Assembly (NCBI RefSeq): GCF_004168365.1
Contig: NZ_CP035704.1
Coordinates: 4,526,001 to 4,590,000, forward strand
Reading direction: 5' to 3'
Length of the DNA: 64,000 bases
From: Pseudolysobacter antarcticus
Lineage (GTDB): Bacteria; Pseudomonadota; Gammaproteobacteria; Xanthomonadales; Rhodanobacteraceae
Each line of letters opens with the position of its first letter. Positions within the stretch are counted from its first letter, which is position 1. Below the pieces are notes generated by a model. That model was given only the letters and a program-made list of their open reading frames with translations. It was not told the origin of the DNA and made no database searches. This document shows positions 1 through 64,000 of this stretch, one piece after another. Position numbers and translations under genes: made by a program.

Positions 1-121
1 TGGCGTAGTTATCGGCATACGCGCCTTCGGGCGCCGGCGCGTCGTAACGCACATAGTTCGGCGGCTGCACCACACAACCGCTGAGCGCCAGCGCGGCCAA
101 TAACAGAATGAAGCGTGACAT
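1..121 (-). CDS. Lipoprotein N-terminus (partial, runs off window)
   Basis: Only the first 40 codons are in the window. The start ATG is at 119-121 on the minus strand, preceded by a good Shine-Dalgarno (AGGAG). The translation opens MSRFILLLAALALSGC, a short lipoprotein signal with lipobox LSGC, followed by VVQPPNYVRYDAP. The mature protein is therefore probably a lipid-anchored envelope protein, but too little is visible to assign a family. It lies downstream of pepN on the same strand, separated by about 300 bases. Confidence 0.75.
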   Translation of the reverse strand, partial: MSRFILLLAALALSGCVVQPPNYVRYDAPAPEGAYADNYA

Positions 122-425
122 GATCGATTCTCCTACCCCACGTTTATGTGCTGAAGCTAGGCTCAAGGCAGTGAATTACGCCTGAACTCACAATGTTTAA
201 CGTGTGGGCACCAGAATGGTTGTCAACGCGATCATTGCCGTTCAGCCAACCGACTATGAGCGAAGGTTCATTGAGCGTGGCGAGATCGTGGATTGCGTGG
301 TCACCAACAATTTTTCGCATCATCCTTTCGGCATGACGATAACAGCCACCGCCGCCACGGCTGCAGATAAAACACAGCCTGCAATGCGTTACCGCGTTAC
401 ATTCGCGCGACAACCCAGGAAAATC
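122..425. other. Intergenic region, no gene seen
   Basis: About 304 bases between the partial lipoprotein gene and the end of pepN. Open frames exist on both strands but none has a plausible ribosome binding site or a recognisable product. The ribosome binding site of the lipoprotein gene (around 127-133) is the only feature I can support. A promoter for the lipoprotein gene should lie here, but I see no convincing -35/-10 pair. Confidence 0.6.
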
Positions 426-3071
426 TCAGGCCAGCGCGCGCTGCAGGATGTCGCGCAAGTCCGGTGACAACGTTGGCAGCTCGATCAGTCTTTGCAACTC
501 GCTCTGCATCAAGGCGCGGCGGTGCGGCTCGTAACGTCGCCACTCCTTGAAACTCGCGGCCAGGCGCGCGGCGACTTGCGGATTGATCGCATCAAGGCGC
601 TGCACGCACGCGCCGAAATACGCATAACCGGCGCCGTCGGCACGATGAAACGCGTGCAGGTTGCGGGCCAGAGTCATGAACAACGCATACACCTTGTTCG
701 GATTATTCCAGCGAAAATCCGCGCGTTCGGTCAAAGCCTGCACTGTATCCAGCGTATCTGCATGCGGCCGCGCGGCCTGCACGGCAAACCACTTGTCGAG
801 GACGAGCGCATCATCAGCATGGCGCGCGTGAAAAGCCGCCAACGCATGCTCCGCCGGTTCACCCCCGGCGCGCACCAGACAGACCAGCGCAGCGAGGCTG
901 TCGGTCATGCAGCGCGCGTTCTCGAACTGGTTTAGCGCGCGCACGATTCCAGCGGCATCGTTGCGCGAGCAGAGCAAATCGAGGCAACGATTTTTCAGGC
1001 GTCGACGTGCTGGCGCGCGCGCCTCGACCGCACCAGTTTCATCGGCGCTCAGCGCGTCGTAACGTGCAAGCACGCGCGCATGCAAAACCATTGCGATATT
1101 TTTTTCGAGCGCGCCGATCCGCGCATGCACAACATCGGGATCGATCTCGGCCAAACGCTCGGCGAGGATCGAATCAGCGGGCAAACTCAACAGTTGCGCG
1201 AGCAACGCCGGATCGAGCGTTGCATCGTCCATCGCCGCGGCCAGACCGTCGTTCATTGCGACCAGGGTTGTCGCATCATTCACGTCGGCATCGAACAAAC
1301 GTGTCATCAGCGCCTGCGCTGCCATCCAGCGATTGCAACCATCACTGTCGGCCCGCAACAGCAGCGCGAGATCGTCCGCGCTCACATCGAACTGCGGCAA
1401 TACCGGCGCCGAATATCCGCGCAATAACGACGGCACTGGCGGCGCAAAAACATCCTCGAACACCAACGTCATACTGTCGCGATCGAGCACGAACACACGC
1501 TCGATTCCGCTCGCTGCAACTTCGCCGGCAAGCCGCAACGGCACTGCATCGCCATTCGGCAGATACAAACTCAGCGCTACCGGAATCGGCAAAGGCGAAT
1601 TGTCCGCCGCCAATAAAATCGACGCGACTTGCTGCGACAACTGCAAATGATAGGTGCGAGTCGCAGCATCGTAACGGCCATTGGCGCTGAGTCGCGGCGT
1701 GCCGGCTTGGCGATACCAGCTCAGGTAATTCGATAAGTCGGTTTTGTTGGCATCACCGAGCGCGGCCAAAAAATCTTCGACCGTGGCGGCTTGCCCATCG
1801 TGCCGCGCGAAGTACAAATCCATGCCGCGGCGGAATCCGTCACGACCCAATGCCACGGCCAGCATGCGCACGATTTCCGCGCCTTTTTCGTAGATCGTGG
1901 CGGTGTAGAAATTATTGATTTCGAGATAGTGCTCGGGCCGTACCGCATGCGCGAGCGGGCCGGCGTCTTCGGCAAATTGCGCGCGCCACAACGTTTGCAC
2001 ATCCTCGATGCGCTTGAGCGATCGCGAGCCCATATCGGCGCAGAATTCCTGCTCGCGATATACCGTCAAGCCTTCTTTCAAACTCAGCTGAAACCAGTCG
2101 CGGCACGTGACGCGATTGCCGGTCCAGTTGTGGAAATATTCATGCGCGACCACGGCCTCCACATGCGCAAAATCCGCATCGGTGCTGGTCTGCATATTGG
2201 CCAGCAGATATTTTGCGTTGAAGATATTGAGACCCTTGTTCTCCATCGCGCCCATCGTGAAATCGTGCGTGGCGACGATATTGAATACATCGAGATCGTA
2301 GGCGCGACCGAATTTTTCCTCGTCCCAGCGCATCGAATGTTTGAGGCTTCGCATGGCGTGATCGCACTGCGCGATCGCATTCGCCTCAGCATAAATGCGC
2401 AGGCAGACATCGCGACCTTCGCTGGTGCGATAGTGGTCTTCGATATGTTCGAGCTTTCCCGCGACCAGCGCGAACAAATAACTCGGTTTCGGATGCGGAT
2501 CGAGCCAGCGCGCCCAATGCCGTCCGTCCGGCAATTCACCCGCGCCGTCAGGATTGCCGTTCGCCAGCAGCACCGGATACCGCGCGCGATCGGCGCGCAA
2601 CATCACGCTGTAGCGTGCGAGCACATCCGGGCGATCAGTAAAAAACGTGATGCGCCGAAACCCTTCGGCTTCGCATTGCGTGAGCAGAAACCCGGCCTCG
2701 TGCGAGCCGCTTAGATAGAGGCCTTGCAACGCTGTATTGAGCTCCGGTGCGATGCGTACGCGCGTGCGCAAACGCACGTTGCCGCGTGCGTGGGGCACAG
2801 TCAAGCCATTTGCATCGAGTTGGTAATCCGCGGGCGATAATTCGCACCCATCCAGAGAAATTTCCAGCAACTCCAGCGCTTCGCCATGAAGAAATAACGC
2901 GGCATCCGCTTGCGCGGGATCCTGCTGCAATTCCAGCTCGGCCAGCACCTCGGTCTGCGCTGCGTCCAGATCGAATTCCAGCGCGACATTGCGCACCGAC
3001 CACGCCGGCGCGCGATAGTCGTGCAGATATACCGGTGCGCGCTGCGCGGCGGTCAATTCCGATGCACTCAT
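426..3071 (-). CDS. pepN: Aminopeptidase N (M1 family zinc metallopeptidase)
   Basis: Cytoplasmic zinc exopeptidase that removes N-terminal residues from peptides. The 881 residues match the usual size of proteobacterial PepN (E. coli about 870). Seen in order: N-terminal beta domain; substrate-binding GAMEN motif near residues 273-277; zinc motif HEYFH near 309-313 with the third ligand Glu in LKEGLT near 332, 18 residues later as the family requires; then the long alpha-helical C-terminal domain. The start MSASELTAAQ puts the first conserved segment (YLHDYRAPAW) at the usual distance. It is divergent from the PLP enzyme at 3212, with 140 bases between them. No defects seen. Confidence 0.97.
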   Translation of the reverse strand: MSASELTAAQRAPVYLHDYRAPAWSVRNVALEFDLDAAQTEVLAELELQQDPAQADAALFLHGEALELLEISLDGCELSPADYQLDANGLTVPHARGNVRLRTRVRIAPELNTALQGLYLSGSHEAGFLLTQCEAEGFRRITFFTDRPDVLARYSVMLRADRARYPVLLANGNPDGAGELPDGRHWARWLDPHPKPSYLFALVAGKLEHIEDHYRTSEGRDVCLRIYAEANAIAQCDHAMRSLKHSMRWDEEKFGRAYDLDVFNIVATHDFTMGAMENKGLNIFNAKYLLANMQTSTDADFAHVEAVVAHEYFHNWTGNRVTCRDWFQLSLKEGLTVYREQEFCADMGSRSLKRIEDVQTLWRAQFAEDAGPLAHAVRPEHYLEINNFYTATIYEKGAEIVRMLAVALGRDGFRRGMDLYFARHDGQAATVEDFLAALGDANKTDLSNYLSWYRQAGTPRLSANGRYDAATRTYHLQLSQQVASILLAADNSPLPIPVALSLYLPNGDAVPLRLAGEVAASGIERVFVLDRDSMTLVFEDVFAPPVPSLLRGYSAPVLPQFDVSADDLALLLRADSDGCNRWMAAQALMTRLFDADVNDATTLVAMNDGLAAAMDDATLDPALLAQLLSLPADSILAERLAEIDPDVVHARIGALEKNIAMVLHARVLARYDALSADETGAVEARAPARRRLKNRCLDLLCSRNDAAGIVRALNQFENARCMTDSLAALVCLVRAGGEPAEHALAAFHARHADDALVLDKWFAVQAARPHADTLDTVQALTERADFRWNNPNKVYALFMTLARNLHAFHRADGAGYAYFGACVQRLDAINPQVAARLAASFKEWRRYEPHRRALMQSELQRLIELPTLSPDLRDILQRALA

Positions 3072-3211
3072 AAATCCATCAACTCGATCAGGTTATCGGC
3101 ACACAGTTTGACTGCTCATCGCCACGCTGTCGAAGGCCACCTGCCGATCTGCACTGGTCAGCGCGCGGGCGCGGCGTGTATGGTTATCGTTCCGCCAAAA
3201 TCCCTCTGCTT

Positions 3212-4165
3212 ATGTCGCCTTTAATCGTTCCCACGCTCGCTGATATTCATACCGCCGCCACGCGCATTGCGCCGTACGCGCATCGCACACCGGTGTTGCG
3301 TTCGCGCGGAGTGGATGCCTTGGTCGGTGCCGAATTGTTTTTCAAATGTGAGAATTTTCAGCGCGTCGGCGCATTCAAGTTTCGCGGTGCATGCAACGCC
3401 GTGTGGGCGCTGGATGATGCGGTCGCGCAACGCGGCGTGGTCACGCATTCGTCCGGTAATCACGGCGCGGCGCTCGCACTGGCGGCGAGCACGCGCGGCA
3501 TCAAGGCGCATGTGATCGTGCCCGAAGGCGCGGTGAAATCCAAACTCGCTGCGATCGAAAATTACGGCGCGATCCTGCATCGCTGCGCCGCCACGATTGC
3601 CGCACGCGAGGAAGCTGCCGAACGCGTGCGCCATGAAACCGGCGCCACGCTGGTGCATCCGTATACCGATCCGCACGTGATCGCCGGACAAGGCACGGCA
3701 ACGCTGGAACTGCTGAACGAGATCACCGAACTCGATGCCTTGATCGCACCGCTCGGCGGCGGCGGACTGATCGGCGGCTCGGCGATTGCGGCGAAATCGC
3801 AATTCCCGACGATGCAAATTTTCGCCGCCGAGCCGGAAGGCGCAGCCGATGGTTTTGCATCGCTGCAGCGTGGCGAGCGCGTGACCGATATCGTGCCGAA
3901 CACGATTTGCGATGGCCTGCGCGGCACCATCGGCGCGATCAATCTGCACCTGCTGCAACTTTACGGCGTGGATGTTTTATTGGTCAGCGATAGCGAAACG
4001 ATTGCCGCGATGCGGCTGATCTGGGACCGGATGAAGATCGTCGTCGAAGCATCGTGCGCCACCGTGCTGGCCGCATTGATAAAAAACCGCGAACGCTTTC
4101 AAGGCCAGCGCATCGGCCTGATTATTTCCGGCGGCAATGTCGATTTGTCCGACCTGCCGTGGTGA
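3212..4165 (+). CDS. PLP-dependent serine racemase / threonine dehydratase-like enzyme
   Basis: Fold-type II PLP enzyme of the serine/threonine dehydratase group, 317 residues. The PLP lysine is K56 in GAFKFRG, the same position as in eukaryotic serine racemase. The substrate loop SSGNHGAALA follows near residues 80-88 and the phosphate-binding glycine loop GGGGLIGG near 182-189; the protein ends in the conserved SGGNVD segment. It lacks the C-terminal ACT domain of biosynthetic IlvA, so serine racemase, catabolic threonine dehydratase or hydroxyaspartate ammonia-lyase all fit and the sequence alone does not decide. I chose the ATG at 3212 (MSPLIVPTLADI) because the family begins there; an upstream ATG at 3176 would add 12 unconserved residues. 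It is probably cotranscribed with the DUF2214 gene 13 bases downstream. Confidence 0.85.
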   Translation: MSPLIVPTLADIHTAATRIAPYAHRTPVLRSRGVDALVGAELFFKCENFQRVGAFKFRGACNAVWALDDAVAQRGVVTHSSGNHGAALALAASTRGIKAHVIVPEGAVKSKLAAIENYGAILHRCAATIAAREEAAERVRHETGATLVHPYTDPHVIAGQGTATLELLNEITELDALIAPLGGGGLIGGSAIAAKSQFPTMQIFAAEPEGAADGFASLQRGERVTDIVPNTICDGLRGTIGAINLHLLQLYGVDVLLVSDSETIAAMRLIWDRMKIVVEASCATVLAALIKNRERFQGQRIGLIISGGNVDLSDLPW

Positions 4166-4178
4166 GTGAAGGATAAAC

Positions 4179-4637
4179 ATGATCATTGATGCCGTACTCG
4201 CCTACCTGCATTTCCTCAGCATTTTTTTCCTCGCTTTCACGCTGCTGCGCGAATGGGCGTTGTTGCGCGGCGGGCCGCCAGCGCTCGATATCAAAGCGCT
4301 GGTACGCACCGATCGGCATTATTTGTATGCGGCAATCGCAGTGCTCGCGAGCGGCCTCGGTCGTGTGCTGCTCGGCATAAAACCTTGGGCATTTTATGCG
4401 CACAATCCGGTGCTCCACGTCAAGATCGGATTGTTCGTGCTGATCGGAATCCTGTCGATCCAGCCGACGCTCGCGTTCATCCGCTGGCGCCGCGCGCAAG
4501 CCGCCGATGCGGACTATCGCGTCGCGCCGAACGACTGGCGATTCGTACGCCGCATGCTACTTATCGAACTGCATCTGCTCGCGCTGATTCCGCTGCTCGC
4601 CACGCTGATGGCGCGCGGTGTTGGTTTGCATAGCTAA
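4179..4637 (+). CDS. DUF2214 family integral membrane protein
   Basis: 152 residues with four predicted transmembrane segments (about 3-22, 46-65, 80-100 and 128-148). The polar conserved features of DUF2214 are visible: LREW after helix 1, RTDRHYLYA before helix 2 and a WAFYAHNPVLHVKIGLF loop. The function of the family is unknown. It starts 13 bases after the PLP enzyme stop and is likely in the same transcript. Nothing ties it to amino acid metabolism except position. Confidence 0.8.
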   Translation: MIIDAVLAYLHFLSIFFLAFTLLREWALLRGGPPALDIKALVRTDRHYLYAAIAVLASGLGRVLLGIKPWAFYAHNPVLHVKIGLFVLIGILSIQPTLAFIRWRRAQAADADYRVAPNDWRFVRRMLLIELHLLALIPLLATLMARGVGLHS

Positions 4638-4715
4638 AATAACGCTGCACGGGTTACTTGTTGTCGCGATTCCCGCCGCCTCGCGCGGCGCGTTGATTCA
4701 AATATTAGGGTGTAC

Positions 4716-5276
4716 ATGAATAGCTACTCGTTGCCCATATCCACCGAGACTGGAGCCGCCCTCGCGGCGCTTCGCGCCGGCGTATCGCATATCGGAGTCA
4801 TCGGTCGAGCCAATGGATTGGAGGGTGTCTTTGGTTGCGTTCTCGAAACCAAGTCCGGTCAGATAATCGAGATTCGCGCACAGGGAGATTATCTTGAGTA
4901 CAAGTTTGAGGTTTTTTCGGTCGGCGCTTCTATCACTACAACGGCTCAGTTCGAAGAGATGCAGGTACTTTCATTAGTCGGGCCTGTTCAGGTGCTTCTA
5001 CTGCAGACGGAAGATTGGCTCGACCCCGGCGTTTCTTGTGAGGGAGCGCTGGGTCAGAATCCGATCATGCAATGCCGAGGTCAGCCAGGCGGAGCGCCAT
5101 CCACCGCAGTAGCTGCTTGTACATATTTTGGAGGCGTAGAGCTTCGCGATGCCAACGGACTTACTGTAACCATCGCCACCTTGGCCTTCCCGTGCGCAAT
5201 CCATGTAAGTGCAGTTGAAAAAACTGGCAAGATTGATCGAAATGCATTCTGCGGCATTGCACTTGGTTCTGCGTAA
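4716..5276 (+). CDS. Hypothetical protein, low-GC islet gene 1
   Basis: Predicted product of 186 residues that I do not recognise. ATG 4716 is used; an in-frame GTG two codons earlier is possible. No signal peptide or membrane helix is evident. The sequence looks soluble and beta-rich, with several glycine-rich turns and five cysteines (segments FGCVL, GVSCEG, MQCRG, AACTY, FPCAI), which suggests a folded domain. Codon choice is more AT-rich than its neighbours (many ttt, att, aat, agt). With the next gene it forms a short islet between conserved housekeeping genes. It could be laterally acquired; whether it is expressed is unknown. Confidence 0.55.
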   Translation: MNSYSLPISTETGAALAALRAGVSHIGVIGRANGLEGVFGCVLETKSGQIIEIRAQGDYLEYKFEVFSVGASITTTAQFEEMQVLSLVGPVQVLLLQTEDWLDPGVSCEGALGQNPIMQCRGQPGGAPSTAVAACTYFGGVELRDANGLTVTIATLAFPCAIHVSAVEKTGKIDRNAFCGIALGSA

Positions 5277-5352
5277 TCCTTCCTTCAAGCCGATCCTCGC
5301 CAGCCGCTTCGCCACTTGGCGTGATCTGCTTTAAGTCAAACTTGAGGCTGCA

Positions 5353-5643
5353 GTGAACGCTACTTTGAAGCACACTCTAAATCTTGCAGTCGTCGGCGCT
5401 GGGCTCGCATTGCTGTATTTGTCCTTCAAAGCGGCTATGTGCGTCTTCGCCGCAGCGACATTTTCTCACGGCATCATTGGCGCGTATCGGCGAAAAATTA
5501 CAGTCCACGGCAGGCGCGGCCCCAGCAAGACTTATGTTGGTCGGGCAGCAGTTCATGAGGGACTATTCACCGCATTCTTAGGGCTTACGTTTGCTCTTAT
5601 GGCGGCGTTCTTCTTTTGGCTTCTTCCCTTGTGGCAGCATTAG
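5353..5643 (+). CDS. Hypothetical small membrane protein, low-GC islet gene 2
   Basis: 96 residues starting at GTG 5353 (MNATLKHTLN). Two hydrophobic segments, about 9-40 and 72-92, flank a basic central loop (YRRKITVHGRRGPSKTYVGR), so a two-helix inner membrane protein with a charged loop is likely. I do not recognise the family. It lies 76 bases after the 4716 gene on the same strand and shares its lower GC, so the two may be cotranscribed. It converges on the EamA gene with only 23 bases between their stops. Confidence 0.55.
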   Translation: MNATLKHTLNLAVVGAGLALLYLSFKAAMCVFAAATFSHGIIGAYRRKITVHGRRGPSKTYVGRAAVHEGLFTAFLGLTFALMAAFFFWLLPLWQH

Positions 5644-5666
5644 CCTAACTAGATCGGATCACACAC

Positions 5667-6665
5667 TCAGTCAATTCGATCGCTGCGCAACACACGCATC
5701 GCGGCTGCATCGCTTGCCGCAGCACGCGCACTGATTCGGCTAAACAAGATGATGCCGACGATCACGACCACGATGCCAAAAGCGGCGATGCCGCTCGGCC
5801 AATCTTCGTTGAGCCAGAAAACGCCGATCAAGGTCGAGAAAATAATTTCCGCGGCTTGCATTGCTTCGACCGCGGCGAGCGAGGTCGGGTTTTCGCGCAC
5901 CATCGCCGTAGCCTTGAAAAAAAGCACGGTCGCGATCACGCCTGAAAACAGCGCCACGCCGCCGGCTTGCAGCACTTGCGCCGGGCTCGGCCAACCGGCT
6001 TCGTGATACGCATAAATAGTGAGCAGCAACCACACCGGCTGGCTTGCCAAGGTCATGCCGAACACACGCTGCGTCGCATTCAACGGCGTGCCGCTGCTTT
6101 CGAGATGCAGCAGGATCATGCGATTGCCGAGCGGATAGAGAAACGCCGCGATCAGCACGCACAGCAGCGCGAACCACGCACTCGCATCGAGCTTGCCGTG
6201 GAAATGTCCGAGCTGCATCAGCAGCACACCGAACAGCACCAATAACGCCATCGCGAGTGCGGGCAGCGGAATGCGGCGGCGCGTATCGCGATAGATCAGC
6301 GGCGACAACAGCAGGCCGGCGATCACCGTGGTCTGGAACGATCCGGCGATCAACCACGCCGGCCCGCTCGATGCGGCGTAGGTGAGGCAAATACAGAACA
6401 GGCCGAAACCGATGCCGCCCCACAGCAACCAGATGCGCGGATGCCGGCGTAATTCTCGCGGCAATTGACCGAGCCCGCCTTGCAGCGGCAGCACGAGCGC
6501 GAGCAACGGCAAGGTGAGCAGATAACGCAACGCCGCGGTCCACGCCCAGTGCCCGCCGCCGAGCACCATGCTGCGATTCAATACGTAGGTCATCGTGAAA
6601 AACAGCGCGGATGCGAGGCCGATCAGCACCGCATTCGACGCGTTATGCGGCGCTGCGGATTTCAT
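5667..6665 (-). CDS. EamA/DMT-family transporter coupled to the biotin operon
   Basis: 332 residues with about ten hydrophobic helices in two five-helix halves, the drug/metabolite transporter layout. Its start codon overlaps the bioC stop by 4 bases (ATGA), so it is probably translated with the biotin genes bioB, bioF, bioH and bioC. DMT proteins export or import many small metabolites. The substrate cannot be read from sequence, but the coupling suggests a metabolite linked to biotin or pimelate. The C-terminal tail (SDAAAMRVLRSDRID) is polar and cytoplasmic. Confident about family, not substrate. Confidence 0.88.
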   Translation of the reverse strand: MKSAAPHNASNAVLIGLASALFFTMTYVLNRSMVLGGGHWAWTAALRYLLTLPLLALVLPLQGGLGQLPRELRRHPRIWLLWGGIGFGLFCICLTYAASSGPAWLIAGSFQTTVIAGLLLSPLIYRDTRRRIPLPALAMALLVLFGVLLMQLGHFHGKLDASAWFALLCVLIAAFLYPLGNRMILLHLESSGTPLNATQRVFGMTLASQPVWLLLTIYAYHEAGWPSPAQVLQAGGVALFSGVIATVLFFKATAMVRENPTSLAAVEAMQAAEIIFSTLIGVFWLNEDWPSGIAAFGIVVVIVGIILFSRISARAAASDAAAMRVLRSDRID

Positions 6666-7558
6666 CGCGCGCTGCGCCGACTGCCACGCAATTTATCAAC
6701 GGAAAAACTCGCGATCTCGCCATCGCCATCGCGTCGCGGTTGTCCCGGTGGCGGCCCCCACGCATGGGCATAGACCACTTCGTAAGTCGCTGGCAAGACA
6801 CCATCGCGGCGATGTGTTTCGTACGCGGCGAACATTTTTTGCAGACGTTGTTTGCCGGTCAACGCGCGGCTGCGCGATACATCGGCGTTGCTCGCGCCAA
6901 TGCCTTTGAGATCGCGCATCAGCGCCGGCACATCGGCGTAGGTGAGATTGAAGCGCTCGGCATCCAGCACCGGATCGCGAAAACCTGCGGCCATCAACGC
7001 ATCGCCGATGCGCATCATGTCGGCGAAACGACTGACGTGCGCTGTGGCGTCGACACTCGCCCACGCATCGCGAAGTTCATGCAGCGTATCCGGCCCAAGC
7101 GTGGAAATCGCCATGAAACCGTCGGGCTTGAGCACACGACGAAATTCGTTGAAAACGCCCGGCAAATCTTCGCACCATTGCAGGCACAAACTCGAGAACA
7201 ATACATCGATGCTGGCCTCGGCCAACGGCAGCGCATTGGTGTCGGCGCAGATCGCCGCAACGGGTTTCTGCAACAGATTTTGCCAGCCACCGGTATTGCG
7301 CCGCATCTGCTGCAACATCGGCAGCGCGAGATCCAGTGCGATGATGAGTGCCTTCGGAAATTGCCGGCGCAATTGCCCCGTGGCATGACCGGGACCGCAG
7401 CCGATATCGAGCACACGCAGTGGCGCTGGCTTGAGGAATTCCATGCGCTCAAGCAAACGCGATTCGACTTCGCGCTGCAACGCGGCGTGCTCATCGTAGT
7501 TGCTCGCGGCGCGCGAAAAGTGGCGGCGGATTTGCGCGTGATCGAAAAGACGATTCAT
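6662..7558 (-). CDS. bioC: Malonyl-ACP O-methyltransferase (biotin synthesis)
   Basis: SAM-dependent methyltransferase that caps malonyl-ACP so the fatty acid machinery can build the pimeloyl chain of biotin. Of 298 residues, motif I is VLDIGCGPGHATG (about 49-61), followed by the class I signatures ALDLALPML and LPLAEASIDVLFSSLCLQW. The N-terminal FDHAQIRRHFSRAASNYDEHAALQ is typical of BioC. The start overlaps the bioH stop by 4 bases and the stop overlaps the EamA start by 4 bases. The C-terminus (YAHAWGPPPGQPRRDGDGEIASF) is a recognisable BioC tail in xanthomonads. Confidence 0.95.
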   Translation of the reverse strand: MNRLFDHAQIRRHFSRAASNYDEHAALQREVESRLLERMEFLKPAPLRVLDIGCGPGHATGQLRRQFPKALIIALDLALPMLQQMRRNTGGWQNLLQKPVAAICADTNALPLAEASIDVLFSSLCLQWCEDLPGVFNEFRRVLKPDGFMAISTLGPDTLHELRDAWASVDATAHVSRFADMMRIGDALMAAGFRDPVLDAERFNLTYADVPALMRDLKGIGASNADVSRSRALTGKQRLQKMFAAYETHRRDGVLPATYEVVYAHAWGPPPGQPRRDGDGEIASFSVDKLRGSRRSAR

Positions 7559-8322
7559 GCCGGCAACGAATCTGCGAAAGCGCTAATGGCGTGCGCGACA
7601 ACATCGGCATGACCAATGAACGGCGCGTGGCCGCCACCGGCGATTTTCTCGAAACGCGCGTTACGACTGTGTTGCGCCGCCCACTGCATCGCCTGCCACG
7701 GAATCAATCGATCGCGCGCGCCGGCCAGCCACAAACTCGGCACATCGAGCTGCGCGAGCTCGGCGCGCATGTCGCTGGGTTCGAGCAGATTCAAACCATC
7801 CTGCAGCACGCGCAACGCCGGCTCGCCGCGCTCGAACAAACGCTCGCGCAACTCGCGCAATTCATCGCGCGCGCAATCGCTGCCGTGTACTTCGAGCGCG
7901 AGGAATCGATCCAGCGTGCCGCGATAATCGCGGCCCAAGTCCGCACCGAATTGCTCGAAAACTTCCGGCGCCACCGCATGTGGCCAATCCGGGCCAATCA
8001 CAAAACGCGGCGACGAAGCGATCATCACCAAACCACGCACCTGCGGCGAAACATCCAGCGCGGCGCGCAACGCGACCAGACCGCCCAGCGACCAGCCGAT
8101 CCAGATCGCTGGCGGCGTGGCAATTGCGATGCGGCTTACGCAGTCATCGAGGGTCAACGCAACATCGCGTTCGGGGCTCGCGCCGTGCCCGGGCAGATCG
8201 ACCAGATGCAAGCGAAACCTCTGCGCGAGAATTTCAGTGAGCGGCGCGAAAATTCCGCTGTGCATGGCCCAGCCGTGGATCAGCACGAGATCTCTGCCGG
8301 TGCCCGTGATTTCGATATTCAT
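7555..8322 (-). CDS. bioH: Pimeloyl-ACP methyl ester carboxylesterase
   Basis: Alpha/beta hydrolase that demethylates pimeloyl-ACP methyl ester, releasing the chain for BioF. 255 residues, as in E. coli BioH. The oxyanion region HGWAMHSGIF is near residue 15, the nucleophile Ser sits in GWSLGG near 77, the acid is probably the Asp in AGARDRLIP near 203, and the His is in GGGHAPFIGH near 231. Translational coupling on both sides (4-base overlaps with bioF and bioC) confirms the assignment over a generic hydrolase. Confidence 0.94.
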   Translation of the reverse strand: MNIEITGTGRDLVLIHGWAMHSGIFAPLTEILAQRFRLHLVDLPGHGASPERDVALTLDDCVSRIAIATPPAIWIGWSLGGLVALRAALDVSPQVRGLVMIASSPRFVIGPDWPHAVAPEVFEQFGADLGRDYRGTLDRFLALEVHGSDCARDELRELRERLFERGEPALRVLQDGLNLLEPSDMRAELAQLDVPSLWLAGARDRLIPWQAMQWAAQHSRNARFEKIAGGGHAPFIGHADVVAHAISAFADSLPA

Positions 8323-9527
8323 TGGTGAATGGCGCTCCTGCGCGCCGTGCGGATTGCGGACGGGATACAGGCATCGAGCGCATCGAGCAAGCGATCCACA
8401 TCGGCCTCGGTGTGCGCCGCCGACAAGGTGATGCGCAGGCGCGATGTCGCGGCGCGCACGGTCGGCGGACGGATCGCTGTCACGAGCAAACCGCGTGCTT
8501 CGAGCGCTTGTGCCAGCGCGAGTGACTCCGCCGCCGCGCCGAGCAGAATGGGTTGGATCGCGCTCGTCGAATCCGGCAAAGGCAAGCCGAGTTGCAGCGC
8601 GCCGCGACGAAAGCGCTCGATCAGCTTATGCAATTTTTCACGTCGCCATTCATCGGCGCGAACCAGGCGCAGCGCGGTGCGCGTGGCAGCAGCGAGCGCT
8701 GGCGGCAGCGCGGTGGTGTAGATGTAACTGCGGGCCGATTGCGTAAGCGCATCGATCAACGCCGCGCTACCGGCGACGAATGCGCCGCACGTGCCAACCG
8801 CCTTGCCGAGCGTCGCCATCAGCACCGGCACATCGTGCTGGCTCAGGCCGGCGGCGGCCACGCTGCCCGCACCCTGCTTGCCGAATATACCGACGCCATG
8901 CGCATCGTCGATCATCAGGCTGGTTTGTTGCTTTTTACACAATGTCGCAAGGTGTACAAGTGGAGCGATGTCGCCGTCCATGCTGAATACTCCATCGCTG
9001 GCGAGCAACGCGAGCTTGTCCGGACGCGACTCGAGCTGACGCTGCACTGCAGCTACATCGCTGTGCGGATAACGTTTCAGCTCGGCGCCGCTGAGCCGTA
9101 CGGCGTCGAGCAAACTGGCATGGTTGAGTTTGTCCTGCACGCACAGATCGCCGGCGTGCAGCAAAGTTTGCAGCACGCCGAGATTGGCCATGTAGCCGGT
9201 CGAAAACAGCAGCGCACGCTCGCGACCAGTCCAGTCGGCAAGTTCCTCTTCGAGCGCCGCGTGTTCGCGGTTATGGCCGCAGATCAGATGTGCGGCAGTG
9301 CTGCCGACACCATTCGCATCGGCGGCGTTTTTCAGTGCTGCAACGATCTGCGGATGATTGGCAAGGCCAAGGTAATCGTTGCTGCAAAACGCGAGCAGCT
9401 GCTTACCGGCGATTTGCAAATGCGACCCATCGTTTTGATCGACGCTACGCAAGCGTCGCGACAGCTGCGCGCGTTCGCGCTCGGCGTGTGCTAGCGCGAG
9501 GCGATCGAAGAGGTCAGGTCGAATCAT
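8319..9527 (-). CDS. bioF: 8-amino-7-oxononanoate synthase
   Basis: PLP enzyme that condenses pimeloyl-ACP with L-alanine, the first step of biotin ring assembly. 402 residues. Seen: FCSNDYLGLANHP near 46-58, the cofactor aspartate motif DDAHGVGIFG near 202-211, and the PLP lysine in ATLGKAVG near 241. The start MIRPDLFDRLALAHAERERA fits the family. It is separated from bioB by 73 bases and overlaps bioH by 4. The last 15 or so residues (SAIRTARRSAIHQ) look lineage specific. Confidence 0.95.
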   Translation of the reverse strand: MIRPDLFDRLALAHAERERAQLSRRLRSVDQNDGSHLQIAGKQLLAFCSNDYLGLANHPQIVAALKNAADANGVGSTAAHLICGHNREHAALEEELADWTGRERALLFSTGYMANLGVLQTLLHAGDLCVQDKLNHASLLDAVRLSGAELKRYPHSDVAAVQRQLESRPDKLALLASDGVFSMDGDIAPLVHLATLCKKQQTSLMIDDAHGVGIFGKQGAGSVAAAGLSQHDVPVLMATLGKAVGTCGAFVAGSAALIDALTQSARSYIYTTALPPALAAATRTALRLVRADEWRREKLHKLIERFRRGALQLGLPLPDSTSAIQPILLGAAAESLALAQALEARGLLVTAIRPPTVRAATSRLRITLSAAHTEADVDRLLDALDACIPSAIRTARRSAIHQ

Positions 9528-9600
9528 CGAGTAGTTTCGTAACTGCCGCAGGCCCGTCAGCGATCACAGATTGCGATGGTCACAAAATATCATTGCGCCG

Positions 9601-10656
9601 CTACGCCGCCGTTGCCGCCGGCTCGCAGATTTCCGCATGCACGGTGCCGGGTTCGATGTCGACCTGCATCGGCGTGAGGCCGAGTCGCGCGAACAATTGC
9701 TGATCGTGTTCGGTGTCGGGATTGCCTGTGGTCAGCAGTTTTTCGCCGTAGAAAATCGAGTTGGCGCCGGCGAAAAAACACAGCGCCTGCTGCTCGTCAC
9801 TCATCTCGCTGCGACCGGCGGAAAGACGCACGACCGAGGCTGGCATGAGTAATCGCGCGACCGCGATCGTGCGCACGAATTCGAGCGGATCGAGTTTTTT
9901 TGTGCCGGCCAGCGGCGTGCCGGCAACCTGCACGAGATTGTTGATCGGCACCGATTCGGGATGCTCGGGGAGATTAGCCAACGCTTGCAAAAGTCCGGCG
10001 CGCTGGGCACGCGATTCGCCCATGCCGACGATGCCGCCGCAGCAGGTTTTCATGCCGGCTTCGCGCACGTTTTCGAGCGTGTCGAGGCGATCCTGATATT
10101 CGCGCGTGTGGATGATCTCGCCGTAGAATTCCGGCGCGGTATCAAGATTGTGGTTGTAATAATGCAGGCCGGCCTGCTTCAGGTTTTTCGCCTGACTGGC
10201 ACTGAGCATGCCGAGTGTGGCGCAAGTTTCCAGACCCAGCGCACGCACGCCGCGCACCATCTGCGCGACCTGCTCTACATCCTTGTCTTTCGGGTTGCGC
10301 CATGCCGCGCCCATGCAAAAACGGCTCGCGCCATTCGCCTTGGCGATGCGCGCTTTATCCAGCACCGCATCCACGCTCATGAGTTTTTCGGCCTTTAGCC
10401 CGGTCGCGTAACGCGCACTTTGCGGGCAATACGCGCAATCCTCGGGACACGCACCGGTCTTGATCGACAGCAGCGTGGAAACCTGCACGCTGTTAGGATC
10501 GTGGCGCTGGCGATGCACGTTGTGGGCGCGGAACATCAGATCGTTGAACGGCAGATCGAACAAGGCGACCACTTCATCGCGATTCCAGTCGTGGCGAATC
10601 GTATTGTTTGGAACGGAATCGGCGTGGATCGAACGCGGAATGGTCGCAGTAGACAT
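9601..10656 (-). CDS. bioB: Biotin synthase (radical SAM)
   Basis: Inserts sulfur into dethiobiotin. About 351 residues from the ATG at 10656 ([10 protein letters not shown]). The radical-SAM cluster CPEDCAYC has its cysteines near 62, 66 and 69, followed by PQSARY; also seen are [13 protein letters not shown] and the GMGES segment. An upstream in-frame ATG at 10704 would add 16 residues that lie within the promoter region and are unlikely. It is the first gene of the bioB-F-H-C-EamA operon and divergent from comF. bioA and bioD are not in the window. Confidence 0.96.
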
Positions 10657-10686
10657 GAGCTGTTGGGTGTCGGCGGAAGTACGAGG

Positions 10687-10715
10687 AGTGTGGATTTGCG
10701 GCACGGAGCTGTCAA
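10687..10715 (-). promoter_or_regulatory. Candidate bioB promoter
   Basis: On the minus strand a perfect -35 hexamer TTGACA (10710-10715) is followed after 17 bases by CACACT (10687-10692), which matches TATAAT at three of six positions. It sits about 30 bases before the bioB ATG, in the short divergent region shared with comF. The -35 is good and the -10 weak, as for a regulated promoter. Confidence 0.35.
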
Positions 10716-10716
10716 C

Positions 10717-11445
10717 TTGAAATGGCCGACATGGGTTGACGGCTGGCGTCAGCGTATTGAATTTGCGCTGCTGCCGGCGTTTTGCCTGCTCTGTCGCGCG
10801 CCATCAGATACCCGCCGTGATCTGTGCCGCGCGTGTTCCGCCGACCTGCAACCCAATCTGCCGTGTTGCCAACGCTGCGCGTTGCCGTTGCAACGCAACG
10901 AGCCGCTATGCGGAATATGCCTCAGGCACGAACCGCCATTCGCCGCGGCGTGGGCGCCGTATCGTTATGCCTACCCACTGGATCAACTCGTGACGCGGTT
11001 CAAGTTCGGTCGCGATCTCGCCGCGGGTCGCGTGTTGCAGGAGTTGTGGATTGCTGCGGCAAAAAACACGCCGCCGGTTTTGCCAGAATTGCTGGTCGCG
11101 ATTCCGCTGCATACCTCAAGGCTGCGCGAGCGCGGTTACAACCAGGCGCTGGAACTCGCCAAGCCGCTCGCGGCAACGCTGGGTTTGCCACTCGCGCACG
11201 ATCTGCTGATCCGCCATCGGGCCACGCATACGCAGACCGGGCTCGACATAAAAACGCGCTCGCGAAATGTCAAAGATGCGTTTGTCGTCAGGCCAGATTT
11301 CAGCCTCCCCGCGCATATCGTGCTGCTTGACGATGTCATGACCACTGGTGCGACGATGCGCGAATGTGCACGCACGCTGCGACGCGCTGGCGTGACGCGC
11401 GTGGATGTCTGGGCGCTCGCCCGTGCGCCGCAGCGGCGCGGTTGA
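10717..11445 (+). CDS. comF: ComF family phosphoribosyltransferase-like protein
   Basis: Homologue of the competence/DNA-uptake protein ComF (GntX). The N-terminal half holds a zinc-ribbon-like cysteine array (CLLC, CRAC, CCQRC, CGIC). The C-terminal half is a type I phosphoribosyltransferase fold with the PRPP loop [13 protein letters not shown]. The start is uncertain because no ATG fits: TTG 10717 has GGAG about eight bases upstream and gives 242 residues, the usual size; GTG 10690 would overlap the bioB promoter region. It is divergent from bioB, an arrangement common in xanthomonads and other gammaproteobacteria. Confidence 0.85.
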
Positions 11446-11697
11446 ATCGATTCTGATACATCCGACCCAGACCAAGTACTGGCCGCACCCCAAATTTTAT
11501 TTCGGCGCAGGTTTATCGACGATACCGCTCGTAACACCAGCAAAACGCAAAAAGATCACAGCCGGATTCACTGCAAAGCCAGAGTCGAATGGACTAACGA
11601 ATGCATGTCCACAAATCTTTGTAAGCTCACTCTTGCGCATGTAGCATAGCCGCCGCGTCGGCGCCTTATCGCCGCCATTGAATCACGGAATGAAAAC

Positions 11698-13098
11698 ATG
11701 GTGCGCTTATCGAAAACCTATGGCCGACTGCTGTTTGTCGCGAGCATGGTATGCACGGCTGCGCTCGCGCATGCAGGTGCCTACAAATGGAAAGATGCGC
11801 AGGGCAATTGGCAATTTTCCGATACGCCACCACCGACTGGCGGCGCCAGCGATGGGCGCGGCGATGTACAGCAGGTTGCGCTGAGCAATGATTTTGCCGA
11901 TGTCAAAGTCGCCAACAAACCGCCGATCGCCAATACCAGACGCAACGGCGGCCCGAGCATCGCTCTGGACAATTTTACCTTGCGGCTGGATGTGGCGAAC
12001 GGCAACAACACCAATATCGGGCGGGCTTTCAGCGGCAAGAACTGCGCGCAAAGCACAGGCGTGCAATGGGAAGATGGCATCGTCGATCTCAAGGGCAAGG
12101 TCGCGGAGCAAACCGTTGCGGAAAGATTTCGCAATTTCGGTTATTCATTCGCCGGTGTCGAGTCTGAAAATATCGCCGCTCTCGCAACCCTGCATCTGGA
12201 TGCCGAATTGCTGGCGATGAAGATGGACACATGCGACTCGATCAGCATGGGCAATGCACTCGGCCCGGGTTCGCGCGCATACATAAAAATTCGCTGGACC
12301 TTGCGCCGCAATGTGGCAGACGAGCCATTGTTCCGCGGCATCAGCGTCGGTGCCTTTGATGCGTGGCATCCCGGCGGCATGACCAAGGGCGTAATCCTCA
12401 AAGCACTCGGCAACGCGACCGACAACCTGCTTGGTGATCACGCATTTGTCGACATCTTGACCGGGACATCGCCCGAACGTGCAAGCGCTTTCAACCCCGT
12501 TGATGTCAAGCTCGTGGTGGTGCGCGGCGATGGTGGCGGTACGTTTCGCGGCAACTCTGAATCGCTGTTGCGCAGCGCCGTGACCGTGCGCACCGCGCGC
12601 GGTCACGGCAGTGGCGTATTGATTGATGCAAGTGGCTATGCGCTTACCAACGCACACGTGGTGGGATCCAACACGCAGGTTCAGGTAATGCTCGACGACG
12701 AAATGGTGGATGCGCGCGTCGTGCGCAGCGACTCGCGCGTGGATGTAGCACTGCTGCAATTTGAGCCAAAGGGGCGGCCTGCAGCCATCATCTCGCGCAG
12801 CGAACCGCGGCCCGGCGATCCACTCTACGTCGTGGGTACGCCGCTCGATCTGAAACTCAGTCATAGCGTGACGCAAGGCATCTTGTCTGCGGTACGAGAG
12901 GTCAACGGTGCGCGCCTTTACCAGACCGATGCGGCAGTGAATCCGGGCAATTCCGGTGGCCCGGTTTTTAATGACACCGGTGAGCTGGTGGCCTTGAGCG
13001 TTTCCGGCCTCGTTAATGCCGATGGCGCTTCCTTGAACGTCAATTACCTCATTCCGATATCGCGCGCGTTGGCTGCGGTCGGCGCAAATGGCGATTGA
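11698..13098 (+). CDS. Secreted DUF4124-trypsin-like serine protease
   Basis: 466 residues. A signal peptide (about 1-26, ending ALAHA) is followed by a DUF4124 module (YKWKDAQGNWQFSDTPP, about 29-46). A middle region of about 230 residues is unassigned. The C-terminal HtrA-like trypsin domain shows GHGSGVLIDASGYALTNAHVV with catalytic His near 319, Asp in RVDVALLQF near 349 and Ser in NPGNSGGPVF near 418. No PDZ domain follows. It is probably a periplasmic or secreted endopeptidase. DUF4124 is usually found alone or with lytic transglycosylase domains, so the substrate may be envelope linked; that is inference. Confidence 0.85.
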   Translation: MVRLSKTYGRLLFVASMVCTAALAHAGAYKWKDAQGNWQFSDTPPPTGGASDGRGDVQQVALSNDFADVKVANKPPIANTRRNGGPSIALDNFTLRLDVANGNNTNIGRAFSGKNCAQSTGVQWEDGIVDLKGKVAEQTVAERFRNFGYSFAGVESENIAALATLHLDAELLAMKMDTCDSISMGNALGPGSRAYIKIRWTLRRNVADEPLFRGISVGAFDAWHPGGMTKGVILKALGNATDNLLGDHAFVDILTGTSPERASAFNPVDVKLVVVRGDGGGTFRGNSESLLRSAVTVRTARGHGSGVLIDASGYALTNAHVVGSNTQVQVMLDDEMVDARVVRSDSRVDVALLQFEPKGRPAAIISRSEPRPGDPLYVVGTPLDLKLSHSVTQGILSAVREVNGARLYQTDAAVNPGNSGGPVFNDTGELVALSVSGLVNADGASLNVNYLIPISRALAAVGANGD

Positions 13099-13286
13099 TC
13101 GCACACGTGAGCGGTGGTTAGGCGCTCAGCTCAATTGCGTCATGTAATTGATTCGAGAATTGCCGCACCAATGGTCATCGTACGATGCACAACGAACTCG
13201 CAGCGTCATAATAACGGGCTGAAGAGCAACGAAAATTCATACAGCGCATGGCGCTCGTCACGTTACCGCATACACCGGAGAGAATA

Positions 13287-13562
13287 ATGTCACTGGATAT
13301 CCACCACGACCGCACTGCGAAAAATTTCAGCGTGGATGTCGACGGCCAGCACTGCGTGCTCGATTACACATTTGCCGATGGCGTGATGACTATCACTCAC
13401 ACCGGCGTGCCCGAAGCCGTGGGCGGTCGCGGTATTGCCGCGGAACTCATGCGCACCGCGTTTGAAACCGCACGCAGCGAAGGCTGGAAGATTGTGCCGG
13501 CATGTTCGTATGCAGCTGTATTTGTCGCTCGGCATAAAGAGTACGCCGATCTGCTGGTTTGA
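13287..13562 (+). CDS. Small GNAT-type N-acetyltransferase (YjdJ/CG type)
   Basis: 91 residues from ATG 13287, which has a GGAGAG ribosome site. This is the minimal acetyltransferase fold of the Acetyltransf_CG group: strand pair FSVDVDGQHCVLDYTFADG, then MTITHTGVPEAVGGRGIAAELMRTAFE (acetyl-CoA loop) and the ending IVPACSYAAVFVARH. An ATG at 13248 would add 13 poor residues. The substrates of this group are unknown. It lies 21 bases before the CadC-like regulator on the same strand. Confidence 0.88.
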   Translation: MSLDIHHDRTAKNFSVDVDGQHCVLDYTFADGVMTITHTGVPEAVGGRGIAAELMRTAFETARSEGWKIVPACSYAAVFVARHKEYADLLV

Positions 13563-13583
13563 GTATCGGTTGCCGAGATCGAT

Positions 13584-15158
13584 ATGCCAACTTCACGTTT
13601 TCGCCTGCTCGATCTGCTGATCGACATCCCGCAGCAGCGAGTAGAGCGCGATGGTATGGCGCTGGAGATCGGCGGACTCAGTTTCCAATTGCTCGCTTAT
13701 CTGCTCGCGCAGGGCGATCGCGTCGTCAGTTTCGATGACCTGATTACGGCCGTGTGGGCGCCTGCGGTGGTCAACGAAGAAACCGTCACGCAACGCATCA
13801 AGCTGTTGCGGCAGGCGCTGGGCGACGATGGGCGCAATCCGCGTTATGTACGCTCGGTGCGCGGGCGTGGTTATCAACTTTGCGCGTTACCACAGGCCGT
13901 GGATGCGCCGCCGGAAACGCTGCCGATCCAGCCGCGTTCATGGCGCAAGCCGGTTGCGATTATGGTCGCATTGCTGTTTGTCGTGGTTGTAGCGCTGCTG
14001 TTTTTTCTGCGCACGCCGCCGCCAGAAATTGTCGCGGCAGCAGCGCCGGATATCGTCAGTCGCGCCGCGTATTACGCGAGCATCGGCCAGCGCGAAAACA
14101 ACGAGCGCGCCATTCTGTTGTACCAACAAGCGCTGGCCGCCACGCCGGAAAACATCGCAGCCAAGCTCGGTCTCAGCCGCGCTTACAGCGCTCGGGTTTG
14201 CCTGTACAACGCGAACGCCGAGTGGGCCATGCGTGCGCAGGAGCTGGCCGAACAGGTGCTGAAAAATTCACCGAACCACGCCAAGGCCTGGGCCGATCTG
14301 GCCTATGCACACGATTGTATGGGTCGTATCGACGACGCTGTTCACGCCTACGAGCGCGCGTTTGCGCTCGATTCCAGCGACGATGCCAGCCGTTCGTCGG
14401 CGGCGTATCTGTACCAGGAAAAAGGCCGTCTAGCCGATGCGCTGCAGACCAATCTGGATATGCATGGCGATTCTTCCCGAGTGCGTTTTCGCGAAGTGCA
14501 GCTGGCGCGCGAATTTGAATTGCTCGGATTTGCGGCCGTTGCTCAAGCGCATTATCAGCGCATCTATCAACTCAATCCCGACAATATATTTTCGAACATC
14601 GCGTGGCCGCGTTTTTTGTTTTTGCAAGGACGGTTTGCCGAGGCGCAGGCGGTGCTCGATCAATCTCTCGCACGCAACACCGAGCGCGTCGATTTATATC
14701 TGCTCAACGGTGAACTCGCGCTGGTGCGCGGCGATCAAGCCAGCGCTGCGCGCGCATTCGAGCAAGCCGCGCGCTTGCGTCCGCAAACGAGTTATCCGGC
14801 AACCTTGGCCGCGTTGTATACCGATCCAGCGCCACCCGCCGCATGGCTGGCGCAGCGTGTTGTCGAGGTGCGCGCATCAACAAATTCCGCACAAGCGTGG
14901 CCGAGCGATCAATTGGAATTGGTGCTCCTCGAACTTGCCGCGGGCGATCAGAGTGCGGCGCTCGCGACGCTCGAAAAAGCCGTGGTGGCGGGCTACAGCG
15001 ACAAGGCCTATCTACAGACCTCGCCGCTGTTTCATGCGCTGACCGGCAGCCCAGGATTCGCTTCGGTGATCGATACCATCAGCCGCCATATCGATGCAGA
15101 ACGTCAGCGCGTATTGGCCGCCAGTTGGTGTCCACCGGAGATCAGGGCAACGCCTTGA
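13584..15158 (+). CDS. CadC/ToxR-like membrane transcription regulator with TPR sensor domain
   Basis: 524 residues. An N-terminal OmpR/PhoB-type winged helix (about 5-98, ending SVRGRGYQLC) would bind DNA in the cytoplasm. One transmembrane helix (about 127-147) anchors it. The periplasmic part (about 160-490) is a series of TPR-like helical pairs, for example NNERAILLYQQALAATPENIAAKLGLS. Such one-component regulators sense envelope or ligand signals directly. The target is unknown; the convergent serine hydrolase gene, which it overlaps by 17 bases at the 3' ends, and the preceding GNAT gene are candidates. Confidence 0.85.
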   Translation: MPTSRFRLLDLLIDIPQQRVERDGMALEIGGLSFQLLAYLLAQGDRVVSFDDLITAVWAPAVVNEETVTQRIKLLRQALGDDGRNPRYVRSVRGRGYQLCALPQAVDAPPETLPIQPRSWRKPVAIMVALLFVVVVALLFFLRTPPPEIVAAAAPDIVSRAAYYASIGQRENNERAILLYQQALAATPENIAAKLGLSRAYSARVCLYNANAEWAMRAQELAEQVLKNSPNHAKAWADLAYAHDCMGRIDDAVHAYERAFALDSSDDASRSSAAYLYQEKGRLADALQTNLDMHGDSSRVRFREVQLAREFELLGFAAVAQAHYQRIYQLNPDNIFSNIAWPRFLFLQGRFAEAQAVLDQSLARNTERVDLYLLNGELALVRGDQASAARAFEQAARLRPQTSYPATLAALYTDPAPPAAWLAQRVVEVRASTNSAQAWPSDQLELVLLELAAGDQSAALATLEKAVVAGYSDKAYLQTSPLFHALTGSPGFASVIDTISRHIDAERQRVLAASWCPPEIRATP

Positions 15159-16263
15159 GGATGTAGTCGCGGAAAATTTCCTGCGATTGCGGATGCGCGT
15201 AACGCTGGTTATAGGCTTTGCTCGTGACCACCGCCACCAGTTGCTTTTGCGGCAACACAAAAACGTAGTTGCCGCCGTTGCCGCTCATCGCCCACACCGC
15301 GGTGTCGACGCCCTTGATCGGAAAATGGAAACGCCACCAGAAATAACCATATTCGGCATCCTCGCGCGCCCGCGCATGTGGCGTGAGCATGGCTTGGATC
15401 CATTTCTGCGAGATCACCTGCTTGTCGTGCCAGCGTCCGCCATCCACGGCGAGCTGGCCGATCTTGGCCAGATCACGCGAGCGATAACGCGTGCCGCCGC
15501 CGCCCATGCCGATGCCTTCCGGCGAGGTATTCCACTGCACCTTGTTGATGCCGAGCGGTTGTTCAAGCGCCTCGCCAGCAAAGGTCGCGAGCGGCTTGTG
15601 CACCGCATGCTCCACGATCGCGCCGGCAACATACGAACCGGCCGTGCAATACGAAAACGCGCGCCCGAACGGACTGTCTTTCGGCTTGCTCATCCACGGC
15701 GCAAAGCCCTTGATCGGCAGATCCAGCGCGAACTGCAGCCAATTCTCGGTCACGTACATACGCTCTTCGTTGCCGCTGGAAAATTCGTTCTCGTCGTTGC
15801 ACTCCCATAGCGAACTCATCGTCAACAGATCTTCCAGCGTGAAGTTCTGCTTGCGCGGATCGGGATGTAAAAACGGCTGGCGATCCGCGAAAAACGCATA
15901 CACCTTGGCATCGACGCCACTGATCAGGCCACGATCGATCGCTGCGCCCGCCAGCAGCGCGGTAACGCTTTTGGTCGCCGAGCGGACATCGTTGAGCAGG
16001 TCGCGATTGCCGTCGTTGAAGTAGGCCTCATACACCAGCTTGCCATGATCAGCGATGACGATACTGCTGATGTTCTTGTAGCTGGCATCGGCGATCTTCG
16101 CTTCGACGCTGGTTAGCGTTGCGACATTCCAACCCTGTGCGGTCGCATCGGCCACCGCCCAGCCGTCGTCGAGTTTTTCAGGCGGGTGATAGTTGCCGGC
16201 ATGAGCCAGAGCGAAGCTCATGGCCAAGGCAATGACGATCAACGAACGAAATACGGAAACCAT
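15142..16263 (-). CDS. Secreted serine hydrolase, beta-lactamase/class C-like
   Basis: 373 residues with a signal peptide (1-22, ALAHA). The Ser-x-x-Lys motif is in RSATKSVTALL, followed by a Tyr motif FSYCTAGSY and a third box near SGNGGNYV, which replaces the KTG of classical beta-lactamases. The family covers esterases, D-aminopeptidases and 6-aminohexanoate hydrolases, so no antibiotic resistance role should be assumed. The gene overlaps the CadC-like gene by 17 bases tail to tail. Confidence 0.85.
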   Translation of the reverse strand: MVSVFRSLIVIALAMSFALAHAGNYHPPEKLDDGWAVADATAQGWNVATLTSVEAKIADASYKNISSIVIADHGKLVYEAYFNDGNRDLLNDVRSATKSVTALLAGAAIDRGLISGVDAKVYAFFADRQPFLHPDPRKQNFTLEDLLTMSSLWECNDENEFSSGNEERMYVTENWLQFALDLPIKGFAPWMSKPKDSPFGRAFSYCTAGSYVAGAIVEHAVHKPLATFAGEALEQPLGINKVQWNTSPEGIGMGGGGTRYRSRDLAKIGQLAVDGGRWHDKQVISQKWIQAMLTPHARAREDAEYGYFWWRFHFPIKGVDTAVWAMSGNGGNYVFVLPQKQLVAVVTSKAYNQRYAHPQSQEIFRDYILKALP

Positions 16264-16417
16264 GCAACTTCTCCACGCAGTGAATGAGGATCACCAGTGG
16301 GCCATGCGCGCGAATGAAGCGCATGAAATGCAAATGAAGAATTATGAAGCGTGTGTAGCAGCGCCGATCGCCACGGTTTGTGGCGCGACGATGGTGCTCA
16401 TGTCGAAGAGCCCGTCC

Positions 16418-17389
16418 TCAGGCGACTGCTGCCAATTGAGCTTGCTCGGCCTGCTCGATGCGGCTGCGCTCCGCCGCCTGACGACACATCGGCTCGCAGG
16501 TGCGCGAGAACAACTCCGTCACCCACTCAAGGAACGCCTGCACGCGCGCCGAAAGATGCCGCTTCTGCGGATACACCACCCACAGCGGCGAGCCGGTCGA
16601 AATGGTATCGGTCATGACGATCTGCAGCAGCCCCTGCGCGAGATGGATCGCGGCGAGACAATGCGGCGCCTGCACGATACCGAGGCCGGCCACCGCGGCT
16701 TGAATCACCGACTCACCATCGTTGATCAGCATGTGCGCATCTATATCGACACCCACGCGACCGCTCGGCGTATCGAACTGCCATTGATAGGGCCGGCGCG
16801 TGGCTGGATCGACGAAGTTGATGCACCGATGTTTCTTCAGATCCTCGATGCTGACCGGCGTGCCGTACTGCTGCAGATAATCCGGCGAGGCGCATAGCAC
16901 ATTGTTGAAATAGCCGATCTTGCGCGCAATCAGATCGGAGTCCTCGAGTGCGCCCATGCGGATCGCGCAATCGAAACCTTCTTCGTTGAGGTCGAACGGG
17001 AAATCGCGCATCGACATGTCAATGCGGATATCCGGAAACTGCGCCTCGAACTTGGCGAAGTTCGGAATCAACGCACCGCGACCGATCGCCGTCGGCACCG
17101 CGATGCGCAGACCGCCGCTCGGCTTGGTGCGCGAATAACCGAGCGCTTCCTTGGCCTCGCTGAGATCGGCCAGGATGTCGCGGCAACGTGCATAAAACGC
17201 GGCGCCATCATCGGTCAGGCGCAAGGTGCGGGTCGAGCGAAAAAACAGTTTGGCGTCGATTTGTTCTTCGAGCCGGGCGATCGCCCGACTCACGCCGGAC
17301 GGTGTCATTTCCAATTGTTGCGCTGCGGCAGAAAAGCTCTTGGCTTCCACCACACGGACAAAAACGCTGATCGCAGAAAAGTCTTCCAT
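16418..17389 (-). CDS. LysR-family regulator, divergent from RND efflux operon
   Basis: 323 residues with an N-terminal winged helix (FSAISVFVRVVEAKSFSAAAQQLEMTPSGVSRAIARLE, shown here in part as SFSAAAQQLE, about 17-26) and a LysR effector domain. It is transcribed away from the MFP-RND-OMF operon across a 136-base region holding a 23-base inverted repeat, the layout of MexT-MexEF-OprN-like systems. It is probably the efflux operon's regulator. The C-terminal tail beyond residue 300 is short and polar. Confidence 0.92.
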   Translation of the reverse strand: MEDFSAISVFVRVVEAKSFSAAAQQLEMTPSGVSRAIARLEEQIDAKLFFRSTRTLRLTDDGAAFYARCRDILADLSEAKEALGYSRTKPSGGLRIAVPTAIGRGALIPNFAKFEAQFPDIRIDMSMRDFPFDLNEEGFDCAIRMGALEDSDLIARKIGYFNNVLCASPDYLQQYGTPVSIEDLKKHRCINFVDPATRRPYQWQFDTPSGRVGVDIDAHMLINDGESVIQAAVAGLGIVQAPHCLAAIHLAQGLLQIVMTDTISTGSPLWVVYPQKRHLSARVQAFLEWVTELFSRTCEPMCRQAAERSRIEQAEQAQLAAVA

Positions 17390-17418
17390 AGCGGCAAACT
17401 CCGGCTGATTGGTGACTC

Positions 17419-17441
17419 AGAATCACAAGTGAGGTGATTCT
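17419..17441. promoter_or_regulatory. Inverted repeat, probable LysR operator for efflux operon
   Basis: Perfect 8-base arms AGAATCAC and GTGATTCT separated by 7 bases, midway between the divergent LysR and MFP starts. Arm length and spacing suit a LysR-type dimer site. It starts 30 bases upstream of the LysR ATG and ends 85 bases before the MFP ATG. Confidence 0.6.
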
Positions 17442-17525
17442 AATCCTATTTATCGCTCCATGCGCAAGGTCTACAGTGGTAATCCTGCGCCGGGAGCCTC
17501 CGGTGGAGTTATCCAAGGATTTGCC

Positions 17526-18710
17526 ATGAAGAACAAATTACTCATCAGCTCAAGTGCCGCGGTTATCGCAATTGCAGCAATTTGGCTCGCTGTAAGGCCC
17601 GCGCCGATCCACGCCACGGAGAAACCCGCGGCTACGGAAGTGAGCGTGGCCGAGGTGCTGGTGCGCCCGGTCGATGACGCCGACGAGTTCACCGGACGGC
17701 TGCAAGCGGTCGATACGATTCAGCTGCATCCGCGTGTCAGTGGTTATGTCGATTCGCTGAATTTCAAGGAAGGCACGACAGTCAAGAAGGATCAGTTGCT
17801 GTTCCGCATCGATCCGCGTCCGTACCAGGCTGAAGTCGATCGCCTTACCGCCAATCTGGCGCAGGCCAACGCCGAATACACGCTGGCGCAAGCCAATGCC
17901 GCGCGCAGCAAACGTCTGCTCGACCAGCAGGCGGTATCGCGCGAACAGGCGGATCGTCTCGATACCGCCTCATTGAGCGCACGTTCGCAGGTGGCATCCA
18001 CTGCCGCTTCACTCGACGCCGCACGATTGAATCGCAGCTTCACCGAAATCCGTGCACCGATCGACGGTCGCATCGGCAGCGCGCTCGTGACGCCGGGCAA
18101 TCTCGTAACCAGCGCCGATGTGTTGACCAGCGTCGTTAGCGTCGATCCGATCTATGCGTACTTCGATGTCGATGAACAGAGTTTTTTGAAGCTCGACCGC
18201 ACGCGTCGTGACGGCGCAAACAGCCCGAGCGTCAGCATGGGCTTGGCCGATGAAACCGGTTTCCCGCACGCTGGCCGCATCGACTTTGTCGACAACCAGC
18301 TGCGCACCGGCTCGGGCACGATTCGTTTGCGTGCGGTGTTCGCCAATGCGGACGCAAGTTACACGCCGGGCCTGTTCGTACGCATCCAATTGCGCAGTGC
18401 GAGCAAGATCGCGCGCGTGCTGATCGACGATCGCGCAGTCGCCACCGACCTCGGCAACAAATACGTCTACGTGATCGGCAAGGACAAGAAAGTCGAATAT
18501 CGCCGCGTCGTGACCGGCCCGCTGCTAGACGGTTTGCGTGTGGTCAACGAAGGCCTGGCCGCGAACGAAACCATCGTCGTGAACGGTTTGCAGCGTGTGC
18601 GTCCGGGCGCCGAAGTGACGCCGGTCAAGGTCGCGATGGATACGCGCACGCTTGATGCCAACAAGCAGATCGCGTCAGCCAGCATGCCGAAAGTCAACGC
18701 GCAGAACTAA
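17526..18710 (+). CDS. RND efflux periplasmic adaptor (MexE/AcrA type)
   Basis: 394 residues, start MKNKLLISSS at 17526; a longer frame from 17460 would lie in the regulatory region. An N-terminal membrane anchor/signal (about 5-23) lacks a lipobox cysteine, as in MexE-like adaptors. Then come the lipoyl half-motif RVSGYVDSLNFKEGTTVKKD, a helical hairpin (about 105-170), the second lipoyl half (FTEIRAPIDGRIGSALVTPG) and the beta-barrel domain. It links the inner membrane pump to the outer membrane channel. First gene of the efflux operon, 123 bases ahead of the pump gene. Confidence 0.95.
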   Translation: MKNKLLISSSAAVIAIAAIWLAVRPAPIHATEKPAATEVSVAEVLVRPVDDADEFTGRLQAVDTIQLHPRVSGYVDSLNFKEGTTVKKDQLLFRIDPRPYQAEVDRLTANLAQANAEYTLAQANAARSKRLLDQQAVSREQADRLDTASLSARSQVASTAASLDAARLNRSFTEIRAPIDGRIGSALVTPGNLVTSADVLTSVVSVDPIYAYFDVDEQSFLKLDRTRRDGANSPSVSMGLADETGFPHAGRIDFVDNQLRTGSGTIRLRAVFANADASYTPGLFVRIQLRSASKIARVLIDDRAVATDLGNKYVYVIGKDKKVEYRRVVTGPLLDGLRVVNEGLAANETIVVNGLQRVRPGAEVTPVKVAMDTRTLDANKQIASASMPKVNAQN

Positions 18711-18833
18711 GCACTGCAACCGCCTCGACGAGGCGTCGTCTCACCACGATCAACCGGGGTAGCCACGCTGCCCCACAGAAAACTGTTGCCACGATTCTGC
18801 GCGCAAGCGCGATGTGAACAAGAAGAAACCCTC

Positions 18834-21800
18834 ATGAAAATCGCTCAATATTTTGTCGACCGGCCGATCCTCGCCGGTGTGCTTTCCGTGCTGATCCTGC
18901 TCGCGGGCAGCATCTCGGTATTCCGCCTGCCGATCAGTGAATATCCCGAAGTCGTGCCGCCGACCGTGGTGGTACGCGCGAGTTATCCGGGCGCCAATCC
19001 GAAGGTGATCGCCGAAACCGTGGCCACGCCGCTGGAGGAACAGATCAACGGCGTCGAAGGCATGCTCTACACCGCATCGCAGGCGACCAGCGATGGCGCG
19101 ATGACCTTGACCGTGACTTTCGCGCTCGGCACCGATCTCAACAACGCCCAAGTGCAGGTGCAAAACCGCGTCGCCCAGGCGCTGCCGAAACTGCCTCAGG
19201 AAGTGCAGCGTCTCGGCGTGACCACGCAGAAAAGTTCGCCCGACCTGACCATGGTCGTACATCTGATTTCGCCCGACCAGCGCTACGACATGCTGTACCT
19301 GTCGAACTACGCGCGCTTGCATGTGAAGGATCAACTCGCGCGCCTCGATGGCGTCGGTGATGTGCAGATTTTCGGCGCCGGCGAATACAGCATGCGGGTG
19401 TGGATGAATCCGGAAAAACTCGCATTGCGCGAACTCACCACCGGTGACGTCTTGCGTTCGATCCGTGAGCAGAATATCGAAGTCGCCGCCGGTGCGTTGA
19501 ACGCGCAGCCGGAGCCGAACGGCGCGGCGTTCCAGCTCAACATCAATACACGCGGACGCCTGATCACCGAAGATGATTTTCTCAACATCATCGTGCGCAC
19601 CGACAAGAACGGCGCGGTCACGCATCTGCGCGATGTCGCGCGCGTCGAACTCGGCTCGAACAACTACGCGCTGCGCAGCCTGCTGAATAATCAACCCGCC
19701 GTGGCCGTGCCGATCTTCCAACGCCCAGGTTCGAATGCGATCCAGATTTCCGACGAAGTGCGCCAGGCCATGGCCGAGCTGAAGAAGGAATTTCCGCAAG
19801 GCGTGGATTACAGCATCGTCTACGATCCGACCGTGTTCGTGCGCGGCTCGATTGAAGCGGTCGTGCATACCTTGCTTGAAGCGATTCTGCTCGTGGTGCT
19901 CGTGGTGATTCTGTTCCTGCAAACCTGGCGCGCGTCGATCATCCCACTAGTCGCGGTGCCGGTGTCCTTGATCGGCACGTTCGCGGTGATGTACGTCGTC
20001 GGATTTTCGCTGAACGCGCTGTCGCTGTTCGGCCTTGTACTCGCGATCGGCATCGTCGTCGATGACGCGATCGTCGTCGTCGAAAACGTCGAGCGTCACA
20101 TCGAAAAAGGCATGTCGCCAAAAGACGCCACGCGTCAGGCGATGCGCGAGGTCACCGGCCCGATCGTCGCCACCGCGCTGGTGTTGTGCGCGGTGTTCGT
20201 GCCGGCTGCGTTCATCAGCGGTTTGACCGGCCAGTTCTATCGCCAGTTCGCGTTGACAATCGCAATCTCCACGGTGATCTCGGCGTTCAATTCGTTGACC
20301 CTCAGCCCCGCGCTTGCCGCGTTGCTGCTGAAAGGTCATGACGCACCGAAAGACCGCTTGAGTCGCGGCATCGATTTTGCGTTCGGCTGGATTTTCCGTC
20401 CGTTCAATCGCCTGTTCGAGCGCAGTTCCAACAGTTATGTCGGCGGCGTAAAACGCGTGTTGCGTTCGGGCTCGGTGGCGTTGCTGATTTATGCCGGATT
20501 GATCGGCATGGCGTGGCTCGGTTTCGCGCACGTGCCCACCGGATTCGTGCCGCCGCAGGACAAGCAATACCTGGTCTCGTTCGCACAGTTGCCGGACGCC
20601 TCTTCGCTCGATCGCACTGAAGCAGTGATCCGCCGCATGAGCGATATCGCGCTCAAGCAACCCGGCGTGGAAAGTGCGGTGGCGTTCCCGGGATTGTCGA
20701 TCAACGGCTTCACCAACAGCACCAACTCGGGCATCGTTTTCGCCACATTGAAACCGTTCGACGAGCGCCGCGACAGTGCGCTTTCGGCGGGCGCGATTGC
20801 CGGTGCGCTGAACCAGAAATACGCCGCGATCCAGGATGCCTACATCGCGGTATTCCCGCCGCCGCCGGTGAACGGCCTCGGCACAATCGGCGGGTTCCGC
20901 CTGCAGATCGAGGACCGCGCCGACGTCGGTTTCGAGGAGTTGTTCAAACAGACGAGACAGGTCATCGAAGGCAGCGCAAAAACTCCCGAACTGGCCGGAT
21001 TGTTTTCGAGTTTCCAGGTCAGCGTGCCGCAGATCGACGCCGACGTGAATCGCGAAAAGGCCAAGGCCGAAGGGGTCGATCTCGGCGATGTATTCGAAAC
21101 CATGCAGGCCTATCTCGGCTCGCTGTACGTCAACGACTTCAATCGTTTCGGCCGCACGTATCAGGTCAACGTTTCGGCCGAACCGAGTTTCCGTCACGAG
21201 CCCGAAGATATCCTGCGTTTGAAAACCCGCAACGCGAATGGCGATATCGTGCCGCTGGGTTCGTTCGTCACCGTGCGGCAGAGCGTCGGGCCGGATCGCG
21301 TGATGCATTACAACGGCCATCCGACCGCCGAAATCAACGGCGGCCCGGCGCCGGGTTACAGCTCCGGCCAGGCGCAATCGGCGATCGAAAAACTCGTCGC
21401 CGCCACCCTGCCGAACGGCATGACCTACGAATGGACCGAGCTCACTTATCAGCAGATCATTTCCGGCAATACCTCGATGCTGGTATTCCCGTTGTGCGTG
21501 CTGCTGGTGTTCCTCGTGCTGGCATCGCTGTACGAAAGTCTGACCTTGCCGCTGGCGGTAATCCTGATCGTGCCGATGGTGTTGCTGTCAGCGATCACCG
21601 GCGTGTGGTTGTCCGGTGGCGACAACAATATCTTCACCCAGATCGGCTTGATCGTGCTGGTCGGACTCGCCTGTAAAAACGCTATCCTGATCGTCGAATT
21701 TGCGCGCGAAGCCGAGATCGACGGCATGGATCGCGTGCAAGCCGTGCTTGAAGCCGCACGCTTGCGACTGCGTCCGATTCTGATGACCTCGTTCGCTTTC

Positions 21801-22025
21801 ATCATGGGCGTGGTACCGCTGGTAATTTCGCAAGGCGCGGGCGCCGAAATGCGCCACGCGATGGGCGTGGCGGTATTCGCCGGCATGCTCGGCGTGACCT
21901 TTTTCGGCCTCGCTTTCACGCCGCTGTTCTACGTGCTGATTCGCGGCTGGAGCGCACGCAACGCCGCTCGTCGCGCCGAACGCAAAGCGCACACGGCTAC
22001 ACCGACTCTGGAGCTGCACTCATGA
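18834..22025 (+). CDS. RND multidrug efflux pump (MexF/HAE-1 type)
   Basis: 1063 residues, the usual size of HAE-1 pumps. The start MKIAQYFVDRPILAGVLSVL at 18834 is the family N-terminus. Twelve transmembrane helices lie in two halves, each with a large periplasmic loop. Transmembrane helix 4 carries the proton-relay pair in GIVVDDAIVVVENVERH and helix 10 the conserved Lys in LACKNAILIVEFA. It exports hydrophobic drugs or metabolites using the proton gradient, with the adaptor upstream and the OMF downstream. It overlaps the OMF gene by 4 bases. Confidence 0.97.
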   Translation: MKIAQYFVDRPILAGVLSVLILLAGSISVFRLPISEYPEVVPPTVVVRASYPGANPKVIAETVATPLEEQINGVEGMLYTASQATSDGAMTLTVTFALGTDLNNAQVQVQNRVAQALPKLPQEVQRLGVTTQKSSPDLTMVVHLISPDQRYDMLYLSNYARLHVKDQLARLDGVGDVQIFGAGEYSMRVWMNPEKLALRELTTGDVLRSIREQNIEVAAGALNAQPEPNGAAFQLNINTRGRLITEDDFLNIIVRTDKNGAVTHLRDVARVELGSNNYALRSLLNNQPAVAVPIFQRPGSNAIQISDEVRQAMAELKKEFPQGVDYSIVYDPTVFVRGSIEAVVHTLLEAILLVVLVVILFLQTWRASIIPLVAVPVSLIGTFAVMYVVGFSLNALSLFGLVLAIGIVVDDAIVVVENVERHIEKGMSPKDATRQAMREVTGPIVATALVLCAVFVPAAFISGLTGQFYRQFALTIAISTVISAFNSLTLSPALAALLLKGHDAPKDRLSRGIDFAFGWIFRPFNRLFERSSNSYVGGVKRVLRSGSVALLIYAGLIGMAWLGFAHVPTGFVPPQDKQYLVSFAQLPDASSLDRTEAVIRRMSDIALKQPGVESAVAFPGLSINGFTNSTNSGIVFATLKPFDERRDSALSAGAIAGALNQKYAAIQDAYIAVFPPPPVNGLGTIGGFRLQIEDRADVGFEELFKQTRQVIEGSAKTPELAGLFSSFQVSVPQIDADVNREKAKAEGVDLGDVFETMQAYLGSLYVNDFNRFGRTYQVNVSAEPSFRHEPEDILRLKTRNANGDIVPLGSFVTVRQSVGPDRVMHYNGHPTAEINGGPAPGYSSGQAQSAIEKLVAATLPNGMTYEWTELTYQQIISGNTSMLVFPLCVLLVFLVLASLYESLTLPLAVILIVPMVLLSAITGVWLSGGDNNIFTQIGLIVLVGLACKNAILIVEFAREAEIDGMDRVQAVLEAARLRLRPILMTSFAFIMGVVPLVISQGAGAEMRHAMGVAVFAGMLGVTFFGLAFTPLFYVLIRGWSARNAARRAERKAHTATPTLELHS

Positions 22026-23455
22026 AAATGTCGATCCGTTTCAGCGCACTTTTTGTGGCTCTGGTGTTGGCCGGTTGCGCCAGCGTCGGGCCGAATTATC
22101 AGGCACCATCGTCCGCGCCCGTCACTTTGCTCGGTGTCGATAAAGCGCAGGAAAACACGGCCGATTTTCAGGCCGCATGGTGGAAGCAATTCAACGATCC
22201 GATACTCGATGCCTTGATCCTGCGCGCTGCGAAAAACAGCCCCGACCTGCATATCGCGATGGCGCATCTGGCTGAATCGCGTGCGCTGCTCGGTGGCGCG
22301 AAATCGGCGCAGCTTCCCGATATCGAAACCCAGCTCGGTTACACCCGCAGTCGCGAACAGCAGCCCGGCTTCACCACACAACGCACCACGATCACGAGTT
22401 ATCAGGCGGGTTTCGATGCGTCGTGGGAACTCGATGTCTTCGGCGGCGTGCGCCGTTCGGTCGAGGCGGCGGATGCCGATCTCGGCGCGAGTGATGCATC
22501 GCTGCAGGATGTGCAGGTGAGTTTGTTCGCCGAAGTCGCGCGCAATTATTTCGATCTGCGCGGCACGCAATTACGCCTGGATGTAGCGCGTCGCGATATC
22601 GAAAATCAACAAAACACCTTGCGCCTGACACGCGCGCAGGCCGAAGTCGGCACCGGGTCGGAGCAGGATGTCGCAAGTGCATCGGCGCGTCTCAGTGCGG
22701 TCGAGGCGCAACTGCCGAGTTTGCAGATACAGGCTCATGCGCAGGAGTTTCGTCTGGCGGTGTTGCTCGGCGAACGGCCCGGTGAACTTGATATCGATTT
22801 GTCACCGCAAAGTTCCCATGCGATCGATACAACGATTGCGCTCGGCGGCGCCGATGCCGTTCTCGCGCGTCGGCCTGACGTGCGTTTCGCCGAGCGCCGA
22901 CTGGCGGCGGCGACCGCGCGCATCGGCGTGGCCCGCGCGGATTATTTTCCGCATATTTCGCTCGGCGGATTCATCGGCTTCCTCGCCGGTCGGGCCGGTG
23001 ATTTCGGCGATGCCTCGTCGCGTGCGTGGTCGATCGCGCCGAGCATCAGTTGGTCGGGTTTGAACGTGCAGAAAGTGCGCTCGAACGTGCAGGCGAATGA
23101 GGCTCGCGCCGATGCGGCGCAAGCCAATTATCAGCGCACCGTGTTGCAGGCCATCGAAGATGTCGACAACGGATTGGTCGCGTTCAACATGCAGCGCGAG
23201 CGCGTCGGCAAACTCATTGCGCAGGAAAAACAAAGTCGCCGTGCCGCTGATCTCGCACGCATCCGCTATCAGGAGGGTGCGACCGATTTTCTACCGTTGC
23301 TCGATGCCGAACGCACCCAGCTCGCCGCCGAGGATGAGCTGGTGATTGCCGAGGCCGCGATCAACACTCGCGCGGTAGCGTTGTACAAGGCGCTTGGCGG
23401 TGGTTGGCAAGCGTGCGCGACTGAAGCGTGCAGCAATCTGGCCGATGCAAAATGA
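22022..23455 (+). CDS. Outer membrane efflux lipoprotein (OprN/OprM/NodT type)
   Basis: 477 residues with a lipoprotein signal ending in LAGC (Cys near 19), followed by two OEP repeats (about 60-250 and 270-460) that form the trimeric beta-barrel and alpha-tunnel. Conserved features include WWKQFNDPILDALI, SWELDVFGGVRR and RRPDVRFAERRLAAATARIGVA. It closes the tripartite pump and overlaps both the RND gene and the following SDR gene by 4 bases. Confidence 0.95.
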   Translation: MKMSIRFSALFVALVLAGCASVGPNYQAPSSAPVTLLGVDKAQENTADFQAAWWKQFNDPILDALILRAAKNSPDLHIAMAHLAESRALLGGAKSAQLPDIETQLGYTRSREQQPGFTTQRTTITSYQAGFDASWELDVFGGVRRSVEAADADLGASDASLQDVQVSLFAEVARNYFDLRGTQLRLDVARRDIENQQNTLRLTRAQAEVGTGSEQDVASASARLSAVEAQLPSLQIQAHAQEFRLAVLLGERPGELDIDLSPQSSHAIDTTIALGGADAVLARRPDVRFAERRLAAATARIGVARADYFPHISLGGFIGFLAGRAGDFGDASSRAWSIAPSISWSGLNVQKVRSNVQANEARADAAQANYQRTVLQAIEDVDNGLVAFNMQRERVGKLIAQEKQSRRAADLARIRYQEGATDFLPLLDAERTQLAAEDELVIAEAAINTRAVALYKALGGGWQACATEACSNLADAK

Positions 23456-24222
23456 TTCCGCGTGCCTCGAATGAAGCTTCTGCCGCCGCGTTACTCGACG
23501 AATACGTCGCGAGCCTGATGCCGCTGCGCCAGCGCGTGGCGCTGATCAGCGGCGCGAATCGCGGCATCGGTTTCGAAACCGCGAAACAGCTCGGCTCGCA
23601 AGGCATGACCGTGTTGCTCGGTGCGCGCGATCTTGCGGCCGGCGAAAAAGCGGCGCGCGAATTGCGCCGCAGCGGCGCCGAAGTTCTGGCGGTGCAACTC
23701 GATGTCACGTCGCAAGCGCAGGTCGATGCGCTGAAGTCAAAAATCGATAGCGAATACCGCCGCCTCGATGTACTCGTCAACAACGCCGGCGGTTTTTACG
23801 ATCCGGCCAGTCGTGCATCGACGATGGACATCGACATCGCGCGCGACGTGCTCGACACCAACCTGATGGGCGCGTGGCGGCTCAGTGAAATGGCCGTGCC
23901 GCTAATGCGCCGGCATGGTTACGGCCGCATCGTCAACGTCTCCAGCGGCTGCGGATCGATGGCGTGCGAGGGGCCGGAAAGTCCTGCGTATCGCGTCTCA
24001 AAAGCGGCGTTGAATGCACTCACACGCGCCTTCGCCGCCGAGTTGATCGGTAGCGGAATTCTGGTCAACGCGGTCTGCCCCGGCTGGGTGGCGACACGTC
24101 TCGGCGGACGTGGCGGACGCGCTGTGAGCGAAGGTGCGGCGGGTATTGTCTGGGCCGCGTCGATCGACGAACCCGCGCCAACCGGACAATTTTTTCGCGA
24201 TGGCCAATCGATCGCGTGGTAA
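23452..24222 (+). CDS. Short-chain dehydrogenase/reductase in efflux operon
   Basis: 256 residues starting at ATG 23452 inside the OMF stop (ATGA overlap). The Rossmann motif is SGANRGIGFE (about 31-40), then NNAGG near 113, catalytic Ser in NVSSGCGS near 164 and Tyr-x-x-x-Lys in YRVSK near 180. The C-terminal segment resembles carbonyl reductase-like SDRs. Tight coupling to the pump suggests it modifies or detoxifies a compound that the pump also handles. The substrate is unknown. Confidence 0.9.
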   Translation: MIPRASNEASAAALLDEYVASLMPLRQRVALISGANRGIGFETAKQLGSQGMTVLLGARDLAAGEKAARELRRSGAEVLAVQLDVTSQAQVDALKSKIDSEYRRLDVLVNNAGGFYDPASRASTMDIDIARDVLDTNLMGAWRLSEMAVPLMRRHGYGRIVNVSSGCGSMACEGPESPAYRVSKAALNALTRAFAAELIGSGILVNAVCPGWVATRLGGRGGRAVSEGAAGIVWAASIDEPAPTGQFFRDGQSIAW

Positions 24223-24271
24223 TTCGCGATCGAGTGACTCTGCTGTTATCGAAAACTCGCGGCGTACTTTA

Positions 24272-25669
24272 TTACTGAAAACCGTTGCGGAAAATCCGAT
24301 CCGGCAGCGGCCCGAAATCGTTGCTGAAGCTCTGAATCAGAATATGGCCGCGATTCGGATCATCAGAAACGTGGAAGGTACCGGTGAACATGGGTCGACC
24401 GCGCGCATCGAGGCTCAGATGCGCCGCGGCATTGGGGCCGTCGTCGCCAAGACCGGTGGTGCCGATGAAGCAAAACCCACTGCTGTTGGTCAGGCAACTG
24501 CCGTAGCTACTGTCGAATCCAAGCGTCGATGTGAAGGCTTGCAGCAGAAAATAGTTCGGCCCCGGACCACTGTCACCGGCAGCGATCACGCGGCTGCCCA
24601 AACCATCGGCAAAACGCACGCTAGCAAAACTGCCGTTTGCATTTAATCCCGGCTCCAGCGCTTCTGCGGTCTGCGCGCCTAGGGTTGTAAAACGCGCAAC
24701 AGCGGCTTTTCTGACCGAGCCATCATCCGAGTAGGTAGTGCCTGCAATCACGATATCGCCGTTGGCCGCAACATCGATACCGCGCAGCTCATCGGAGTGT
24801 GCGCTCAAGGTACCAAAATAATAGACGCGTTTGCCGTTGAAGAACGTGTTGTAACCGGCGTTGAGATTGCAGGTTGTATTGCAGAACGAGGAATCCGGAG
24901 AACCGTCTGCATTGAGCTGTGCCAGCACCGGTCGAGTGCGCGAGATGGCACTGTCGTAAGCGATACCGCCGATCACAATCTTGCCGTCATTACCGATCGC
25001 GACCGCATTGGCTTGATCGATGCGCAACGCCGGACCGAGGTCGAAAAACACCGTTGTCATGCCGTCAGTGCTGAAGCTCGTATCCAGACTTCCATCGATA
25101 CCGCGCAATCGAGCAATGGCGAAATCGTAGTCACCGACGTTGAAGCGCTGGGCTGAGCCGACGACCACGATATTATCGTCGGCATCGATCGCCAACGCTT
25201 GCGGCACATCATTGTTGCTTTGACCCAAACCGAAGTTGACGGTGGTGTGGCCTGTGCCGGCAAAGCTCGGGTCGTCACTGCCATCGCCGAGAAATCTCGC
25301 GATGGCGAAGTCGCTGCCATTGCTACCCGGGCCCACGATACTGCCGATGACCACCATACGGCCGCGGCTATCAAGCGCCGCCGCGACGACGGAACTCCAT
25401 CCGAACGATTTTATCGTGAACGGGTTGGGCAACCCCGTACAGTTCGCATCCTGGCGGTAAATCTCGATGCAGGCCTGACTGCCACAGACGCCGGATTGGG
25501 TGGCTGCCTGAAAGATCGTGTTGACATTGCCATTGGGCATGCTCAACAAGGCAACCGCACGCAAGTCAACCGGGCTGCTGATTGGAACCTTGCAGCTAAG
25601 GTGTTCCGCCGCTTGAGCAATAAAACACGGCGAAAAAATGCAAGCCAGCAGTAGATAGAAAAAGCGCAT
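24272..25669 (-). CDS. Secreted delta-60 repeat beta-propeller-like protein
   Basis: 465 residues. Signal peptide about 1-20 (FIAQA). Repeats of about 55-60 residues with the pattern G.IVVAG......DFAIARL..DGS.D.SFS.DG mark the delta-60 (beta-propeller-like) family; examples are NIVVVGSAQ, KIVIGGIAY and DIVIAGTTY. The protein ends PDRIFRNGFQ, a tail type I associate with secreted proteins of Rhodanobacteraceae and relatives, possibly a sorting signal. The role is unknown; surface display or export is likely. It converges on the SDR gene. Confidence 0.75.
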   Translation of the reverse strand: MRFFYLLLACIFSPCFIAQAAEHLSCKVPISSPVDLRAVALLSMPNGNVNTIFQAATQSGVCGSQACIEIYRQDANCTGLPNPFTIKSFGWSSVVAAALDSRGRMVVIGSIVGPGSNGSDFAIARFLGDGSDDPSFAGTGHTTVNFGLGQSNNDVPQALAIDADDNIVVVGSAQRFNVGDYDFAIARLRGIDGSLDTSFSTDGMTTVFFDLGPALRIDQANAVAIGNDGKIVIGGIAYDSAISRTRPVLAQLNADGSPDSSFCNTTCNLNAGYNTFFNGKRVYYFGTLSAHSDELRGIDVAANGDIVIAGTTYSDDGSVRKAAVARFTTLGAQTAEALEPGLNANGSFASVRFADGLGSRVIAAGDSGPGPNYFLLQAFTSTLGFDSSYGSCLTNSSGFCFIGTTGLGDDGPNAAAHLSLDARGRPMFTGTFHVSDDPNRGHILIQSFSNDFGPLPDRIFRNGFQ

Positions 25670-25785
25670 GCGTAACTCCGGTATGAGGTGTTAACCGGTA
25701 ATACGCAAGATCGTTCTGAACTGTGACATGCGCGATTTTGATCGCAGCAGACCGACGCCGAAATTATTCGGCGCGTAAATTTTGC

Positions 25786-26355
25786 CTACTGAAACCCGGG
25801 CTTGCCCACCTGTTCCGCAAACTGTGGCACGCGTTTGAAGCGATCGGATTCGTAACCGTAACCACGAAATTTTTCGAGCAGCTCGGCATACTTTTTATCG
25901 TCCATCGCGGCGTCGCGCGAAAACACCCAGCCCAGCTTGCGGCTCGGTTGGCCGATCAAGGCCCACGAATAATCCTGCGCGGTTTCGAGAATCAGATAGT
26001 CGGCGCGAAACAGCCAGAAAAAGCGAATCACCCAATAGCGGTTCTCACTGTTCGGCTGCACGATACCGAGCGAACCGGCAGTCTTTTCCGGCTCACCAAA
26101 TGCCTTGCGGTATACGTAAGTAGTCTCGACTTCGCCTTGCTCGTTGAGGGTGTAGACATCACGCGTGGCGACCTTGCCGTTCTCGGCGAAATACGGCACG
26201 TTCGCGATCACGTACCACGCGCCCATGTAGCGTTGCAGATCGATTTTTGCGGTGGAAGTGAGTTGCGGCACGTCGCGATTTCCTTGAGTGATGCAGGATA
26301 CGAGTAGCAACACCGCAAGCAGTGCGAGGACGGCAAGATAATGGCGCAGCTTCAT
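25786..26355 (-). CDS. Lipocalin family lipoprotein (Blc-like)
   Basis: 189 residues from ATG 26355 (MKLRHYLAVL). The lipoprotein signal has its Cys in LLLVSC near 20. The lipocalin signature is DLQRYMGAWYVIANVPYF; further strands carry ATRDVYTLNEQGEVETTYVY and YWVIRFFWLFRADYLIL. Outer membrane lipocalins bind fatty acids or lysophospholipids and help envelope maintenance. An upstream in-frame ATG at 26382 would displace the signal peptide. It appears to be monocistronic. Confidence 0.88.
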   Translation of the reverse strand: MKLRHYLAVLALLAVLLLVSCITQGNRDVPQLTSTAKIDLQRYMGAWYVIANVPYFAENGKVATRDVYTLNEQGEVETTYVYRKAFGEPEKTAGSLGIVQPNSENRYWVIRFFWLFRADYLILETAQDYSWALIGQPSRKLGWVFSRDAAMDDKKYAELLEKFRGYGYESDRFKRVPQFAEQVGKPGFQ

Positions 26356-26570
26356 GGAATGATTCCTGTTCGAAGCACGCAAGCATCGATCAACAGACGT
26401 CGACAGCGCGTCAATTTGCTTTGGGATTCGGCATGGTTTGAGGCCAGGTCATTCCACGAATTTGATCCGATCACTTCGTCTGTGTATTCGATTTCGCTAA
26501 CGCAACGGCGCGTGAACAAGAATTTTTATCCGGCCATACGTGAACAAATTTTCACGGCATGTTCGCGACA

Positions 26571-26592
26571 ACGCAAGGTATAACACTTGCGT
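26571..26592. promoter_or_regulatory. Short inverted repeat before small ORF
   Basis: Arms ACGCAAG and CTTGCGT (7 bases, perfect) separated by GTATAACA. The loop contains TATAAC, a fair -10 hexamer, so this may be an operator over a promoter for the small gene at 26621. No good -35 is seen at the right distance. Confidence 0.3.
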
Positions 26593-26620
26593 ATTTCATC
26601 CATCACAACAGGAGCATTGC

Positions 26621-26839
26621 ATGCCAGTAAGAGGTGAATTTCGCGCGCTTGGTGACGACGGCAACAATTACGATATTATCGTGCGTGTCGGCGAAATCGA
26701 ATTTTCGGGCGAGACGGAACGCGAGAGCATTCCGCGACCACCGGAGTTGTTTACGTCCACTGGATTGCTCGTGGTCGATACCGAAGATGGCAAATACAAG
26801 GTGCTCGAAACCGGCGTGATATTAACCGCACTCGAGTAG
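26621..26839 (+). CDS. Small hypothetical protein, 72 residues
   Basis: The ATG at 26621 follows AGGAG by about 7 bases, which decides the start. The product is small, acidic and soluble (MPVRGEFRALGDDGNNY...LETGVILTALE), with beta-strand-like segments YDIIVRV and LLVVDTEDGKYKVL and no membrane helix. I do not recognise a family. The next gene (DUF3096) begins 67 bases later on the same strand. Confidence 0.65.
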   Translation: MPVRGEFRALGDDGNNYDIIVRVGEIEFSGETERESIPRPPELFTSTGLLVVDTEDGKYKVLETGVILTALE

Positions 26840-26906
26840 CAAAATCGTCGCCTTCATAACCCGCGCCGCGAAAAGTTTCGGCCCAACCAACCAAGGAGTA
26901 TCGCTA

Positions 26907-27062
26907 ATGAATATTCATCTGAGCCTCGCCCCGATCATCTCGCTAATCGCCGGCATCCTGATCCTGATCGTGCCGCGCTTGCTCAACTTCATCGTCGCGA
27001 TTTATCTGATCATCATCGGTGTGGTCGGCTTGCTTGGCGAAAACGGCAATATTCATTTCTGA
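26907..27062 (+). CDS. DUF3096 family small membrane protein
   Basis: 51-residue product that starts at ATG 26907 behind an AAGGAG site. The sequence is MNIHLSLAPIISLIAGI, then LILIVPRLLNFIVAIYLI and IIGVVGLLGENG, which makes two hydrophobic helices joined by a PRLLN turn, the DUF3096 pattern. The function of the family is unknown. The stop TGA is at 27060-27062. Confidence 0.8.
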   Translation: MNIHLSLAPIISLIAGILILIVPRLLNFIVAIYLIIIGVVGLLGENGNIHF

Positions 27063-27192
27063 CGATTTTTTTGCACGCACATTTGCGCTGATCGAGTTGT
27101 CCGGTGCGTCGAATGCGATCTGCATCGATGCGCAAAATCGACTTTGTTCACGCATAAAATGATGCATGGCGCGGTGGTATATTGTCGCGGCC

Positions 27193-27906
27193 ATGCATCA
27201 TTTTTTTGCCCGCTTTCTCAGCCTCGCCATGCTTGTTTTCGCGATCGATGGATTCGCGCAAGCGCTGGATCTGCATGATCGCCTCGCCGCGTGCGCCGCC
27301 TGTCACGGCGAGCACGGCGAAGGCAAACGCGGTGCCGAATATTATCCGCACCTCGCCGGCAAACCCGCGGGTTATCTGTTCGATCAATTGCAGGGTTTTC
27401 GCGACGGTCGGCGTGTTTATCCGCAGATGGTGTCGCTGGTGCAGTACCTCGACGATGCCTACATGCGCGATATCGCCGACTACTACGCGGCGCAGGCTCC
27501 GCGCCTGCGTGCTGCCGACAACGCCGCACCATCGTTGAGTGCGGTCATGCAGGAGCGCGCCGAACAACTGGTTCGACATGGCGATGCAGCGGCGGGCGTG
27601 CCTGCTTGCAGCGCATGCCACGGTACCGATCTCACCGGCCTGGAGCCGGGCATTCCGGCGTTGGTCGGCTTGCCGGCGGATTACATCGTCGCGCAACTCG
27701 GCGGTTGGCAGAATGGCGTGCGGCATTCGACCGCGCCGGATTGCATGGCGAATATCGCCGGCAAACTTACCTCGGAAAATATCATCGCCGTCGCGGCGTG
27801 GCTGTCGCAGCAATCCTTCGCTGATGCGCGCCACCCCGCTGCCGCAGGAACCTTCGTGCCGCCGCTCGCATGCGGCAAGTTGCCGTTTGCACAGGCTGCG
27901 CCATGA
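27193..27906 (+). CDS. Di-heme cytochrome c (c4-like), first of a two-gene unit
   Basis: 237 residues. Signal peptide about 1-22 (DGFAQA). Two heme c sites, CAACH at 34-38 and CSACH at 139-143, each lie in a c-type domain of about 100 residues, as in cytochrome c4/c553 pairs; methionines such as those in PQMVSL may be distal ligands. It would be a periplasmic electron carrier. The stop overlaps the next cytochrome gene by 4 bases. ATG 27193 is preferred over an in-frame ATG at 27166. Confidence 0.88.
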   Translation: MHHFFARFLSLAMLVFAIDGFAQALDLHDRLAACAACHGEHGEGKRGAEYYPHLAGKPAGYLFDQLQGFRDGRRVYPQMVSLVQYLDDAYMRDIADYYAAQAPRLRAADNAAPSLSAVMQERAEQLVRHGDAAAGVPACSACHGTDLTGLEPGIPALVGLPADYIVAQLGGWQNGVRHSTAPDCMANIAGKLTSENIIAVAAWLSQQSFADARHPAAAGTFVPPLACGKLPFAQAAP

Positions 27907-29198
27907 AGTTGCGTCGCGGTATTTTTCTGGCGGCAATCGCACCACTGATTTTGGTTTTTGTCGGGATCGGCGCTGTGCTGTTTTTGCTGCAGGGCGGTTT
28001 CGCACCGATGCAGATTCCACGCGCTGCCGCGGCGCCGATTTCGGCCACTGTCGATGTTGTGGAACATGGAAAATATCTGTCGCGTATCGGCAATTGCGGC
28101 ATCTGCCACACCACGCGCGGTGGCGCAGAATTTGCCGGTGGTCGCGCGTTCGATACGCCTTATGGCACGGTCTACAGCACCAACCTGACGCCGGACCAAC
28201 GCACCGGCCTCGGCGACTGGTCGCTCGAAGAATTCCGTCATGTGCTGCGCAACGGCGTCAGTCGGCATGGCTTTCTGTATCCGGTTTTTCCGTACGAAAA
28301 TTTCTCGAAACTGGTCGATGCGGATATCGATGCGTTGTTCGCCTACCTGCGCAGTGTGCCGAGTATGCATGCACCGGCGCAGGCCAATGCGCTCGAATTT
28401 CCAGAGAGCCGCCGCGGCGCGATCCTGCTCTGGCGCATGTTCAATTATCGGCCACAGAATTTTGTCGCGAATCCCGCGCAATCGGCGGTATGGAATCGAG
28501 GTCGTTACCTCGTCGATGCGCTCGGACATTGCGCGTTCTGCCACAGCACGCGTGGCGCGCTCGCATCGTTACCGGCCAGCGGTTATCTCGCTGGCGGCGT
28601 GATTCCGGTGCAGGGCTGGTACGCGCCCGCACTGGACGATACGAGTCTCACGCGTTTTTCGATTGACGAACTCGCCGAGTTTTTACGCGCCGGAACGTCC
28701 ACGCATGGCGCGGCCTACGGACCGATGGCCGAAGTCGTTTTGAATGGCCTGCAATATCTGACTGCAGAGGATGCAGTCGCGACCGCGACCTATCTCAAGT
28801 TGATTCGTGTTGCGAAAAATCCGCCGGCAGAAATCCACAAGATCGAACACGATCTCGGCGCAAGCGCGGGCGACGGTCTGGCGCTGTACGAAAAACATTG
28901 CGCCGATTGTCACGGCAAGGACGGCCGCGGCAAGGAGAATATCTACCCGCCGTTGCGCGATGCGGTGTCGGTGCTCGCGAGCGATCCGATGAACGCCGTG
29001 CGTTTGGTGTTGTATGGCGGTGTCGTGCCGACCACCGCACTCAATCCACGGCCGTATTCGATGCCGCCGTTCGCGCAGCAACTGAGCTCGACCGAGGTCG
29101 TCGCGATCTTGAATTACATACGCCAGCAATGGGGCAAGCAAGCCGCAACGTTGACACCCGCCGATATCGTGCGCATGCAGGGCATCGTGCTGGATTAA
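27903..29198 (+). CDS. Tri-heme membrane-anchored cytochrome c
   Basis: 431 residues. One N-terminal transmembrane helix (about 9-30) is followed by three c-type domains with heme sites CGICH (65-69), CAFCH (210-214) and CADCH (333-337). The domain plan matches the cytochrome subunit of membrane alcohol, gluconate and sorbitol dehydrogenases (AdhB/GadC type). No dehydrogenase subunit is adjacent. Translation is coupled to the di-heme gene by ATGA, so together they supply five hemes. They may pass electrons from a quinone-independent dehydrogenase encoded elsewhere to a terminal oxidase. Confidence 0.88.
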   Translation: MKLRRGIFLAAIAPLILVFVGIGAVLFLLQGGFAPMQIPRAAAAPISATVDVVEHGKYLSRIGNCGICHTTRGGAEFAGGRAFDTPYGTVYSTNLTPDQRTGLGDWSLEEFRHVLRNGVSRHGFLYPVFPYENFSKLVDADIDALFAYLRSVPSMHAPAQANALEFPESRRGAILLWRMFNYRPQNFVANPAQSAVWNRGRYLVDALGHCAFCHSTRGALASLPASGYLAGGVIPVQGWYAPALDDTSLTRFSIDELAEFLRAGTSTHGAAYGPMAEVVLNGLQYLTAEDAVATATYLKLIRVAKNPPAEIHKIEHDLGASAGDGLALYEKHCADCHGKDGRGKENIYPPLRDAVSVLASDPMNAVRLVLYGGVVPTTALNPRPYSMPPFAQQLSSTEVVAILNYIRQQWGKQAATLTPADIVRMQGIVLD

Positions 29199-29352
29199 GT
29201 CGCTGCAGCGGTTTGGATTTGCCCGATCGAATGCTTCGGGATGTCGCGTTTTTCACTCCTTTGGCCGTGAGTGTGACTTGTGGCCGCGGTGCAAATTTTT
29301 CTCGTGTGCCAGCATGTTTTGAACCACTCCCGGTTCATTGCAGGATCATTCC

Positions 29353-30090
29353 ATGCCTCGGCACCATCGTATTCTCCCCACGTTTCTCGGCGCAGCACTA
29401 TTGCTCGCCAGCGCTTGTGCCACGGCGACCGAAACTGTCGAGGCGTTGATCAAACGCCAGTCGCAGGAATTTTCCGATGCCTCAGCGTCGGGCGATGCGA
29501 AAGTGATCGAGAAGTATCTCGACGATCGTGTTGCGTTCATGGACGAGGGCGGCAATCTGTCGGCAAAAAAGGACATCGTCGCGAGCGCGGTGCCATCGCC
29601 CAGCGGCGTTTCGAATCATCTTGTGCAGACCGATTTCGGCTTGGAGATGCATGGCAGATCGGTCGCCGTGACGACCTTCACCGACGTCTCGACCTTCGCC
29701 TTCCACGGCCAGACCATGCACGCGAAATATCGCTCGACCGAAGTCTGGCTCAAGCAAGGTGCGGACTGGAAAATGATATCGAGCCAGACGCTTGCCATGC
29801 AGGATGATCCGCCAGCGATCAAATTGCCCGCCAAGTCGCTAGACGAATACGTCGGCACGTATCAAGCCTCAACCGATTTTGTCTACAAGATCGTGCGCAA
29901 CGGCGACGAACTCAGCGGCACGATCAACGACGGCAAACCGTTCGTGATCCAGGCGGAACTGCGCGATGTTTTTTTCACTCCCGGTCAGCCACGCACGCGA
30001 CGCATTTTTCAACGCGATGCCAACGGGAAATTGACCGGCTTCGTCAGCCGTCGTGAAGGCCACGACATTGTGTTGAAGCGCGTCGGATAA
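29353..30090 (+). CDS. Secreted NTF2-like (DUF4440/SnoaL) protein
   Basis: 245 residues. The N-terminal signal ends near LLLASAC, possibly a lipobox. Residues about 30-140 form an NTF2-like cone (ETVEALIKRQSQEFSDASASGD, then FMDEGGNLSAKKDIV and STEVWLKQGADWKMISSQT). The C-terminal half (about 155-245) is a beta-rich domain (YVGTYQASTDFVYKIVRNGDELSG) like those appended to some peptidases. Enzymatic or binding function is unknown. ATG 29353 gives the cleanest signal. Confidence 0.75.
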   Translation: MPRHHRILPTFLGAALLLASACATATETVEALIKRQSQEFSDASASGDAKVIEKYLDDRVAFMDEGGNLSAKKDIVASAVPSPSGVSNHLVQTDFGLEMHGRSVAVTTFTDVSTFAFHGQTMHAKYRSTEVWLKQGADWKMISSQTLAMQDDPPAIKLPAKSLDEYVGTYQASTDFVYKIVRNGDELSGTINDGKPFVIQAELRDVFFTPGQPRTRRIFQRDANGKLTGFVSRREGHDIVLKRVG

Positions 30091-30447
30091 GACAAAGCAA
30101 CGAGAGATGCGCGCGCGGCAACCGCATGTCGCGCCGATATTCGACGTCTGCTCGCTTATTGATAAAGTCGACTTTAATTGAGACAAAGGGCAGCGAATTT
30201 CCCAGGCGCGTTTCGCTGCCCGCAATCCGCCACAACTTAGCCGCAACGCGCCGCATCTGTGGCCGCGCGCAGGCAGTTGCGGGTGTTCTTCTGCACACAC
30301 GCGGGAAACCGTCGTGTGCATCGAAAAACGGCATGAAACCGAGTCATCCCGCTCCCGATAGAACGGCGACTTCCAGCGAATTTACCGGCGCGACGCAATC
30401 GCGTATTGCGCCGGCTTGCTGATTACCAATCGCCTCTGGGGGCTATC
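30091..30447. other. Intergenic region with one palindrome
   Basis: About 357 bases between the NTF2-like gene and the SPFH gene. I see no credible gene. It contains a perfect 14-base palindrome at 30163-30176 (listed separately). Otherwise the sequence shows no clear terminator for the upstream gene. Confidence 0.55.
30163..30176. promoter_or_regulatory. Perfect 14-base palindrome upstream of SPFH operon
   Basis: TAAAGTCGACTTTA is its own reverse complement and sits about 270 bases before the SPFH start in an AT-richer patch. It is a candidate operator for an unknown dimeric regulator. No neighbouring regulator gene points to it. Confidence 0.35.
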
Positions 30448-31668
30448 ATGTTAGGCCGCACCACGTTGTTGCTGAATCGTATTTCGCGTGTCGTTTTCCG
30501 CAAAAGTTTTATCGCCATTGCCGTGCTGGTTGTGGGTGGTTACGAGCTGGTCAAGCATCCGCCGATCGAGAGTGTCGAGCGCGGCCAGGTCGGCATTCGC
30601 ATGAACCGATTCAGCGGTTCGGCGACGCCGCTCGGTGAAGGCGCGGTGCTGATGATTCCGGGCTTGCACGAACTGCGTCGTTATTCGCTGCAGGATCAGA
30701 CCTACCATCCCGAGCAGAGCAGCAAGGCCAATGGCGCGGCGCCGTTTCAATCGTCCGAAGGTTTGTCGCTCGGCGTCGATCTGACGATTCGTTATGCACT
30801 CGACCCGACCAAGCTCGTGGCGATTTCGAAAAACCTGCCGACCGATATCAACAGCGAGCTGGTCGAACCGCTGGTGCAAGGCGTGATCTACAAGGTGTTC
30901 ACACGCTACACCGTGCGCGAAATTTTTTCGACGAAACGCCAAGAGCTGCAAGATGTGATCGAAACCGAATTGAAGCCGTTGCTGGCCGCGGATGGACTGG
31001 TGTTGCGCCGCGTGATGATGGGCAATGTCGATCTGCCGCCGGACTATCGCGCGGGTATGGACAAGCTGCTCGCGGTGGAACTCGAAACCGAAAAAATGCA
31101 ATACACGCTGCAGTTGAAAGAGAAGGAAGTGAAAGAAGCCGAGCTGCAAGGCGATGCCGAAAAAGTGAAGCGCGACAAGGCCGCCGAAGCCTCCGCCAAC
31201 GAACAGATCATCGCCGCCAAGGCGCAGGAAGAAGCGATGAAACATGTGCTGCCGTTCAAGCAGCAGCAGATCGAACAACGCAAGCTCGAAGCCGAGGCCG
31301 ACAAGGGCTCGCGCATAAAGATTGCCGAGGGCACGGCCGAAGCGCGACGCATCGAAGCCGCCGGTGAAGCCGACTCGCGCCACAAGCTCGCCGACGCCGA
31401 AGCGTATCGACTCGAACTGGTCGGCAAGGTCGCGAGCAACCAGCTCGAACGCGATGGTGAACTCATCACGCGCCATCCGCTGCTGATCCAGAAAACCCTG
31501 GCAGACAAATTGTCGGACAAGATCTCGGTGATCATCGCGCCACCGCCGACCGATGGCGGATTTATCGGCTCGGCACTACTCGGCGGCATGCAACGCGGGC
31601 GCGATGGCAAGAGCAATGCCGTAGCAGAGTCGGATGCAAAAACCAGCGCCGCCGGGGAGTCCGAATAA
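30448..31668 (+). CDS. SPFH/band-7 (prohibitin-like) membrane protein
   Basis: 406 residues. Residues about 20-36 form a membrane anchor (FIAIAVLVVGGYELV). The SPFH domain spans about 42-220 (ESVERGQVGIRMNRFSG, LSLGVDLTIRYALDPTKL, SNLPPDYRAGMDKLLAVE-like boundary), then a long charged coiled coil (about 225-345, rich in EKEVKEAE and KQQQIEQRKLEAEADKG). The tail is glycine rich. Such proteins form large ring or cage scaffolds around membrane proteases or microdomains. It is coupled to the following gene by a one-base overlap. Confidence 0.88.
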   Translation: MLGRTTLLLNRISRVVFRKSFIAIAVLVVGGYELVKHPPIESVERGQVGIRMNRFSGSATPLGEGAVLMIPGLHELRRYSLQDQTYHPEQSSKANGAAPFQSSEGLSLGVDLTIRYALDPTKLVAISKNLPTDINSELVEPLVQGVIYKVFTRYTVREIFSTKRQELQDVIETELKPLLAADGLVLRRVMMGNVDLPPDYRAGMDKLLAVELETEKMQYTLQLKEKEVKEAELQGDAEKVKRDKAAEASANEQIIAAKAQEEAMKHVLPFKQQQIEQRKLEAEADKGSRIKIAEGTAEARRIEAAGEADSRHKLADAEAYRLELVGKVASNQLERDGELITRHPLLIQKTLADKLSDKISVIIAPPPTDGGFIGSALLGGMQRGRDGKSNAVAESDAKTSAAGESE

Positions 31669-33143
31669 TGCAACTGGTACGCATCGTCGTCGCAATTTTC
31701 AGCTTGGTCATGATGCAATCCGCGATCGCCGATCCGGCGCCCGCGGACAAGCCAACTGTTACCGCGATCGTCACCCAGGATCAAACCGCGCTGCGTGCCG
31801 CCGCGCGCGATTCGGCGCAACAACAAGCGGTGTTGTGGCAAGGCGATACGCTGGAGGTGCGCGGTCAACGTCAGGATTTTTTGCAGGTCTATGATCATCG
31901 CCGCGAGCGCGCGGGTTACGTGCGCGCGGCGCAGGTTCGCCTGCTGCCACTGGAAGCGGACAACGCCGCGGAGCTTCTCGCCGTGGTGCGTTTCCTGCGC
32001 GAAACGCCGGGCGCCGAGGCGATGGGTATCGCTTACGCTGCGGCTTATCTCAAGGCTGCACCGGCGAGCGCGATTGGCGCGGAGCCGTTTGATGCGCTCG
32101 GCACGATGGCCGAGCGGCTGGCGCGGCGCGCATCGTCGCACCACGCGAAGGCCGACGATGCGGTGATTGCCGCGCATCTCGAAGTCGTGGCGAACTACGG
32201 TATTGTCATCAGCAGTTTCGAGCGCGAGGGCCGCATGCAACTCTGCTACGACGGCGAAGCGTTTCGTCGCGTGCTGGCGTTGAACGCAACCGACGAACAG
32301 AAAGCGCGCGCGGCGTTGGCGTTGACGCGTGCGGAATGTATCGATCCCGATCTCACACCGACCAATCGCGCCAGTCTCGATAGCTGGCGCGGTGAAGTGC
32401 TGGCGCGCGCACCGCGTGCCAATTTGCCGGAGCATATAAAAAATCGTCTGCGCCTGCGTAGCGCGTCGGTCTGGGCCAGCATCGCTTTCGAGCGCACGCG
32501 CCGCGGCGAACCGGCGCAAGAAGCGGGCAACCTCGCAATGCAGGAACTGGCTGCCGTGAGCAAAACCGAGTTGGCCGAAGACGATGCAAGCGCCTACAAC
32601 GATGCCGCCGCGCACGTCGGCGCATCACGCTGGGCAAGCGCGACGGTGCATACACCATCAACCGCATTGCGCGTGGTGACGAGCGCGGGCAAGACCGGCG
32701 AAACCTGCATCGCATTGCTCGATGCAAAACATGATCAGGCCGCACCACTGGCGCAACGTTGCACGTTCGCGATTGTCTGGCCGGATTCAGCCGCGGCGAA
32801 TGCGCAAGGCACGGCGCTCGCGCTCGCCGTGCAGCCGCTGGATAGCTGGCGCGAGCTGTGGTTGTTTCATCATACGAGCGACGGCTGGCGCATCGATGTC
32901 GTGCCGCCCGCAGCGGGCGATCCCGAACTCGGTTATGTCGAATTCGCCGGTTGGATTCCAGGCGCCGACAAGGTACTGACCGCGCGCGAGGCGCGTATCA
33001 ACGGCCGCTTCGAGCGCAGCTTCGATATCCTCGAAATGCAGACGCTCGCGGTCGAGAAACACGCCGATAGCCCAAGCTCGCTGACGCTGTTTTATCGCTG
33101 GCAGGATCCGGCGTGGAAACACCAGACAGTGAGTTTGCGTTGA
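31668..33143 (+). CDS. Unknown secreted protein coupled to SPFH gene (SH3-like N-terminus)
   Basis: 491 residues; the start ATG shares the last base of the SPFH stop (taATG). Signal peptide about 1-22 (QSAIA). Residues about 28-85 resemble a bacterial SH3 domain (AIVTQDQTALRAAARDSAQ, DTLEVRGQRQDFLQVYDHR, AGYVRAAQVRLL). The middle (about 95-310) is helical and the last 170 residues are beta rich, ending RWQDPAWKHQTVSLR. I do not recognise the whole protein. Coupling suggests it works with the SPFH scaffold on the periplasmic side; that is inference. Confidence 0.75.
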   Translation: MQLVRIVVAIFSLVMMQSAIADPAPADKPTVTAIVTQDQTALRAAARDSAQQQAVLWQGDTLEVRGQRQDFLQVYDHRRERAGYVRAAQVRLLPLEADNAAELLAVVRFLRETPGAEAMGIAYAAAYLKAAPASAIGAEPFDALGTMAERLARRASSHHAKADDAVIAAHLEVVANYGIVISSFEREGRMQLCYDGEAFRRVLALNATDEQKARAALALTRAECIDPDLTPTNRASLDSWRGEVLARAPRANLPEHIKNRLRLRSASVWASIAFERTRRGEPAQEAGNLAMQELAAVSKTELAEDDASAYNDAAAHVGASRWASATVHTPSTALRVVTSAGKTGETCIALLDAKHDQAAPLAQRCTFAIVWPDSAAANAQGTALALAVQPLDSWRELWLFHHTSDGWRIDVVPPAAGDPELGYVEFAGWIPGADKVLTAREARINGRFERSFDILEMQTLAVEKHADSPSSLTLFYRWQDPAWKHQTVSLR

Positions 33144-33296
33144 TGGTTTGATTTATCGCACAGCGTGCGCCGATTGGTGCATGGGAGAACGATGACTATC
33201 GCACCTTGGATATCTATCGGGCTTGAACAGGCGTATTACGGAGTGCCGCACAAGCGTTAGACTCGCGACTTGTTTCTCTCGCTTGGAGCCGCGCCG

Positions 33297-34895
33297 ATGC
33301 AGACCGAACACAGCGATGTGTTGATCCTTGGCGGCGGCTTGGCCGGCCTCACGCTGGCGATCCAGTTGCGCCGCGAATTGCCGACACTCACGGTGCGTGT
33401 GCTCGAACGCAATCGCCATCCGGTGCCGGAAGCCGCGTTCAAGGTCGGCGAATCGTCGGTCGAAATCGGCGCACATTATTTCGAGAGCGTGCTCGGGCTC
33501 AAGGCGCATTTGAATGATCGCCAGCTGCGCAAATTCGGTTTTCGTTTTTTCTTCAGCGAGGGCCGCGATGATGTTGATCGCACCACCGAACTCGGCGTGA
33601 GTGAAGTTTTGCCGACGCCGAGTTATCAGCTCGACCGTGGCATCTTCGAAAATTATCTGGCCGAACACGCCGCCGAACTCGGCGCAGAATTCATTGACGG
33701 CGCAACCGTGCGCACGATCGAGCTTGCCACCAACGGCAGTGCGTCGCATAGCGTGAGTTTTACGCGCGACGGCACCGAGCATGCCGCGCAGGCGCGTTGG
33801 CTGATCGATGCCAGCGGACGCGCCGGCCTGCTCAAGCGCAAGCTCGATCTTGCCGAGAGCAATGCGCACGATGTCAACGCGATCTGGTTTCGCATCGACC
33901 AACGCATCACCATCGATGACTGGTCGGACGATCCCGCGTGGTGCTCGCGCTGCACGCCGGCTGAGCGCTGGCGCTCCACCAATCATCTGTGCGGCCCGGG
34001 TTATTGGGCGTGGCTGATTCCGTTGTCGTCGGGCTCGCATTCGGTCGGCATTGTCGCCGACGCCGGCTTGCATCCGCTGGAAACCATCAACACTTTCGAC
34101 AAGGCGATGGCGTGGTTCGCCGAGCATCAGCCGCGCCTGTATCGCGAGCTCGACGGCCACCGCGAACACTTGCAGGATTTCGCTTTTCTGCGGCATTTTT
34201 CACATGGCTGCAAGCAGGTTTTCTCGCGCGATCGCTGGGCGTTGACCGGCGATGCCGGATTGTTTCTCGACCCGTTCTATTCGCCGGGCAGCGACTTCAT
34301 CGCGATCGGCAATACCTACATCACCGCGCTGATCGGGCGTGACAGTCGCGGTGAAAACTTCGCGCGCGAGGCACGCATTTACGAGCAGCTTTATTTTTCG
34401 TTCTATCGCAACACGCTGGCATTGTACGAAGGCCAATATCCAATGTTCGGCCACGCCGAGTTCATGCCGCTGAAAGTGACTTGGGACTACGCCTATTACT
34501 GGGGCGTGCTGTGCCAGTTTTTCTTCCAGCGACGGCTCACCGACGTTGCACTATTCATGCGTTTGCAACAGCCGCTCGCGGCGAGCGAAGCGCTGAATCG
34601 CGATGTGCAATTACTGTTGCGCCGCGCCGCTGGCAGCGCGATAGGCAAAAATCCGACGCAGATGATGGATCAATGTCAGCGACCGTGGTTCGTCGAACTC
34701 AACCGCGGCCTGCGCGATAGCCTCGATGTTGTCGCGCTGGAGCAACGCATTCGCGACAACATCACGATGCTCGATAATCTGGCCGCTGAAATCCTCGGTT
34801 ACGTGCAAGCGAATGGCTCGGCAGAACTCGATGACCTTCCGGCGCTCGCGGCACTCAGCCCGCGTGCTCCACATCTGCTGGGCACGTCGATTTGA
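33297..34895 (+). CDS. FAD-dependent monooxygenase/halogenase-like flavoprotein
   Basis: 532 residues from ATG 33297, which has GGAG about 9 bases upstream. The FAD-binding GGGLAG (about 14-19) follows strand DVLILGG; VGESSVE near 49-55 is shared by tryptophan halogenase-like proteins. The flavin-dependent halogenase signature WxWxIP is present as WAWLIP at residues 237-242, and GDAGLFLDPFYSPGSDF is the second FAD motif near 318-335. The C-terminal 130 residues are helical. The WxWxIP motif blocks monooxygenation in true halogenases, but the substrate and halogenating activity are unproven. No biosynthetic gene cluster surrounds it. A diverged copy of its last codons lies at 38052. Confidence 0.8.
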   Translation: MQTEHSDVLILGGGLAGLTLAIQLRRELPTLTVRVLERNRHPVPEAAFKVGESSVEIGAHYFESVLGLKAHLNDRQLRKFGFRFFFSEGRDDVDRTTELGVSEVLPTPSYQLDRGIFENYLAEHAAELGAEFIDGATVRTIELATNGSASHSVSFTRDGTEHAAQARWLIDASGRAGLLKRKLDLAESNAHDVNAIWFRIDQRITIDDWSDDPAWCSRCTPAERWRSTNHLCGPGYWAWLIPLSSGSHSVGIVADAGLHPLETINTFDKAMAWFAEHQPRLYRELDGHREHLQDFAFLRHFSHGCKQVFSRDRWALTGDAGLFLDPFYSPGSDFIAIGNTYITALIGRDSRGENFAREARIYEQLYFSFYRNTLALYEGQYPMFGHAEFMPLKVTWDYAYYWGVLCQFFFQRRLTDVALFMRLQQPLAASEALNRDVQLLLRRAAGSAIGKNPTQMMDQCQRPWFVELNRGLRDSLDVVALEQRIRDNITMLDNLAAEILGYVQANGSAELDDLPALAALSPRAPHLLGTSI

Positions 34896-34905
34896 GGGCG
34901 TATCG
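34809..34905 (+). repeat. Direct repeat copy 1 (3' end of flavoprotein gene)
   Basis: 97 bases covering the last 28 codons, the stop and the following 12 bases of the flavoprotein gene. They align without gaps to 38052-38148 with about 20 mismatches (about 79% identity by eye), many of them synonymous. The identity is complete across TTTGAGGGCGTATCG at the stop. Confidence 0.8.
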
Positions 34906-34939
34906 TCCACAAGAGCAACTCGATCAAGGTAACCGTGCA

Positions 34940-35027
34940 GGCAGGCTGTCGGTGAAGGCAACGCCCTCTAGAGACACACCTGCGTTTGAATTGGTGACAG
35001 TGAAGGTCAGCGAACTGTTGCTGTTCA
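34940..35027 (-). pseudogene. Orphan fragment of the 125-residue repeat, outside the mosaic gene
   Basis: On the minus strand this stretch reads LNSNSSLTFTVTNSNAG then VSLEGVAFTDSLPA, clearly the N-terminal third of the repeat found twice in the neighbouring gene (LNSTTSLTFTLTNPNAG...). It begins at the stop codon of the 35025 gene in a different reading frame and cannot be translated with it. It is a relict left by recombination or a lost third repeat. Confidence 0.8.
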
Positions 35028-37820
35028 GTTATAGGGCGGGAAGGCGGGTGCCAGGATCACCTTCACCGCGTAGTTGAAATCATCGGCGACAAACACGTTG
35101 CCGCTGGCATCCACCGCGACACCGCGGGGGTTGGCGAACTCGCTGCTGACTGTGAATATTTTCGTGTAGCCGCCAGCCGGCATAATCACCTTCACCGCGT
35201 TGTTGAAGGTATCGGCGACGAATACATTGCCGCTGGTATCCAAGGCGACGCCAAAGGGCTTGTAGAATCCGCTGCCGAGCGTGTTGACCGTCGTATAGCC
35301 AGGCGCCAGGATCTTCTTCACGGCGTTGTTGAGGAAGTCGGCGACGAATACATTGCCGCTGGCATCGACCGCGACGCCGGTGGGCGAGCTGAACCCGCTG
35401 CCGAGCGTGTTGACCGTCGTATAGCCTGGCGCCAGGATCTTTTTCACCGCGTTGTTGTTGAAATCAGCGACGAAAACGTTGCCGCTGGCATCGACGGCGA
35501 CGCCGGCAGGATGGTTGAATCCGCTGCCGAGCGTGATGACCGTTGTATAGGCGGGCGCGAGGATCTCCTTCACTGCGTTGTTGTAGGTATCGGCGACGAA
35601 CACGTTGCCGCTGGCATCGACGGCGAGACCGTAAGCGAGGCTGAACCCGCTGCCGAGTGTGTTGACCGTGCTATAGCCGCCAGCGGCCAGGATCTCTTTC
35701 ACAGTGCTGGTGGCGTAATCGGCGAAGAACACATTGCCGCTGGAATCGACGGCGACGCCCCACGGACGTGCGCTCGAGATGTCGCCCTCATAAAGCGTTT
35801 TGACCGTTGCAGCCTCGAACCCTTCGCAGTAGACCGTGTCGTTGCGTGTGCACAACGAGACCGTCAACGTCGCATTCGACGTGTTGCCGATGCCGCTAGT
35901 CGTGGAGGTCACCTGTACGCTGTTGTTCTTCACGCCGAGCGTCGTGCCCTTCACGCCCACCGCCACCGTGCATGAGGTGCCACCGGCCAGTGTTGCGCCC
36001 GATAGGCTCGCCGAGGATGCCCCCGCCACGGCCGTCGCGGTGCCGCCGCAGGTGTTGGTCAATCCATTCGGCGTGGCAACTTCCAGTCCCGCAGGAAAGC
36101 TGTCGGTGAAGGCAACGCCCGTCTGCGACGCACCCGCGTTCGGATTGGTGACGGTGAAAGTCAGCGACGTAGTGCTGTTTAGCGAAAGCCTTGCTGTACC
36201 AAATACTTTCGCGATGCTCGTTGGCAACGTCCCGACGGTTAACGTCGCATTCGACGTATTGCCGACACCGCCATTCGTGGAGGTCACCTGTACGCTGTTG
36301 TTCTTCACGCCGAGCGTCGTGCCCTTCACGCTCAACCCCACCGTGCAGGAGGCGCCGCCGGCCAAGGTTGTACCCGATAAGCTCGCCGAAGAAGCCCCCG
36401 CGATAGCTGTCGCGGTACCGCCGCAGGTGGTCGTCAATCCATTCGGCGTCGCCACCACCAGCCCGGCCGGCAGGCTGTCGGTGAACGCCACGCCTGTCAG
36501 GGATCTTCCCGCGTTCGGATTGGTGAGTGTAAATGTCAGCGATGTGGTGCTGTTCAGCGTAATCGCTGCCGCGCCAAAGACTTTCGTGATCATCGGTGGC
36601 GCCGTCGATTCCGCCAGCGTCGCTTCCACCGCGCCGATATCGCATTGCGGGCCTTGCGGACGAGCAATGCCGCGTTGATCTGTGGCTGGCGCATTCGTGC
36701 AGGTGAGTGCATCGATCGCTGGGCTGCCGGGCAGCGGCAGCATGGTCCAGGTCGGGCCGCCGTTATTGGCCAAGACGCCGAGTTGGGGATTGCCGCCGAT
36801 GATATTGCCTGAAGAACCGGCCCCCGGGCTCGTATTGCTGCCACTGATATCGGGACCCACGTTACCGGCGATGATCGAATTGATCGCCACAGGTGCAGTA
36901 GCACTATTGTTTTGGATGCCGCCGCCCGAACGGTTACCCGGGACTTGGTTCGCGCTGATCGTGCTGTTTTTCAGCGTCATGCCACCGCCTAACATGTAGA
37001 TACCGCCGCCGCTATCGTTTACCGTCGAATTTCCGCTGATTGTACTGTTGGTCAGCGTGAGGTTGCCCGCGATATAGATACCGCCGCCGCCGTAGAAAGA
37101 ACTATTTCCGCTGACGGTGCTGTTGACCAGCGTGAGGGTACTCCGCGAAGCGATGCCACCGCCCTGAGTTGCACTATTTCCGCTGACCGAGGTGTCAATC
37201 AGGGTCAGAAAACCATCTGACTCGATGCCACCGCCCAAGCCCCCCTGGTTGCCGCTGATCGTGCAGTTCATCAGCGTGAGATGCCCGTTTGCGAACGCAT
37301 TTAGTATGGCGCCGCCCGAGTTGCCGGAGCCATTGGTCAGGGTGAGAGAATTCAACGTGAGCGAGCCGCCACCCGGCTGGCTTTGGTCGATGATGCCGAA
37401 GCTGTTGCTAGCGCCGGACGGGCGCTGGATCGTCACCTGACCATTCGCATTAGCGTCGAGGGTGAGTTGGGCATCGCTGATCGACAGCACATTCGTACTG
37501 ACATCAGCAAGCGTGATCGTGTTAGCGCCGCCCACAGGAAACGTGGTGGCGTCGAAATTGATGATGTCGTTGCTATGGAATCCTATCGCTGAGCTGTTCA
37601 CGCAGGCGGTGCCCGCCAGAGAGCCGGTATTCATCGAAACGATCGCCTGGCGCAATGTGCAAGTGGCTGCGCTGCCCGCATCGCCGGAGGATTTCACAAT
37701 GATCGTGGCGGCAATGCCGGCGAGTGGCGTGAGGCCCAGACCCAGCGCTAGCGCCAACGCGAGCGGACGCCGCATGACGGTCGTGACACGGCGAGCGAAA
37801 ACCGATTCGGAAGTACGCAT
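35025..37820 (-). CDS. Mosaic secreted protein: beta-helix, two 125-aa repeats, six NHL repeats
   Basis: 931 residues. Signal/transmembrane segment about 15-38 (LALALALGLGLTPLAGIAA). Residues about 45-400 form a right-handed parallel beta-helix (SGNSATQGGGIASRST, LTNSTISGNST...) ending in the choice-of-anchor Q segment SPAIDALTCTNAPATDQRG and CDIGAVE. Then come two 125-residue repeats (about 405-655) similar to DUF11-type surface domains, then LCTRNDTVYCEGFEAAT, and finally six NHL repeats of 42-43 residues (about 685-925). It is probably displayed at or secreted from the cell surface. CEGFE looks like the C-terminal tag of related proteins stranded inside, so the NHL part may be a later fusion. 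Nearly identical repeats at DNA level suggest recent expansion. Confidence 0.8.
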   Translation of the reverse strand: MRTSESVFARRVTTVMRRPLALALALGLGLTPLAGIAATIIVKSSGDAGSAATCTLRQAIVSMNTGSLAGTACVNSSAIGFHSNDIINFDATTFPVGGANTITLADVSTNVLSISDAQLTLDANANGQVTIQRPSGASNSFGIIDQSQPGGGSLTLNSLTLTNGSGNSGGAILNAFANGHLTLMNCTISGNQGGLGGGIESDGFLTLIDTSVSGNSATQGGGIASRSTLTLVNSTVSGNSSFYGGGGIYIAGNLTLTNSTISGNSTVNDSGGGIYMLGGGMTLKNSTISANQVPGNRSGGGIQNNSATAPVAINSIIAGNVGPDISGSNTSPGAGSSGNIIGGNPQLGVLANNGGPTWTMLPLPGSPAIDALTCTNAPATDQRGIARPQGPQCDIGAVEATLAESTAPPMITKVFGAAAITLNSTTSLTFTLTNPNAGRSLTGVAFTDSLPAGLVVATPNGLTTTCGGTATAIAGASSASLSGTTLAGGASCTVGLSVKGTTLGVKNNSVQVTSTNGGVGNTSNATLTVGTLPTSIAKVFGTARLSLNSTTSLTFTVTNPNAGASQTGVAFTDSFPAGLEVATPNGLTNTCGGTATAVAGASSASLSGATLAGGTSCTVAVGVKGTTLGVKNNSVQVTSTTSGIGNTSNATLTVSLCTRNDTVYCEGFEAATVKTLYEGDISSARPWGVAVDSSGNVFFADYATSTVKEILAAGGYSTVNTLGSGFSLAYGLAVDASGNVFVADTYNNAVKEILAPAYTTVITLGSGFNHPAGVAVDASGNVFVADFNNNAVKKILAPGYTTVNTLGSGFSSPTGVAVDASGNVFVADFLNNAVKKILAPGYTTVNTLGSGFYKPFGVALDTSGNVFVADTFNNAVKVIMPAGGYTKIFTVSSEFANPRGVAVDASGNVFVADDFNYAVKVILAPAFPPYN
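35091..35760 (-). repeat. Six tandem NHL-coding repeats, 126-129 bases each
   Basis: The segment that encodes SGNVFVAD recurs with its gaacacgttg-like core at about 35091, 35220, 35346, 35472, 35598 and 35727, giving a period of 126 or 129 bases (42-43 codons). Units are highly similar at DNA level. All are in frame within the mosaic gene. They are protein repeats, not a CRISPR array. Confidence 0.85.
35866..36605 (-). repeat. Two tandem 375-base repeats coding DUF11-like domains
   Basis: Two in-frame units of 375 bases (125 residues); for example caatccattcggcgt occurs at 36060 and 36435. Each encodes KVFG...LNSTTSLTFT.TNPNAG...GVAFTDS.PAGL.VATPNGL and CTV....KGTTLGVKNNSVQVTST. A third, broken copy lies at 34940-35027. 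Confidence 0.85.
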
Positions 37821-38273
37821 TGCGCTGGCCCCTGTGCCGAAGATTTGGGAATGTAGCAGACATCGGCGGCGCCCTGGTCGGCATATCCGTGACGCTTCTT
37901 TAATCTCTGCCTATCGGGTGGTTACGATTTTGTCAGGCGGCTGCGTGTTCAGCCTGGAAGCAGAATGACGTCGCGTCGATAAGCTCCCAGCTAGCAATGG
38001 CGGGATCTGCGTCGCGGCATTGAGAATTCGTCACTTGACGCGGCACGGCTCGCGAATGGTGCCGTAGAGCTAGATGATCTTCCAGCACTCGCGGCACTTG
38101 GGCCACGCATTTCATATCTGCTAGGCACGTCGGTTTGAGGGCGTATCGTTTGTGGTAACCCTTGATCCAAGGTTTTCGTGGACAGATTTCACTAGCACGT
38201 TAGATCATCAATGTGAAAGCAACAGGACGGCAATCGGGTCTCTGCGGTGCCCGTCCTCCTGGAGATACTCACC
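37821..38273. other. Intergenic region containing a gene relict
   Basis: About 453 bases between the mosaic gene start and the peroxiredoxin-like gene. The central part holds the relict at 38052-38148 described separately. Elsewhere I see no gene. The sequence just after the relict (cttgatccaagg...cgtgg) weakly resembles that after the intact flavoprotein gene, as if homology ran past the stop. Confidence 0.6.
38052..38148 (+). pseudogene. Relict 3' end of a second flavoprotein gene (direct repeat copy 2)
   Basis: In frame it encodes ANGAVELDDLPALAALGPR then ISYLLGTSV and a stop, against ANGSAELDDLPALAALSPR, APHLLGTSI and a stop in the intact gene. The gapless match with many synonymous changes shows it evolved as coding sequence before being truncated. 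No upstream coding homology remains nearby. It indicates a lost tandem paralogue. Confidence 0.8.
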
Positions 38274-38915
38274 ATGTTTCGACTATTTGCTATCGCATGC
38301 CTCATTCTCGGCGCTTCTATCACGCAGGCAGCCGGCATTGCCGACAGCGCTGAAACCGTCACGCCCGTCTTGATCGGGACACATGTTCCCGACATCAAGG
38401 TCCGTGCGCTTGATGGCAACTTGCAGTCCCTCGTGGGAATCGCCGCGGGAAAACCAACAGTGCTGGTGTTTTACCGGGGTGGATGGTGTCCGTTCTGCAA
38501 TCTGCAACTGAGCCAACTGAACGGTATTGAAAACAAACTCTCAGCCATGGGTTATCAGATCGTCGCGCTGACACCGGATCCACCGGAACAGATCAAGAAA
38601 ACGCTGGACAAGCACGGCCTGAAATACGCGATCTATTCCGATACTGATCTCGCTGCAATCAAGGCGTTCGGCGTGGGTTTCCGCCTGCCGGAATCGACCG
38701 TGGAAAAATATCGCGGCTACGGCATCACGCTCTCGCACGCTCCCGGCGAAACCGAAAACGTGTTGCCGGTACCTTCGGTTTTCGTCATCGATGCCGAGGG
38801 CGTTGTTCAGTTCGTTTATGTCAATCCCGACTACCGAATTCGTTTGTCTTCCGAGTTGTTGCTGACCGCGGCGAAGACGAGTCTGAAAGTCAAAGCGCTG
38901 GAACCCAAGAAGTAG
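38274..38915 (+). CDS. Secreted peroxiredoxin-like (AhpC/TSA, redoxin) protein
   Basis: 213 residues, ATG 38274 with GGAG 10 bases upstream. Signal peptide about 1-19 (ITQAAG). Thioredoxin-fold core with VFYRGGWCPFCNLQL, giving a CxxC pair at C72 and C75, the AhpC/TSA-like peroxiredoxin motif rather than the PxxxTxxC of classical peroxiredoxins. Further: LTPDPPEQIKKTL and VPSVFVIDAEGVVQFVYVNPDY. It is probably a periplasmic thiol peroxidase or reductase. Nothing in the operon context adds detail. Confidence 0.88.
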   Translation: MFRLFAIACLILGASITQAAGIADSAETVTPVLIGTHVPDIKVRALDGNLQSLVGIAAGKPTVLVFYRGGWCPFCNLQLSQLNGIENKLSAMGYQIVALTPDPPEQIKKTLDKHGLKYAIYSDTDLAAIKAFGVGFRLPESTVEKYRGYGITLSHAPGETENVLPVPSVFVIDAEGVVQFVYVNPDYRIRLSSELLLTAAKTSLKVKALEPKK

Positions 38916-39114
38916 CGAATCATCGCCGTTACGCGGACGCTTTCCTGCGTACGAACGACCCCGGCGTCACCATCATGATTTTTTCGGCAATCTTTTAAGC
39001 GCATGCGCCGATTGCGTGACGCACAGCGTAACTTGGTCGCGCATTCGGTCGATTCGCCGGGCTGCGTGATCAGTTCGCCGATCCGCGCAACACCACAAGT
39101 CAACCCACACGTTT

Positions 39115-39783
39115 TCAAAAAAATGTCGTGTACTGATCCAGCGCGAAGCGTGTGATATCCGGCACCTGGCAACCCACTGCCGGATATCCTGCGACCAGCA
39201 CGAGGAACGGCATCTCGTTCTTGCCACGACCAAGGATCTCGTTGAGAAATCCCATAGGACTGGGAGTGTGCGTCAACGTCGCGATGCCGGCGTGGTGGAG
39301 TGCTGCGATCAGGAAACCACAGGCGATACCGACCGACTCATGTGGGTAGTAGCGCTTGGACTTCAGCCCCTCGGCATCGAGCCCGAAGCGTTCGTAGAAC
39401 ACGGCGATCAGCCACGGTGCAATGTCGAGAAACGGCTTTTCGGCATGAGTCCCCAGCGGTGCCAGAGCCGCCAGCCAATCCGGCGGCGCACGATGTGTGT
39501 AGAACTCACGCTCCTCCTCTTCTGCCGCAACTCGGATACGATGCTTGATCTGGGCATCGGCGACGGCCATGAACCGCCACGGCTGCTGATGAGCACCACT
39601 CGGAGCAGTGCCGGCGGCGCGCAGACAATTTTCGATCACTTCACGCGGGATCGGTCGATCTGAAAATTCGCGCACGGTACGTCGACGCGAGAGTTCAATC
39701 GCAAAGTCACGCGAACGCTCAAGCATTTCGGGTTCGGAAAAACTGCGATAGCCAGCAAGCGGTACAAATCTGGCTTCCGTCAT
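39115..39783 (-). CDS. Nitroreductase family protein, iodotyrosine deiodinase-like
   Basis: 222 residues from ATG 39783 (a TTG two codons upstream is possible). FMN-dependent nitroreductase fold: [17 protein letters not shown] (about 33-49) binds the flavin phosphate, and [14 protein letters not shown] (about 60-73) is typical of the IYD subgroup. [20 protein letters not shown] resembles the IYD C-terminal region. It may reductively dehalogenate or reduce aromatic substrates. Without the IYD active-site lid residues being checked by alignment, substrate remains open. Confidence 0.85.
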
Positions 39784-40046
39784 GGCCAAACATTCTCCAG
39801 ATCATGGGCGCGTGGATACCATTCGCGAATAATCATAAACCGCGCCACGTTTGCCGGATAGTCGCTCCTTGGCAGTGCTCGGCATGGTTCGCAACCAACA
39901 ATCAACACTCAATCACCGCAGTGTTTGACGCGGTTCGCGCCAGTATTTCAGAGAACCGCATTGATCAACTGAGGTGTAGTGGGGTAACTAGACTGTTGCC
40001 AAACTCATCACGTTGAAAACTTGCTTGACGCGAGACGACGAAAGAA

Positions 40047-40871
40047 TCAAAACCGCCCTTCCGTCCGCTCCAGCACCTTGTCGCGCAACGCCAGCAGTTT
40101 CGGTCCAAAATCCTGCAGCAGTTTTTCTCGTGTCATGACCGACACGCGTCCGCTGCAATTGAACGCGAGTACGCGGCTGCCGTCAGCGGAAACCAGCGGT
40201 ACGCCGATCGCAAAAACTTCGGCGTTCCAGTCGCCCATCGAGAAACAGAATCCGTAGTTCTGATAGTCCTGCCGCGCACGCACGATGCCGGCGCGAATGC
40301 GTGGCCAGTAGCCCGGCTCGCATTCTTTTTCCAGATTGATTAGGTACTGCGCGAAGGCCTCGTCGGAACGCGACGCCAGATCGGCGCGGCCCAACGCGGT
40401 CGAGCCGTGCGGCACGCGTGCGCCAGCCGTGAGGTTCATCTGGAAGGTCGCATCGCCCTGGCAGACTTCGAGCAAGACCATGCGGTGATGGTCGCGATCG
40501 CCTTCGGCCAGCATCACCGCCGACTGGGTGTAGTCGGCCAGTTCGCGCATCAGCGGGCGCGCGATCGCGAGCACGTCGTTGCCCTTGATCAAGGCGTGGC
40601 CGAGCGACAGCACCGCCGTGCCGAGCGCGTATTTTTCCAGCGCGGCGCTGTAGCTCAAATACCCCAGCGCGGCGAGGGTGAAGGTCAGGCGCGATACCGT
40701 GGTTTTCGGCAAACCGGTTTGCCGCGCGATATCCTGATTTCCCAGATACTGCGCGCCTTGTTCGAAGCAGCGCAGGATCGAAAACGCACGCGCCACCGCG
40801 CTGACGAATTGCGGATGGCTGTCGTCGATGTTCTGCGCAAAGGTGTGGCTAGCGCGCTTCGGACTACCCAT
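40047..40871 (-). CDS. IclR-family regulator of the acyl-CoA regulon
   Basis: 274 residues. An N-terminal winged helix (about 19-80: VARAFSILRCFEQG, QDIARQTGLPKTTVSRLTFTL) and a GAF-like effector domain (about 95-265). It follows the ACAD gene at 40905 by 33 bases on the same strand and is probably cotranscribed with it. Its likely sites are the GGAAC-type dyads at 42176-42314 between the two divergent arms of the cluster, which would allow autoregulation. The effector is probably an acyl-CoA or free acid. Confidence 0.93.
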   Translation of the reverse strand: MGSPKRASHTFAQNIDDSHPQFVSAVARAFSILRCFEQGAQYLGNQDIARQTGLPKTTVSRLTFTLAALGYLSYSAALEKYALGTAVLSLGHALIKGNDVLAIARPLMRELADYTQSAVMLAEGDRDHHRMVLLEVCQGDATFQMNLTAGARVPHGSTALGRADLASRSDEAFAQYLINLEKECEPGYWPRIRAGIVRARQDYQNYGFCFSMGDWNAEVFAIGVPLVSADGSRVLAFNCSGRVSVMTREKLLQDFGPKLLALRDKVLERTEGRF

Positions 40872-40904
40872 GCGCTACTCCTCGCCAATCCGCGCTAAAG
40901 GCAA

Positions 40905-42137
40905 TCATGCGGTGGTGCGAATCGTGTGCCGCGCAAGTTCGAGCTTGGCGATGGTGGCGCGATGCACTTCGTCCGGGCCATCGGCGAGGCGCAAGGTGCG
41001 GATGCCGGCATACAGGCTCGCGAGTGGAAAATCCTGGCTCACGCCGGCGCCGCCGTGCGCCTGGATGGCCCAGTCCAGAATCTGGCAGGCCATGCTCGGC
41101 GCGACCACTTTGATCATCGCGATTTCGGCACGCGCCACCTTGTTGCCAACTGTATCCATCATCGATGCGGCCTTCAGCGTGAGCAGCCGCGCCTGCTCGA
41201 TCATGCAACGCGAGTCGGCAATGCGCTCGTGCCAGATCGAGTGATCGGCGATGCGTTTACCGAACGCCACGCGTGTTTGTACGCGCTGGCACAGCAGTTC
41301 GAGCGCACGCTCCGCCGCGCCGATGATGCGCATGCAATGGTGGATGCGGCCCGGCCCCAATCGTCCCTGCGCGATCTCGAAACCGCGACCTTCGCCGAGC
41401 AACAAATTACTGACCGGCACACGCACGTCGCGCAGTTCGATTTCCATATGGCCGTGCGGCGCATCGTCGTAACCGAACACCGACAACGGACGCAGCACTT
41501 CGATGCCTTTGCTTTCGGCCGGCACCAGCACCATCGATTGCTGCTGATGACTGGCGGCGTCTGGATCGGTCTTGCCCATCACGATGTACAGCGCGCAACG
41601 CGGATCGCCCGCGCCGGAGGCAAACCACTTGCGGCCGTTGATCACATATTCATCGCCATCGCGGCGAATCGAGCACTGGATATTGGTCGCATCCGACGAC
41701 GCCACGGCAGGTTCGGTCATGAGGAAAGCCGAGCGGATTTCGCCGGCCAGCAACGGTTCGAGCCAACGATCTTTTTGTGCCTCAGTGCCGTAACGTTCGA
41801 TGGTTTCCATGTTGCCGGTATCAGGCGCGGAACAGTTGAAAACCTCCGACGCCCACGTCACGCGACCCATGATTTCGCACAGCGGCGCGTATTCGAGATT
41901 CGACAATCCTTCCGGCGCGCGTGGTGAGCGCGGCAGGAACAAATTCCACAAACCGAGCTCGCGAGCACGGGGTTTCAGTTGCTCGATCACAGCGGTCGGA
42001 ATCCACGCATTGCCGGTATCGCGGTTGCGCTGAATTTCCTGCAGGTACGCCGCTTCGTTCGGATAAATATACTGATCGAAGAAGCGCGTGAGTTCGGCGC
42101 GCAAAGCTTCGACTTTCGGAGTGTAGGAAAAATCCAT
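40905..42137 (-). CDS. Acyl-CoA dehydrogenase, ACAD10/11-like
   Basis: 410 residues with the full ACAD fold: FAD contact segments [17 protein letters not shown] (about 137-153) and [15 protein letters not shown]; arginine-rich middle; C-terminal [37 protein letters not shown]. Where classical medium-chain enzymes have the catalytic Glu (IYEGT), this one has LADGPDEVH, the pattern of ACAD10/11 proteins with Asp at that position. It is divergent from the fadJ-type gene and upstream of iclR. It opens the acyl-CoA oxidation pathway in this regulon; the substrate may be unusual. Confidence 0.92.
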
Positions 42138-42446
42138 GCGAGATCCCGTCTGTGGATAGAGATTTAATTCCGTGATACGGAACTATGTTCTGTAATCGAA
42201 TGGCATCCTAAAAGGCTCTATCCACATTCGCAAGCGTATGCTCTGACTCTTGTCGAAGTGGCGAGGTGTCGGTACGATATCGGGCGTCCAGAACAAAGTT
42301 CCATTCTACGGAACTTGAGTGTGCCTGGTGCACGGAAACGGCAACACCGCTCTTGCGCGCAAACTCACGGCTTGGCAGGGACAAAAGCGGCCCGAATATC
42401 CCACCGATACGTCATAACGATCCATCACCACCACGCAGGAAAAAAG
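42138..42446. promoter_or_regulatory. Divergent control region of the acyl-CoA regulon with IclR-like boxes
   Basis: 309 bases between the divergent ACAD and bifunctional enzyme genes. It carries TACGGAACTATGTTCTGTA (42176-42194, arms TACGGAAC and GTTCTGTA), CAGAACAAAGTTCCA (42289-42303) and a further half-site TACGGAAC (42307-42314). The shared GAAC-nnn-GTTC core resembles IclR-family operators. No gene is credible here. Confidence 0.55.
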
Positions 42447-44531
42447 ATGTCAGTCAGCTACGAAATCCATGACGGCATTGCCGTACTCACCCTGGCCAAT
42501 CCGCCGGTCAACGGCCTCGGCATCGCCACGCGTCGTGGCTTGGTGGAATCGTTGACCCAGGCCCTGGACGATGCGCAAGTGCGCGCGATCGTGGTCAGCG
42601 GTGGCGAGCGCGCTTTTTCCGGTGGCGCCGACATCCGCGAATTCAACACGCCACAGGCCGAGCAGGAACCGACCTTGCCGACCGTGATCGCCGCGTTCGA
42701 ACGCAGCAGCAAACCCGTGGTGGCTGCGATCAACGGACTCGCGCTCGGCGGTGGCCTTGAACTGGCCCTCGGCACCAACTATCGCGTCGCCAGCAGTCGC
42801 GCACAAATCGGCTTGCCGGAAGTGAAACTCGGCTTGCTGCCGGGCGCTGGCGGCACGCAGCGTCTGCCGCGCGCGGTGGGTTTGGAAGCCGCCACCAACA
42901 TGATCGTTTCCGGTACGCCGGTGGCAGCGTCGTTACTGGCCAAGACCCGACTTTTCGATCGCGTAGTCGACGGCGATGCGCTGGAAGCCGCGATAGCCTT
43001 GGCGCGCGAAGTCGCGAGCAGCGGCGCAAAACTGCCGAAGGTGCGCGACTGGAAAATCAAGCACGAAAACGCCGAAGGTTTTCTCGGCTTTGCGCGCACC
43101 GCGGTTACCGCCGCATCGGTTAATTATCCGGCGCCGTTGAAATGTCTGGATGCGATCGAAGCGGCGGCGTTGAAGCCGTTCGATCAAGGCATGCAGGTCG
43201 AACGCGAGGCCTTCGCCCTGCTTATCCAGACACCGGAATCCAAGGCCTTGCGCCACGGCTTTTTCGGCGAGCGCGCCGCGGGCAAGATCGCCGACATCGG
43301 CGCGGACGTGCCGCTGCGCGAAATTCGCCGGGTCGGCGTGATCGGCGCCGGCACGATGGGCGGTGGCATCAGTATGAATTTCCTCAACGCGGGACTTCCG
43401 GTGACGTTGCTGGAAACCAAACAGGACGCACTCGATCGCGGCCTCGCCACGATCCGCAAGAACTACGAGAACAGCGCGAAGAAAGGCAAGCTGACCGCCG
43501 AACAGGTCGAGCAGCGTTTGGCGTTGATCACGCCGACCTTGTCGTACGAAGATTTGAAAGATGCCGATCTGATCGTCGAGGCAGTGTTCGAGGAATACAG
43601 CGTCAAGCAGGCGGTGTTCACCCAGCTCGATGCGGTGGCCAAACCCGGTGCAATCCTCGCAAGCAATACCTCGACGCTAGACGTCGATCGCATCGCCGCA
43701 TTTACCGCACGCCCGCAGGATGTGCTCGGCATGCATTTTTTCAGCCCGGCGAACGTCATGAAATTGCTCGAAGTCGTGCGCGGCAAACAGACGGCCAAAG
43801 ACGTGCTGGCGACGGTGATGGCGCTGGCGAAAAAGATCGGCAAGACCGCCGTGGTATCGGGCGTGTGCGACGGTTTTATCGGCAATCGCATGATCGAGCA
43901 ATACAGTCGCCAGGCCGGATTTCTGCTTGACGAAGGCGCGCTGCCGCAGCAGGTGGATCGCGCGATGGAAAAGTTCGGTTTCGCGATGGGGCCGTTCCGC
44001 ATGGGCGACCTCGCCGGCAACGATATCGGCTGGGCCATCCGCAAACGTCGTGCGCTAGAAAAACCCGATCTGACCTACTCGAAAACCGCCGACCTGATTT
44101 GCGAACTCGGTCGCTACGGCCAGAAAACCGGCGCAGGCTGGTACGACTACAAACCCGGCGATCGCAATGCGCATCCATCCGCCGAGGTGAATGCGCTGAT
44201 CGAAAAACATTCCGCGGATATCGGCCTGAGCCGACGTGCGATCAGCGACGAGGAAATCGTCGAGCGACTGGTCTACGCGCTGGTCAACGAGGGCGCGCAC
44301 ATTCTCGCCGAAGGCATCGCGGCCAAGGCATCGGATATCGACATCGTTTATCTGGCCGGTTACGGCTTCCCGATCTGGCGCGGCGGCCCGATGTTTTATG
44401 CCGACAGCGTTGGCCTGTACAACGTGCTCGCGGCGATGCGCCGTTATGCCAAAGGCCATGAGGGCAAAGCCTGGGAACCCGCACCGCTGCTGGTGCAACT
44501 GGCTGAGGCCGGCCAGTCGTTCAACCGCTGA
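42447..44531 (+). CDS. Bifunctional enoyl-CoA hydratase / 3-hydroxyacyl-CoA dehydrogenase (FadJ-like)
   Basis: 694 residues from ATG 42447. The crotonase domain (about 1-185) has GGERAFSGGADIREF and the oxyanion/catalytic stretch NGLALGGGLELALGTNYRVA, with Glu in GLPEVKLGLLPGAGGTQ. The dehydrogenase half starts with RVGVIGAGTMGGGISMNF (about 297-314, NAD) and contains HFFSPANVMKLLEVVRG, then two C-terminal helical domains. It performs two successive beta-oxidation steps. It is followed 27 bases later by the thiolase gene. An upstream open stretch from 42258 lies in the control region and was excluded. Confidence 0.95.
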   Translation: MSVSYEIHDGIAVLTLANPPVNGLGIATRRGLVESLTQALDDAQVRAIVVSGGERAFSGGADIREFNTPQAEQEPTLPTVIAAFERSSKPVVAAINGLALGGGLELALGTNYRVASSRAQIGLPEVKLGLLPGAGGTQRLPRAVGLEAATNMIVSGTPVAASLLAKTRLFDRVVDGDALEAAIALAREVASSGAKLPKVRDWKIKHENAEGFLGFARTAVTAASVNYPAPLKCLDAIEAAALKPFDQGMQVEREAFALLIQTPESKALRHGFFGERAAGKIADIGADVPLREIRRVGVIGAGTMGGGISMNFLNAGLPVTLLETKQDALDRGLATIRKNYENSAKKGKLTAEQVEQRLALITPTLSYEDLKDADLIVEAVFEEYSVKQAVFTQLDAVAKPGAILASNTSTLDVDRIAAFTARPQDVLGMHFFSPANVMKLLEVVRGKQTAKDVLATVMALAKKIGKTAVVSGVCDGFIGNRMIEQYSRQAGFLLDEGALPQQVDRAMEKFGFAMGPFRMGDLAGNDIGWAIRKRRALEKPDLTYSKTADLICELGRYGQKTGAGWYDYKPGDRNAHPSAEVNALIEKHSADIGLSRRAISDEEIVERLVYALVNEGAHILAEGIAAKASDIDIVYLAGYGFPIWRGGPMFYADSVGLYNVLAAMRRYAKGHEGKAWEPAPLLVQLAEAGQSFNR

Positions 44532-44558
44532 TCCACCACGCTACGATCGGGAAAACAC

Positions 44559-45737
44559 ATGAAAGAAGCAGTTATCGCATCCACCGCACGCACCGGTCTG
44601 GCCAAGAGCTGGAAGGGCGCCTTCAACATGACGCACGGCGCGACGCTCGGCGGTCACGTCGTGCAGCACGCGGTCGCACGCGCCGGCATCGATCCGGCCG
44701 AAGTTGAAGATGTGCTCATGGGTTGCGCCAATCCGGAAGGCGCGACCGGCGTCAATATCGCGCGACAAATTGCGTTGCGCGCGGGCTTGCCGGTGACTGT
44801 ACCGGGCGCGACCGTGAATCGTTTCTGTTCGTCCGGTTTGCAGACGATCGCGATGGCCGCGCAGCGTGTGATCGCGGGCGAAGGCGATATCCATGTCGCC
44901 GGTGGCGTGGAAAGTATTTCGTGCGTGCAGCCATACACAAATATGCACATGCTCAGCGAAGGCTGGCTGCTCGAACACAAGCCGGAGTTGTACTGGCCGA
45001 TGTTGCAGACCGCCGAAACCGTGGCCAAACGTTACGGTATTTCGCGCGAACGCCAGGATCATTACGGCGCCGAAAGTCAGCAGCGCGCGGCAGCAGCCGC
45101 AGCCGCCGGAAAATTCAACGACGAGATCGTGCCGATCACCGTGCTCGCGGGGGTTGCCGATCCGAAAACGCTGCAACTGTTGACGCGCGAAGTGACCGTG
45201 ACTGCTGATGAAGGCATCCGCGCCGACACGACGTACGAAGGCGTTGCGAAGATCCGCAGCGCACTCCCCGGCGGTGTGATTTCAGCCGGCAATGCGAGTC
45301 AGTTTTCCGACGGCGCATCGGCGGTCGTGGTGATGGATGGCAAGCTCGCCGAGCAGCGCGGGATCAAGCCACTTGGCATCTTTCGCGGATTCGCGATTGC
45401 CGGTTGCGAGCCGGACGAAATGGGAATTGGCCCAGTGTTTGCCGTGCCGAAACTGCTCAAGCGCGCCGGCCTGAAAGTCGACGATATCGGCCTGTGGGAA
45501 CTCAACGAAGCGTTTGCCGTGCAGGTGTTGTACTGCATGGATACGCTCGGCATTCCGCACGACCGCATCAATGTCAACGGCGGCGCGATCGCGGTCGGCC
45601 ATCCGTACGGCGTGAGCGGCGCGCGGCTGGTCGGCCATGCGCTGATCGAGGGCAAACGCCGCGGCGTGAAATACGCAGTGGTGACGATGTGTGTCGGCGG
45701 TGGTCAAGGTGCCGCGGGCTTGTTCGAAATCGTCTGA
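44559..45737 (+). CDS. Acetyl-CoA C-acyltransferase (thiolase)
   Basis: 392 residues. The nucleophile Cys90 is in [15 protein letters not shown]; the His is in [16 protein letters not shown] near 349 and the second Cys in [12 protein letters not shown] near 379. This is the standard degradative thiolase arrangement. It cleaves 3-ketoacyl-CoA produced by the preceding bifunctional enzyme. The MaoC gene starts 7 bases after its stop. Confidence 0.95.
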
Positions 45738-45744
45738 GCGCGCC

Positions 45745-46215
45745 ATGCAAATCATCGAAAATCTTGAGGCCTTGTCGGGCTGGATCGGTCGCGAAGTCGC
45801 GTGCAGCGATTGGCTCGCCATCGATCAACAGCGCATTCAGCGTTTCGCCGAAGCCACCGGCGATACGCAATGGATTCATGTCGATCCCGAACGCGCGCGC
45901 CGCGAATCGCCGTACCAATCCACGATCGCGCACGGTTACCTGACGCTATCGTTGATCCCGATACTGATGCAATCCTGCGTGCGTATCGATGGCATCGGCA
46001 TGGCGATTAATTACGGCCTCGATCATGTGCGCCTGCCCGCGCCGGTGCGTGTGAACGAGCGCATCCGTGCGCGCATTGTGCTTGATCGCATCGAGCCCGT
46101 GAGCGGCGGAATCCAGGTGTTCTGGTCCGCCATCGTCGAAATTGAAAACGGTGATAAACCCGCCTGCGTCGCGCAGATGCTGGTGCGTTATTACGCCGTC
46201 GCCACAGCCACCTGA
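45745..46215 (+). CDS. MaoC-like (R)-enoyl-CoA hydratase
   Basis: 156 residues, one hot-dog domain. The hydratase-2 motif is FAEATGDTQWIHVDPERA with catalytic Asp and His, followed by STIAHGYLTLSLIP. It hydrates 2-enoyl-CoA with the stereochemistry opposite to the crotonase, so the pathway may use a branched, ring or side-chain substrate needing both types. Preceded by the thiolase with 7 bases between; followed by ACAD genes. Confidence 0.9.
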   Translation: MQIIENLEALSGWIGREVACSDWLAIDQQRIQRFAEATGDTQWIHVDPERARRESPYQSTIAHGYLTLSLIPILMQSCVRIDGIGMAINYGLDHVRLPAPVRVNERIRARIVLDRIEPVSGGIQVFWSAIVEIENGDKPACVAQMLVRYYAVATAT

Positions 46216-46234
46216 TTTAGCCAGCGGAGTTTTT

Positions 46235-47398
46235 ATGGATCTCGATTTCAACGCGGAAGAGCTAGCGTTCCGCGACCAGGTGCGCGAGTTTCTCGCCACG
46301 GCGTTGCCCGCGGAGATTCGCGATCGCATGCATCGCAGCGACGACAGCCATATCCGCGACGATATCCAGAACTGGCAGAAAATTCTGCACGCTAAAGGTT
46401 GGGGCGCGCCGGCGTGGCCGGTCGAATTCGGCGGCACCGGCTGGAGCAAGACCGAGCAATATATTTTCGAGACCGAATGCGCCTTGGCTGACGCGCCTGC
46501 GCAGCTCGCGTTCGGTGTAAAGATGGTTGCGCCGGTGTTGATGCGTTATGGCAGTCCGCAGCAGCAACAATATTTTTTGCCGCGCATTCTTGCGGCTGAT
46601 GACTGGTGGTGCCAGGGATATTCCGAGCCCGGCTCCGGTTCCGATCTGGCCTCGCTGAAAATGAAAGCCGAGCGCGATGGCGACGAATATGTGCTCAATG
46701 GTCAGAAGGTCTGGAACACGCTCGGCCAGTTCGCCGACTGGATCTTCTGCCTAGTGCGCACCGACAGCAGCGGCAAACCGCAACGCGGCATTTCGTTTCT
46801 GCTGATCGACATGAAAACGCCGGGCATCACCGTGCGTCCGACGCGCTTGCTCGACGGCACATTCGAGGTCAACGAAATCTGGTTCGACAACGTCCGTGTG
46901 CCGGTGAGCAATCGCATTGGCGAAGAGAACGCGGGCTGGACTTACGCCAAGTTTCTGCTCGGCCACGAACGCACCAACATCGCCGGGATCGGCGCCAGCA
47001 AACGCGAACTCGCGCGCCTGAAACAGATGGCCGCGGCGCAGCCGAAAGCCGGCGCGACGATGCTGCAGGATCCGCTGTTCGCCACGCGTATCGCGCAAGT
47101 GGAAATCGAGTTGCGAGCGCTCGAAATCACCAACATGCGCGTGATTTTTGCCGAGGCAAAAAAACAGGCGCCAGGGCCGGAAGCCTCGATGCTGAAGATC
47201 CGCGGCACCGAAATCATGCAGCGATTGTCCGAACTGCAGATGGAAGTGCTCGGTGCCGATGCGCTGATCTATCGCGATACCAGCGGCGAGATCGCGCGTG
47301 AAACCTCGACCTATCTCAACCTGCGCAAGCTCAGCATCTTCGGCGGATCGAACGAGATCCAACGCAACATCATCGCCCAGATGATTCTGGGCCTGTAG
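46235..47398 (+). CDS. Acyl-CoA dehydrogenase, probable catalytic subunit of a heteromer
   Basis: 387 residues. FAD-binding segments WCQGYSEPGSGSDLASLK (about 124-141) and LNGQKVWNTLGQFADW are intact. The usual C-terminal catalytic Glu position reads IFGGSNEIQR with Gly, but a Glu occurs in LLGHERTNIAG near 248, where isovaleryl-CoA and steroid side-chain dehydrogenases carry theirs. It is 10 bases ahead of a second ACAD that lacks both, which suggests an alpha2beta2 enzyme like mycobacterial FadE28-FadE29. The start at 46235 follows an AGCGGAG site. Confidence 0.9.
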   Translation: MDLDFNAEELAFRDQVREFLATALPAEIRDRMHRSDDSHIRDDIQNWQKILHAKGWGAPAWPVEFGGTGWSKTEQYIFETECALADAPAQLAFGVKMVAPVLMRYGSPQQQQYFLPRILAADDWWCQGYSEPGSGSDLASLKMKAERDGDEYVLNGQKVWNTLGQFADWIFCLVRTDSSGKPQRGISFLLIDMKTPGITVRPTRLLDGTFEVNEIWFDNVRVPVSNRIGEENAGWTYAKFLLGHERTNIAGIGASKRELARLKQMAAAQPKAGATMLQDPLFATRIAQVEIELRALEITNMRVIFAEAKKQAPGPEASMLKIRGTEIMQRLSELQMEVLGADALIYRDTSGEIARETSTYLNLRKLSIFGGSNEIQRNIIAQMILGL

Positions 47399-47408
47399 GA
47401 GCAAAGCG

Positions 47409-48530
47409 ATGGATTTTTCATTCAGCGACGAACAGCAAATGCTGCTCGACACAACGCGGCGCTTCATCAGCGAGCGCTACGATTTCGATTACCGCAACAA
47501 GGTACGCGATTCCGAAACCGGTTGGTCGCGCGAGATATGGACCGCACTCGGCGAACTCGGTTTGCTCGCGCTCAATATTCCCGAGCAGGACGGCGGCATC
47601 GGCGCCGGCGCTGTCGGCACGATGCTGGTCGGCAATGCGATCGGCGAGGGTTTGTTGCTCGAACCGTTTCTGTCGAGTGCGGTGATCGCGACGCAGGCGA
47701 TTGTCGAGCTGGCTTCAGCGCAACAACGCGAACAGTGGTTGCCGGCGCTGGCGTCAGGTGAGCTCATCGCGGTGCTGGCGCATGACGAAACTGCTACGCG
47801 CGAAAATTCGTTGCAAGTCGAAACGCGTGCCGTGCGCGATGTCGACGGCTGGCGCATCGATGGCAACAAGTCGGTGGTTTATCACGCGCCGGCAGCCAAC
47901 CTGCTGCTGGTATCGGCGCGTATTGCAGAAAACGACATTGGCCTGTTTGCGATTCCGCACGATGCCGCTGGTCTGCAATTGCTGCCGTGTGTGACCGTCG
48001 ACGAACAACGCGCTGCCGCGGTGCTGTTGCAAGATGTGCATGTGGGTGCCGATGCGCGCCTCGGCGGCGATGCAAAAGTCGCGCTGCAATCCGTGCTCGA
48101 TATCGGCCTCGCCGCACTCTGTGCCGAAGCCTTCGGCGCGATGCAAAAAATCCTCACAGCCACGATCGAATACAGCCGTTCGCGCGTGCAGTTCGGCGCG
48201 CCGATCGGCAGCTTCCAAGCGCTGCAGCACCGCATGGCGGAAATGCTGATGCATCTGGAACAAGCACGCTCGATGTCGTATCTCGCGACCTCGCAATGCA
48301 CCGATCCCGATCCGCTTGCGCGCCGTGCTGCGCTGTCAGCGGCGAAGGCGCTGATGGGTCAGGCGGCGCGTTACATCGGCCAACAGGCGGTGCAATTGCA
48401 CGGCGGCATGGGCATGACCGACGAGCTCAATGTCAGCCACTATTTCAAGCGGCTGCTCGCATTCGAACTGCGCTACGGAAACACCGATCGGCACCTGGAA
48501 ACTTATCGGCAACAATTGCACGCGGCGTAG
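47409..48530 (+). CDS. Acyl-CoA dehydrogenase, probable non-catalytic partner subunit
   Basis: 373 residues with the ACAD fold (FSDEQQMLLDTTRRFISERY at the N-terminus; FGAPIGSFQALQHRMAEM; QLHGGMGMTDELNVSHYFKRL). The C-terminal catalytic position reads RYGNTDRH with no Glu, and the alternative position lies in LDIGLAALCAEAFG, also without a correctly placed Glu by eye. It probably contributes FAD or substrate contacts to the 46235 protein. Last gene of the operon. Confidence 0.88.
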   Translation: MDFSFSDEQQMLLDTTRRFISERYDFDYRNKVRDSETGWSREIWTALGELGLLALNIPEQDGGIGAGAVGTMLVGNAIGEGLLLEPFLSSAVIATQAIVELASAQQREQWLPALASGELIAVLAHDETATRENSLQVETRAVRDVDGWRIDGNKSVVYHAPAANLLLVSARIAENDIGLFAIPHDAAGLQLLPCVTVDEQRAAAVLLQDVHVGADARLGGDAKVALQSVLDIGLAALCAEAFGAMQKILTATIEYSRSRVQFGAPIGSFQALQHRMAEMLMHLEQARSMSYLATSQCTDPDPLARRAALSAAKALMGQAARYIGQQAVQLHGGMGMTDELNVSHYFKRLLAFELRYGNTDRHLETYRQQLHAA

Positions 48531-48600
48531 CGATTTGCATCTGTGGTTACGCCGCCAATGCCTGAGTAATGTTTGCGCGACACACTATCGAAGCATTACC

Positions 48601-49533
48601 TCAGTGCGCCGCCTTCAGCGCATGCACTTCCGCGATATAGCCGCCCGGAAATTCGATGATCGCGGAGCTGCGGTCATCACCATCAAATCGCGGCGATAGA
48701 ATCTTCGCGCCCGCGGCTTGCGCCTTGCGCAACGTGTCGGCGAGATTCTTCACGTGGTAGCCGGTGGTGTCGTGGCCGAACGGGTACGGCAAGTGGCCGT
48801 CGCTGACCATGACCTGCATCTTGCCGAACGCGGACTCGATACGGATGCGCCGATACTTTTCTCCGCGTCGGCCGATTTCACCGGCGTCGGCCTGCTTGTC
48901 GTCCGCGACGATCTTGCCGTGCGAAAACCGCACGAAGTCGTGCGCGAACACATCGGCGCTGTCGGGCGACACATACACACGATTGTCGGGAATGCTTTCG
49001 AGCGCGTCGTACATCGGCGCCTTGTCGTGCCAGTACAGCAGCATCTTCACGCCACCGGGCCACTGGATCACTGCGTCCAGACCGATCGGATCGCGGAATT
49101 TGTCGACGATGATATCGGCACCCGCTTCACGCGCCGCGCGCAACGCCTTGTCCATATCGCTGACGAGATAACCGTTGCGCTCCTGGCCGAATGGATACGG
49201 CACCGGCGTCGTGAAACCAAACGTCGACAACGTGCCGATGGGTGTCCACACGTATTGCGCCAGCGTACTGCTCGGCACCGGCAACACATTGGCAGTGATG
49301 CGCGGCGACGGTTTGCCGCCAAACGTGGCGACAAAACTGGCAACAAATTTGTCGAGATCGGCAGCGGCGACATAGACATGTGTGGTGTCGTATTGCGCAC
49401 CGACAGCGACGCCCGCACTGGCGCGCGGCGTATCCTTGGCGAATGCCGATACGAGCACGAAAAATTGCAGCGCCGCGAAGGCGAGCGTGAAAGTCATGCC
49501 GCGCAAAATTTTCTGCTCATGTCGAATGCGCAT
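48601..49533 (-). CDS. Secreted glyoxalase/VOC-domain protein
   Basis: 310 residues; ATG 49533 is preceded by AGGAG with 6-base spacing. Signal peptide about 1-33 (LVSAFA). Two VOC-type beta-alpha-beta-beta-beta modules are visible: THVYVAAADLDKFVASFVATFGGKPS (N-terminal) and GYHVKNLADTLRKAQAAGAKI with IIEFPGGYIAEVH (C-terminal). VOC proteins bind metal and act as lyases, dioxygenases or resistance proteins; a secreted form is less usual. It is on the same strand as the hydrolase and pirin upstream and may share their regulation. Confidence 0.8.
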   Translation of the reverse strand: MRIRHEQKILRGMTFTLAFAALQFFVLVSAFAKDTPRASAGVAVGAQYDTTHVYVAAADLDKFVASFVATFGGKPSPRITANVLPVPSSTLAQYVWTPIGTLSTFGFTTPVPYPFGQERNGYLVSDMDKALRAAREAGADIIVDKFRDPIGLDAVIQWPGGVKMLLYWHDKAPMYDALESIPDNRVYVSPDSADVFAHDFVRFSHGKIVADDKQADAGEIGRRGEKYRRIRIESAFGKMQVMVSDGHLPYPFGHDTTGYHVKNLADTLRKAQAAGAKILSPRFDGDDRSSAIIEFPGGYIAEVHALKAAH

Positions 49534-49641
49534 GATGTGCTCCTCAGATCGTGACGGAAATTTTTCTTTGCATCCGATGCAAAAATACTCGGAGATACGG
49601 TGGGTCGTGACGACCCACCGCGAGCGCGTGTAGACAAATTT

Positions 49642-50463
49642 CTAGCTGCGGATGAAGGCCAGCAAATCAGCGTTGAGCTGATCCTGATGCGTACTCGCCA
49701 ATCCGTGTGGCGCGCCCGGATAGATTTTCAGCACAGCATTCTTGACGATCTTCGCCGACAGTAACGCGGAGGCTGCGATCGGTACGATCTGGTCATCGTC
49801 GCCATGCACGATCAAGGTCGGCACGTCGATTTTCTTCAGATCTTCGGTGTAGTCGACTTCGGAAAATTGCTTGATGCATTCGAACTCGGCCTTGATGCCG
49901 CCCTGCATGCCTTGCAGCCAGAAGCCGTCGCGCAGACCTTGCGATACCTTCGCATCCGGGCGGTTGGCGCCGTAGAACGGGGCGCTGAGATCCTTGAAAA
50001 ATTGCGACCGATCCGCCGCAACGCCAGCACGGATGCCGTCGAAAACTTCCAGCGGCAGACCACCCGGATTACTCACGGTCTTGAGCATCAACGGCGGCAC
50101 CGCGCCGATCAACACGACCTTGGCCACACGCGCGGTGCCGTGCCGACCGATGTAATGCGCGACTTCGCCGCCACCGGTGGAATGGCCGATCATGATGATG
50201 TCCTTCAGATCGAGTTTTTCGATCAGTGCGGCAAGATCATCGGCATAGGTATCCATGTCGTTGCCATCCGACGGCTGGCCCGAGCGGCCATGCCCACGGC
50301 GATCATGCGCAATGGTGCGATAACCCTGATTGGCCAGGAACAACATCTGACCATCCCATGCATCGGCATTCAGCGGCCAGCCGTGCGAGAACACCACGGC
50401 CTGGCCCTTGCCCCAATCCTTGTAGAAAATTTCCGTGCCGTCTTTGCTTGTGATTGTGCTCAT
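49642..50463 (-). CDS. Alpha/beta hydrolase, cofactor-free chloroperoxidase-like
   Basis: 273 residues starting behind [20 protein letters not shown] and [12 protein letters not shown] (oxyanion loop) start the fold; the nucleophile Ser is in [12 protein letters not shown] near 98, Asp in HGDDDQIVP near 225 and His in GAPHGLAST near 254. This is the pattern of non-heme chloroperoxidases and aryl esterases. Natural activity is usually ester or perester hydrolysis. It lies 93 bases after the pirin gene on the same strand. Confidence 0.92.
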
Positions 50464-50556
50464 TGGGGTTTCCTCGTTGTGGGTTTTTGGAGAGTGAATA
50501 CTAGCGGCATTTCATGACCGAAATCGCCGTGGAAAGTCAGGACGATTACGTGGGTT

Positions 50557-51258
50557 TTACGGCGTCATGTCGAACAACAGGATTTCCGCATCCTCGTTGG
50601 CGCGCATATTGATCAGGCCGGCATTGTTCCATGCGATCGCATCGCCGGCACGCAGGGTTTCACCGTCGATTTCGATCACGCCGCGCGCGATCTGCAACCA
50701 CACACGACGGTTCGCCGCCGGTTCGAATTCCAAGGTTTGCGTTGCGCTCAAGCGTGTCGCATACAGGTTCACATCCTGATGGATTTTCAACGCGCCATCG
50801 TGCGGCGTACCTGACGCGATGAGATGCCATTGGTTGTGTAAATCCTCGGGCGCAAAAGTACGTTGCTCATAACCCGGCTCCAGACCCTGGCGATCCGGCA
50901 TCAGCCAGATCTGCAGAAAATGTACGGTGTCGGTGGCTGATGCATTGAACTCCGAATGCGTCACGCCGCTGCCCGCGGTCATGCGCTGCAACTCGCCGGG
51001 ACGAATCAGCGCGCCGGTGCCGAGGCTGTCCTTGTGTTCGAGCGTGCCATCGAGCACCCATGACAGAATTTCCATGTCGCGGTGCGAATGTTTGCCGAAT
51101 CCGGCGCCAGCCGCGACGCGATCTTCGTTGATCACGCGCAGCGGACCGAAGCCCATATGCTGGTTGTCGAAATAATCGCCGAACGAAAACGTATGGCGGC
51201 TTTTCAGCCAGCCGAAGTCGGCATTGCCGCGATCTTCCGAACGTCTGATGGTGTGCAT
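50557..51258 (-). CDS. Pirin family protein (YhhW-like, quercetinase type)
   Basis: 233 residues from ATG 51258 (MHTIRRSEDRGNADFGWLKS). The cupin metal site is formed by FGKHSHRDMEILSWVLDG with the further His/Glu ligands in MTAGSGVTHSEFN. YhhW-type pirins oxidise flavonoids such as quercetin or act as redox sensors. It is divergent from the LysR gene, a common pairing, and a palindrome cluster lies between them. An ATG at 51288 would add 10 unconserved residues. Confidence 0.93.
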   Translation of the reverse strand: MHTIRRSEDRGNADFGWLKSRHTFSFGDYFDNQHMGFGPLRVINEDRVAAGAGFGKHSHRDMEILSWVLDGTLEHKDSLGTGALIRPGELQRMTAGSGVTHSEFNASATDTVHFLQIWLMPDRQGLEPGYEQRTFAPEDLHNQWHLIASGTPHDGALKIHQDVNLYATRLSATQTLEFEPAANRRVWLQIARGVIEIDGETLRAGDAIAWNNAGLINMRANEDAEILLFDMTP

Positions 51259-51326
51259 GATGTCTCTCCGTGGAATCCAGATTTGCACTCTAGGCTTCGC
51301 GGGCGAAAGCCACTAGCCAGACAAAT

Positions 51327-51356
51327 GCGAACGCGGCGTTCGCCATGGACGAACGC
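51327..51356. promoter_or_regulatory. Overlapping inverted repeats between pirin and LysR genes
   Basis: GCGAACGCGGCGTTCGC (51327-51343) is a perfect 8+1+8 palindrome. Its right arm also pairs with CGAACGC at 51350-51356 across 7 bases. Three arms of the same sequence close together suit a LysR-type regulator with an alternative binding register. An in-frame ATG at 51345 lies inside, which argues against it as the LysR start. Confidence 0.55.
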
Positions 51357-51419
51357 AGGCAATTGCGCTCACGAAAAGAAATGCCGATGATCGTTCGATC
51401 AGCAACGGCAGCGAGCGGC

Positions 51420-52343
51420 ATGGATTACGATTTCGGCGATATTCGGGCTTTTATCCAGGTTGTGGAGAACGGCGGCATCAGCGCGGCGGCGACACGACTG
51501 ACGATCGCCAAATCCGTGCTGAGCGCACGTATCGCGCGACTCGAAAAAGACGTGCAGGCAAAACTGTTGCACCGCTCGCCGCGCGGGGTTTCGTTGACCG
51601 ATACCGGCCAGCGTTTTTACGATCGCATGCGCGACGTGGTCGCGCGTATGCAGCAGGCCGTGGACGAAGTTGCGGGCGATGACAGCGATCGTATCAGCGC
51701 GAGTTTGCGCATCGCCGCACCGATGACATTCGGCACGGCTTATCTCGGGCCGTTGCTGTTTTCCTTCATGCACCAACATCCCGATCTGGAGCTGACACTC
51801 GAGCTGGACGATCGTCGCATCGATATTCTCAGCAGCGGTCATGACCTTGCGGTGCGTATCGGTCGGCTTGAAGATTCGTCGTTGATGGCGCGGCGAATTG
51901 CCAGCAGTCGGCGCGTGTTGTGTTGCAGTCCGGATTACGTGCAGCAGCATGGATTGCCGCGCGATATCGAGCAGATTTCGCAGCACGCCTGCATCTGCTA
52001 CGGCAACGCGAGCATCGCGCCTTACTGGCAATTCGAGGCGGGTGCCAGCGGTGGTGAACCACGCCAGGTGGTAGTGCGTGGCCGCACCCATTTGAACAAC
52101 GGCGAAAGCATGCGCGACGCCGCGATTGCCGGCCTTGGGCTAGCCGCGTTGCCGTTGTTCATTGCCGCACCGGCATTGCGCGCGGGCACGTTGATCGAGG
52201 TGCTGCACGAGACGCCGCCAGTCGCTGATGCGATTCATGTCGTCTATCCGCGCACGCGTTATGTGAGCCGCGCCGTGCGTGGCGTCATCGATATGCTGGT
52301 CGCGGCTTACGCCGACGGCGCACCTTGGGATGCGGATGTTTGA
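51420..52343 (+). CDS. LysR-family regulator divergent from pirin
   Basis: 307 residues from ATG 51420 (MDYDFGDIRAFIQVVENGG), the conserved LysR N-terminus. Longer frames from 51381 or 51345 overlap the operator region. The helix-turn-helix includes GISAAATRLTIAKSVLSARI; the effector domain resembles the AaeR/DmlR-type group (RISASLRIAAPMTFG, DRRIDILSSGHDLAVRIG). Likely regulates pirin and perhaps the hydrolase and VOC genes downstream of it. Confidence 0.92.
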   Translation: MDYDFGDIRAFIQVVENGGISAAATRLTIAKSVLSARIARLEKDVQAKLLHRSPRGVSLTDTGQRFYDRMRDVVARMQQAVDEVAGDDSDRISASLRIAAPMTFGTAYLGPLLFSFMHQHPDLELTLELDDRRIDILSSGHDLAVRIGRLEDSSLMARRIASSRRVLCCSPDYVQQHGLPRDIEQISQHACICYGNASIAPYWQFEAGASGGEPRQVVVRGRTHLNNGESMRDAAIAGLGLAALPLFIAAPALRAGTLIEVLHETPPVADAIHVVYPRTRYVSRAVRGVIDMLVAAYADGAPWDADV

Positions 52344-52399
52344 ACGCGGCGCGACGAGCACAAAGGCGGTGTCGACGATGTCCGTTGTCTGGCGCGGTC

Positions 52400-52408
52400 T
52401 GGCATAAT
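52400..52408 (+). promoter_or_regulatory. Extended -10 promoter before lacI-type gene
   Basis: TGGCATAAT has the TGn extension and five of six bases of the -10 consensus. It lies about 46 bases before the proposed AUC start and after the LysR stop, which suggests the LacI-type gene has its own promoter. Confidence 0.45.
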
Positions 52409-52454
52409 CGACGACACGCCTCGGGCGCCTTGCGCTATCGCAGGAGAAGCCGCT

Positions 52455-53489
52455 ATCCGCAGCAAACAGAAAGCAACCTCGCTCGTGATCGCCCACTTGG
52501 CGGGCGTGTCGCAACCAACGGTCTCGCGCGCGCTGCGCGGCAGCCCGATGGTGAACGAAACCACGCGTTTGCGCATCCTCAAAATCGCGCGCGAACTCAA
52601 TTATCAGGTCGACAAGAACGCCTCCAGTCTGCGCAGCAAATCCAGCGGAACGCTGGCGCTGTTGTTCTTCGAGGACCCAGCCCCGGATGACTCGCTGATC
52701 AATCCGTTTTTCGTCTCGATGCTGGCATCGATCACGCGCGCCTGTGCTCAGCGCGGCTACGATCTGCTGATCTCGTTCCAGCAGCCGGCGAATGAAGATT
52801 GGCAAGCCGGCTTCGAAGACAGCAACAAGGCCGACGGCATTATTCTGCTCGGTTATGGCGATTATCTGGACTATCGCGCACGCCTCGAATTTCTGATTGC
52901 ACGCGGCATGCATTTTGTCTGCTGGGGTGCGGTTCGGCCCGATCAGCCCGAGGTATCGGTGAGTTGCGACAATTACCGTGGCGGTTACGCCATCACTCGA
53001 CATTTGCTCGAACGCGGCGCGCGACGTATCGCTTTTCTCGGTGATGCATCCAATCATTGTCCGGAATTTCTCGAACGCCACCGCGGTTACAGCGAAGCGA
53101 TCAAGGCGAGTCGTCTGCGCGTCAATGCGCGGTTGCAGATCGACGCCATTTCTTCCGAGCAATCCGGTTTTGATGCGACCACGGTTTTGCTCGAACGCAA
53201 ACTGCAGTTCGATGCCATCTGCGCCGCCAGCGACCTTATCGCGATCGGCGCGATGAAGGCATTGCAGGCGCACGGATTGCGTGTGCCGGCGGATGTTCTG
53301 GTGAGCGGCTTCGACGATATTCCGCTAGCGGGATTCGTCAATCCCAGCCTGACCACAGTGCAGCAGGATACCAAGGCTGCCGGCGCTATTCTGGTGGAAA
53401 CCTTGCTCAAGCTGATCCGCAACGAACCCGTCGAAAGTCAGATAATCCCGGTGTCGCTGATGCTACGCGGCTCGACCCAGCGCGCCTGA
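52455..53489 (+). CDS. LacI-family regulator of the maltodextrin locus (probable AUC start)
   Basis: 344 residues if started at the ATC at 52455, which has a strong AGGAGA seven bases upstream; the frame is open back to 52344 but contains no ATG, GTG or TTG before GTG 52485. Starting at that GTG would remove SKQKATSL, the beginning of the first DNA-binding helix, and it has no ribosome site. The HTH reads VIAHLAGVSQPTVSRALRGS; the effector domain is of the periplasmic-binding type (SCDNYRGGYAITRHLLERGARRIAFLG is the core, shown here as GGYAITRHLLERG). It is followed by the esterase and starch genes and probably binds the ATACGTAT sites. Confidence 0.85.
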   Translation: MRSKQKATSLVIAHLAGVSQPTVSRALRGSPMVNETTRLRILKIARELNYQVDKNASSLRSKSSGTLALLFFEDPAPDDSLINPFFVSMLASITRACAQRGYDLLISFQQPANEDWQAGFEDSNKADGIILLGYGDYLDYRARLEFLIARGMHFVCWGAVRPDQPEVSVSCDNYRGGYAITRHLLERGARRIAFLGDASNHCPEFLERHRGYSEAIKASRLRVNARLQIDAISSEQSGFDATTVLLERKLQFDAICAASDLIAIGAMKALQAHGLRVPADVLVSGFDDIPLAGFVNPSLTTVQQDTKAAGAILVETLLKLIRNEPVESQIIPVSLMLRGSTQRA

Positions 53490-53582
53490 TTTGTACCGAC
53501 AATACACTCGTCAGTTGCGGCGCATCGCGCTTAAAACAGAAGTGTTGCACGACGACATGATAAACAAGCTGGCCACGCAACA

Positions 53583-54467
53583 ATGAGACAAAGTATACAT
53601 TTACCCTTGTTGTGGCTAGTGCTGTTGTGCACGCCGTATGCGATCGCTGCAGATCTGCCGCAGGCAACGCCAAAGCGGCTCGGCAGCGCATCGCCGAACG
53701 TGCAGGTATTGCCAATACCGTTCACGATTGCCGGCCTCGATCGCCAACGCAGTATTCGCATCTACCTGCCGCCGGGGTACGCAAAAACAAACCAGCATTA
53801 TCCGGTCTTGTACATGCACGACGCGCAAAATTTGTTCGACGATGCGACGGCTTTTTCTGGCGAATGGAACGTCGACGAGGCGCTCGATACGCTAGCGAAA
53901 TCGCACGGGCTTGAACTGATTGTAGTCGGCATCGACAATGGCGGCGAACATCGCCTGCATGAACTCAGCGCGTGGGACAACCCCAAATATGGCAAGGGCG
54001 AAGGCAAGCAATACACCGCCTTCATCGTCGATGTACTCAAGCCGTATATCGATGCGCACTACCGCAGCAAACCCGACCGCAGCAATACCGCCATCATGGG
54101 TAGTTCGCTCGGCGGGCTGATCTCGCATTACGCGATTTTTCAGTATCCCGAGGTGTTCGGCAAAGCCGGAATTTTTTCACCGTCCTACTGGTTCGCGCCG
54201 GAAGTTTTTGCTTTCAGCGCAGCACGACCACTGCCACTGGATGCCAAAGTATACTTTTACGCTGGCGGCAAGGAAGGTGATAAAATGCTGCCGCAGTTCA
54301 ACCGCATGATCGCCCTGTTGCAGCAACCCGCACAACGTCATGCAACATTTTTCGTCAGCATCAATCCTGTGGCGCAACACAATGAAGCGGCTTGGCGCGC
54401 GGAGTTTCCAAAGGCCGTGAGCTGGTTGTTCGCGCCCGACCCGGGCGATACGCATCGCCGCAATTAA
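53583..54467 (+). CDS. Secreted alpha/beta hydrolase, enterochelin esterase-like (IroE/D type)
   Basis: 294 residues. Signal peptide about 1-22 (PYAIAA). The esterase D fold shows RSIRIYLPPGYAK, YPVLYMHDAQNLFDD, and the nucleophile Ser in MGSSLGGLISHY near 169; the His is in AQHNEAAW near 276. Such esterases recur in the alpha-glucan loci of xanthomonads, where they may deacylate carbohydrate substrates. It lies 93 bases after lacI on the same strand and converges on the TonB receptor gene. Confidence 0.88.
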   Translation: MRQSIHLPLLWLVLLCTPYAIAADLPQATPKRLGSASPNVQVLPIPFTIAGLDRQRSIRIYLPPGYAKTNQHYPVLYMHDAQNLFDDATAFSGEWNVDEALDTLAKSHGLELIVVGIDNGGEHRLHELSAWDNPKYGKGEGKQYTAFIVDVLKPYIDAHYRSKPDRSNTAIMGSSLGGLISHYAIFQYPEVFGKAGIFSPSYWFAPEVFAFSAARPLPLDAKVYFYAGGKEGDKMLPQFNRMIALLQQPAQRHATFFVSINPVAQHNEAAWRAEFPKAVSWLFAPDPGDTHRRN

Positions 54468-54551
54468 CGACATTCGCTGAAGTCACATTCTCTTCGCATC
54501 GCTGCGATTGCTGCATCGCTGCGATTGCTGCAATGTTCGGGCATAAAAAAA

Positions 54552-54578
54552 GCCCGGGCGGATCGCGTCCGCCCGGGC
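54552..54578 (-). terminator. Strong intrinsic terminator of the TonB receptor gene
   Basis: Perfect 11-base stem (arms GCCCGGGCGGA and TCCGCCCGGGC) with a 5-base loop. On the minus strand it is followed by seven T residues (54545-54551 on the plus strand are A). It lies 23 bases past the receptor stop; on the plus strand it could also help end the esterase transcript. Confidence 0.9.
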
Positions 54579-54600
54579 CTTTCGATGCTTGCCTGGCAAC

Positions 54601-57465
54601 TCAGAACTTGTAGTTGGCTCCTAGCAGCACAGAGCGACCGTACTTGATGTATTCAAGCGGGCGATCCTTGGTGCCGGCATAGGTCTGGAAGGCGGTGTTG
54701 GTGAGGTTATTCGCCTGCAGCAACAAGCTCAGACCTTCGAAACGACCTTCTTGGAAGTTGTAGCTGATTTGTGCGTCGGTGATGTCTTCACCCACCACGT
54801 AACGCACGGTGCGGTCACCATTGAAGTTGCCGATTTCGCCGATGAAATCGGAGCGTTTGCGATTGCTGAGGCGCGCCTCGAAACCGTGGCTTTCGTAATA
54901 CACAGTCAGGTTGGTGACATGCTTCGATAAACCCGGCAGCGTGATGTTGGCCGACCCCACGGCGCTGACGCTGCCGCCATCGGGCTTGATCGAAATATTG
55001 CTGCTGGTCACGCTGGTACTTGCCGTGACACCAAACCCGTCCAGCACCGGCGTTACCAGATTGAACGGCAACGAGACGGTAAATTCGAGACCCGACAGTC
55101 GCCCGCCATTGCCGTTGTACGCGGTGCTGTACTGACCGAAATTGGTGGTGGCGACAGTACCCGGGGTGAAGGCGGAGAAGTCACGAGTTCTGCTGTCTTC
55201 GTAGATGTAGGTTTTCAGATCCTTGTAGAAACCGGCCACCGACACATACGCCTTGGTGCCGAAGTATTTCTCGTACGAAAGATCAAGAGCGTTGGCGCGC
55301 CACGGATCAAGCTTCGGGTTGCCGCCGCTGGCGCCGGGCACGCCGGTGGCGGTATTCACGCCGAAGTCGAGCGAGGCGCGCAGCTGATCCACGCGCGGGC
55401 GAGCAACCTGCTGCGCGGCGGCAAAACGAACAGTCTGGTCACTGCCCAGATCAAACGCGAGATTCAAGCTCGGCAAGGCGTCGGTGTATTTCTTGCCGTC
55501 CTCAACCGGCTTGACATTCTGCCCTGCAGGCGCGGAATCATCCCAGTAGTTGGCGGTGGATGACTGATCGACGTGCTGAATCTGCACGCCGACATTGCCG
55601 CGAACGCCGATCTCGCCCCATTGCGCGTTGATGTTGGCCTTGGCGAAAGCGGTCTCGATCGTTTCGTACACATTCCACGCCTTCGCAATGAGGTACGGCG
55701 CAGAGGTTTCGCTCGGGTTGAAGGTCATGTATCTGGCCACTGCGGCAGGCACATTCCAAGCGGGAATCGAGCCCAGATTGGAACCGGCGAAACTCAGATC
55801 GACCGGCGAGTACTGCAGATCGGAGCCAATGATCGTGTCACCCTGCGCACCCAGATTGATATTGCCTTCGGGCTGGTGTTTCTTCTTCGAGCGGTCGGCG
55901 TAATTGATGCCTGCATCGACGTCGGAAAACAGGCTGCCTACTGCATCCGGCACAGGAAATTTAGCGGTCAGCTTGAAACTCTTGAGTTCGTCTTCCACCC
56001 TGGGTTCTTTGCCATAACCGGAGCCGTAAATGGTATTGCGCAGAAACAGCTTGGTCGGATCCGAATAGTTCAGCCCGGGGTTCAAGGTCTGGAAAGCACC
56101 GGTCGGGAATCGCAACGTGAGGCTATCGAGCTGCTTGGCGGGTTCGAGCTGGGTATTGTTCTCAAGTGCCACCTCCTCTCGTGTTGCCTTCGAATAGCTG
56201 ACGTCAGCCACGAGCGCAACCGCACCCACCTTGAAAGCGTTATTCCAGCCAATCGCATTGATCTTGTCATTGCGCTTGTTGTACTCGCCGCGCACGAGCG
56301 GATAAACGTTACTCAACACGCCGCCGGTCAAGGTGTTGTTGCCATTGACCGTCGGCGAAGTCCAGTTGCAGGCAGGCTGGCAAGGATAGTCGCCGTTGTA
56401 ATACAGGCCCGCTTCGAACTGATTGGCGGTATCGACCTGGCTGGATTTGGACGCGAACAAATCGAGTGTGCTGACCCAGTCATCCGACGCTTTCCACTCG
56501 ATCGTCGCCATCAGGCCATCACGTTTGGTGACGCCGGTTCGGCGCAATGCCTTGATGCCGTCAGTCAGGTACACATCGGTCGGAACGCCAGGCCGATGGT
56601 TATCGACCGCCGGATTGGCAAACCAGGGTTCATAGGTGCCGGTCTGCTCCTCTGCCACCGGTGTTTCCTGATGCGCATAACCGAGGGCGATACCCAAGGT
56701 GTGATCGGCAAATTGATCGATGAAGCTCGCGCTGATTCGATTGCCGTTGGCGGAGGCATTGGCCGCCGAGCCCAATGAATTTTCCGATGCGCGCGCATTC
56801 AGCACCACGACCGGCTTGCTGAAGCTCAGCGGACGCACGGTCTGCAAGTCCAGTGTGCCCGACAAACCTTGTCCAACGAGGCCGGCATCCGGTGTCTTGT
56901 AGACAAGCACGCCGCTGAACAATTCCGATGGATATTGGTCGTACTCGACACTGCGATTATCACCCGTGCTGACCTGCTCGCGACCGTTGAGCAGCGTGGT
57001 CGAGAAGTCCGGTGACAAGCCGCGCACACTGATCACCTGGGCACGGCCGGCGACGCGCTGCGCGGCCAAGCCAGGCAGGCGCGCGATCGATTCGGCGATA
57101 CTGCTATCGGGTAGTTTGCCAATATCTTCGGCCGAGACCGCTTCGACAATCGAGTCGGAGTTTTTCTTGACCGAGATCGCATCCTCGATGCCACGCCGAA
57201 TGCCGCTGACGTTGACCGTTTCGAGTTCGGTGGCCTCGCGCTCGGCCTCCGCCTTTTCCTTCTCGGCCCTGGCTTTGGCCTTGGCCTTGGCGTCATCCTT
57301 GACCGGATCCTGATTATCGACGGCGGCATCGGGTTGCACCGGCGCGGAGTTCTGCGTGTATCCCGCAACCGCGCTATCAGCAGTGATATCGGCAGCGCAT
57401 GCGGCACCCGCACAACTGGCCAGAATGGACGCGACAGTAAGCGCCAGCAAATTAGGCTTGAGCAT
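54601..57465 (-). CDS. TonB-dependent receptor of the maltodextrin locus (MalA-like)
   Basis: 954 residues, start behind a strong GGGGAGGG site. Signal peptide about 1-25 (GAACA). A charged, lysine/alanine-rich stretch (about 50-75, KAKAKARAEKEKAEAERE) precedes the plug: ISVKKNSDSIVEAVSAEDI, GKLPDSSIAESIARLPGLA and VISVRGLSPDFSTTLLNGR, the CarboxypepD-less oligosaccharide receptor type. The barrel ends YGRSVLLGANYKF with the terminal Phe needed for BAM insertion. It probably imports malto-oligosaccharides with energy from TonB. It is divergent from GH31 across the operator region. Confidence 0.93.
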   Translation of the reverse strand: MLKPNLLALTVASILASCAGAACAADITADSAVAGYTQNSAPVQPDAAVDNQDPVKDDAKAKAKARAEKEKAEAEREATELETVNVSGIRRGIEDAISVKKNSDSIVEAVSAEDIGKLPDSSIAESIARLPGLAAQRVAGRAQVISVRGLSPDFSTTLLNGREQVSTGDNRSVEYDQYPSELFSGVLVYKTPDAGLVGQGLSGTLDLQTVRPLSFSKPVVVLNARASENSLGSAANASANGNRISASFIDQFADHTLGIALGYAHQETPVAEEQTGTYEPWFANPAVDNHRPGVPTDVYLTDGIKALRRTGVTKRDGLMATIEWKASDDWVSTLDLFASKSSQVDTANQFEAGLYYNGDYPCQPACNWTSPTVNGNNTLTGGVLSNVYPLVRGEYNKRNDKINAIGWNNAFKVGAVALVADVSYSKATREEVALENNTQLEPAKQLDSLTLRFPTGAFQTLNPGLNYSDPTKLFLRNTIYGSGYGKEPRVEDELKSFKLTAKFPVPDAVGSLFSDVDAGINYADRSKKKHQPEGNINLGAQGDTIIGSDLQYSPVDLSFAGSNLGSIPAWNVPAAVARYMTFNPSETSAPYLIAKAWNVYETIETAFAKANINAQWGEIGVRGNVGVQIQHVDQSSTANYWDDSAPAGQNVKPVEDGKKYTDALPSLNLAFDLGSDQTVRFAAAQQVARPRVDQLRASLDFGVNTATGVPGASGGNPKLDPWRANALDLSYEKYFGTKAYVSVAGFYKDLKTYIYEDSRTRDFSAFTPGTVATTNFGQYSTAYNGNGGRLSGLEFTVSLPFNLVTPVLDGFGVTASTSVTSSNISIKPDGGSVSAVGSANITLPGLSKHVTNLTVYYESHGFEARLSNRKRSDFIGEIGNFNGDRTVRYVVGEDITDAQISYNFQEGRFEGLSLLLQANNLTNTAFQTYAGTKDRPLEYIKYGRSVLLGANYKF

Positions 57466-57616
57466 TTTTACCCTCCCCGGGTGTGAATTACAGACAACGT
57501 TTGCGCGCTTTATATTTTTTTTGCGCGCGTGTTTTTGTGTGGATCGAATAACGGGTATTGAACGGCCATTCGATTGATTGGCAGCCTAGACGCATGCCGA
57601 TATGTAAACAATCCGT

Positions 57617-57630
57617 TGCATACGTATTCA
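57617..57630. promoter_or_regulatory. LacI-type operator site 1
   Basis: TGCATACGTATTCA, a near-perfect palindrome with central CG as LacI-family operators have. It is the exact reverse complement of site 2. It lies about 152 bases upstream of the TonB receptor start. Confidence 0.6.
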
Positions 57631-57682
57631 TTTGTAATTTCGCCATGGAAAGTCGGACTCTTGTCCACGCTGCTCCTTGGGA

Positions 57683-57696
57683 TGAATACGTATGCA
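57683..57696. promoter_or_regulatory. LacI-type operator site 2, overlapping the GH31 start codon
   Basis: TGAATACGTATGCA; the ATG of the GH31 gene (57692) is inside the right arm. Binding here would block transcription and occupy the translation start. Centre to centre it is 66 bases from site 1. Confidence 0.6.
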
Positions 57697-60208
57697 ATCG
57701 AATAATCAAACGCGTATTGAGCGTGATACGTATCGCAAGCGTGCGCGGCCAGGTGCTTTTATCGCCCTCCTGCTACTGAGTTGGATGCCAGCCACATTTG
57801 CGGCGTGGCAAACGCTGGGCGCGGTTACCCAGATGACTGCGACTGCCGACAGCGTCGAACTTTCGACCCAGAGCGGCGCGCATGTTCGGATCAACTTTGT
57901 CAGTCGCGATGTGCTGCGTATCCGCATGAGCCCGCACGGCGTTTTTGCCACGGATTTTTCCTACGCACTCACACAGTCCACGCCGGCATCGATCGCGCTG
58001 AAGGTCGACGCGGATGCATCGGGCGAGCTGTTCACTATCCGCCCGGCCGGAGCCGACGGCTTGCGCGTGATCGTGCACAAACAACCGAATTTTCTGATTG
58101 ATATAACGGATGCGCAAGGCAATGTGATCGTGGCCGACGATCCGGCCCGACCGATGGCTTTTGATGCGCAGAACGGCGCGGTTGAGACATCGAAGTTGCG
58201 CGCGGCGAGCGAGCTGTATTACGGCTTCGGCGAAAAAGCGTTGCCGCTGTCGCGGCATCAGCAGTACATGACGATGTGGAACAGCGACACGCCACGCTAC
58301 GCGCTCGGACTCGATCCTCTGTATCAGGACATCCCATTCTTTATGGCCTTGCATGACGGCAAAAGCTACGGCGTTTTTTTCGACAATACCTGGCGCAGTT
58401 ATTTCGATATGGGCAAGACCGATCCCGCGCGCTACAGCTTCGGCGCTGGCGGCGGTGAATTGAATTATTACGTTTTCTCCGGTGCTGCCGAACGCAGCCC
58501 AGCCAATGTATTGCGCGACTACAGCCAGCTGACCGGGCGCGGCGAATTGCCACCGGTGTGGGCGCTGGGATATCAGCAGTCGCGTTATTCGTACACGCCG
58601 CAAGCGCGCGTCGAGGAAGTCGCGCGCACTTTTCGTGCAAAGAAAATTCCGGCTGATGTGATTTATCTCGACATCGATTACATGCAGGGTTTCCGTGTCT
58701 TTACGTGGTCGCAGCGTGACTTCCCGGCACCGGAAAAAATGCTGCGCGAACTGCATGGCGAAGGTTTCCATGTCGTCACGATTATCGATCCCGGTATCAA
58801 GCGGGACGATCAATATCCGGTCTATCGCAGCGGTCGAGAGCAGAATGTTTTCACGCGCGATGCGGCGGGCGAAGAACTGCATGCCACGGTCTGGCCCGGG
58901 CAGTGCGCATTCCCGGACTTCACCGATCCGCAGGCGCGGCAATGGTGGGGTGGCTGGTATGCAAAATCGCTGCAGCAAGGCGTTGATGGTTTCTGGAACG
59001 ACATGAATGAGCCAGCCACATTTCCGCCGCCGGATTCGAACCAGCCGATCCTCGCACACGATGCCGGCAAAACTTTTCCGCTGGATGCGCGGCATGCGGG
59101 CGATGGTCAGCCCGGAGATCATGCGCGTTACCACAACGTCTATGGCATGCAGATGGCGCGCGCCACCTTCGAGGGTTTGCGCGCGTTGCAGCCGCAACAT
59201 CGTCCGCTGGTATTGACCCGCGCAGGTTACGCCGGCGTGCAACGTTATGCCGCGGTGTGGACCGGCGACAATGTGGCGTCGTGGGAGCACCTAGCCTTGA
59301 CCATTCCGATGCTGACCAATCTGTCCATTTCCGGCGTGCCGTTTATCGGCGCCGACGTCGGTGGTTTTGTCGGATCACCGTCGGCAGAATTGTATGCGCG
59401 CTGGTTGCAGGCTGCCGCGTTGACACCGTTCCTGCGCACGCACGCCGAGATCGGCTCGAACGATCGCGAGCCGTGGTCCTACGGTGAAGAATTCGAACGC
59501 ATCAATCGCGCCACCATCGCGCTGCGTTATCGCTTGCTGCCGTATCTCTACACCCTGTTTGCGCAGAACGCAGCGAGTGGCGCGGCGCTATTGCGACCGC
59601 TGTGGTTCGCTTATCCACACGATGTGAAAACGTATCTGCTCGACGATCAATATCTGCTCGGTCGCGATTTGCTGGTCGCGCCGGTGTTGCACGCCGGCGA
59701 CATCCAGCGAGAGGTCTATTTTCCGCAGGGCGACGCCTGGCGCAATTGGTGGACCGGCCAATATTACGCAGGCGGCGGCACGGTAAAAATCGATGGGCCA
59801 ATCGATCGCCTGCCGTTATTCGTGCGTGTCGGCGCGATCATTCCGAGCCAGCCCGTGGTACAGCACACCGGCGAGATGGCGCACACCGTGCTGACCTTGA
59901 ACGTGGCGCTCGGCGCCGATGGTTTGAGTGAAATCTATCAGGATGCCGGTGACGGATATGCGTACCGCAACGGCGTATCGCGCACGACAAAAATGAGTTT
60001 ACGCGGTGATATTTTGCGCGTGCAGATTTCTGCCGCGCCGAGTTTTCAGCGCATCGGCTTTGTCGAATTTATCGGCCTGGATGCCGCGCCGGCCCGCGTC
60101 ACTGCGGACGGAAAAATACTGCGCGAACTCAGCTTCGATGCGCCAACGCGACGGCTGCGTGTAACGTTGCCAGCGCGCTCGGTTGCCGAGCTTGTATTGC
60201 AACGCTGA
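57692..60208 (+). CDS. GH31 alpha-glucosidase, exported
   Basis: 838 residues. A long basic n-region precedes a hydrophobic signal (about 27-45, ending PATFAA), so it is exported, likely to the periplasm. The GH31 barrel has the nucleophile Asp437 in GFWNDMNEPATF and the acid/base Asp526 in WTGDNVASW, with DIDYMQGFRVF and LRTHAEIGSNDREPW in the usual places; an N-terminal beta-sandwich and C-terminal domains complete it. It releases glucose from malto-oligosaccharides imported by the neighbouring receptor. Its end lies 7 bases from the end of the convergent amylase gene. Confidence 0.95.
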   Translation: MQSNNQTRIERDTYRKRARPGAFIALLLLSWMPATFAAWQTLGAVTQMTATADSVELSTQSGAHVRINFVSRDVLRIRMSPHGVFATDFSYALTQSTPASIALKVDADASGELFTIRPAGADGLRVIVHKQPNFLIDITDAQGNVIVADDPARPMAFDAQNGAVETSKLRAASELYYGFGEKALPLSRHQQYMTMWNSDTPRYALGLDPLYQDIPFFMALHDGKSYGVFFDNTWRSYFDMGKTDPARYSFGAGGGELNYYVFSGAAERSPANVLRDYSQLTGRGELPPVWALGYQQSRYSYTPQARVEEVARTFRAKKIPADVIYLDIDYMQGFRVFTWSQRDFPAPEKMLRELHGEGFHVVTIIDPGIKRDDQYPVYRSGREQNVFTRDAAGEELHATVWPGQCAFPDFTDPQARQWWGGWYAKSLQQGVDGFWNDMNEPATFPPPDSNQPILAHDAGKTFPLDARHAGDGQPGDHARYHNVYGMQMARATFEGLRALQPQHRPLVLTRAGYAGVQRYAAVWTGDNVASWEHLALTIPMLTNLSISGVPFIGADVGGFVGSPSAELYARWLQAAALTPFLRTHAEIGSNDREPWSYGEEFERINRATIALRYRLLPYLYTLFAQNAASGAALLRPLWFAYPHDVKTYLLDDQYLLGRDLLVAPVLHAGDIQREVYFPQGDAWRNWWTGQYYAGGGTVKIDGPIDRLPLFVRVGAIIPSQPVVQHTGEMAHTVLTLNVALGADGLSEIYQDAGDGYAYRNGVSRTTKMSLRGDILRVQISAAPSFQRIGFVEFIGLDAAPARVTADGKILRELSFDAPTRRLRVTLPARSVAELVLQR
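57725..57734. promoter_or_regulatory. LacI-type operator site 3, inside GH31 coding region
   Basis: GATACGTATC is a perfect 10-base palindrome carrying the same ATACGTAT core as sites 1 and 2, 40 bases downstream of site 2 within codons 12-15 of GH31. Confidence 0.45.
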
Positions 60209-60215
60209 TCCGCCC

Positions 60216-61925
60216 TCAACCTGCCTTGTGGCTCATCAAGTCGCGCAAGCGCGCACGCAGATCCGTACGCGTTAATGCATGGTCGTACAAATAAATCCGA
60301 ACGCCGTGCGCAGCCACGGCGGTGTGCAGATTTTCGCCGACGCGGAGAGTTTCGCTAGTGAGCGCATCGCGCCATTTTCCGGCCTGCAGATAATCGCGTA
60401 CATCGATACTCGATTCAGTATCGCCTTTGTTCAACAACACCAGCGCGGTCTGGGTCGTGCCGGCATTTTCATAAACACGATAGAACACGGCCAGATCGCC
60501 GGCCAGATGAACGTCAAGTTGCAGCCCGCGTTGCAGCGCAATCGAATTTCGGCGCACATTGGCGATGCGTTTCAGTTGCTGATAGATCCGACTCGCCGGC
60601 GCCGCATTGACACGTTGCTGACCAAAATAATTGCGATTGCCGGCGTGCTCGGCGCGACCGCGCATAAAGCCGGTTTCCGAGCCGTAATAGATCACCGGAA
60701 TGCCGCGCGCGGTGAACAGCCAATTGTGCGCGTCGATGAAACCGGCGTCGCTCGCATTCAATCGCGCCATGTCGTGATTGTCGTAGAACGTGATCAGTTC
60801 ATACGGATTGCGATACGGTCCGTTTTCGAGAAATAGTGCCGGTTCAAGCGCGGCATAGTCGCTGCCCGAATGCTCGAATACCTGCGCAATTTTCTGCTTC
60901 AGCGGGAAATCCAGCACCGTGATCGCGCCGCCTTCGTCGCGCGTATACGGCGCGATCTTGCTCGCGTCGTAGTCGAAGTTTTCTCCAAACATGAAAAAGC
61001 CCGGATGCCGCGCGCGAATACGTGCGCTGAATTTTTTCCAGTAGGCGGTAGGCGTGAGACCGATCGCATCGATGCGAAAAGCCGCCGCGCCCTGATCAAT
61101 CCATTGCTCATACGCGCCGACAAAATAATCCAGCGCGGCCGGATTGTTTTCGTCGATGTTCGAGAGCTGCGCGAGGATCGGCGTGGTCTTGTAGAACGCT
61201 TGCAACGGCTGGTGTTTCGGGTCGAGTTTTTCGGGCGGCAGGTTAGCTTGATCGGCGATCAGATGATTCTGCGCGTCGTAGATCTTGCCGAACTTCGGCT
61301 GCATGATCGGCATCGTCCATGCCGGTGAACCGTGGTTGGCAACGATGTCGAGCACGGTCTGCAAACCCTTCTCGCGCAGCTTGTGCGTGAACGCGGCGAA
61401 GTCGAGATCCGGGCTTGGCAGGTGTTCGTCGAGCTTGAAAAAATTGTCGCTCCAGTAGCCGTGATAACCGGTCTTGCCGCGATCGGTCAGGCCACTGCCC
61501 CAGCTCACCGGATCGCCGCCGCTGAAGGCTTCATCGGGATTGTCGGTGATCGGCGTGATCCAGACCGCACCGAAGCCGAGGTCGTGGATGTAATCGGCAT
61601 TGTCGAGCACGCCTTTGAAATCGCCGCCGAGGTAACCGATGTTGTCGCTTTCGCCATTCGGCCCGGGAATGCGCACATCGAACGTCGGATGCGTACCACC
61701 CTGATCGCGTTGATCGTTGCCCGGATCGCCGTTGACAAAACGGTCGGTGACGACGAAATAAATCGACTCACTGGCGAACGGTTCCAGCGTGCCGTAAAAC
61801 ACATCGGTGGATGCGACGGCGATGTCACTTGTCGGTTTTGGCGCGCTCGCACAAGCGCTCAGCGTGCAGGCAATGATGATCACAATGCCCGTGCGAAACG
61901 CCTTGCCGCAGTTATGCAGAATCAT
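60216..61925 (-). CDS. GH13 alpha-amylase lipoprotein
   Basis: 569 residues from ATG 61925 with a GGAGAT ribosome site. Lipoprotein signal with Cys in TLSAC near 27. All four GH13 regions are present: DIVANHGSPAW (region I), AAFRIDAIGL with the nucleophile Asp (II), FGENFDYD with the acid/base Glu (III) and FYDNHD (IV). Lipid anchoring would put it at the outer membrane, cutting alpha-glucan before uptake. The MFS gene stops 1 base before its start, so the two are cotranscribed. An upstream in-frame ATG at 61967 would extend into the MFS gene. Confidence 0.94.
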   Translation of the reverse strand: MILHNCGKAFRTGIVIIIACTLSACASAPKPTSDIAVASTDVFYGTLEPFASESIYFVVTDRFVNGDPGNDQRDQGGTHPTFDVRIPGPNGESDNIGYLGGDFKGVLDNADYIHDLGFGAVWITPITDNPDEAFSGGDPVSWGSGLTDRGKTGYHGYWSDNFFKLDEHLPSPDLDFAAFTHKLREKGLQTVLDIVANHGSPAWTMPIMQPKFGKIYDAQNHLIADQANLPPEKLDPKHQPLQAFYKTTPILAQLSNIDENNPAALDYFVGAYEQWIDQGAAAFRIDAIGLTPTAYWKKFSARIRARHPGFFMFGENFDYDASKIAPYTRDEGGAITVLDFPLKQKIAQVFEHSGSDYAALEPALFLENGPYRNPYELITFYDNHDMARLNASDAGFIDAHNWLFTARGIPVIYYGSETGFMRGRAEHAGNRNYFGQQRVNAAPASRIYQQLKRIANVRRNSIALQRGLQLDVHLAGDLAVFYRVYENAGTTQTALVLLNKGDTESSIDVRDYLQAGKWRDALTSETLRVGENLHTAVAAHGVRIYLYDHALTRTDLRARLRDLMSHKAG

Positions 61926-61926
61926 T

Positions 61927-63387
61927 TCAAATCTCCTTGATACGCAGCGTGCACAGCCCGGCCACAATCAGGCTGACGCCACCGATCAGCAATGCATTGA
62001 TCGGTGCATTGGCAAAAAAAGTCTTCAGCAAAAATCCCAGCACACTGGCCGCGAGCAGTTGCGGAATCACGATGAAGAAATTGAAGATGCCCATGTACAC
62101 GCCCATTTTTTTGGCCGGCACGCTGTCCGACAACAACGCGTACGGCAACGATAGGATCGATGCCCAGGCGATGCCGACACCGACCATCGAGGCCAACAGC
62201 CAATGCGGATCGCGAATCCATAGGAACGACAGCAGGCCGATGCCGCCGAGACACAGGTTGATCAGATGCGACGAACGCAAACCGAGGCGTCGTGTCATCC
62301 ACGGAATGACGATCGCGGCGAGCGCAGCAAAACCGTTGTACGCGGCAAACAACACGCCGACCCAATTCGCGCCTTCGTTGTAGGCAAGCGACGAAGTATC
62401 TTTTGTTGCAAAGTGTACTTCTGTCACCGCGCTGGTGGTGTAGATCCACATCGCGAACAAGGCGAACCACGAAAAAAATTGCACGACCGCGAGCCGACGC
62501 ATGGTGATCGGCATCGCCTGCAGATCGGCGACGATCGTTGCGAACATGTTTTGCGAGCGGCTGAAACTCACCGCTATCTGCAGCACGCCGTAAGCAAGGA
62601 TGCCGCCAGCGAGCAGGTAGAGCTGTTTGTCGATGCGGCTCAAATACACCGCAAGCAGCGCCGCGCAACCCGCCGTCAACCACAACATGCCGGCAACACG
62701 AACCCGCGCATGTTGCAGCGGCGCACTTGGCGTACGCGGAACGGTATCGAATGAAGCCAGTGCCTCGGGTGGATATTCGCGGGTCGAAAGTACAGTCCAC
62801 GCGACCGCGCCGAACAGCGCGATCGCGCCAGCATAAAACGCGTACTTGACGGTGTCGGGAATCGCCCCCGGCGCGGCGCTGTTGGCAATACCGAGCTGCG
62901 CGAGAAACCATGGCAGCAGACTTGCCACCACTGAACCGATGCCGATAAAAAAACTCTGCATCGCGTAACCGCTCGCGCGTTGTGCTGGCGGCAATTGATC
63001 GCCGACAAACGCGCGAAACGGTTCCATGGAAATATTGATCGATGCATCCAGCAGCCACAACACGACGGCGGCAAACCACAGCGTCGGCGAATTCGGCATG
63101 GCGAACAAGGCCAGCGTGGCGAGAATCGCCCCGACCAGAAAATACGGGCGTCGCCGACCCAGCCGGCCCCAAGTGCGATCGGAAAAATAACCGACGATCG
63201 GTTGCACCAGCAACCCGGTCAGTGGTGCGGCGATCCACAAGATCGGGATGTCATCGAGACTCGCGCCGAGGGTCTGAAAAATGCGGCTGACATTCGAGTT
63301 CTGCAATGCAAAACCGAATTGCACGCCCATGAAGCCGAAGCACATGTTCCAGATTTGCCAGAAGGTCAGTTGCGGTCGCGTGGTCAT
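61927..63387 (-). CDS. MFS sugar transporter (SLC45/SUT-like, maltose or glucose uptake)
   Basis: 486 residues with 12 transmembrane helices. The start MTTRPQLTFWQIWNMCFGF and the loop 2-3 signature FSDRTWGRLGRRRPYFLVG match the bacterial SLC45/sucrose-maltose H+ symporter group found in maltodextrin loci of Caulobacter and xanthomonads. It would import maltose or glucose from the periplasm, after GH31 and amylase action. It is 1 base upstream of the amylase start and in one transcript with it. Confidence 0.92.
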   Translation of the reverse strand: MTTRPQLTFWQIWNMCFGFMGVQFGFALQNSNVSRIFQTLGASLDDIPILWIAAPLTGLLVQPIVGYFSDRTWGRLGRRRPYFLVGAILATLALFAMPNSPTLWFAAVVLWLLDASINISMEPFRAFVGDQLPPAQRASGYAMQSFFIGIGSVVASLLPWFLAQLGIANSAAPGAIPDTVKYAFYAGAIALFGAVAWTVLSTREYPPEALASFDTVPRTPSAPLQHARVRVAGMLWLTAGCAALLAVYLSRIDKQLYLLAGGILAYGVLQIAVSFSRSQNMFATIVADLQAMPITMRRLAVVQFFSWFALFAMWIYTTSAVTEVHFATKDTSSLAYNEGANWVGVLFAAYNGFAALAAIVIPWMTRRLGLRSSHLINLCLGGIGLLSFLWIRDPHWLLASMVGVGIAWASILSLPYALLSDSVPAKKMGVYMGIFNFFIVIPQLLAASVLGFLLKTFFANAPINALLIGGVSLIVAGLCTLRIKEI

Positions 63388-63389
63388 GG

Positions 63390-63397
63390 AAACGTTT
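63390..63397. promoter_or_regulatory. Possible LacI-type half/weak operator before MFS gene
   Basis: GGAAACGTTTGCC contains the 8-base palindrome AAACGTTT with central CG, two bases before the MFS start on the minus strand. The core differs from the ATACGTAT sites, so this may bind another LacI-type protein or be chance. Confidence 0.25.
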
Positions 63398-63429
63398 GCC
63401 TGAAAGTGTGATGGCGGTGGCGCTGTGAC

Positions 63430-64000
63430 TCAGTCCAGCGGCGTGATCTGCAGGTCGCCAGTGTCTGCGGCATGGATCGCACCTGACGCGCCACCTTCGC
63501 CGCCGGTGTAGCGTATGTAGTGCGCCAGCATGCTCATGTTGAAGCCGTTTTCGAGCGCGAATTCGCAGCGCTCTCCGGCCCGCGCGTTGAACGTCATCGC
63601 GGTCGACGCCTGCCAGCCCACACTGTGCGGCATCAGCAGCGGTGCAGATTGCGTATCGACGCGACCGCATTGCACCTGCAGAATTTTTTCGGCCGCCGTG
63701 ATGCCGGTATTGATCGGGCCGTGGTTATTGCGATAGTCCAGCCGCACCACATAATGCCCGCTGCGTGGTGCCGACCAAAGCCGCGGCCACACGCCTGTCA
63801 CCGGCACCGTATCGCCGACGCAGACGCTATCGCTCGGCAGCGACTCGATACCTTTGTCATCGCTGCGAGTCAGGCTGATGCATTGCTGTTCACGACGATG
63901 CGCCAAGGTTGTCGTGCCGCTGAAATTTCGCACCGCGCGATCGTTGATATACAAGTGCAGCGGCCCTGTGGTGGTGCTGCGAATTTGCCAGTGTGCACCG
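63430..64000 (-). CDS. C-terminal part of an unidentified protein of the starch locus (runs off window)
   Basis: 190 codons without a start; the frame continues past the window edge (reading GAHWQIRSTTTGPLHLYIND at the edge). The visible part looks like an all-beta appended domain: GVWPRLWSAPRSGHYVVRLD, YRNNHGPINTGITAAEKILQV and SMLAHYIRYTGGEGG. It resembles tails of carbohydrate-active enzymes such as trehalase- or glucoamylase-like proteins, but I cannot name the family. The stop is 42 bases before the MFS start, so it heads the same operon. Confidence 0.65.
   Translation of the reverse strand, partial: GAHWQIRSTTTGPLHLYINDRAVRNFSGTTTLAHRREQQCISLTRSDDKGIESLPSDSVCVGDTVPVTGVWPRLWSAPRSGHYVVRLDYRNNHGPINTGITAAEKILQVQCGRVDTQSAPLLMPHSVGWQASTAMTFNARAGERCEFALENGFNMSMLAHYIRYTGGEGGASGAIHAADTGDLQITPLD

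Follow-up and report, generated by a model that had tools for sequence, protein, structure and literature searches.

Homology-facilitated illegitimate recombination has been described in Acinetobacter, Streptococcus pneumoniae, Pseudomonas stutzeri and Escherichia coli (PMC3240628, PMC2884548; here and below, the cited papers are represented by excerpts). Recombination of this kind has also been proposed for variable segments of E. coli (PMC2884548). For effector genes of Vibrio cholerae, an additive route has been suggested in which the resident gene tail is displaced (PMC5361080). Among the papers listed by literature searches for Pseudolysobacter and for genes of the choice-of-anchor or DUF11 type, none dealt with this topic.

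Here we analyse a locus of Pseudolysobacter antarcticus at which the end of a flavoprotein gene recurs on the far side of a large surface protein gene. The locus lies in a stretch of 64,000 nucleotides that was analysed as a whole and is called the window. It is a real insertion fossil, well explained by known recombination, and the recurrence of the pattern beside surface genes is worth following.

Structure of the locus

The flavoprotein gene remains whole and is followed by the surface gene on the opposite strand and a second copy of its own 3' end (Table 1). Its product scores 53.9 bits against PF04820 (cut-off 21) and contains the WxWxIP motif as GYWAWLIP; by these marks it is a member of the Trp_halogenase-like family, with putative halogenation activity.

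Table 1. Features of the flavoprotein locus, numbered from the first base of the window.
Feature	Position	Strand	Basis or remarks
Flavoprotein gene, Trp_halogenase-like, 532 aa from ATG at 33297	33297..34895	+	ORF; Pfam PF04820, E 1.8e-14
Copy 1 of the direct repeat	34809..34906	+	Last 28 flavoprotein codons, stop and 11 bases beyond
Possible continuation of the repeat	34907..34936	+	Against 38150-38180; 34/2000 shuffles as good; weak
DUF7933 fragment, out of frame, beyond the surface gene's stop codon	34937..35028 (92 bases)	-	Contains a TGA and a TAA
Mosaic surface gene, 931 aa: choice-of-anchor Q domain, two DUF7933, NHL repeats	35025..37820	-	ORF, domain profiles
Copy 2 of the direct repeat	38052..38149	+	Relict flavoprotein tail; remainder of gene absent
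AhpC/TSA-type redox protein (peroxiredoxin) gene adjoining copy 2	38247..38915	+	0 matches in MAG G001
Nitroreductase-family gene	39115..39789	-	No MAG match for the stretch
Resumed synteny with the MAG	40041..45953	.	90.7% identity

The first-pass annotation of the window had described an ungapped repeat of 97 bases, about 79% identical and ending in the same stop, with the surface gene between its copies. Self-blastn confirmed this arrangement and gave a direct repeat of 98 bases at 79.6% identity with 0 gaps (34809-34906 against 38052-38149), at an E value (5e-19) that rejects a chance similarity of the two tails. Only a single position differs in the last 27 bases of the repeat. The likeness may continue past 34906 to about 34936, against 38150 onward, whereas upstream of the repeat, on the 38051/38052 side, no similarity was found (1440 of 2000 shuffles scored equally well). 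A protein search of the P. antarcticus genome with the flavoprotein returned two matches, the gene itself and the relic (29 residues, 72%, E = 1.3e-5). In agreement with this, a DNA search of the same genome with 34750-38260 found no third copy.

The surface gene is the sole long ORF between the copies that is plausible as a gene. Its product has a signal-like stretch at the N-terminus, and its domain types are common among exported beta-rich proteins. The insert starts at 34937 with the DUF7933 fragment, which is 76-83% identical to 36466-36557 and 36091-36182. The intervals 37821-38051 and 38150-38246 showed no similarity to the other loci extracted from the genome, and Rfam and tRNA scans of the window found nothing. 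A PADLOC match to PD-T4-6 on the NHL part (E = 5.9e-13, residues 768-838) covers a short repeat stretch and was given no weight.

As a separate observation, an IFxNGFE-like motif occurs within the last 30 residues of 26 of the 3527 ORFs of at least 150 aa in this genome, compared with 2 of 3527 shuffled tails (examples are L086:3838-5082, L161:288-2162 and L221:18182-19852). The motif resembles a tag at the C-terminus of exported proteins; none of six proteins with such a tail had an NCBIfam match there. The mosaic surface protein carries a variant, YCEGFE, internally (residues 664-669) and ahead of its NHL repeats, which would look like a later extension of an already complete protein.

Divergence of the two gene tails

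Copy 2 translates as ANGAVELDDLPALAALGPRISYLLGTSV-stop and copy 1 as ANGSAELDDLPALAALSPRAPHLLGTSI-stop. Over 29 codons, stop included, the copies differ at 20 bases (6, 2 and 12 at codon positions 1, 2 and 3), which produce 7 amino-acid changes. The codon-substitution check on the shared codons that the first-pass annotation had proposed was run as a simulation, with 20,000 random placements of 20 changes in the flavoprotein tail and a count of those with at most 7 amino-acid changes, an open frame and the stop kept. Random placement led to a mean of 12.2 amino-acid changes, and the observed outcome or a more conservative one had a probability of 0.002. So few amino-acid changes indicate that both tails diverged as parts of working genes before one of them was cut off. 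The earlier view of copy 2 stands up well to these coding-like changes and the shared stop: judged by its codons, it is what remains of the C-terminus of a flavoprotein gene that was formerly functional. As a fragment lacking a start codon, it is most likely inert.

The same topology would follow from a local duplication of the gene end by repair or template switching when the insert arrived, with two initially identical copies of which the second drifted as non-coding DNA. Such an origin would make a donor allele unnecessary. However, drift should not leave 29 codons open with few residue changes, for which the simulations returned P = 0.002 in the flavoprotein tail and 0.0016 in an AraC-family tail described below. 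Moreover, with the homologue in a congeneric metagenome-assembled genome (MAG) as reference, third positions take up a similar share of the changes private to copy 2 and of those private to copy 1. We consider a local duplication distinctly improbable.

Flavoprotein homologues in relatives

Among the matches listed for 233 genomes of the family, 87 genomes carried one close flavoprotein homologue each (4 of these in pieces) and none carried a second; these matches reach E ~4e-17, a level at which short relics would not appear. In the complete match list for 61 relatives, 25 carried a close homologue, none had two close copies, and the sole match of relic type was copy 2 itself. The other matches in these 61 genomes were 25-35% identical, save for the relic and a 41-residue N-terminal match (50%) in G033. 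The congeneric MAG has one homologue.

These counts bear on the model of the first-pass annotation, a true tandem pair of flavoprotein genes whose second member was lost as the surface gene came in or expanded. A tandem pair would place copy 2 downstream of copy 1 in the same orientation, and would let it diverge under selection like a working gene, as we see. It finds no support in the relatives, where a second close homologue is absent from the matches listed for the 233 genomes, from the 61 relatives and from the MAG, and it requires an undocumented paralogue that was kept until it had diverged by 20% and was then nearly wholly deleted. A former tandem pair therefore seems unlikely to us.

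The tails of copy 1, copy 2 and the MAG gene are about equally distant from one another, with identities of 58/77 (copy 1 to copy 2), 59/76 (copy 1 to MAG) and 60/76 (copy 2 to MAG), although a comparison of only ~76 bases of a fast-evolving C-terminus resolves little. Equal distances of this kind fit paralogues no better than they fit alleles from separate lineages. Between copy 1 and the MAG, identity is lower in the tail (58/75) than across the gene body (1353/1512). The tail is likewise more diverged than the gene body in comparison with a Rudaea MAG (49/77), so the divergence between the copy 1 and MAG tails is no proof that copy 1 is foreign.

Comparison with a congeneric genome

The nearest genome and only congener compared, G001, is a fragmented MAG of 85% completeness, in which absences carry little weight. 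Its flavoprotein gene adjoins neither copy 2 nor a surface gene. The search for an empty site in relatives, as suggested by the first-pass annotation, thus gave only a partial answer: the MAG provides a flavoprotein gene free of both elements, but its right flank is unrelated and no clean empty site was found there, nor was donor DNA. In the MAG, a Sel1 gene comes after the flavoprotein gene and a DUF3857 gene lies ahead of the boundary at 40041; neither was found in the P. antarcticus genome by DNA search. From the flavoprotein stop to 40041, the content of the two genomes is wholly different.

The left flank also differs. About 2.4 kb of the window (30840-33245), comprising the end of a band-7-like gene and a 491-aa ORF, have no counterpart in the MAG, whose flavoprotein gene comes after a truncated upstream gene; both flanks of the flavoprotein gene are therefore variable. 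Further upstream, positions 30088 and 30101 of the window delimit a 12-base gap between matched blocks, at which the MAG (L031, G001:C443) carries three genes matching SngA, SngB and SngC (2384-8677; PADLOC). This is a clean presence/absence difference of a cassette that we take to be the Shango defence system.

A homologous surface gene is present in the MAG on contig C719 and matches window positions 34974-36623 at 74.7% identity. It shares the out-of-frame NHL-stop-DUF7933 junction at its 3' end with the window gene. It lies directly behind ssb and its terminator, away from the MAG flavoprotein gene, and the contig ends within the surface gene, which puts the far border outside the contig. 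In the P. antarcticus genome, ssb (88% identical) precedes a DNA alkylation repair gene, and a distant surface paralogue (40%) lies ~6 kb further on.

Similar cases elsewhere in the genome

The surface protein has 32 matches in the P. antarcticus genome, all of which fall in the window or in 15 other loci. We scanned these 15 loci (155,515 bases) for DNA repeats of 60-600 bases with at least 70% identity and a spacing of 0.6-12 kb, and called a pair a relic where one copy held the 3' end of an ORF and the other had no matching ORF. The window, having been the given case, was left out of the count. Four relic pairs were flagged in the surface loci, of which two were accepted (the AraC-family case in L082 and the NHL case in L083) and two rejected.

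In L082 (C2:176000-192000), a paralogous surface gene adjoins an AraC-family gene (PF12833), and the topology is that of the window: an intact AraC-family gene, the surface gene with a Kelch gene, and a relic of the AraC tail. The AraC tail together with the bases just downstream of it (8315-8597, 283 bp) recurs at 3235-3503 with 89.4% identity. The relic spans 59 codons with 11 base changes (1, 2 and 8 by codon position) and 3 residue changes (simulation P = 0.0016). On the left side, a Kelch sequence is followed by a repeat, a (3058-3226), joined directly to relic b; on the right side, the order is Kelch, a' (5299-5467, 91.7% identical to a), surface gene, b' and the AraC-family gene, so that the surface gene parts a' from b'. 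In this arrangement the left side reads as an internal 'empty site' and the right side as a filled one. In L083, an NHL gene tail (14975-15152, 178 bp) recurs at 10415-10590 with 86.5% identity, and the ORFs between the copies match SseB, KfrA_N and HTH, with a HigB-like match below threshold. With its small indels, the L083 relic is a weaker third case, and its source may be a paralogous surface gene.

Other repeat pairs were rejected on inspection. Those of L089 (3124-3263 and 3767-3907; 141 bases, 93.6%) lie outside ORFs, and by eye this repeat resembles a dispersed short repeat family of the same genome. The L088 pair involves the start of a long ORF and of a neighbouring ORF, with one copy cut by the end of the locus, and L083 6347-6717 lies within a repeat-rich surface ORF.

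The control set comprised 57 + 40 = 97 pieces (1,140,000 + 800,000 bases), in which one relic was flagged and none accepted after inspection. The flagged pair, in L162, has its copies inside long adjacent ORFs (13164-15419 and 15473-17449), to which the flagged ORF runs antisense. Control pieces share 1 kb overlaps, two of them (L137 and L238) overlap the surface loci L093 and L096, and L124 and L125, with Kelch-like or repeat-rich genes and many internal repeats, were retained as controls. If the two accepted cases were placed at random over 2.10 Mb, the chance of both falling in surface loci would be ~0.006, a value that rests on small numbers and judgement by hand. These two hand-judged cases may point to an enrichment of tail relics near surface genes. 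In a further control, L228, the flagged repeat has an ORF on each copy: adjacent ORFs with similar 3' ends (8986-9205 and 10469-10688; 220 bases, 77%) are both open and may represent the relic pattern's tandem counterpart in intact form. A scan of ORF C-termini with protein sequences was noisy; it supported the AraC (95%) and NHL (85%) relics and missed the flavoprotein relic, probably owing to low-complexity masking.

The flavoprotein, AraC and NHL cases, together with the MAG homologue that has the same junction behind the ssb terminator, would also suit a model in which surface genes of this lineage move as loose cassettes and come to rest at the 3' ends of genes unrelated to them; every newcomer would supply a substitute tail, and the former tail would persist as a relic. 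We regard such cassettes as rather improbable. A mobile element could also have integrated site-specifically at the 3' end of the flavoprotein gene and supplied a replacement tail of its own, in the way that integrases act on tRNA genes and certain protein genes. The expected footprint is a replaced gene end on one side and a displaced end on the other; the near-identity of the final 27 repeat bases and the MAG homologue of the surface gene, which shares the 3' junction but lies at a different gene end, would fit as well. Yet ORFs and domain profiles revealed the surface gene and no integrase or transposase in the insert, and the repeat search found no framing inverted repeat longer than chance. 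The repeats of the three cases also differ in length (98, 178 and 283), with no obvious common core by eye. Site-specific integration is, in our judgement, very improbable.

Discussion

We favour, with a probability of roughly 0.55, an additive insertion of a relative's DNA that was anchored in the end of the flavoprotein gene and left the displaced end beyond the insert. The coding-like relic, the roughly equal distances between tails and the lack of a second close homologue in the gene-bearing genomes (87 of 233 among the matches listed; 25 of 61) all argue for this reading. It is further supported by the variable interval between the flavoprotein gene and 40041, by the same topology in L082 and by the weaker case in L083. 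The 98-base tail repeat provides homology between the resident locus and one end of the insert.

The donor, a related strain or species, would have contributed a DNA piece with its own flavoprotein gene end and the surface gene. One end of this piece would have recombined with the resident flavoprotein gene, while the other joined, in the manner of homology-facilitated illegitimate recombination, just inside the resident tail at a point lacking homology. A single crossover with a circularised piece could give the same product. This would consist of an intact flavoprotein gene, which may be a hybrid, followed by the surface gene and, beyond it, by a 98-base relic of the displaced gene end. Both the foreign origin of the insert and the two-step joining are what we infer from this arrangement, and either tail, copy 1 or copy 2, may be the resident one. 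The ComEC and DprA families were found in the P. antarcticus genome; as the same searches also match non-competent controls (E. coli), their presence does not show competence.

Short diverged gene tails around an insert document, in legible form, the additive uptake of DNA from relatives. Such relics mark the borders of the insert, reveal the anchor gene and preserve part of a second allele. Should further genomes show the pattern near surface genes, it would offer a simple scan for how large repetitive surface proteins spread and are reshuffled independently of any mobile element.

As far as the excerpted papers go, three described systems come close to this locus. Transformation of S. pneumoniae leaves merodiploids with partial tandem duplications, but these involve ~100-900 kb of resident DNA, in contrast to the 98-283 diverged bases seen here (PMC3784515). 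In the type VI secretion system (T6SS) of V. cholerae, displaced effector 3' ends and orphan immunity genes arise where a new module is anchored in a conserved gene and the old 3' end lies downstream, as in our locus (PMC5361080). Here, however, the anchor (a flavoprotein or AraC-family gene) bears no relation to the surface protein gene carried as cargo, for which no immunity partner is known. Homology-facilitated illegitimate recombination differs in that it was followed experimentally or inferred between strains, whereas our locus is the footprint in a single genome of copies that have diverged by 20%. The product expected from such recombination has a homologous end, a non-homologous end, new DNA between them and a displaced resident segment (PMC3240628, PMC2884548), an arrangement that our locus would match.
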